Origin: an uncultured Magnetospirillum sp.
GTDB taxonomy: Bacteria > Pseudomonadota > Alphaproteobacteria > Rhodospirillales > Magnetospirillaceae
Reading direction: 5' to 3'
DNA length: 33,488 nucleotides
NCBI RefSeq assembly: GCF_903853455.1
Contig: NZ_CAINTR010000030.1
Coordinates: 1 to 33,488, forward strand
A program made the position numbers and the translations under genes. Under the pieces are notes generated by a model. It was not told the origin of the DNA, ran no database searches, and saw nothing but the letters and a program-made list of their open reading frames with translations. Positions 1 through 33,488 of this stretch are shown here, piece by piece; position 1 is the stretch's first letter, and each line of letters begins with the position of its first letter.

Positions 1-435
1 GGGCCGGTCTCCAGTCGGGGCTCCGCCCCTCCTTACGTCCGGCCCCAGCGGGCAATCATACCGGCCATCATAGTTGTCGCTCAACCGGCCAAGATAATTG
101 TCGGCGGCGACCATGGCAGCGAGATCCGGATCAAGGAACTGCACGACAAGTTGCAGATCGTGACGGCACAGGAAGACCTGTGGGGCACCGTCGCCCAGAC
201 GATGCGCGACAACGAGACGGCCGTCCGCGCCGCCATGCAGGATCGGTCGAGCCGGTTGAAGACGATGACCGCCATCGACGACCTTAAATCCTTCCAGGTC
301 ATCGCCGACCTGCATTCCAACGGGCTGAAGCAGCTCATCCCGGCCTTCGAGGCGCTCTATGCCGCCATGACGCCGGATCAGCAGAAGCGCGCCGACCATG
401 TCTTCGAAAAGCATCAGCACCACGGTCACGGGTGA
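1..435 (+). CDS. Spy/CpxP-like periplasmic protein, 5' partial
   Basis: This reading frame is open from the first base of the window to the TGA at 433-435, so the true start probably lies upstream. The first in-frame start codon is the TTG at 151. The C-terminal part is strongly helical and ends in a MTPDQQ segment followed by a His-rich tail (KHQHHGHG). The LTxxQ-like motif and the IKELHDKL and QEDLW segments upstream resemble Spy/CpxP (LTXXQ) periplasmic chaperone-like proteins, which respond to envelope stress. The first ~38 codons (positions 1-115) do not look like a Spy signal peptide and contain a short tandem repeat, so the 5' part may be rearranged or in another context. Small envelope-type genes follow on the same strand. 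Family assignment is moderate; the role is inferred. Confidence 0.6.
   Translation, partial: GPVSSRGSAPPYVRPQRAIIPAIIVVAQPAKIIVGGDHGSEIRIKELHDKLQIVTAQEDLWGTVAQTMRDNETAVRAAMQDRSSRLKTMTAIDDLKSFQVIADLHSNGLKQLIPAFEALYAAMTPDQQKRADHVFEKHQHHGHG
60..103. repeat. 24-bp-period direct repeat
   Basis: Two 20-base units at 60-79 and 84-103 match at 17 of 20 positions, with a 24-base period. Each starts ACCGGCCA and ends TTGTCG. In the frame of the flanking gene this gives an 8-residue protein repeat (PA-x-II-V). Whether it is coding is unclear. Confidence 0.5.
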
Positions 436-491
436 CGCGACGCGAGGCAGAGCCGGCCCCCGCCCGGAGATCATTTGAGAGGATAAGCATC

Positions 492-806
492 ATGAAACCC
501 GCATCGACGCGGACCAGCACGCGGTGCTGGAGTTTAGCTCCCGCTGTCATGGCATTCGTTGTCGCCGTCGCCGGTTCGACGGCCCCGGCCCAAGCGCGGG
601 ACAATGACGAGAGGGGAGGCGACCATCGGGAATACCGTGGACGCGGAGGTTACGAGCGCCATTACGACGAGCGTCGCCATGACCGCGACTACGAGCTCCA
701 CTCCTACGGCCGTCCCGATTATGTCTACGCGCCGCCGCCGGTCTATTACGCGCCGCCGCCCGGCCCGCCGGTGATCGACTTCGTATTTCCGCTTCGGTTC
801 CGCTAG
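492..806 (+). CDS. small secreted Pro/Tyr/Arg-rich protein
   Basis: This encodes 104 aa from the ATG at 492, which has a purine-rich ribosome binding site (GAGAGGA) just upstream. The frame opens earlier, at 432, but that start has no such signal. The N-terminus has Lys/Arg residues, then a hydrophobic stretch ending in AQA, which is a typical Sec signal peptide of about 35 aa. The mature part is very rich in Arg, Asp, Tyr and Gly, then has a Pro-Tyr section with two APPP repeats, and ends in alternating hydrophobics (FVFPLRFR). Similar low-complexity envelope proteins are common in alphaproteobacteria, but no function is assigned. It sits between the Spy-like gene and a DUF3309 gene, which suggests a cell-envelope or stress setting. 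Confidence 0.6.
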   Translation: MKPASTRTSTRCWSLAPAVMAFVVAVAGSTAPAQARDNDERGGDHREYRGRGGYERHYDERRHDRDYELHSYGRPDYVYAPPPVYYAPPPGPPVIDFVFPLRFR

Positions 807-858
807 GGCGCACGGCGCTCCGCCGACATCGCAAGCACTTTTCTGAGGAGTTTACATC

Positions 859-1020
859 ATGAGCCTTGGCAGCATTCTATTGATCATCTTGGTGGTCATC
901 TTGATCGGCGGCGTCTTCCCGGCTTGGCCGCACAGCGCCAATTGGGGCTACTACCCGAGTGGTGGACTGGGTCTCGTCCTGATCGTCCTGATCGTCTTGC
1001 TGCTCATGGGACGGCTTTAG
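859..1020 (+). CDS. DUF3309 family small membrane protein
   Basis: This is a 53-aa protein from the ATG at 859, with a strong GAGGAG ribosome binding site at 845-850. It has a hydrophobic N-terminal helix (LLIILVVILIGG), a short polar turn with the conserved PxWPHSxxWGYYPSGGLG signature, and a second hydrophobic helix (LVLIVLIVLLLMG). This two-helix layout and central motif match the DUF3309 family, whose members are about 50 aa long and whose function is unknown. It lies 52 bases after the secreted protein gene and 54 bases before the NRAMP transporter gene, on the same strand, so co-transcription is possible. Confidence 0.85.
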   Translation: MSLGSILLIILVVILIGGVFPAWPHSANWGYYPSGGLGLVLIVLIVLLLMGRL

Positions 1021-1074
1021 CCCGAAGCCATTGCCGGCACGGCCCCCGGGCCGTGCCGGACCAGGAGGCAGCAC

Positions 1075-2364
1075 ATGGATAAGCTTGCCCCCCGTCCGGT
1101 GACGCAACCGAAGCAAGCGCGGCTGCTTCGGATCATGGGGCCTGGCCTGATCACGGGGGCCTCGGACGACGATCCCAGCGGCATCGCCACCTATTCCCAG
1201 GTGGGGGCGCAATTCGGGTACGGCCTCGCCTGGACCCTGCTGTTCAGCTATCCCCTGATGGCGGCGATCCAGGAAATCAGCGCGCGGATTGGCCGCGTCA
1301 CCGGGTATGGCATCGCGGGGAATCTCGTGCGCCACTATCCCCGATGGCTGTCGGGGGGAGTTGTCGGCGTGTTGGCGCTGGCCAACATCATCAATCTGGG
1401 GGCCGATCTGGGCGCCATGGGCGCCGCGCTCAAACTGCTGATCGGCGGTCCCGCCCATCTGTATGTCCTTCTGTTCGGGGTGATCTCGGCAGCGCTTGAA
1501 ATCTTCACCCGCTATGCCCGCTATGTCTCCATATTGAAATGGCTGTGCCTGTCCCTGTTCAGCTATGTCATCTGCGCTTTCGTCGTGAACGTGCCGTGGA
1601 CCGAGGTCGGTTGGGCGGTCGTCTGGCCGCCGCTGTCCTTGAAGCCGGACTATGTGATCGCGATCGTCGCCGTGCTGGGCACCACGATTAGTCCCTACCT
1701 GTTCTTCTGGCAGGCGGAACAGGAGGTCGAGGACGAGAAGGAGAAGGTGGGCGCCCGCCCCCTCGTCCGTGCCGCCGAACAAGCCTCCGCCGAATTCGCC
1801 CGCATTCGCGTCGATACCTATCTCGGCATGGCGCTCTCGAATGTCATCGCGTTTTTCATCGTCGTCACCACGGCGGCGACGCTCTACGCTCATGGCGTCA
1901 CCAATATTCAGACGTCGGCCGAGGCAGCCGAGGCGCTGCGAGCGGTTGCTGGCCGCTTCACCTTCGTCGTCTTCGCCGCCGGTATCATCGGTACCGGCAT
2001 GCTGACGCTTCCGGTTCTGTCCGGATCAGCGGCCTATGCCGTGGGCGAGTTGCTGTCCTGGCATGTGGGGTTGGCGCGCCGGCCAGCACGGGCGAAAGCG
2101 TTCTATGCCGTGATCGCCGTGGCGACGGCGGTCGGGGTCGGCTTGAATTTCACCACCATCGACCCGGTCAAGGCGCTGTACTGGAGCGCGGTCTTGAATG
2201 GCGTGACCGCGGTGCCGGTGATGATCGTCATGATGCACCTCTCCATGCGCTCCGACATCATGGCTCGCTTCATCCTGCCGCTGCCATTGCGGGTCCTCGG
2301 CTGGGTGGCGACAATCGTGATGACCGTCGCCGTCGTGGCCATGGTTGCTACCTGGCTTGGGTGA
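1075..2364 (+). CDS. NRAMP-family divalent metal transporter, atypical metal site
   Basis: This is a 429-aa polytopic membrane protein from the ATG at 1075, with an AGGAGG site 7 bases upstream. The N-terminal half starts with MGPGLITGASDDDPSG, the position of NRAMP helix 1, and is followed by the GAQFGYG and QEISARIGRVTG segments typical of the family. About 11 membrane helices are visible. The canonical metal-binding DPGN motif reads DPSG here, and the helix-6 MPH motif (as in MntH) reads ISPYLFFWQ, so the Asn and Met ligands of classical Mn/Fe transporters are both absent. The protein is therefore an NRAMP relative whose substrate may differ from Mn2+ or Fe2+. Fold assignment is confident; substrate is unknown. 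A 214-bp gap without recognised signals separates it from the OmpA lipoprotein gene. Confidence 0.85.
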   Translation: MDKLAPRPVTQPKQARLLRIMGPGLITGASDDDPSGIATYSQVGAQFGYGLAWTLLFSYPLMAAIQEISARIGRVTGYGIAGNLVRHYPRWLSGGVVGVLALANIINLGADLGAMGAALKLLIGGPAHLYVLLFGVISAALEIFTRYARYVSILKWLCLSLFSYVICAFVVNVPWTEVGWAVVWPPLSLKPDYVIAIVAVLGTTISPYLFFWQAEQEVEDEKEKVGARPLVRAAEQASAEFARIRVDTYLGMALSNVIAFFIVVTTAATLYAHGVTNIQTSAEAAEALRAVAGRFTFVVFAAGIIGTGMLTLPVLSGSAAYAVGELLSWHVGLARRPARAKAFYAVIAVATAVGVGLNFTTIDPVKALYWSAVLNGVTAVPVMIVMMHLSMRSDIMARFILPLPLRVLGWVATIVMTVAVVAMVATWLG

Positions 2365-2578
2365 GCGATCTGAGTATTTTCCGAGGCTGTTGCCGCAGAT
2401 ACATAGGTACTTATGATTCGTATGGATAGTTGTAGATAAATTGCTAACGGCGCCGTGCATCGTACCCGCGCAGATCTCCGGGTTTGGCGACGGATATTGT
2501 TTTCATCATAGTCTCTGGATATTCGACGTCGGCAGCAAAAAGCCGCGATTGAACCAGCCGACTTCTAGGAGAAAAAGT

Positions 2579-3478
2579 ATGAAGTCATACCGGATGATCG
2601 CGGCGCCGCTCCTCCTTTGCGGTCTCGCGGCGTGCAACGGCACCCCGACCAACGGCCTGATCCCCGGCAGCGTCTATCAACTGGAGCAGTTGAACATGGT
2701 CAAGCCGACCGGTTCCGCCTTCACCCAGGATCTGACCGCCGACTACCGTAATTTGGCCAATTACGAAAAGGGCGAGTACGATTGGAACGCGCAGCAGGTC
2801 TTCGCCAAGAAGGGCCTCGCCGCCGCCGCCGGCAACGCGCCGCCGCCCGAACGGCTTGAGGACTGGAGCTTCCACCACCGCGACCATGCCGCCGTGGACG
2901 ACCTTGCAGCGGCCCGGACCCGCTTGATGTCCATGCTGGCCAGCGATGCGCCCGTGCGCGTCCCGCAGTGGAGTTCGACCGCCCAGACCAATTTCGATTG
3001 CTGGCTGCATGAGCAGCATGAAGGTTGGGAAATCGCTCGGATCGCGGAATGTCGCGGCGCCTTCATGACCGCCATGGACCTGATCTACGCCCCGCCCAAG
3101 ATGGCGGCCGCGCCGGCGGAAAAGATCGCGCCGGCGGCCAATCCGGCGATCTACATGGTGTTCTTCGATTTCGACAAGTCCGACCTGTCACCCGAGGCGC
3201 GCCGGATCATCGCCAGCGCGGCACGGGCGATCACCGCTGGGCACGAGAGCAAGATCAAGATTTCCGGCTACACCGACACCTCGGGGACCGTGGCCTATAA
3301 CCTCAAGCTGTCGCTCCGTCGCGCCGACGCCGTCGAGCAGGAATTGGTCCGAGACGGTGTCTCGGCCGACGGCATCGGCGTCGATGGCAAGGGCGAAGGC
3401 GACTTGCTCGTCAAGACTCCCGACGGCGTGCGTGAACCGCAGAACCGTCGCGCCACCGTCGAGTTGATGCTGCAATAA
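2579..3478 (+). CDS. OmpA-domain outer-membrane lipoprotein
   Basis: This encodes 299 aa from the ATG at 2579, which has AGGAG upstream; the frame extends to 2441 but without a ribosome binding site. The N-terminus is a lipoprotein signal (hydrophobic stretch and LAAC lipobox), so Cys is lipidated and the protein is anchored in the outer or inner membrane. Residues ~20-185 form a region I do not recognise. The C-terminal ~110 residues are an OmpA/MotB peptidoglycan-binding domain: YMVFFDFDKSDLSPEA, then ISGYTDTSGT, LSLRRADAV and the final QNRRATVEL with the conserved Arg pair. It probably tethers the envelope to peptidoglycan. A strong hairpin terminator follows at once, so it ends a transcription unit. 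Confidence 0.88.
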   Translation: MKSYRMIAAPLLLCGLAACNGTPTNGLIPGSVYQLEQLNMVKPTGSAFTQDLTADYRNLANYEKGEYDWNAQQVFAKKGLAAAAGNAPPPERLEDWSFHHRDHAAVDDLAAARTRLMSMLASDAPVRVPQWSSTAQTNFDCWLHEQHEGWEIARIAECRGAFMTAMDLIYAPPKMAAAPAEKIAPAANPAIYMVFFDFDKSDLSPEARRIIASAARAITAGHESKIKISGYTDTSGTVAYNLKLSLRRADAVEQELVRDGVSADGIGVDGKGEGDLLVKTPDGVREPQNRRATVELMLQ

Positions 3479-3489
3479 ACTGATTGATC

Positions 3490-6486
3490 TCAGAGCGCCG
3501 GCTGTTGCGTGCGGCCGGCGCTTTGTCTTGGACTTAGCAACGGCAGCGTGAAGCTGAAACGACTTCCTTCGCCGGGGACGGACTCGACCCAAATGCGGCC
3601 GCCGTGGTGTTCGACGATCTTCTTGCAGATGGCGAGGCCGATGCCGGTTCCCTCGTAGGCTCCTCGGCCATGCAGCCGCTGAAATACCATGAAGATCCGG
3701 TTGAAATGCTCGGGGGCGATGCCGATGCCGTTGTCTTTCACCGCGAAGACCCATTCTCCATCCTGTTCCTGGCAGGACAGCGTCACCGTCGGCACCCGGT
3801 CCGGGGCGCGGTATTTGAGGGCATTGCCGATCAGGTTCTGAAACAGGCGGACCAACTCCCCGGAATTGCCTGAAACCGTCGGCAGGTCGGCAGGCCACTC
3901 GACGGTGGCGCCGCATTCCTCCGTTGCCGCAGCCAGATTGGCGGTGGCGACCTTGATGGACTCGCTCACCGAGACCGGCGCCATCGCCGGATCGGTATGG
4001 CCGATGCGGGAGTATTCCAGCAGGTCGCGGATGAGGGCGTCCATCCGTTGGGCGCCATCGACGGCGAAGGCGATGAACTCGCGGCAATTGTCGTCCAGGC
4101 TGTTGCCGAGACGGCGCTCCAGGAGGGACAGGTAGGAACTGATCATGCGCAGCGGTTCGCGCAGGTCGTGCGACGCCACATAGGCGAATTGCTGCAATTC
4201 CTCGTTGGAGCGGGCAAGGTCGGCCAGCGCCGTCTCGACCGCCAATTGGGTCTGCCGCCGTTCGGTGACGTCGCGGGAGAACACCGCCACCTGCGCCACG
4301 AGGCCAAGGGCGTCGCGGACGGGATAGATCCGGTTGTCGTATACCCGGCCGTCGCGTTCGTCGTGGGTGTGCAGCGGCTTGCCGTCTTGGATGACCTCGT
4401 CGAACTGGACGCGCCGCGCCTTGGCAAGGTCCGGCGACAGCCGGTCGAAGAACGACGTGCCGAGCAAATCCTCCACGTCGAGGCCGAAGCGCGTCGCCAG
4501 GGCCGCGTTGGCGGCGAGGATGACCCCGTCGCAATTCATCAGGAAGGCAGCGTCGAGGGTGGCATTCATCAAGGTGTGGGAGATTTCCTCGCTGTCACGC
4601 AGCGTCTCTTCGATCCGCTTGCGCTCGACGATGCCGGCGAGGGTGTCGGCGAAGATTTGCAGGAACCTTTCTTCGTCCTCGTCGAAGCGGTGGCCGGGTT
4701 CGACATGGGTGTTGAGGATGCCCAGCACCTCGCCGCCCGACAAGATCGGCGCGCGGTAATGGCCGTTTTCGGACATGCGGGCTTGGGGGGCTTCGTCCCA
4801 AGGATTGAAGGGGAGGGTGGTACAACTGCCGAGGATCTCCGGCGGGAGGTTGCGCTGGGCCGCCAGACGGAGATTGCCGTGCGCATGATCCACCAGGAAG
4901 ATGCTGCCGCGGTCCTCCAGGTGCAGCCAGGGCAGCGCCAGCAGTTCTTCCAGGGCGTTGTGGAGGATGGCTTCCAGGGGCGCGTTTTCCAGCGATTGCC
5001 GCAGGACGCTTTCCATGGTGGCGGTGACGGCCAGATTGCGGGCCACGCGTTCCTCGGCCCGTAGCCGGCGGCTGATGTCGCGGAAGACGTTGACCGCCCC
5101 GGTCAGCGTCCCATCGCGGTAGATCGGAGTGGTGGTGAATTCGACCGGCACCGAAGTCCCGTCCTTGCGCCAGTAGACGTCCGATTCCACCTGACGGGCC
5201 TGTCCATCGCGCAGAGTCTGGTACAGCGGGCATTCCTCTGCCTGGTGTTCGCTGCCATCGGCATAATGATGGTGGCTGAGAGCGTGAAGGTCGGCTCCCA
5301 TCCCCTCGTCGTCGCCCAGGCCGAGGATCTTCCGCCCGACCTGATTCAGGAAGGTGATGCGTCCATCCAGGTCGATGCCACAGACGCCTTCGCCGGCCGA
5401 GGCCAGAATCAGCTCGCTGCGCTGGCGCGCCTGCTCGGCCTCGTGCCGGGCCAATTCGGCATCCTCCCGCGACTGTAACAGCGCGGCGGTGTACATGGAA
5501 TCCCGTCGGGCCGATGCCTCCGCTTCCGCCATCTGGCGCAGCCAGAGCCGGGCGATCAGCCAAGCGGACAGGCTGATCGACAACATGACGAGTGCGGTCA
5601 GCACGGCGAGATGAAGGCTGTCCTGCCGCCAGTCGGCCAGATAGTCGTCGGTGGCAAGGCCGAGGGTAATGTAGAGCGGATATCCGGGGATCTTCCGGTT
5701 GAGAAAAAGACGCTCGATCCCATCGACGCCCGACACGGTGGTGTAAGGCCCGGTGTCCCGACCGGTCCGGACGAAATCCCGGAAGGCAGCGGACACGGTG
5801 GTGTTGCCGATGGTGCTGCCGAAGCCTTCCGGTTCCGGATAGCGGGCTACCAGGGCGGCCTCTTGATCCCGCATGGCGACCAGTCCCTTGGGGCCGACGT
5901 CGATGGCGGCGAAGGTCTTGACGAAGTGGTCGATGGCGATGGAGGCGTAGACCTGCCCGGCGAGGGATCCATCGGGGTTGTCGATGCGGCGTCCCAGGAC
6001 GACGACCCACTGTCCGGTGATCCGGCCATTCAGCGGTTTGGAGATGACCAATCCCGCTTGGGGGTTATCGCGCAGGGTGACGAAGTGGGCCCGGTCGGCA
6101 ATGTTTACCGTGGCATTCGCCGCCCCGCTGACGGCATGTCGGGCGATCCCCTCGGCGTCGATGATGCGAAGGCCCAGCGATTCGGGCAGGCGGGCGTCGT
6201 TGTGGGCTAGGATCGCCTCGATCTTCGCCGGGTCGGTCTCGCCTCGGGAGATTTGATCGGCGATTTCATCGCGGACCGACAGCAGGGTCAAGTCGATCTT
6301 GCCGATGATGCCCGCGATATTCTGCTCCAGAATCCGCGAAAGATTGCGCAGCGTGACCGCCGCCTGCTCGCTGTCGCGGATACGGTTGCGCTCGATCGCC
6401 ACGGCCACCAGACCGGCGACGAGCAGGTTGATCGCGACCACCCCGATGATCAATCGTCTGATAAGCTGAACAGGTGCGGTCGTCAA
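3490..6486 (-). CDS. sensor histidine kinase (dCache-PAS-GAF-PAS-HisKA-HATPase)
   Basis: This encodes 998 aa. Helix 1 is at ~10-30, followed by an extracytoplasmic dCache-type sensor at ~35-285 and helix 2 at ~291-315. The cytoplasmic part has a short coiled coil, PAS (~356-475), GAF (~490-625), a second PAS (~630-745), a HisKA domain with the phosphoacceptor H773 in ASHDLREPLR, and an ATPase domain with the N box (QNLIGNALKYR), DNGIGI and GTGIGLAI. There is no receiver domain, so a separate response regulator is expected; none is adjacent. The listed start is a TTG with no clear ribosome binding site, so it is uncertain by a few codons. The gene follows the RND pump on the same strand after 99 bases. 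The kinase core closely resembles that of the 1246-aa kinase ending at 14278. The ligand is unknown. Confidence 0.9.
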   Translation of the reverse strand: MTTAPVQLIRRLIIGVVAINLLVAGLVAVAIERNRIRDSEQAAVTLRNLSRILEQNIAGIIGKIDLTLLSVRDEIADQISRGETDPAKIEAILAHNDARLPESLGLRIIDAEGIARHAVSGAANATVNIADRAHFVTLRDNPQAGLVISKPLNGRITGQWVVVLGRRIDNPDGSLAGQVYASIAIDHFVKTFAAIDVGPKGLVAMRDQEAALVARYPEPEGFGSTIGNTTVSAAFRDFVRTGRDTGPYTTVSGVDGIERLFLNRKIPGYPLYITLGLATDDYLADWRQDSLHLAVLTALVMLSISLSAWLIARLWLRQMAEAEASARRDSMYTAALLQSREDAELARHEAEQARQRSELILASAGEGVCGIDLDGRITFLNQVGRKILGLGDDEGMGADLHALSHHHYADGSEHQAEECPLYQTLRDGQARQVESDVYWRKDGTSVPVEFTTTPIYRDGTLTGAVNVFRDISRRLRAEERVARNLAVTATMESVLRQSLENAPLEAILHNALEELLALPWLHLEDRGSIFLVDHAHGNLRLAAQRNLPPEILGSCTTLPFNPWDEAPQARMSENGHYRAPILSGGEVLGILNTHVEPGHRFDEDEERFLQIFADTLAGIVERKRIEETLRDSEEISHTLMNATLDAAFLMNCDGVILAANAALATRFGLDVEDLLGTSFFDRLSPDLAKARRVQFDEVIQDGKPLHTHDERDGRVYDNRIYPVRDALGLVAQVAVFSRDVTERRQTQLAVETALADLARSNEELQQFAYVASHDLREPLRMISSYLSLLERRLGNSLDDNCREFIAFAVDGAQRMDALIRDLLEYSRIGHTDPAMAPVSVSESIKVATANLAAATEECGATVEWPADLPTVSGNSGELVRLFQNLIGNALKYRAPDRVPTVTLSCQEQDGEWVFAVKDNGIGIAPEHFNRIFMVFQRLHGRGAYEGTGIGLAICKKIVEHHGGRIWVESVPGEGSRFSFTLPLLSPRQSAGRTQQPAL
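3494..3530 (+). terminator. Rho-independent terminator of the OmpA lipoprotein gene
   Basis: The 9-bp arms AGCGCCGGC (3494-3502) and GCCGGCGCT (3514-3522) are perfect and enclose an 11-base loop. A T-rich run (TTTGTCTT) follows on the + strand. It lies 16 bases after the lipoprotein stop codon and inside the last codons of the convergent histidine kinase gene. Confidence 0.75.
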
Positions 6487-6585
6487 AGATACCGTCGCTG
6501 AAAGTGGGAGGGGCCACCAACGAAGTAACCTAAGGATATAGAAGAGATCGGACCAACATGCCAGGGATACTGGATGTTCGATGTA

Positions 6586-9500
6586 TTACTCCGCCGCGAC
6601 CTTGACGTCGTCCTGGCGGGCCGGCCGGCCACTGCCGAAATGGCGCAGGCGTTCGAAGGCCAGGTAGATCACCGGGGTGGTGAATAGGGTTAGCATCTGG
6701 CTGACGATCAGGCCGCCGACCATGGCGACGCCGAGCGGCTGGCGCAATTCCGAGCCGGTGCCGGTCCCCAGCATCAGCGGCAGGCCGCCCAGCATGGCGG
6801 CGAAGGTGGTCATCATGATCGGCCGGAAGCGCTTGAGCGACGCCTCGCGGATGGCGTCCAGCGGCGCCATGCCGCGCTCGCGCTGGGCGGCGATGGCGAA
6901 ATCGACGATCATGATGCCGTTCTTCTTGACGATTCCGATCAGCAGCAAGATGCCGATCAGCGCGATCAGCGACATGTCGTGCCCGAACGCCATCAGGAAC
7001 AGCAGCGCCCCCGCACCCGCCGACGGCAGGGTCGACAGGATGGTCAGCGGATGGACGAAGCTTTCATACAAGATGCCGAGGATGATGTAGACCGACACCA
7101 GGGCGGCGAGGATGAGGTAAGGCTGCGACGCCAGCGACTGCTGGAACACCTGCGCCGTGCCCTGGAAGGTAGCGACCAGGGAGATGGGCTTGTTCAACTC
7201 GGTCTCGGCCTGCTTGATGGCCTCGACCGCCTGGCCCAGCGCTACGCCGGGGCGCAGGTTGAACGACAGCGTCACTGATGGGAACTGTCCCTGGTGGTTG
7301 ACCGCCAGCAGGGCGACCGGGGCGGCGTCCATGTGGGCGATGGCCGACAACGGCACCTGACCGCCGGTGGTCGACGACCGGAGATAGATCTTGTCCAGGG
7401 TGTCGGTGCGGCCCTGCATCTCCGGCAGGACCTCCATCACCACGTGATAGCTGCTGAGCTGGGTAAAGTACTGCGCCACCTGACGCTGGCCGAAGGCGTC
7501 GTACAAGGTGTCGTCGATGGTCTGCGGCTGGATGCCGAAGCGGGACGCCTGGTCGCGGTCGATCACCAGATTGAGGGTGGCGCCGTCGGTCTGTTGGTCC
7601 GAGGCGACGTCCTGAAGCTCCGCCAGCGCCTTCATCTTGGCCAGCATGGCAGGGGCCCAGTGGTTGAGCTCGTCCAGGTCGGCGTCTTGCAGGGTATACT
7701 GGTACTGGGTGCGGGCCAGACGGCCGCCCACATTGAGATCCTGCGGCGCCTGCAGGTAGAGCACCACCCCCGGAATCCCCGCCGTCTGGCGGCGCAGGCG
7801 GTCGATCACCTGCTGGGCGCTGGAGGTTCTCTGGTCGCGCGGCTTCAAGGCCATGAAGAAGCGGCCGTTGTTGAGCGTTTGGCCGCTGGCGGCGCCGATG
7901 CTGGCGGTCCAGTTGGCTACGTCGGGATCGGCCGACAGGACCGCTCCCAGCGCCTGCTGGCGCCGCGACATCTCGGCGAAGGAGATGTCCTGGGCGGCGT
8001 CGGAGATGCCGAACAGCACGCCGGTATCCTGCTGGGGGAAGAACCCCTTGGGGATGGCGGAAAACAGCACACCGGTCAGTATCACGGTGGCCACGAAGCT
8101 GGCCATGGTCAGGCGCTGGTGGCGCAGCACCCAATCGAGGCCACGGGCATAGGCGCCGATCAGCGCCTCGAACCCACGCTCGAACGCCCAGTAGATCCGG
8201 CCGTGGCTGGTGGTGTGCTCGTCCTTCAACACCCGGGCGCACATCATCGGCGTCAGCGTCAGCGACACCACGATGGACGCCACGATGGCCATGGAGACGG
8301 TCACGGCGAATTCGCGCAGCAACCGCCCCACCACGCCCGACATCAGCAGCAGCGGGATGAACACGGCGATCAGCGAGACGCTGATGGAAATGATGGTGAA
8401 GCCGATCTCGGAGGCGCCGGCGAATGCGGCCTCCATGGGGGGCATGCCCTCCTCCAGATGGCGGTAGATGTTCTCCAGCATGACGATGGCGTCGTCGACC
8501 ACGAAGCCGACCGCGATGGTCAGCGCCATCAGCGACAGGTTGTCCAGGCTGTAATGGGCCAGATACATCAATCCGGCGGTGCCGGCCAGGGCCAGCGGCA
8601 CGGTGATGCCGGGAATGATGGTGGCCCACAGATTGCGCAGGAACAGGAAGATCACCATCACCACCAGCCCGATGGTCAGCGTCAGGGTGAACTCGACATC
8701 GTCCACCGAGGCCCGGATGGTGGTGGTGCGGTCGATCACCACCTTGACCTTGACCGCTGGCGGGATCGACGCCTGCAATTGCGGCAGCGTCGCCTTGACC
8801 CGGTCCACCGTCTCGATGACGTTGGCTCCAGGCAGCTTGTAGACCACGAGGTAGATGGCGCTGCGGCCATTTTCCCAGGCCGCCAGCCGGGTGTTCTCCG
8901 GGCCGTCGACGGCCCGGCCGATGTCGCTGATGCGCACCGGGGCGCCGTTCTTGTAGGCGACGATGACGTCGGCCCACGGGGCGGCGGTGGTCAGTTGGTC
9001 GTTGGCGTAGATGGTGAGGTTGCGGCGGTCACCGTCCAGGCTGCCCTTGGGCGAGTCGGCGGTGACGTTGGCGATGACGCCGCGCAGCTCTTCCAGCCCG
9101 ATGCCCAGCGAGGCGATCTTGGCCGGGTCGACCTGCACCCGCACCGAGGGCTTCTGTTCGCCACCGATGGAGACCTGGCCGACGCCGGTGATACGGCTGA
9201 TCTGCTGGGCCAGTACCGTGTCGGCGTAATCGTCGACGGTGGTCAACGGCAGGGTGTCGGAAGAGACGGCGATAATCAGGATCGGCGTGTCGGCCGGGTT
9301 GACCTTGCGGTAGGTGGGTGGCCCCGGCAGGATCTTGGGCAGTTGGCCACTGGCGGCGTTGATGGCGGCCTGAACGTCCTGTGCGGCGGCGTCGATGTTG
9401 CGTTCAAGATCGAATTGCAAGGTGATGGACGACGATCCCAGCACGCTGCTCGAGGTCATCTGGGTGACGCCGGGAATCTGCGAGAACTGCCGCTCCAACG

Positions 9501-9696
9501 GCTGGGTCACCGACGACGCCATGGTCTGAGGATCGGCGCCGGGCAGGGAGGTGGTGACGATGATGGTGGGGAAGTCCACCTGCGGCAGCGGGGCTACCGG
9601 CAATTGGGGAAACGCCACCAGCCCCGCCAGCAGCACCGCCACCATCAACAAGGTGGTGGCGACGGGGCGGCGGATAAAGGGTGCGGAAACGCTCAT
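6586..9696 (-). CDS. RND efflux pump inner-membrane transporter (HAE1, MdtB/MdtC-like)
   Basis: This encodes 1036 aa, a normal length for an RND multidrug pump. The N-terminus (SAPFIRRPVATTLLM, then QLPVAPLPQVDFPTI) is the classic HAE1 start and is closest to MdtB/MdtC. The proton-relay Asp pair is present in helix 4 (VGFVVDDAIVMLENI), and the relay Lys is in helix 10 (GIVKKNGIMIVDFAI). Twelve helices and two large periplasmic loops are consistent with a proton-driven tripartite exporter. The ATG has AGGG upstream. The membrane fusion protein gene lies upstream on the same strand, 214 bases away. Only one pump gene is present, unlike the mdtBC pair of enterobacteria, and no TolC-type outer-membrane gene is in the window. 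Substrates cannot be told from sequence. Confidence 0.93.
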   Translation of the reverse strand: MSVSAPFIRRPVATTLLMVAVLLAGLVAFPQLPVAPLPQVDFPTIIVTTSLPGADPQTMASSVTQPLERQFSQIPGVTQMTSSSVLGSSSITLQFDLERNIDAAAQDVQAAINAASGQLPKILPGPPTYRKVNPADTPILIIAVSSDTLPLTTVDDYADTVLAQQISRITGVGQVSIGGEQKPSVRVQVDPAKIASLGIGLEELRGVIANVTADSPKGSLDGDRRNLTIYANDQLTTAAPWADVIVAYKNGAPVRISDIGRAVDGPENTRLAAWENGRSAIYLVVYKLPGANVIETVDRVKATLPQLQASIPPAVKVKVVIDRTTTIRASVDDVEFTLTLTIGLVVMVIFLFLRNLWATIIPGITVPLALAGTAGLMYLAHYSLDNLSLMALTIAVGFVVDDAIVMLENIYRHLEEGMPPMEAAFAGASEIGFTIISISVSLIAVFIPLLLMSGVVGRLLREFAVTVSMAIVASIVVSLTLTPMMCARVLKDEHTTSHGRIYWAFERGFEALIGAYARGLDWVLRHQRLTMASFVATVILTGVLFSAIPKGFFPQQDTGVLFGISDAAQDISFAEMSRRQQALGAVLSADPDVANWTASIGAASGQTLNNGRFFMALKPRDQRTSSAQQVIDRLRRQTAGIPGVVLYLQAPQDLNVGGRLARTQYQYTLQDADLDELNHWAPAMLAKMKALAELQDVASDQQTDGATLNLVIDRDQASRFGIQPQTIDDTLYDAFGQRQVAQYFTQLSSYHVVMEVLPEMQGRTDTLDKIYLRSSTTGGQVPLSAIAHMDAAPVALLAVNHQGQFPSVTLSFNLRPGVALGQAVEAIKQAETELNKPISLVATFQGTAQVFQQSLASQPYLILAALVSVYIILGILYESFVHPLTILSTLPSAGAGALLFLMAFGHDMSLIALIGILLLIGIVKKNGIMIVDFAIAAQRERGMAPLDAIREASLKRFRPIMMTTFAAMLGGLPLMLGTGTGSELRQPLGVAMVGGLIVSQMLTLFTTPVIYLAFERLRHFGSGRPARQDDVKVAAE

Positions 9697-9760
9697 GGTT
9701 TGTCCCTCAGGCCGGAGCCGCCTTCGCTAGACAGAAATATTGAGTTTCCATTCCTTCTGC

Positions 9761-9860
9761 CGTCATCACCGGGCTTGTCCCGGTGATCCACGCCTGTCCG
9801 CACCTCTACCGGTCGTGCTGCGGCACCGCGTGGATGCCCGGAACAAGTCCGGGCATGACG
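9761..9860. repeat. intergenic double-hairpin palindromic repeat
   Basis: Two 33-base arms, 9761-9793 and 9828-9860, are inverted copies with 27 of 33 matches. Each arm is also a hairpin by itself: ATCACCGGG/CCCGGTGAT with a CTTGT loop in the first, and ATGCCCGGA/TCCGGGCAT with an ACAAG loop in the second. All six differences between arms are paired within the hairpins. GC-rich palindromes of this kind are common intergenic repeats in alphaproteobacteria. It sits between the membrane fusion protein gene and the RND pump gene and could affect mRNA stability or the ratio of the two products. Confidence 0.8.
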
Positions 9861-9910
9861 AGAAATAGGGGGGAAATCTAAGGCGGGGAGGGCAAGAGCA
9901 GGTGGCCCGC

Positions 9911-11035
9911 TCATGGCGTCCTGACCTCGACCTTGGCGCCGTTCTGCAGCCGCATCTGGCCGGTGGTGACCACGTTCTCGCCCTCGGTCAGGCCGGATTC
10001 GATCACGGCGCGGGTTTCGTCCGATTGGCCCACGCTTACCGGCCGGGCCTCGGCGGTGGAATCGGCGCGGGCGACATAGACATAGGCGCCCTGCTGGCCG
10101 CGCAGGATGGCGGAGGCCGGTACCGTCACCGCCTGACGGCGGGTTCCCAGCACCAGATGGGCGTTGACGAACTGACCCGGCCACAGCAGGCCGGTCTCGT
10201 TGGGCATGGAGGCCTTGAGGCGGACGGTGCCGGTGGTCTGGTCGATTTGGTTGTCCACCAGTTCCAGGTGTCCCCGGTCGAGAACCTGCTTGCCGTCGCG
10301 CGAGAACGCCGTCACGTCCAGCGAGCCGGTCGCCATGGCCCGGATCACGTCCGGCAGGGCGTCCTGGGGCAGGGTGAACACCACCATGATCGGCCGCATC
10401 TGGGAGATCACCACCATCGGGACGGCGTCGTTGACGTGGACGATGTTGCCCTGGTCGATTTGGCGGAATCCGGTGCGGCCGTCGATGGGCGAGCGGATGG
10501 TGGTGTAGCCGAGCAGGACACGGACACTCTCGATCGCCGCCTGGTCGGCCTGCACCGCGGCGCTCAACTGGGCTACCAGGGCCTGGGTGGTGTCCACCTG
10601 CTGGCGGGTGGCGTATTCGTTCTTAACCAGTTCGGTATAGCGGGCGAGGTCGCGGCGGGCGTTGGCCAACTGCGCCTCGTCCTGGGCCTTCTTGGCGATG
10701 GCTTGATCAAGCTGGGCCTGATAGGCGCGCGGGTCGATCTGGACCAGAACGTCGCCGGTTTTGACCTCCTGGCCCTCGCGGAACAGCACTTGATGCAGTT
10801 GACCATCCACCTGGGTTCGGATGGTGACGGTGTTGGTGGCGGCGACGGTGCCCAGACCGTCCAGGGTGACCGGTACATCCAACTTGGCGGCGGCGGTGGC
10901 GGTGATCGGGATCACCGGAGCCGCCTTGGCCGGACCGGCGACGTTGGCGCCGGGTCCGTATTGGCGGAAGGCCCACAGGCCGAGACCGGCCGCGATAATC
11001 AACAGCGCAAGTCGGCTCAGGTTCTTCAGGGACAT
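9911..11035 (-). CDS. RND efflux membrane fusion protein (MdtA/AcrA-like)
   Basis: This encodes 374 aa from the ATG at 11035; the frame could extend to 11143, but the extra residues look unlike a signal sequence, while MSLKNLSRLALLIIAAGLGLW is an N-terminal membrane anchor. The protein has a biotinyl-lipoyl half motif (TVTIRTQVDGQL...FREGQEVKTGD), a long coiled-coil hairpin (~105-170), the second lipoyl half (YTTIRSPIDGRTGFRQIDQGN) and a C-terminal beta-barrel ending in GQMRLQNGAKVEV. This is the periplasmic adaptor linking the RND pump to an outer-membrane channel. It is the promoter-proximal gene of the pair. The ribosome binding site before 11035 is weak, so the start is less certain than the family. 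Confidence 0.9.
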   Translation of the reverse strand: MSLKNLSRLALLIIAAGLGLWAFRQYGPGANVAGPAKAAPVIPITATAAAKLDVPVTLDGLGTVAATNTVTIRTQVDGQLHQVLFREGQEVKTGDVLVQIDPRAYQAQLDQAIAKKAQDEAQLANARRDLARYTELVKNEYATRQQVDTTQALVAQLSAAVQADQAAIESVRVLLGYTTIRSPIDGRTGFRQIDQGNIVHVNDAVPMVVISQMRPIMVVFTLPQDALPDVIRAMATGSLDVTAFSRDGKQVLDRGHLELVDNQIDQTTGTVRLKASMPNETGLLWPGQFVNAHLVLGTRRQAVTVPASAILRGQQGAYVYVARADSTAEARPVSVGQSDETRAVIESGLTEGENVVTTGQMRLQNGAKVEVRTP

Positions 11036-11233
11036 GGGGCGGGCGCTCTGTCTGGATGAAGCACGATCGATTGTTCGGCGGGGCATTCTCGGCTGAAAGG
11101 CTCGGCGGGTCAAATCCAATGGCATGCCAACGTGAACTTCCACAGTGGAGAGTGGTCATCACCTGGAAGGCTGGCGGAGTGCCGGAAAGTGGTTGAGCGC
11201 AAACATGAAATAATTATTTTCCTGCCTGTCAAA

Positions 11234-11251
11234 ATGTCGCGAATGCGACAT
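11234..11251. promoter_or_regulatory. palindrome ATGTCGC-GAAT-GCGACAT, candidate operator
   Basis: This is a perfect 7-4-7 inverted repeat in the AT-rich divergent region. It also fits the TGT-N10-ACA pattern of NifA-type enhancer sites, but no matching sigma-54 promoter with sensible spacing was found. It lies ~199 bases upstream of the efflux adaptor ATG and ~196 bases upstream of the 94-aa gene. A repressor or activator site is likely; the regulator is unknown. Confidence 0.4.
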
Positions 11252-11293
11252 AAACATAAGCGGAAAATATATTGTTATCTTTCAGACAAACAT

Positions 11294-11309
11294 TGAAGGA
11301 AATCCTTCA
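11294..11309. promoter_or_regulatory. palindrome TGAAGG-AAAT-CCTTCA, candidate operator
   Basis: This is a perfect 6-4-6 inverted repeat 42 bases to the right of the first palindrome, with the same arm and spacer geometry but a different sequence. It could be a second regulator site or a short transcribed hairpin. Confidence 0.3.
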
Positions 11310-11446
11310 TATCGTCTAGGCGTTTAATATTGTGTAGTGTTGTCTATATTTGATGGTGTACTTTGTCATCAGCGGTATCACGATGATGTTGTGCCGTAAG
11401 AGGGTGTCGTCCGGCTTGGTCGGCATGACGCTCTGTGGAGAATGAC

Positions 11447-11731
11447 ATGAGCAAAGCTGAAACCCTTCTCAAGCGTCTCCTCGTGGCCGGCAAAGGCGTG
11501 AGTACCTCCGAACGCCAGGCTGAGGCGAGGGTCAAGACCAACGACTACTTCAATCTCAACAAGGCGGAGATGAAGACCGACGGATTGTTGGCCACCATCA
11601 AGGAGGTGGAGGTCGAAATCCAGGGCCTGTCCGCCGCCGCCAGCGAAGCCGGCAACACCAATCTGGCCGAAGCGTATGATGCTTCGCTCACGGTCTTCGC
11701 CAAATGGAGCACGACCCAGGCCGCCGCCTGA
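11447..11731 (+). CDS. 94-aa helical protein of unknown function
   Basis: This is a 94-aa protein from the ATG at 11447, with GGAG six bases upstream; a GTG at 11435 is an alternative but lacks a site. I do not recognise the family. It is Ala, Glu, Lys and Leu rich, has no signal peptide or membrane helix, and is likely all alpha-helical. The segments KTDGLLATIKEVEVEIQGL and NTNLAEAYDASLTVFAKW read as amphipathic helices. The gene is monocistronic: it has an AT-rich regulatory region with palindromes upstream and a strong terminator 13 bases after its stop. Codon usage matches its neighbours. The gene is very likely real because of its start signal and terminator. Confidence 0.7.
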   Translation: MSKAETLLKRLLVAGKGVSTSERQAEARVKTNDYFNLNKAEMKTDGLLATIKEVEVEIQGLSAAASEAGNTNLAEAYDASLTVFAKWSTTQAAA

Positions 11732-11743
11732 GCGTTGTCAGCC

Positions 11744-11771
11744 AAAAGAGCCGGCGGTCGCCGGCTCTTTT
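11744..11771. terminator. bidirectional Rho-independent terminator
   Basis: The 12-bp arms AAAAGAGCCGGC (11744-11755) and GCCGGCTCTTTT (11760-11771) form a perfect stem with a 4-base loop. An A run on one side and a T run on the other let it act in both directions. It serves the 94-aa gene from the left and the response regulator gene, whose stop is at 11797, from the right. Confidence 0.88.
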
Positions 11772-11796
11772 CCTCCTGCCCGGTCACGGTTTCGCG

Positions 11797-12249
11797 TCAG
11801 TTGTTCCGTGTCGGCGGCAGACGGACCAGGGTGAACCAATATTCCTCCAGGACCTTGATCGTATTGACGAACTGATTGATGTCGATCGGCTTGACGATGT
11901 AGCCGGCCGCTCCCAACCGGTAGGAGGAGAGCGTGTCGCGCTCGACGTCGGAGGTCGTCAGAATCACCACCGGAGTGGCCGAAATCTCGGGATTGTTCTT
12001 CATCTCGCCGAGGAAGCGTCGCCCATCCATGCGTGGCATGTTGAGGTCCAGCAGGATGAGGTCCGGGCGCGGCGCATCAGCGTATTGCCCCTGGCGAGTG
12101 AGGAATTCCATTGCCTCCTGTCCATCGGAAACGTGATGCAGATCGACCAGGATGTGGTTCTCCTTGAACGCCTGACGCACCAGATACGCATCGGCCGGTT
12201 CGTCCTCGACCAGGAGAATGGTGAATGTCTGAGTTGTCGTCTGCCTCAT
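11797..12249 (-). CDS. single-domain response regulator (Rcp1/CheY-like)
   Basis: This encodes 150 aa consisting only of a receiver domain. The acidic pocket is LLVEDEPADA, the phosphoacceptor Asp is in LILLDLNMPRMDG, the conserved Thr is in VVILTTSD, and the Lys is in YIVKPIDINQF. The extended loop around RQGQYADAPRPDLILLD is typical of Rcp1-type regulators that work with PAS or phytochrome kinases. There is no output domain, so it acts by protein contact or as a phosphotransfer step. Its ATG overlaps the TGA of the upstream histidine kinase (ATGA), so the two are translationally coupled and it is the likely partner of the two kinases in this operon. Confidence 0.93.
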   Translation of the reverse strand: MRQTTTQTFTILLVEDEPADAYLVRQAFKENHILVDLHHVSDGQEAMEFLTRQGQYADAPRPDLILLDLNMPRMDGRRFLGEMKNNPEISATPVVILTTSDVERDTLSSYRLGAAGYIVKPIDINQFVNTIKVLEEYWFTLVRLPPTRNN

Positions 12250-14285
12250 TGATCGGTTCCTATCGGGAATTCCAGCACGATGGTCGCGCCGCCGCCTGGC
12301 GTCTCTTCGATCCAGACTTTTCCGTTTTCGTGTTCGACGATGCGGCGGATCACTGACAGGCCGACGCCGGTGTTGTCCTCTCCCGCCAACGGGTGCAGGC
12401 GCTCGAAGACCTGGAATACCAGGTTCCGGTATTCGGGCGCGATTCCCGGACCGTTGTCGGCGAAGCGCAGTCGCACCTTCGCCCCGGTCGCTGCGGCCGA
12501 GACATGGATGCGAAGCGGCCGGTCGGGATTGCGATAGCGGACGGAGTTGTCCAGAAGGATTTCCATCATGTTGGAAACACGCCGCCGATCCAGGTGGAGG
12601 TCTGGCATGTGAGGAGAGACCGTCACCTCGGCGCCTATGGCGGATAAGGTCGCGGCCCTGTTCGCCACCAGCGCCTCGACCACCTCGGCCGGTTGTACCC
12701 GGCCGACCTTGCCCATGGGCTGGTCGGCCGCAAGATAAAGCTGGATGTCGCGGATCAGGGCGCGGAGCCTGTTCGCCTGCTGTTCAATGAAGGTGAGCGA
12801 TAGGGATGCGTCCTCGGTGAGCATTGCTCCGCTCAGCGCGGTCTTGAGGCGCTGAGCGAAAGTGACCAGACGGCGAGCCGGCTCCTGGAGATGATGGGCC
12901 ATCACCTCGGTCAGGCGAACCAGTTCGGCATTCGTGAACTGGAGCCGCTGCTGTATCGCCTTCTGGTCCGAGATGTCGGTATAGACGCCGATATAGCGCA
13001 GCGCCTGATTGGGAGTGTCGGCGATCATGCTGACCGACAGCCATCCGGGAAAGGTGCCGCCGGATTTACGCCGGTTCCAGATCTCGCCTTGCCAGCGGCC
13101 ATCCGATTGGAGCGTGGCCCAGAAATTCCGGAAGAAATCGTCATCATGCATGTCCGACTTGAACAAGGCCGGGGTCTTGCCGAGCAGCTCGTCCAGGTCA
13201 TAGCCGGTGATGTCGCACATGGCACGGTTGGCACTGATGATCCGGCTGTCCTGATCGGTGACGATGATGCCTTCCAGGGCATTGGCGAAGACCTCGGACG
13301 TCAGGCGCCGTTGCTCCTCCGCTTGGCGGACCGTGGCGCTGTAACGCACGGAAATCTTGGCGGCCAGCAGGATGGAGCCGATGAGAAACACCAGGGAAAT
13401 GCCGCCGTAGACATAGGCTGTCCGGCGCCATTCCACGAGAATCCGGTCGTAGGAAATGCCGACAAGGACAAAGAACGGGTAAGGGCCGATGCGCCGGAGG
13501 GTATAAAGACGCTCCTGACCGTCGAGGGCGCTTCGCCCGGAATAAGTTTCTTCCTGGACGCGCGCCTTGATGAAACCGAGAAGCTTGTCCGAAATGGTCG
13601 ACTTGCCGATCTGGTCCGGCGCGTTGGGCAGGCGCGCCACCAGCGCCCCGTTGCCGTTGAGCAAGGTGATGTTGTCGCTGGTCCCCAGCGATACGGTGTT
13701 GAAGGCACCGACCAGGGCGTCGGTCTGAATGGAGCTTTGGACAATGCCGAGAAAGGTCTTGTCCCGAGCCTCGACCCGACGGCTGAAGGTCAGGGTCCAC
13801 AGGCTCACCACGCGGGAAAACAGCGGCCCTTCGGGAAAAAGGCCGGTGTCGGAATTTTCCTTCTGCACCGTGAAATAGCGGCGGTCCGAAATGTTGGCGG
13901 GCGACACGCCGCCGCTGGCGTCAAACACGTACTCGCCGTTTTCGTTGATCAGCCGAAGGCTTAAAATTCCCGGAGCCCGCGCCAGGTGGCGGGCCAGCAT
14001 GGGGTTCATTTCCGATGTCGGCAGGCCGGTGCCGGTTCGATAGGCCGAGTACTGGAAAGCCGCTTCCTGGACGATGAGGTCGATCCGATCCATGGACGCC
14101 AGGAGGTGCTGTTCCAGGATACGGGCGATGGATTGGGTGACTGCGGTGGCGTAATCGATTTCTCGACGGTAGCTCCGGTGGAGTTCGATGGACAACAGGC
14201 CAGTGAGCACAAGCACGACACCCATTGCCGCCGCGATCAGGGCGAGAGGTCTGGACTCGATTCGTGCGCGCATGTCTTTAAACAT
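12246..14285 (-). CDS. sensor histidine kinase (dCache-PAS-HisKA-HATPase)
   Basis: This encodes 679 aa from the ATG at 14285; a second Met is four codons in. Helix 1 is at ~14-33, a dCache-like periplasmic sensor at ~40-280, helix 2 at ~287-308, and one PAS at ~325-445 (ALEGIIVTDQDSRIISANRAM). The phosphoacceptor region reads EVMAHHLQEPARRL, differing from the usual SHDLREPLR of this class by a second His in place of Asp. The ATPase domain has an N box (LLDNSVRYRNPDR), DNGPGIAP and NTGVGLSV. Its start overlaps the 3' end of the upstream 1246-aa kinase by 8 bases, and its stop overlaps the start of the receiver gene. The ligand is unknown. Confidence 0.9.
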   Translation of the reverse strand: MFKDMRARIESRPLALIAAAMGVVLVLTGLLSIELHRSYRREIDYATAVTQSIARILEQHLLASMDRIDLIVQEAAFQYSAYRTGTGLPTSEMNPMLARHLARAPGILSLRLINENGEYVFDASGGVSPANISDRRYFTVQKENSDTGLFPEGPLFSRVVSLWTLTFSRRVEARDKTFLGIVQSSIQTDALVGAFNTVSLGTSDNITLLNGNGALVARLPNAPDQIGKSTISDKLLGFIKARVQEETYSGRSALDGQERLYTLRRIGPYPFFVLVGISYDRILVEWRRTAYVYGGISLVFLIGSILLAAKISVRYSATVRQAEEQRRLTSEVFANALEGIIVTDQDSRIISANRAMCDITGYDLDELLGKTPALFKSDMHDDDFFRNFWATLQSDGRWQGEIWNRRKSGGTFPGWLSVSMIADTPNQALRYIGVYTDISDQKAIQQRLQFTNAELVRLTEVMAHHLQEPARRLVTFAQRLKTALSGAMLTEDASLSLTFIEQQANRLRALIRDIQLYLAADQPMGKVGRVQPAEVVEALVANRAATLSAIGAEVTVSPHMPDLHLDRRRVSNMMEILLDNSVRYRNPDRPLRIHVSAAATGAKVRLRFADNGPGIAPEYRNLVFQVFERLHPLAGEDNTGVGLSVIRRIVEHENGKVWIEETPGGGATIVLEFPIGTDQ

Positions 14286-17200
14286 CGATGCTCTCTAGCG
14301 AGGAGGCATCCGACGATTCCTGGACGGGTTGTCCGGTCATGGGCAATGTGAAGCGGAAGCAGGTTCCTTCCGTCTGCCCATCCTCGATCCAGATTCGCCC
14401 GCCGTGGTTTTCGACAATCTTTTTGCACACGGCCAAGCCGATGCCGGTCCCCTCATAGGCTCCGTTCGCCACCAGCCGCTGAAAGATCTTGAAGGCGCGG
14501 TCACGGTCCGCGGGAGCGATGCCGATGCCGTTGTCGCACACCGTGACGATCCACTCGCCGTCCTCGACGCAGCACGTCACTCCGACGCGGGGGGCGCGCT
14601 CGGGGGCGCGGTATTTGATGGCGTTGCCGATCAGGTTCTGGAACAGCCGGGTCAGGTCCAGCCGCTCGCCCAGCACGGTGGGTAGATCCTCGGCGATGGT
14701 GACCACGGCCCCCGCCTCGGCCACCGCCACCTCGAGATTGGCGAGAGAGTCGGCGAGGGTGTCGGCGAGGCGGACTGGCGCGAACGGGATGTTGCAGCGG
14801 CCAGTGCGGGAATATTCGAGCAGGTCGAGGATCAATCGGTCCATGCGTCTGGCGCCGTTGATGGCGAAGTCGAAGAAGGTTCGCAGATCCTCGTTCAACT
14901 CGCCTCCCAGCCGCCGCTCGATCAGGGCGAGGTAGCTGGTGACCATGCGGAGCGGTTGGCGCAGGTCGTGCGAGGCCACATAGGCGAACTGTTCCAATTC
15001 GGCGTTGACCGTTTGCAACTGCTGCGCCTGCAATTCCAGGGCCTGGTTGGCTTCGGAGATCCTGGTTTCGGCCTCCTTGCGAAAGGTGATGTCTTCCTTG
15101 ACGGAAACGTAATGCACGATCTGCTGGGCGTCGTTGATGACGGGGGAGATGGCCACCACCTCCCAATGAAACACGCCGTTCTTTTTCCTGTTCTTGAACT
15201 CGCCGCGCCATTGCCGGCCGTCGGTGATGGTCGCCCACAGTTCCGCGTAGGTGGAATACGGCGTCTCGCCGGAACTGATGAGGCTGGCCCGCTGGCCGAT
15301 CGCCTCGTGGGCGGTGTAGCCGGTGATCGTGGTGAAGTGGGCGTTGACGTATTCGATCACGCCGTCGGGGTTGGTGATCACCACCGACACCGGCGACTGT
15401 TCGACGACGGTGGACAGCATTTTCAGACGGAGCGCGCTGGCCGCCTCGAAGGTGATGTCGGTGCCGATGCCGCGATAGCCCAGGAAGTTCCCGCTATCGT
15501 CGAAGCGGGGGGAACCGCTGATGCTGATCCATTTGGCATTGCCATCGGCAAGCCGCAGCCAATAGCGGAAGTCGCGGAAGCTGCGACGGGCGGACAGGTC
15601 CTCCATATGGGCCTGCCAGATCTCGACGTCGATCTCGTGCCGTTCCGATGCCACGTCCCAACGCCGCTTGCCCAACTGCACTGTCGCGGGCTGGCCCAGA
15701 ATGATGTCGAACGAGGGGGAGAACCAGGAAAAGCGATGCTGGTCATCAGTCTCCCACACCCAGTCGGTGGTTCCCTCCACCAAGGTGCGGAAGCGTTGCT
15801 CGCTCTCGGTCAGCCGGTGTTCGACATTCCGGCGTTCGGTGATGTCGATGGCTACTCCCAGATAACCGGTGATCTCGTCCGGGGAGGAGTAGACCGGCGT
15901 GACCACCAGGGACACCGTGATGTGGCCGCCATCCTTGCGGCGGTAGGTCCATTCGCGCTTTTCGCTGCCCTCGAGCTCGGCCTTACGGATGAAGGTGGCG
16001 AATCCCCGCACCGGAATTGTCAGTTCGGCGTCAAGTTCGGTCGCCCGCGCGTCGATTTCCTCGGCGATGTGGAACAAGGCCGGAGTCTCCGTGCCGACCA
16101 CCTCCCAGGCGGAATAACCCAGCATCTTCTCGGCGCCCCGGTTGAAGACGGTGATGATCCCATCCGGGGCGGTGGCGATGATGGCGACCTCGGACGCCGC
16201 CGAAAGCACGTCCTGGTAGCTGCGGTTGAGGGTCTGGATGACCTCCTCGGCGTGCTTGCGCTCGGTGATGTCTTCCTTGATGCCGACATAGTGGGAGAGT
16301 GTGCCGGTCTCATCCATGATCGGGAAGATGCGGGCCTGCTCCCAATACGCCGAGCCGTCCTTGCGGAGGTTGCGGAAGGTGCCGCTCCACGGCTGGCCGC
16401 CGGCGAGTTGGGCCCAGATGGCCTGGTACTCCTCCTCGGTGGTCTCCCCCGACTTGAGAAGGCGGGGATTCTGTCCGATGGCTTCGTCGCGGGAATAGCC
16501 GGTGACGCGGCTGAAGGCGGCGTTGACGTAGTCGATGGTGCCGTCCGGCGAGGTCACGACGACGGAGACGGGACTTTGCTCGATGGCGGTGGCCAGCCTT
16601 TGCCGCTCGCGTTCCAGTCGGATTCTGTCCGTCACGTCGTGGATCAGCGATAGCAGCAGCGTCTTGCTGTCCGAGGCGACCGGACCGGAATGGACTTCGA
16701 CGTCACGGATCTCGCCGCTGGCCAACCGGTGGCGGAAGAAAAGATAGTCGCGCCCTTCCTGGGTGGCTCGGGCCATTTCCACCGCCACGTCGTCGGGCGA
16801 GGCGGTGTTGATCCGGGACATGGACATGGTCTTCAGCGTATCCACGTCCCAGCCGTAATAGGCGGCCGCCATCCGGTTGGCATCGACGATAGAATCGTCG
16901 TCGGGGTCGATCAGCAGCATGGCCACTTTCGAGCCGCTGAACAGCGACCGGTAACGCTCCTCGCTGCGCTGGACGTCGGCCAGGGCCTCGTTGAGGGCGC
17001 GGGTGCGGTCGGCGACCTGGACTTCCAGATGGCCGCGCGAGCGCTGCAACGTCGCCAGCATGGTGTTGAAGGCGACGGCCAGCATGGCGATCTCGTCGCG
17101 CCCCTCCACCGGCGCCATCCGCGAGGTGGCCCCTTCCTCGGCGATGCGTCTGGCGGTGTTGCTCAGTTCCACCAGCGGCATGGTCAGCCGCTGACCCATG

Positions 17201-18018
17201 CGCCGCGCCAGGATCCACGACAGCAGCACCGCCGCGACGACGGCGAGGAGATAGGCGGTCACCACAAGTCCGAACCCTTCCGGCATGGTCCGCCGCTCGG
17301 TCAGGCTCAGGCGGAAGCGGCCCGCCACGTCACCCAGGGCGACGGCGCGTTCGGCCGAGGTGAGGTCGCCGCCGGCGGACGGGGCGGCGACACCATCGGG
17401 ATCCGCCATCAGCCGCAGGCTACCCGCGCTTTCGCCGGCGAGATTGGCAAGCACGCTGGAAACATCCAGCGAGGCGGCGACATAGCCCTCGGCATGGCCG
17501 GTGCCGGGGTATTGGACAGGCTGTAGCGTCAGCAGCCGCGGCGCGCCGTCCTCCCTCCACAAGATGACGGTCTGGGCCGCCTCGGTGGCGAACAGGGCCG
17601 CCATCTGCGGCAGGTCGGCATAGCATTCGGGGGTCCTTCCGTTGCGGCCGACCAGCGGCCGGCCGTGGACGTCGCACAAGGCGATGGCGTGCGGCTCGGT
17701 CACCGGCAGCCGGTAGCTGCCGAGGAAGGGTTTGAGGTAGGTGTCGCGCTCATGCGAGTCGAGCAGTGACGTGGTCATCACCGGATTGGTCGCCAGATCG
17801 GCGCTGTTGCGTACGAAGACCTCGATGCGGGCGGCCAGTCGCTCGGCCATATGATCCAGCCGGTGCTTCAGGTCCCGGTCTTGTTGCTGGCGCAGCAGCC
17901 ACAGGCTGCCGGCGAAGGCGATGACGCAGAGCAGCAGGCTGGCGAACAGAAGGCTGAGTACCGCCTGGGCGGCGACCCGGCGGCTGAAGCTCTCCTCGAT
18001 CCAGCCCCGCCAGCCCAT
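14278..18018 (-). CDS. multi-PAS membrane sensor histidine kinase
   Basis: This encodes 1246 aa from the ATG at 18018; the frame opens at 18084, but the residues before MGWRGWIEESF look non-native. Helix 1 is near 20-42, followed by a periplasmic sensor to ~235, helix 2 (TAYLLAVVAAVLLSWILARR) and a HAMP linker. Then come five PAS domains in tandem, a coiled coil, HisKA with the His in YVASHDLRQPLR, and an ATPase domain (QNLIGNAIKYRAPER, DNGIGIAP, GTGIGLAV). PAS 2 and PAS 5 share the EQSPVSVV-x-PDG-x-I-x-YVNA signature and look like an internal duplication. It is the first gene of the kinase-kinase-receiver operon. The kinase core is paralogous to that of the 998-aa kinase. Soluble PAS ligands or cofactors cannot be told from sequence. 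Confidence 0.92.
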   Translation of the reverse strand: MGWRGWIEESFSRRVAAQAVLSLLFASLLLCVIAFAGSLWLLRQQQDRDLKHRLDHMAERLAARIEVFVRNSADLATNPVMTTSLLDSHERDTYLKPFLGSYRLPVTEPHAIALCDVHGRPLVGRNGRTPECYADLPQMAALFATEAAQTVILWREDGAPRLLTLQPVQYPGTGHAEGYVAASLDVSSVLANLAGESAGSLRLMADPDGVAAPSAGGDLTSAERAVALGDVAGRFRLSLTERRTMPEGFGLVVTAYLLAVVAAVLLSWILARRMGQRLTMPLVELSNTARRIAEEGATSRMAPVEGRDEIAMLAVAFNTMLATLQRSRGHLEVQVADRTRALNEALADVQRSEERYRSLFSGSKVAMLLIDPDDDSIVDANRMAAAYYGWDVDTLKTMSMSRINTASPDDVAVEMARATQEGRDYLFFRHRLASGEIRDVEVHSGPVASDSKTLLLSLIHDVTDRIRLERERQRLATAIEQSPVSVVVTSPDGTIDYVNAAFSRVTGYSRDEAIGQNPRLLKSGETTEEEYQAIWAQLAGGQPWSGTFRNLRKDGSAYWEQARIFPIMDETGTLSHYVGIKEDITERKHAEEVIQTLNRSYQDVLSAASEVAIIATAPDGIITVFNRGAEKMLGYSAWEVVGTETPALFHIAEEIDARATELDAELTIPVRGFATFIRKAELEGSEKREWTYRRKDGGHITVSLVVTPVYSSPDEITGYLGVAIDITERRNVEHRLTESEQRFRTLVEGTTDWVWETDDQHRFSWFSPSFDIILGQPATVQLGKRRWDVASERHEIDVEIWQAHMEDLSARRSFRDFRYWLRLADGNAKWISISGSPRFDDSGNFLGYRGIGTDITFEAASALRLKMLSTVVEQSPVSVVITNPDGVIEYVNAHFTTITGYTAHEAIGQRASLISSGETPYSTYAELWATITDGRQWRGEFKNRKKNGVFHWEVVAISPVINDAQQIVHYVSVKEDITFRKEAETRISEANQALELQAQQLQTVNAELEQFAYVASHDLRQPLRMVTSYLALIERRLGGELNEDLRTFFDFAINGARRMDRLILDLLEYSRTGRCNIPFAPVRLADTLADSLANLEVAVAEAGAVVTIAEDLPTVLGERLDLTRLFQNLIGNAIKYRAPERAPRVGVTCCVEDGEWIVTVCDNGIGIAPADRDRAFKIFQRLVANGAYEGTGIGLAVCKKIVENHGGRIWIEDGQTEGTCFRFTLPMTGQPVQESSDASSLESIDV

Positions 18019-18205
18019 GGCCCTACATCCGTACCAGGGGTGTGGCGCCGATGGCGGAATCAGTCCGGACTGTGGTGCCCTCACCCGGGCTCTGGACTTT
18101 CATTGCGCTTCGCATGCCCCCCTCGTCAGCTTGGCCGATGCGGCCTTGCTCCCCCATCGATTGAAGATCGTCACAGTGCGCGAGTCTCATCTTTAGTATA
18201 CAGAC

Positions 18206-18268
18206 TTTTGTCATATGATCCAGGTTACTACATTCTTGTGAATGATAATTTCAGATAGAATGACAAAA
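18206..18268. promoter_or_regulatory. 9-bp inverted repeat, candidate regulator site
   Basis: TTTTGTCAT at 18206-18214 and its exact inverse ATGACAAAA at 18260-18268 are 45 bases apart in the AT-rich part of the divergent region. The spacing is about four to five helix turns, so looping by one regulator is possible. No known motif was recognised. Confidence 0.3.
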
Positions 18269-18419
18269 TTGTAAATGTACGAATTTAAAAGCACAGGGCG
18301 GCTCAAAATGGCTGGAATGCTAGCCTATTGATTGAGATTGGTGTGGCCCCCGGGGGGCAGCCCCGGGGCGGGCATAATAGCTTCTTCGTGATGGGTGTTA
18401 TACTTTAGATTAGGTGTGG

Positions 18420-18448
18420 GGATGTGCTGGCCACATCCAGGTCAGCAC
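18420..18448 (+). promoter_or_regulatory. two mutually exclusive hairpins
   Basis: Hairpin A pairs GGATGTG (18420-18426) with CACATCC (18432-18438) around a 5-base loop. Hairpin B pairs GTGCTG (18424-18429) with CAGCAC (18443-18448). They share bases 18424-18426, so only one can form. They lie ~300 bases upstream of the c-di-GMP phosphodiesterase gene. A leader-RNA switch is possible but unproven. Confidence 0.25.
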
Positions 18449-18746
18449 TACGGCAATAGGATGCGAAGCAGGGGGAGTGTCGCCAAGGAAAGAGGTGGTT
18501 CGGTTCATTAGGAAATGTCTCTTCAGACTCGGCCGAGTATTCCGTCTGACCCGTTGGTTCATGTTTCCGGATGCAAGAGACTCATTCCGTATTCTCGGAG
18601 GTGTTTGTTTGAGTTACCATGGCGTCGGATTAGGCCTGCTGGACGCCAATCTGGGAAATGTGGATTTTTGTAGATTGTAATCACTACAAGATCAGTTGAT
18701 TGCGGCTGTTTGTTGCGTCACCAGTTTTCTCGATTGGAGTTCGGGT

Positions 18747-20978
18747 ATGCCGAGCAATTCCACGGACCATGGCGATCCGCTGATCGCGATTGAAGCCGAC
18801 GAGGCTCCGGATGCCTTGGCGAAAGCCCATGTGTTGGCGCCATGGCGACTTTTAGTGATCGACGACGACGACGAGGTTCACCGGGTCACGCGCTTCGCCC
18901 TCCGAGGTGTCGAGATCGAAGGGAGGGCGCTGGAACTCCTGCATGCTCATTCCGCCCGCGAGGGAGAGGATATTCTCCGGCGCGAGCGGGACATCGCCTG
19001 CATCCTGCTTGACGTGGTCATGGAGCCGCCCGATGCCGGGCTGTCCCTGGTGCAGGTGATTCGCGAGGTCATCGGCAACACGATGGTGCGGATCATCCTT
19101 CGTACCGGCCAGCCGGGGCAGGCTCCCGAACTCGATGTGGTCCAGCGCTACGACATCAACGACTACAAGCAGAAGTCGGAACTCAGCAACACTAGGCTGC
19201 TCACCACCCTGATCGCCGCCTGCCGGTCCTATCAACAACTCTATTCCATCGAGGCGAACCGGCGCGGCCTGCGCATGATCATCGACGCGACCCGCAACCT
19301 GATGGAGGAGACCAACCTCAAGCGGTTGAGCGCCGGGGTCCTGACCCAGGCGTGTTCGATCCTCGATATTCCGACCGAGGGCGCGGTCTGCCTGAGAAAG
19401 GGAGCCGACGACGACCTGCGGGTGCTGGCGGCGGCCGGCAAGTACCATGACCTTTCCGGCCTGAAGGTCGCCGACATTTCCGACCAAGCCATCCGCGATT
19501 TTCTGGTGAGCATGTTCGCCGCGCGGAAAACCACGGCCTGCGAGGACGGCAAGTCGAGCCTGTACACCGCCTTGCCGTCAGGCGACGAGGTGGTGGTCCA
19601 TGTGGATCACCCCCATCCGCTTCCCGAGATCGAGCAGAGCCTGCTGGAGGTCTTCGCCTCCAACGTCTCGGTGGGGATGCGGAACGCGGAACTGTTCGAG
19701 CAGGTTGAGAAGCTGGCCTATCGCGACCGCCTGACCAACCTGCCGAACCGGACCAGCTTCGGTAACGAGATCCGACGGATGATCGTGGCGGGAGCCGGAT
19801 TCGCCGTCGCCGTCGCCGACCTCAATCGCTTCAACACCGTCAACAGCGGGCTGGGCCACTCGTTCGGCGACCGGATGATGACCGAAGTAAGCCGGTTGCT
19901 GTCGAGCGTGAGCGAGGCCAACGGCATCTATGTGGCGCGGCTGCATTCGGATGTGTTCGGCCTGGTCATTCCCGCCGCTTCGGTGACGGAGGCCAAGGCC
20001 AGCCTGAGCCGTGTTCATGCCGTCTTGAGCGGGCTGCTGGACCTGGACGAACATGCCGTCTGCCTGTCGGTGTCCATCGGGGCCGCCATGTATCCGGCTG
20101 ATGGCGATCTCGCCCAGGATCTGTACCGGTGCGCCGACATGGCGCTACGCCAGGCGAAGGCTCTCGGGCTTGGCCAGACCTCGTTCTATGCCCGTGGCAT
20201 GGGGGAAATACTGCGCGGCCGCCTGGAGATGATCTCCCAATTGAGGAAGGCCTTCGTCGCCCGGGATCTGCGCGTCTTTTTCCAGCCGCAAATCCAGTTG
20301 ACGAGCGGGACATGCGTCGGGGGCGAGGCGCTGTTGCGCTGGCCGTTGCCCGGCGGCGGTTTCATCTCTCCCCTGGAATTCGTGACCGCGGCCGAGGATT
20401 CCGGGCTGATCCACGATGTCGGATTCTGGGTCCTGGAGGAAACCTGCAAATGGTTGAATCGCTGGTCGGCCAGCCATAGGCGCGACCTGCGGCTCGCCCT
20501 CAACATCTCGGCCATTCAATTCCGCCAGCCCGGCTATTCCGAGCGCTTGATCGACGCGGTCGCCGCCGCCGGGGTCGATCCCAAGGGGCTGGAACTGGAA
20601 ATCACCGAATCGTGCCTGCTGGACGATGCGGAGTCCATCATTTCCCAGCTTCACGACTTCCGGGGCAAGGGCATGCGCACCGCTCTCGACGACTTCGGCA
20701 CCGGCTATTCCTCGCTGGGTCGGCTCCGCCATCTGCCGATCGACACGCTGAAGATCGACCGTACCTTCGTCTCCGACATCTGCAACTCCACCGAAAGCCA
20801 CAATATCGCCGAAACCATCGTGCGCATGGGGCACCTGATGAGCAAGGAGGTCGTGGCGGAAGGGGTGGAGACCGCCGAGCAGGCTGCCAGCCTGCGGGCT
20901 ATCGGTTGCGAGTTCGGCCAGGGCTATCTGTTCTCGCCGGCCGTGCCGCCGGAGGAGTTTAGCCGCTTCTTGACCTGA
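18747..20978 (+). CDS. REC-DUF3369-degenerate GGDEF-EAL protein, probable c-di-GMP phosphodiesterase
   Basis: This encodes 743 aa from the ATG at 18747, with GGAG 7 bases upstream. A receiver domain at ~33-150 has the acidic pocket IDDDDE, phosphoacceptor D89, T120 and K141. A DUF3369-type domain follows at ~165-325. The GGDEF domain (~325-480) has HSDVF at 400-404 in place of the GGDEF active-site loop, so it should not make c-di-GMP. The EAL domain (~490-740) keeps E527 in EALLRW, the LNIS Asn, E621 in EITES, DDFGTG at 648-653, K669, E705 and Q725, so it should hydrolyse c-di-GMP. Output is probably controlled by receiver phosphorylation. It starts a three-gene operon; the next gene is a histidine kinase 36 bases downstream. 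Confidence 0.93.
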   Translation: MPSNSTDHGDPLIAIEADEAPDALAKAHVLAPWRLLVIDDDDEVHRVTRFALRGVEIEGRALELLHAHSAREGEDILRRERDIACILLDVVMEPPDAGLSLVQVIREVIGNTMVRIILRTGQPGQAPELDVVQRYDINDYKQKSELSNTRLLTTLIAACRSYQQLYSIEANRRGLRMIIDATRNLMEETNLKRLSAGVLTQACSILDIPTEGAVCLRKGADDDLRVLAAAGKYHDLSGLKVADISDQAIRDFLVSMFAARKTTACEDGKSSLYTALPSGDEVVVHVDHPHPLPEIEQSLLEVFASNVSVGMRNAELFEQVEKLAYRDRLTNLPNRTSFGNEIRRMIVAGAGFAVAVADLNRFNTVNSGLGHSFGDRMMTEVSRLLSSVSEANGIYVARLHSDVFGLVIPAASVTEAKASLSRVHAVLSGLLDLDEHAVCLSVSIGAAMYPADGDLAQDLYRCADMALRQAKALGLGQTSFYARGMGEILRGRLEMISQLRKAFVARDLRVFFQPQIQLTSGTCVGGEALLRWPLPGGGFISPLEFVTAAEDSGLIHDVGFWVLEETCKWLNRWSASHRRDLRLALNISAIQFRQPGYSERLIDAVAAAGVDPKGLELEITESCLLDDAESIISQLHDFRGKGMRTALDDFGTGYSSLGRLRHLPIDTLKIDRTFVSDICNSTESHNIAETIVRMGHLMSKEVVAEGVETAEQAASLRAIGCEFGQGYLFSPAVPPEEFSRFLT

Positions 20979-21014
20979 GCGCGGCATCTAGCTTGACCGT
21001 CTGGGGGGAACACC

Positions 21015-22296
21015 ATGCCATTCCAACTCTTCGGCCTCGAAGGCCTGGCTCCCCACGGCACCTGCTTGCTGTGGATCAGCGAGCTGTTTTGGACCCATGC
21101 CGCCTCGGATGCCCTCATCTCGGCCGCTTATGCGTCCATCAGCATTTCGATGATCCTGGTCATACGAAAGCGCGAGGACGCACTGCTGCGCCGGGTGGGG
21201 GCCTTCTTCGCCGCGTTCATCCTGGTCTGCGGCAGCAGCCATGCCATGGATATCTGGACGCTGTGGTTTCCCGATTACGGCGCCCAGGCCCTGGTCAAGG
21301 TCGCCACCGCGACGGTTTCGGTTATGACGGCGATCCTGCTGTGGCCGTTGATGCCGCGTATCCTGGCGCTTCCCAGCATCGCCCAGCTCGAGGCCGCCAA
21401 CACGGCGCTGAATGTGGAGATCGCCGAGCGCCGGCAGGCCGAGGTGAGGTTGGCCGCCTATGCGGACGAGTTGAAGCGCAGCAACCGTAACCTGGAACAG
21501 ACCCTGAGCCGGCTGGACCAGACCCGGACCCAGCTTCTGCACTCGGAAAAGATGGCGTCCCTGGGTGGGCTGGTGGCCGGGATCGCCCACGAGATCAACA
21601 CGCCGGTCGGCAATGGCATCACCGTCGCCAGCAGCCTGACGGAACTGGTCAAGCGCTTCCGCCTCCGCATCGAGGGCGAGGCGATCAAACGGTCGCATCT
21701 GGAGACTTTCGCCGCCGACGTGGAGGAGGCGGCGGGGTTGCTGTCGACCAATCTCGAGACCGCCGCCGGGCTGGTTCAAAGCTTCAAGCAAGTCGCCGCC
21801 GACCAGACCTCGTCGCAGCGGCGCCGGTTCGACCTTGGCGAGACCATGGACGAGATCGTCGCCACCCTTCGCCCCCGTTTCAAACGCACCTCATTTGCCA
21901 TCGAGATCGGCATTCCTCCGGGTATCGTCATGGAGAGCTATCCCGGCCCTCTGGGCCAGGTCGTCACCAATCTGGTGACCAACTCCCTGCTCCACGCCTT
22001 CGAAGGGCGGGAGCGAGGCACGATGACCTTGACGGCCGCCATGGTGGGGGGGGAGCGGGTGACGATCTGCTACGGCGACGATGGTGTCGGCATCCCGCGC
22101 GAGCTGCGGGAGCGGGTCTTCGAACCGTTCTTCACCACCCGCCAGGGGAGTGGTGGTACCGGCCTTGGTCTCCATGTCGTCTACAACATCATCACCAATG
22201 TGCTGGGTGGTTCCATCACGCTGCAATCGGCCGTTGGAGAAGGCGTGAAATTCATCATCGACGTGCCCCTGACCGCTCCAACCCTGGTGCAGAGCA

Positions 22297-22304
<8 letters not shown>
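21015..22304 (+). CDS. histidine kinase with ETR1-like (ethylene receptor) membrane sensor domain
   Basis: This encodes 429 aa from the ATG at 21015, preceded by GGGGGA. The first ~120 residues form three membrane helices. They align without gaps to the plant ETR1 ethylene-binding domain at a constant +7 offset: D32, Y39, I42, I69, C72 and H76 match ETR1 D25, Y32, I35, I62, C65 and H69; C65 and H69 hold the Cu(I) cofactor. ETR1 P36 is Ser43 here. A coiled coil (~120-175) leads to a HisKA domain with H192 in GIAHEINTPVGN, and an ATPase domain ends in GTGLGLHVVYN. There is no PAS, GAF or receiver, so it must phosphorylate another protein; both neighbours carry receivers. The family similarity is from memory of ETR1 and cyanobacterial homologues. 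Ethylene as ligand is inference; copper or another small molecule is possible. Confidence 0.88.
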
Positions 22305-25896
<3,592 letters not shown>

Positions 25897-25907
25897 GCTC
25901 GAAGCTC

Positions 25908-26681
25908 CTAGAGAAAGGCCAGAACCGCCTCGGCGAAGCGCTCCGGCGTCTCGATGTTGGACAGATGAGGGGCCGGCAGCTCCACATACCGCGCACCTTC
26001 GATGCGCCCGGCCAGGAAGCGGCCATCCTCCGGCGGGGTGGCGGTGTCGTCGGTGCCGGCGATGACCAGGGTGGGAACCCGGATCCGCCCGACGTGGTCG
26101 CGGAAATCCATGTCGCGGATGGCGGCGCAACTGGCGGCATAGCCGGCGGCGGGGCAGGCCCGCAGCAGGGCCGCCACCCGCTCGACCCGGTCGGGGGCGG
26201 CGGCCCGGAAATCGGCGGTGAACCAGCGTTCCAGCACCGGCAGGGTGACGGCCGCCATGCCGTCTTGCTCCACCTGGGCGATGCGGTTGTTCCACAACTC
26301 GGCGCTGCCGATCTTGGCGGCGGTGTTGCTCAGCACCAGCCGCTCCAGCCGCTCGGGCGCGTTGATGCCCAGCCAGAGTCCGACCATGCCGCCCATGGAC
26401 AGGCCGCAATGATGCGCCCGCGCGATGCCGAGGCCGTCCAGCAGGCCCAGAACGTCGCGGCCCAGGCGGTCGATGCCGTAGCCGGTGGGCGACACCACCG
26501 AACCGCCATGGCCGCGACAGTCGTGGCGCAGCACCCGGAAGCGCCGGCTGAAGGCCTCCACCTGCGGCTGCCACAGCTCCAGGTCGGTGCCCAGCGAATG
26601 GGTCAGCACCAGCACCGGCGCGTCGGCGGGGCCATCGAAGCGGTAGTGGAAACGTTCCCCATGAATGTCGATCTCGGGCAT
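25908..26681 (-). CDS. pcaD: 3-oxoadipate enol-lactonase
   Basis: This encodes 257 aa from the ATG at 26681, two bases after the pcaB stop. It is an alpha/beta hydrolase that opens 3-oxoadipate enol-lactone to 3-oxoadipate. The oxyanion region is LTHSLGTDLELW, the nucleophile elbow is GLSMGGM (S95), the acid is Asp at ~211 in AGTDDTATP, and the catalytic His is H239 in APHLSNIE. Length and motifs fit PcaD closely. The reading frame continues upstream through the antisense of pcaB, so the short start is chosen for its operon position and the conserved MPEIDIHG start. Confidence 0.95.
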   Translation of the reverse strand: MPEIDIHGERFHYRFDGPADAPVLVLTHSLGTDLELWQPQVEAFSRRFRVLRHDCRGHGGSVVSPTGYGIDRLGRDVLGLLDGLGIARAHHCGLSMGGMVGLWLGINAPERLERLVLSNTAAKIGSAELWNNRIAQVEQDGMAAVTLPVLERWFTADFRAAAPDRVERVAALLRACPAAGYAASCAAIRDMDFRDHVGRIRVPTLVIAGTDDTATPPEDGRFLAGRIEGARYVELPAPHLSNIETPERFAEAVLAFL

Positions 26682-26683
26682 GG

Positions 26684-28024
26684 TCAGCCTCGCCGGGCGC
26701 GGTAGCTGGCGAGAACGCGCTCGATCATCGCCTCGGCCATGCCGCAGGCGCCGGCGGGATCGAACAGGCGGTCGAAATCGGCGGCGCTCAGCTGGGCGGT
26801 GATGTCGGGGGTGGCTTCGAGAACCCGGCGCAGGGAACGGCCCTGGCGCGCCGCCTGCTCGCAGGCCTGTTCCACCAGATCGTGGGCGGGGCGGGCGCCC
26901 AGGGTGGGAGCCAGCGCCATGGCGATGGCGGCGGCGAAGACGCCGCCGCCGGTGGCGTCCAGATTGTCGTGCATGCGGATGGCGTCCACCCGAAGACCGC
27001 TCAGGACGGCAATCATCTGGTTCAGCGCCCCCGAGGCGACGCGGCAGATCTCGGGCAGGGTCTCCCACTCGGCGTGCCAGCCGCCCAGGCCGCGCTCGTG
27101 CTCCTGCACCATGGCCGACAGCATGGTCGCCACCAGACCGGGAACGCGGGTCGCCGCCGCCAGGGTGACGGCGCAGCCGACCGGATTGTGCTTGTGGGGC
27201 ATGGTGGAGGAGCCGCCTCGACCATGGGCGGCCGGCTCGAACGCCTCGGCCACCTCGGTTTGCATCAGCAGCGAGACGTCGCGGGCGATCTTGCCCAGGG
27301 TGCCGGTCAGCAGGCCGAGCATTGTCGCCAGTTCGGCCAGACGGTCGCGGTGACCATGCCAGGGCAGGTCGGGACAGCCGAGGCCCAACTCCTCGGCCAT
27401 CAGATTCGCCACCTTCATCCCGTCGCCGCCCAGGGCCGCCAGGGTGCCGGCGGCACCGCCCAACTGCACCACCAGCAGGCGCGGCCGCAGCTCCCGCATG
27501 CGGGTGCCATGGCGCAGGGCCGCGTCGAGCCAGCCGGCCGCCTTGAGGCCCAGCGTCACCGGCTGGGCCTGTTGCATCAGGGTGCGGCCCGCCATCAGGG
27601 TGGCGCGGTGCTGGTCGGCCAACTCGGCCAGAATATCGTCCAGGCGGTCGAGATCGCGTTCGAACAGCGTCAGCGCCGCTCGCAGTTGCAAGATCAGGCC
27701 GGTGTCGATGGCGTCCTGGCTGGTGGCGCCCCAGTGGACGTAACGCCCGGCTTCGGTACCGGCCAGATCGGTCAACTGACGCACCAGGGGGATGGCGAGG
27801 TTGCCGGCCCGCGCCGCCGCCTGTGCCAGATCCACCGCGTCGATCAGGTCGGCCCGGCCCGCCACCGAGATGGAGACGACGGCGGATTCGGGAATGATTC
27901 CCGCCTTGGCCTCGGCCCGCGCCAGCGCCACCTCGAAGTCGAGCATGCCCTGCAATCGGCCCCGGTCGGAGAACAGTTCGGCCATCTCGGCGGAGGCAAA
28001 CAGCGGATCCAGCAGATCGGACAT
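26684..28024 (-). CDS. pcaB: 3-carboxy-cis,cis-muconate cycloisomerase
   Basis: This encodes 446 aa in the fumarase/aspartase superfamily, with the signature GGSSTMPHKHNPVGC. The N-terminal LLDPLFASAEMAELFSDRGRLQGMLDFEVALARAEA and HWGATSQDAIDTG segments are typical of PcaB. It lactonises 3-carboxymuconate, made by PcaGH, to 4-carboxymuconolactone. The gene lies 17 bases after pcaG and 2 bases before pcaD. The C-terminal region is close to the length of other alphaproteobacterial PcaB proteins. Confidence 0.96.
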   Translation of the reverse strand: MSDLLDPLFASAEMAELFSDRGRLQGMLDFEVALARAEAKAGIIPESAVVSISVAGRADLIDAVDLAQAAARAGNLAIPLVRQLTDLAGTEAGRYVHWGATSQDAIDTGLILQLRAALTLFERDLDRLDDILAELADQHRATLMAGRTLMQQAQPVTLGLKAAGWLDAALRHGTRMRELRPRLLVVQLGGAAGTLAALGGDGMKVANLMAEELGLGCPDLPWHGHRDRLAELATMLGLLTGTLGKIARDVSLLMQTEVAEAFEPAAHGRGGSSTMPHKHNPVGCAVTLAAATRVPGLVATMLSAMVQEHERGLGGWHAEWETLPEICRVASGALNQMIAVLSGLRVDAIRMHDNLDATGGGVFAAAIAMALAPTLGARPAHDLVEQACEQAARQGRSLRRVLEATPDITAQLSAADFDRLFDPAGACGMAEAMIERVLASYRARRG

Positions 28025-28041
28025 GGGGTGCGCCTTTTGCT

Positions 28042-28587
28042 TTACAGGTCGAAGAACACCGTCTCGGTCTCGCCCTGCATGATGACATTCCAGATCAGCA
28101 GAGCGGGTTCGGATGGCGAGGCTCGGGCGATCAAGGTTCTCCGCCGGGCCGGCTCGACCCGCGCCAGGATCGGATCCTCGGCGTTGGCGGGCTCGTCGGG
28201 GAAATACATCCGGGTCGTCACCCGTTTCAGCAGGCCGCGCATGCCGATGGACAGCAGCAGATGCGGCGCTTGCAGCGTACCGCCGGGACCGGCGACCCGT
28301 CCTGGTTTGATGGTGGAAAAGCGAAACCCGCCGTCATCGCCCGAGGGAATGCGGCCGAAGCCGCGAAAGCCGTCACCGGCTTCGGGATAGTGGCCTTGCG
28401 AATCGGCCTGCCAGACCTCGATCAGGGCGTCGTTGATGGGCTGGCCGTCGCCGTCGAGGATCCGGCCGGCGATGGTGACCCGCTGGCCGGCAACCTCCGG
28501 CCCGGCGATGGCGGCATTGTCGGCCCAGGACAGTCCGATATGGAAATAGGGGCCGACGGTCTGCGAGGCGGTGGCGACGAGGCTCAT
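28042..28587 (-). CDS. pcaG: protocatechuate 3,4-dioxygenase alpha subunit
   Basis: This encodes 181 aa and starts within the pcaH stop codon (ATGA overlap), so synthesis of the two subunits is coupled. The start (ATASQTVGPYFHIGLSW) is the classic PcaG N-terminus, and DALIEVWQADSQGHYP matches the intradiol dioxygenase fold. As expected for the alpha subunit, the iron-binding Tyr and His set is not complete; it helps shape the active site held by PcaH. The holoenzyme cleaves protocatechuate to 3-carboxy-cis,cis-muconate. Confidence 0.96.
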   Translation of the reverse strand: MSLVATASQTVGPYFHIGLSWADNAAIAGPEVAGQRVTIAGRILDGDGQPINDALIEVWQADSQGHYPEAGDGFRGFGRIPSGDDGGFRFSTIKPGRVAGPGGTLQAPHLLLSIGMRGLLKRVTTRMYFPDEPANAEDPILARVEPARRRTLIARASPSEPALLIWNVIMQGETETVFFDL

Positions 28588-29294
28588 GGCCGGTCCTCCA
28601 TGGGAGTGGCCTCGCGGCCACGCAGCACGATGTCGAAGCGGAATCCCAGCGCATGGTCCGGCTGGGTCAGGCCGATGTCGAAGACGGAGATCAGCCGGTC
28701 GCGCGCCGCCGGATCGGCGGTGCAGTTGAAGATGGGGTCCAGCGGCAGCAGCGGATCGCCGGGGAAGTACATCTGGGTCACCAGCCGGGTCAGGAAGGAC
28801 GGTCCGAACAGCGAGAAATGGATATGGGCCGGCCGCCAGGCATTGGGGTGGTTGCGCCAGGGATAGGCGCCGGGCCGGATGGTCTGGAAGCGGTAGCCGC
28901 CCTCGTCGTCGGTCAGCATGCGGCCGCAGCCGGTGAAGTTGGGATCGAGCGGGGCGTCGTGGCCATCGTTCTTGTGGCGATAGCGGCCGGCGGCGTTGGC
29001 CTGCCAGACCTCGATCAGGGTATTGCGCACCGGGCGCCCGGTCTCGTCCACCACCCGGCCGGCGATGATCAGGCGCTCGCCCAGCGGCGCACCGGCATGG
29101 CCGGCGGTCAGGTCGGATTCGCCGCTTCCGACCTCGTCGGGACCGAAGACCGGCCCGCTCAGCTCGGACAGGGTGTGGGGCGCCAGCACCAGCGCCCGCG
29201 ACGGCGCCCGCTTGACGGTGGAGGCATAGGGACGATGGAGATAGTCCGGCTGGGTTCCCGGCACCAGCCGCCGATAGGGCGTGGGGTCCGTCAT
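28584..29294 (-). CDS. pcaH: protocatechuate 3,4-dioxygenase beta subunit (internal start within a ligase fusion frame)
   Basis: This encodes 236 aa if started at the ATG at 29294, which has a strong GGGAGGA site 6 bases upstream. The Fe(III) ligands are Y105, Y144, H157 and H159, with spacings of 39, 13 and 2 residues, identical to those between Y408, Y447, H460 and H462 of Pseudomonas putida PcaH. YASTVKRAPSR and HTLSELSGPVFG are typical of the family. The same frame is open upstream through a CoA ligase with no stop between, so it can be made alone or as the C-terminal part of a 778-aa fusion. The strong site argues for free PcaH as the main product. Its stop overlaps the pcaG start. Confidence 0.93.
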   Translation of the reverse strand: MTDPTPYRRLVPGTQPDYLHRPYASTVKRAPSRALVLAPHTLSELSGPVFGPDEVGSGESDLTAGHAGAPLGERLIIAGRVVDETGRPVRNTLIEVWQANAAGRYRHKNDGHDAPLDPNFTGCGRMLTDDEGGYRFQTIRPGAYPWRNHPNAWRPAHIHFSLFGPSFLTRLVTQMYFPGDPLLPLDPIFNCTADPAARDRLISVFDIGLTQPDHALGFRFDIVLRGREATPMEDRP

Positions 29295-30920
29295 CGATCT
29301 TCCTCCCAGAAGTCCCGGGGCAGGTTTATCCTCCGCCGGTAAAGTGTCGAGGTCAATCGCCTCGCCCAGGAGGCCCGGCTCCTGCTTGAGGCGGAACTTG
29401 GCCACCCGATGGGTGGGGGTGTGGGGCAACTCCGCGACCAAGACCAGGAAGCGCGGCCGCTTCGGCGGTGACAGATGGGCGGCGCACCAGTCCCGGATAT
29501 CCCGGGGGTGGAGGGGGACGCCGGGTCGGGCGACCACCGCGACCAGGATCTCGTCCTCGCCCAGGTCCGACGGCACCGCGATGGCGGCGGCCTCGGCCAC
29601 ACCCGGATGGCTTCCGATCACCCGGTCGAGTTCGGCCCCGGAGATGTTCTCGCCCCGCCGGCGGATGATGTCTTTCTTGCGGGCGACGAAAAAATAAAAG
29701 CCGTCGCCGTCGCGCCGGACCAGATCGCCGGTGGCGAACCAGCCGTCGCGAAATGCCGCCGCCGTCTGCTCGGGGTCGCGGTAATAGCCCTGCATCACGA
29801 TGGGGGTGCGAGCCAGCAATTCGCCGGTGGCGCCGTCGGGGAGGTCGCGGCCGTCTTCGTCCACCACCCGCAGTTCGGCGAAACGCCGCGACGGGTCGGG
29901 ATGGCGGGCGGCGCGGCCCATGCTGCCGGGCTGGTGGGGACCGTCGAACGGCTGGTTGCAGACGCCGGGGATCTCGGTCATGCCATAGCCTTCGATGATA
30001 TGGGGGATGGCGAAATCCGTCGTGAAGATCGCGGCGATCTCCGGGGTGACGGGGGCGCCGTAGACCTTGACCAGCCCATGGCCGGGGACGAATTCGCGCC
30101 GCGGCCGCCGGGCCAGGATGGTGCCGATGGCGGCGATGATGTTGACCTGGGTGGCTCGCCACCGTGCCGCCAAGGGCCAGAAGCCCGAGGCGCTGAAGCG
30201 GGCCGCCAGCACCAGCGAGGCGCCGGCGGCTACGGCTCCACCCAACGAATAGAACAGAGCGTTGATATGGAACAGCGGCAGCACGCAGAGCAGCCGGTCG
30301 TCCGCCTGTAACCGCATGCGCTCGACGAAGCCTTCGCCGGCCATGACGAAGCTGGCTTGGCGGTGCATCACCCCCTTGGGGAAGCCGGTGGTGCCCGAGG
30401 TGTACATGATCAGGCAGGTGTCGTCGGGCTGGCCGATGGCGGCGGGCGAGGGGAAGGAGGACGGTTCGCTCAGTTCCTCCAGGCGAGCGATCCAGGGATG
30501 CTCGCCGGCGGCGAGACGGGCGACGGCTTCGGTCTCCAGGGTGCACAGCACCGCCGCCACCTCGGCATGGTCCAGAATGGCGCCGGCTTCGGCGGCGGAG
30601 AATTCGGGATTGACCGGCACCAGGATCGCTCCCAGCCGCCCCAGGGCGAAGAACACCGCCACGAACAGGTCGCTGTTGGCGGCCATCACCGCCACCCGGT
30701 CAGCGGGGCCGATGCCTCGCTCCGCCAGGATCGTCGCCATTCCCAGGGCCAGATCGCGGAACGCGCCCCAACTGCGGCAGGTTTCACCGAACATCAGGAA
30801 CGGCCGCTCCGGTCCAACCGCCGTCCGGCTATGGAGCAGACCCCACAGCGTCTCGCCATGGGGTGGGTACAGCGCCAGCGTCTGTTGGGGGGGTATTTGA
30901 GGAATGGTGATGTCAATCAT
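28584..30920 (-). CDS. AMP-forming acyl-CoA ligase, read in frame into PcaH
   Basis: This 778-aa frame has no stop between an acyl-CoA ligase (~1-542) and PcaH (543-778). The ligase has the AMP-binding P-loop YTSGTTGFPKGV, EGYGMTE, GWFATGDL, the hinge region RRRGENISG and the catalytic K508 in THRVAKFRL. It looks closest to CaiC-like (crotonobetaine/carnitine) ATP-dependent ligases, but its substrate is unknown; an aromatic or related acid is plausible from the operon. A 542-aa ligase is a complete length. In an alternative frame a TGA (29291-29293) overlaps the pcaH ATG as ATGA, which suggests the ligase once ended there and a small indel joined the frames, or that the assembly has an error. 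No ribosome binding site is visible at the 30920 ATG. Confidence 0.8.
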   Translation of the reverse strand: MIDITIPQIPPQQTLALYPPHGETLWGLLHSRTAVGPERPFLMFGETCRSWGAFRDLALGMATILAERGIGPADRVAVMAANSDLFVAVFFALGRLGAILVPVNPEFSAAEAGAILDHAEVAAVLCTLETEAVARLAAGEHPWIARLEELSEPSSFPSPAAIGQPDDTCLIMYTSGTTGFPKGVMHRQASFVMAGEGFVERMRLQADDRLLCVLPLFHINALFYSLGGAVAAGASLVLAARFSASGFWPLAARWRATQVNIIAAIGTILARRPRREFVPGHGLVKVYGAPVTPEIAAIFTTDFAIPHIIEGYGMTEIPGVCNQPFDGPHQPGSMGRAARHPDPSRRFAELRVVDEDGRDLPDGATGELLARTPIVMQGYYRDPEQTAAAFRDGWFATGDLVRRDGDGFYFFVARKKDIIRRRGENISGAELDRVIGSHPGVAEAAAIAVPSDLGEDEILVAVVARPGVPLHPRDIRDWCAAHLSPPKRPRFLVLVAELPHTPTHRVAKFRLKQEPGLLGEAIDLDTLPAEDKPAPGLLGGRSMTDPTPYRRLVPGTQPDYLHRPYASTVKRAPSRALVLAPHTLSELSGPVFGPDEVGSGESDLTAGHAGAPLGERLIIAGRVVDETGRPVRNTLIEVWQANAAGRYRHKNDGHDAPLDPNFTGCGRMLTDDEGGYRFQTIRPGAYPWRNHPNAWRPAHIHFSLFGPSFLTRLVTQMYFPGDPLLPLDPIFNCTADPAARDRLISVFDIGLTQPDHALGFRFDIVLRGREATPMEDRP

Positions 30921-30923
30921 GAT

Positions 30924-30938
30924 GTGCGATTATCGGAC
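30924..30938 (-). promoter_or_regulatory. PcaR-type operator box 1
   Basis: Read on the - strand this is GTCCGATAATCGCAC, 14 of 15 bases identical to the P. putida PcaR site GTTCGATAATCGCAC as I recall it. It lies 4 bases upstream of the ligase ATG, downstream of the predicted -10 element, so binding there should block or gate transcription. Confidence 0.7.
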
Positions 30939-30942
30939 TAAT

Positions 30943-30957
30943 GAGCGACTATCGAAC
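30943..30957 (-). promoter_or_regulatory. PcaR-type operator box 2
   Basis: Read on the - strand this is GTTCGATAGTCGCTC, 13 of 15 bases identical to the recalled PcaR site. It begins 19 bases from box 1 in the same orientation and overlaps the predicted transcription start of the pca operon. Confidence 0.65.
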
Positions 30958-30960
30958 ACA

Positions 30961-30989
30961 ATCCTAGGCTCGTGCCTTGCCGCCGTCAA
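30961..30989 (-). promoter_or_regulatory. pca operon sigma-70-type promoter
   Basis: On the - strand the -35 is TTGACG (30989-30984), the spacer is 17 bases, and the -10 is TAGGAT (30966-30961). Transcription would start near 30954, giving a leader of about 35 bases before the ligase ATG. The -35 forms an inverted repeat with the -35 of the divergent regulator promoter. Confidence 0.6.
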
Positions 30990-31006
30990 TTGGAATTATT
31001 CGATTG

Positions 31007-31036
31007 TTGACGGAGTGGGCGATAATCGCACATATG
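31007..31036 (+). promoter_or_regulatory. candidate pcaR promoter
   Basis: A TTGACG at 31007-31012 mirrors the -35 of the pca promoter. The -10 is weak (CATATG at 31031-31036, 18-base spacer). The third operator box overlaps the spacer, which fits autoregulation. Confidence 0.35.
31017..31031 (+). promoter_or_regulatory. PcaR-type operator box 3
   Basis: The 15 bases GGGCGATAATCGCAC match the recalled PcaR site at 13 of 15 positions, with the CGATAATCGCAC core perfect. It lies in the candidate promoter of the regulator gene, 36 bases before its ATG. Confidence 0.65.
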
Positions 31037-31066
31037 AAGTCCGGTCCGTCCGCTTGGGAGACACGC

Positions 31067-31894
31067 ATGACCAAGGCCACCGCACCCGAAGCCACTGCGC
31101 CGTCCCGCGCCGAGGAGATCGGCGCGTTTTCCGGCGATCCCGATTTCATGGCCTCCCTGGCGCGCGGTCTGGCGGTGATCCGGGCCTTCTCCGGCGTCGA
31201 TGGCGGCCAGTCCATCGCCCAGCTCAGCAAGTCCACCGGCATTCCTCGGGCGGCGGTGCGCCGCTGCCTCTATACCCTGGCCCAGCTCGGCTATGTGGGC
31301 GGCGAGGATGGCCGGCTGTTTCGGCTGGCGCCCGCCGTCCTGTCGCTGGGCTACGCCTATGTCACCTCGGCGCCGTTGGCGGTGCTGGCGCAGCCGCTGC
31401 TGGATCGGGTCAGCGGCCTGATCAATGAGGCATGCTCGCTGGCGGTGCTGGACGGCGACGAGGTGGTCTATATCGCCCGATCCAAGGCGGCGCGGCGCAT
31501 CATGTCGGTGGATCTGGGAGTGGGCTCCCATCTGCCGGCCTATTGCACCTCGCTGGGCCGGGTGCTGCTGGCCGGGCTGGATCAGGACCAACTCGACGGC
31601 TATTTCAGCCGGGTCACGCCGGTCCGCCACAGCGCGCTGACCAAGACCAGTCAAGACGAGGTCCGGCATGCCGTCACCGCCGCTCGTGACCAGGGCCATG
31701 CCATCGTCGATCAGGAGTTGGAAATGGGCCTGATTTCCATCGCGGTGCCGGTCCGCAACCGCAACGGTCGGGTGGTGGCCGCCATGAACGTGGGGAGCCA
31801 GGCCTCGCGCCTCTCCGCCGCGGATATGACGGCCAAGCTGCTGCCCCATCTCGCCCATGCCGCCTGGGAACTGGGTCTCGTCCTTTCCGTATGA
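31067..31894 (+). CDS. pcaR: IclR-family regulator of the protocatechuate pathway
   Basis: This encodes 275 aa from the ATG at 31067, with GGGAG upstream; earlier in-frame ATGs exist but lie on the operator. The N-terminal winged helix is preceded by the DPDFMASLARGLAVIRAF signature of the PcaR/PcaU/PobR group, followed by SIAQLSKSTGIPRAAVRRCL as the recognition region. The C-terminal effector domain has SVDLGVGSHLPAYCTSLGRVLLAGL and DQELEMGLISIAVPV, again typical of PcaR. It is transcribed divergently from the pca-pobA operon across PcaR-type boxes. In Pseudomonas, PcaR responds to 3-oxoadipate; here the effector could be that or protocatechuate. PobR or PcaU are alternative names. Confidence 0.88.
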   Translation: MTKATAPEATAPSRAEEIGAFSGDPDFMASLARGLAVIRAFSGVDGGQSIAQLSKSTGIPRAAVRRCLYTLAQLGYVGGEDGRLFRLAPAVLSLGYAYVTSAPLAVLAQPLLDRVSGLINEACSLAVLDGDEVVYIARSKAARRIMSVDLGVGSHLPAYCTSLGRVLLAGLDQDQLDGYFSRVTPVRHSALTKTSQDEVRHAVTAARDQGHAIVDQELEMGLISIAVPVRNRNGRVVAAMNVGSQASRLSAADMTAKLLPHLAHAAWELGLVLSV

Positions 31895-31910
31895 CGGTCG
31901 TTCAAATTGA

Positions 31911-31924
31911 CGGCACCGGTGCCG
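31911..31924. other. 14-bp palindrome after pcaR
   Basis: CGGCACCGGTGCCG is a perfect palindrome 16 bases after the pcaR stop, followed 12 bases later by a short T-rich run. It could be a weak terminator or a regulator site; the lack of a loop and of an adjacent T tract makes a terminator doubtful. Confidence 0.3.
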
Positions 31925-32018
31925 ACGGGAAAGGTTTAATTTTCAATGACTATAAGCAACTCGTTCATCCACATGTCAGACCATAGTCATATGTGTATGG
32001 TATTGGTGCGGGAATGAG

Positions 32019-32064
32019 GCCCCTGACGTCGCGCCGTTTTCCATGGCGCGTCGGATTCAGGGGC
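32019..32064 (+). promoter_or_regulatory. long hairpin in the chemoreceptor leader
   Basis: GCCCCTGA (32019-32026) pairs with TCAGGGGC (32057-32064), and the inner CGCGCC (32030-32035) pairs with GGCGCG (32045-32050) around a 9-base loop. The stem ends 32 bases before the chemoreceptor ATG. It may be a leader attenuator, an mRNA-stability element or an operator. Confidence 0.45.
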
Positions 32065-32096
32065 AGGTTCTATGCTCGTTTCCGCAAGAGGCAGAT

Positions 32097-33392
32097 ATGC
32101 TCAACATCGACAATCTCAGGATTTCCACCAAGATCGGATTGATCGTGGTGCTGTTCGCCATCGTCTCGATCGGAGCGATCAGCTTCGCCGCCCTGCGCAT
32201 GAAGGGTATCGACGCTGCCTATTCCGACTTGATTGCCCGGGTGGATGTCTCCGTCTTTAGATCCGCCCGCGCCGGCCGCCATGTGGAGGGCTACATTTCA
32301 TCGGCCTACCAATTGGCGGCGGAAACCACCGATGCCGGCAATGCCCGACTCCTGGCGCAGGTGGCCGAGAACCAGAAAAAATACGAGACGACCATGGCGA
32401 CGGTGCTGGAAAACGTGCCGGAGAAAACGGCGGAGATCGAACTTGTCGTCGCCAAGTTCAAGATGACCTTCGCCGCCTGCGAACCCGCCATCAAATTCGC
32501 GGCCTCGACGACATCGGCGGACGACGCCTTGAAGGCGGCGGCGCGCCTCAAGGCCGAATGCGATCCATTGGCCATTGCTGCACTCGCCGATCAAACCAAA
32601 TTGACCGACGGCATTCAGGCCTATGCCGCCAAAAACTCCGCCGAATTGGGGGAGCATACCGACGCTTCCATCGTCACCATGTTGACCGCGGTGGGAACCG
32701 GCCTGCTCGTGACTCTCGCCGCCGCCATATGGATCGGAACCAAAGGGCTGTCGCAGCCGATCGGCCGGCTGAAGGTGATCATGGAGGCGTTTGCCCGCAA
32801 CGATCTCAAGGCCGATGTTCCCGGCATCGGTCGCCGCGACGAACTGGGCGAGATGGCCCGCACGGTGGAAATCTTCAAGACCAACGCCCAGGAAGTCGAG
32901 CGGATGCGGGCGGAGCAGGAGCGTCTAAAGCAAAATGCGGCGGCGGAGCAGAAGCGGGCGTTGAACGCCATGGCCGACACCTTCGAGGCCCGGGTCATGG
33001 ATGTGGTCAAGATGGTCTCGGAATCCTCCACCGAGTTGCAGGCCACGGCCCAGTCCATGTCCTCGGCGGCGGAACAGGGCACATCCCAGGCAGTCACCGT
33101 GGCGGCGGCGGCGGAACAGGCGACTTCGAACGTGCAGACGGTGGCTTCGGCGGCCGAGGAGCTGTCGTCGTCCATCTCGGAAATATCGCGGCAGGTGTCG
33201 GAATCGGCCCGCATCTCGGCCGAGGCCTCGGATGAGACGGCCCGCACCAACACCATGGTTCAGGGGCTTGCCGCCGCCGCCGATCGCATCGGTGAAGTGG
33301 TCAAGCTGATCAACGACATCGCGTCGCAGACCAATCTGCTGGCGCTCAACGCCACCATGTCATGTTCTATTAAACAACGCCAATTTGCATGA
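32097..33392 (+). pseudogene. methyl-accepting chemotaxis protein, truncated by insertion
   Basis: The ATG at 32097 has AGAGG upstream. Helix 1 is at ~15-38, a helical periplasmic ligand domain at ~40-190, helix 2 near 195-215, then HAMP and the start of the methyl-accepting signalling domain. The frame matches the conserved tip up to NLLALNAT (codon 420, base 33356), where IEAARAGE should follow. Instead it reads into a foreign 11-residue tail (MSCSIKQRQFA) and stops at 33392. The CheA/CheW-binding tip and the return helix are missing, so the product cannot signal. The upstream part looks intact, with normal codon use, so the interruption seems recent, or reflects an assembly join. Confidence 0.85.
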
Positions 33393-33488
33393 CGTCTCCC
33401 TGATTCCTCTCCGAGGTCATTTCCGACGGTAACGCTCGAGTGCAAGGGAATCAGAACGGAATATCATCCGTGTCGTCGTCCCATCCGA
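33357..33488. mobile_element. left boundary of an inserted element (runs off the window)
   Basis: Chemoreceptor homology stops at about 33356-33358, inside one of the most conserved protein stretches known, and unrelated, less GC-rich DNA follows. A 6-bp inverted repeat (GTCATG at 33359-33364, CATGAC at 33388-33393) lies right at the junction. A leftward gene ending at 33451 has an SSB-like tail, which suggests a prophage or integrative element. No transposase or integrase is visible, so the element type is open. Confidence 0.5.
33451..33488 (-). CDS. C-terminal end of a protein with an SSB-type acidic tail, partial
   Basis: Reading leftward from the window edge the frame gives GWDDDTDDIPF and then TGA at 33453-33451. 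An acidic run ending in DDIPF is the hallmark of bacterial and phage single-stranded DNA-binding proteins, where it recruits replication partners. Only 11 residues are visible, so this is a tentative call; DUF2815-type phage ssDNA-binding proteins share similar ends. It lies in DNA that interrupts the chemoreceptor gene. Confidence 0.5.
   Translation of the reverse strand, partial: GWDDDTDDIPF

Follow-up and report, generated by a model that had tools for sequence, protein, structure and literature searches.

What would a bacterial histidine kinase sense, and what would it control, if it carries the ethylene-binding-type domain of the plant receptor ETR1 with one residue of the binding site exchanged? 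This question is raised by a sensor gene in the window, the whole 33,488-nucleotide stretch of DNA analysed here (uncultured Magnetospirillum sp., contig NZ_CAINTR010000030.1; Table 1). Natural proteins in which one ethylene-binding residue is exchanged and the remaining site is kept make the role of ETR1 P36 testable. In addition, the sensor gene and its upstream neighbour would connect c-di-GMP directly with a receptor of the ethylene type; for Azospirillum, a relation between the two is on record as a changed metabolite level with no known pathway (PMC11819568). With a probability of about 50%, the product is read here as a gas-sensor kinase that depends on Cu(I) and would adjust c-di-GMP, its ligand probably being ethylene, bound with altered affinity.

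The present analysis establishes the identity of the domain, its residues, the gene order and the clade to which it belongs. Pfam assigns the N-terminal part of the product to ETR1_N (PF25487; curated cut-off, 27 bits) with 110.4 bits (E = 5.5e-32) over profile positions 2-97 of 97. The earlier note had taken this region for the ethylene-receptor-like part of a bacterial histidine kinase, and this reading holds: the curated profile and BLASTP against ETR1 agree, and the profile search, which could have placed the domain in another family, placed it in ETR1_N. The domain end that it had set at 21374 also fits the Pfam match. By sequence, the sensor kinase is genuinely related to the plant ethylene receptor. 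Its class was known before, since ethylene receptors have been described in bacteria (SynEtr1; AzoEtr1, PMC11819568).

The N-terminal start MPFQLFG is conserved in a homologue with 66% identity. String search located the kinase motifs HEINTP (from residue 192), NLVTNS (319), DDGVGI (355) and GTGLGL (381); HisKA gave no match (Pfam, E 0.001). Pfam found no PAS or GAF domain between the membrane part and the kinase core, and no sensor domain other than ETR1_N in the protein. An AlphaFold2 model of modest confidence (mean pLDDT 73.7, pTM 0.40; underlying alignment of only 2 sequences) places helices of the sensor domain at residues 12-52, 56-84 and 88-117, followed by a helix at 122-149.

Table 1. 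Positions in the window of the sensor gene, its binding-site residues and its neighbours.
Feature	Position	Strand	Basis
ETR1_N sensor histidine kinase, 429 aa	21015..22304	+	ORF list (ATG start); Pfam ETR1_N aa 24-119, HATPase_c aa 312-420
ETR1_N (ethylene-binding-type) domain, three predicted transmembrane helices	21084..21371	+	PF25487, residues 24-119
D32, equivalent of ETR1 D25	21108..21110	+	alignment
S43, at the place of ETR1 P36 (clade: Ser 6/9, Gly 3/9)	21141..21143	+	alignment, tree
C72, equivalent of ETR1 C65, presumed Cu(I) ligand	21228..21230	+	alignment
H76, equivalent of ETR1 H69, presumed Cu(I) ligand	21240..21242	+	alignment
Presumed response regulator and c-di-GMP phosphodiesterase: receiver, DUF3369, degenerate GGDEF, EAL	18696..20978	+	Pfam, motifs
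Receiver-PAS-PAS-histidine kinase	22297..24321	+	PAS_7, PAS_9, HisKA, HATPase_c above cut-off

For the profile alignment, BLASTP and the tree, the Arabidopsis ETR1 reference sequence was entered by hand. In the profile alignment, ETR1 D25, Y32, I35, I62, C65, H69 and K91 correspond to D32, Y39, I42, I69, C72, H76 and K95 of the sensor kinase; the first six pairs are those that the earlier note had proposed, and the Cu(I) ligands C65 and H69 are thus kept, as it had stated. Both the profile alignment and BLASTP put S43 at the place of P36. Its further claim of a gapless alignment over about 120 residues at a constant offset of +7 stands through helix 2 and fails beyond. BLASTP against ETR1 (35/96 identical residues, 36%) opens seven gap positions. 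All of them fall about the loop that joins helices 2 and 3, between residues 83 and 95 of the sensor kinase, so the constant offset stops where helix 2 ends; helix 3 has an offset of +4, with ETR1 K91 and S98 opposite K95 and S102.

Six of the seven residues reported as required for ethylene binding in ETR1, among which we count Y32, are present in the sensor kinase, and P36 is replaced by Ser. In the published descriptions consulted, the number of such residues is given as seven, with D25 among them (PMC11819568), and I35, P36, I62, C65 and H69 are named as essential (PMC6586836); Cu(I) is placed close to C65 and H69, and each ETR1 monomer carries one copper (PMC6586836). Caution over P36 was well advised, since ETR1 binding is reported to need this residue (PMC6586836) and since Ser or Gly marks a whole clade, not one gene.

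Position 36 was followed through a survey of ETR1_N copies. The own genome (5.18 Mb, 223 contigs) has a single ETR1_N match, the sensor kinase. ETR1_N was found in none of 14 control genomes, the likeness being far beyond chance, and in 9/60 relatives, 17/55 genomes of the own family, 31/297 of the order, 28/385 of the class and 29/398 of the phylum (28 of them over the Pfam cut-off); these sets overlap and each counts the own genome. A contig search drawn by the kinase part yielded 80 loci, with an ETR1_N-like domain (E 1e-8) only in L005. The residue survey covers 91 copies: the window, L005 and 89 loci from the genome searches, including L169, which lies below the Pfam cut-off. Seven matches stayed outside it (five from the class search, two from the phylum search), and L093, below the cut-off, gave no alignment. 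Position 36 is Pro in 61/91 copies and another residue in 30/91. Among the 73 copies that keep D25, Y32, C65 and H69, it is Pro in 55, Ser in 10 and Gly in 8. All six plasmid-borne copies examined, out of 18 plasmid records and with AzoEtr1 included, have Pro. ETR1_N kinases lie on plasmid p2 of Novosphingobium sp. ES2-1 (L197) and on plasmid RHOApc of Rhodovastum atsumiense (L200); one of the two is on a conjugative-typed plasmid about 0.8 kb from cas9, and the other is about 0.9 kb from a transposase gene.

A tree was built from 85 rows (ETR1 and 84 of the 91 survey copies) and 104 columns, with the position-36 column omitted; L136, L139, L140, L141, L167, L168 and L169, being divergent or partial, were not included, and the program warned that columns were few and the bootstrap not settled. 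The window and eight other copies, all of the own family, form a clade (support 99/99) with Ser at position 36 in six members and Gly in three. Pairwise identity within this clade is 50-84%, and the equivalents of D25, Y32, I35, I62, C65, H69 and K91 are invariant in all nine members. As 36/104 columns are invariant in the clade, the chance that seven given columns are all invariant is about 4e-4, only a rough value because the rows are related and the same columns are conserved family-wide. Other places near the copper residues differ from the Pro-bearing copies: that of G66 is Ala in 7/9 members, versus Gly in 58/61 and Ala in 3/61, and that of T68 is Ser in 8/9 and Cys in 1/9, versus Thr in 55/61 and Ser in 6/61.

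A separate second clade of nine (support 96/90) also has no Pro at position 36, with Phe at the I62 place in 9/9; its rows are L088, L089, L090, L105, L108, L112, L113, L114 and L191. Two more Ser copies (L157, L161) and several divergent copies stand apart, and the ETR1 row, on a long and unsettled branch, adds little. Pro and non-Pro labels alternate on the tree with at least seven changes, three of which are forced by starred branches. These scattered groups suggest repeated replacement of Pro, frequently without change at the copper residues. The Ser/Gly variant may be new, although the receptor class is known: among the papers listed in the literature search, which covered titles and the starts of abstracts with subscription papers mostly missing, none names a Ser/Gly clade or a DUF3369 partner.

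The possible output is indicated by the neighbouring genes. The stop of the upstream gene and the start of the sensor gene are separated by 36 bases on the same strand; the TTG start of the former is a mechanical choice and uncertain. Its product matches DUF3369 (139 bits), GGDEF (96.4 bits) and EAL (222.2 bits) in Pfam. Its GGDEF signature reads LHSDVF in place of GG(D/E)EF, and the strings GGEALLRW, EITES, DDFGTGYSS, LKIDRTF and AEGVET, which we take to be the EAL catalytic motifs, are all present. This protein is probably a c-di-GMP phosphodiesterase. Response_reg gave no match in it (Pfam, E 0.001); its receiver is assigned from motifs and from homologues with sub-cut-off Response_reg hits. 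The downstream gene overlaps the end of the sensor gene by 8 bases, and Response_reg scores 25.8 bits on its product, below the 30.2 cut-off; the receivers of the two neighbours match each other with 222.8 bits. The gene group of the sensor kinase probably controls c-di-GMP, the attach-or-swim signal.

Three of the nine clade members (the window, G029 and G253) have a DUF3369-GGDEF-EAL gene directly upstream of the sensor gene and in the same orientation, and all three partners match EAL in Pfam. The kinases of G029 and G253 have Gly at position 36; between the window and G029, the kinases are 66% and the phosphodiesterases 61% identical. The stretches of G029 and G253 have no counterpart of the downstream PAS kinase gene behind the kinase and carry there a minus-strand ORF of 923 aa, which in G253 is overlapped by a plus-strand ORF of equal length. 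The other six members have different kinase cores and no DUF3369-GGDEF-EAL match in stretches of 6.9 to 13.5 kb. In G009, a GGDEF-EAL gene of another type follows the sensor gene at a distance of about 0.4 kb and in the same orientation, and one lies further off in the stretch of G283; any GGDEF-EAL gene nearby is thus seen in 5/9 members, a post hoc count over stretches of unequal length.

A general link of ETR1_N to c-di-GMP genes was rejected. Outside the own family, GGDEF or EAL genes occur in 7/40 ETR1_N stretches and 3/38 control stretches (Fisher p = 0.31), and one of the seven positives is a fusion within the receptor gene itself. The ETR1_N stretches were chosen mainly for long contigs among the order, class and phylum matches, and four of the 40 are shortened by contig ends. 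Controls came from the same contigs, 36 at 40 kb below the match and two at 40 kb above; G224 and G247 have no control stretch, controls L281 and L282 were left out, and HD-GYP proteins were outside the count. As there is no significant enrichment outside the own family, the DUF3369 pairing looks like a feature of the lineage, not of the domain. Two surveyed loci encode ETR1_N and GGDEF in one protein, L185 at 6043-6993 (+; Pfam, ETR1_N 79.4 bits and GGDEF 174.1 bits) and L239 at 4602-5897 (+; phmmer match, 47 bits), and their products could be ethylene-type diguanylate cyclases.

Several known systems resemble the sensor kinase. AzoEtr1 of Azospirillum brasilense is described as having, like the window, an N-terminal ETR1-type domain, a histidine kinase and an adjoining response-regulator gene (PMC11819568). 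Locus L199 is taken to be AzoEtr1 because it comes from A. brasilense Sp7, its ORF begins MFGGVEAF, as the primer of the paper encodes (PMC11819568), and it has 525 residues from that start. The two domains share 52/119 aligned residues. AzoEtr1 has P36 and a PAS domain, whereas in the window the residue is Ser and PAS was not found; also, the presumed partner of AzoEtr1 is a 135-aa receiver without a recognisable output domain, in contrast to the DUF3369-GGDEF-EAL neighbour here. According to the published work, AzoEtr1 binds ethylene, biofilm formation is reduced by ethylene or by AzoEtr1 loss, and c-di-GMP fell in the presence of ethylene, as seen by metabolomics; a decrease of kinase activity by ethylene is predicted by its authors (PMC11819568). 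SynEtr1 (slr1212) of Synechocystis likewise has an ETR1-type domain on a bacterial histidine kinase and additionally carries a light-sensing cyanobacteriochrome domain (PMC6682694; compared by description, not by sequence). Plant receptors are described as having a GAF domain and often a receiver, and as signalling mainly without the kinase. In an uncultured Aquabacterium, locus L003 encodes a kinase core similar to that of the sensor kinase (246.9 bits) next to a DUF3369-GGDEF-EAL gene of the same type. Its sensor is PAS and not ETR1_N, a difference that points to an exchange of sensors on a common kinase/phosphodiesterase module.

For copper, ligand, dimer, phosphotransfer and direction of effect, we infer the following course of action. 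The ETR1-type sensor kinase would sit in the inner membrane and depend on Cu(I), which C72 and H76 of two chains would hold close to D32. From the membrane, a small gas would reach the copper and bind there; ethylene is the likeliest, with an affinity changed by Ser in place of Pro at residue 43. Helix 3 (K95, S102) and the following coil would relay the change to the kinase core, and phosphate from H192 would pass to the receiver of the DUF3369-GGDEF-EAL neighbour, which would degrade c-di-GMP. The downstream PAS kinase, through its own receiver, is probably a second acceptor in the own genome. Kinase activity of known receptors presumably falls with ethylene, so that the gas would alter phosphodiesterase activity and hence attachment or motility. 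This reading is favoured by the ETR1_N score, the invariant site residues, the DUF3369 gene order and the A. brasilense data (PMC11819568); against it count the reported need for P36, the tomato Nr mutant, the Pro in plasmid copies, the pairing in only 3/9 clade members and the p value of 0.31.

The ligand is the weak point. In tomato, P36 of the Nr receptor presumably corresponds to ETR1 P36. The Nr ethylene-receptor mutant is reported to be changed at this residue (PMC9911886), and P36 is reported as essential in ETR1 (PMC6586836), so the sensor kinase may have another ligand, or none. The P51L change of tomato SlETR1 (insensitive) was dropped as evidence on P36, as nothing in the text consulted equates P51 with this position; the weight given to each reading stayed as it was. 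The clade could sense a ligand other than ethylene, such as another alkene or an alkyne, CO or Cu(I) itself, with the Cu site kept and positions 36, 66 and 68 remodelled. This is possible if doubtful: Ser or Gly at 36 (9/9), Ala for G66 (7/9) and Ser or Cys for T68 (9/9) agree with it, as does the separate clade of nine likewise without Pro and with Phe at the I62 place, but the nine members are related, so that these changes may be one old event, and a bent helix may still be possible with Ser or Gly. A subfamily in which Ser/Gly for Pro, Ala for Gly and Ser for Thr have remodelled the copper pocket, with another small ligand and, in some members, a direct c-di-GMP output through a dedicated DUF3369-EAL phosphodiesterase, appears rather unlikely.

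That the product is a canonical ethylene receptor, with Ser or Gly as a full substitute for Pro and affinity unchanged, can be put forward only tentatively; the presence of the other six binding residues and the alternation of Pro and non-Pro on the tree speak for it, whereas ETR1 reportedly needs P36 (PMC6586836). That the domain is now a mere membrane anchor and dimerisation element, with the true input elsewhere, is very improbable. One reportedly essential residue is indeed lost, and Pfam finds no PAS or GAF domain from the membrane to the kinase core; however, the seven named columns are invariant in nine copies that are 50-84% identical, and Pfam shows no alternative sensor domain in the protein.

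As a possible source of ethylene in the organism itself, a nitrogenase-like methylthio-alkane reductase was considered and dropped: the own genome has four nitrogenase-type Oxidored_nitro genes, all in one 8-kb stretch (L193-L196; C186:76529-84421), presumably the number expected of nifDKEN. Judged from these genes, the organism may fix nitrogen. Elsewhere in the window, positions 3490-18084 (-) encode an AcrB-type pump as well as three large histidine kinases with PAS domains. A single ORF at 28584-30920 (-) matches both an AMP-binding enzyme and an intradiol dioxygenase (Dioxygenase_C), and with a second Dioxygenase_C ORF, a CMD ORF and a FAD_binding_3 ORF nearby, this region resembles an aromatic-acid breakdown cluster.
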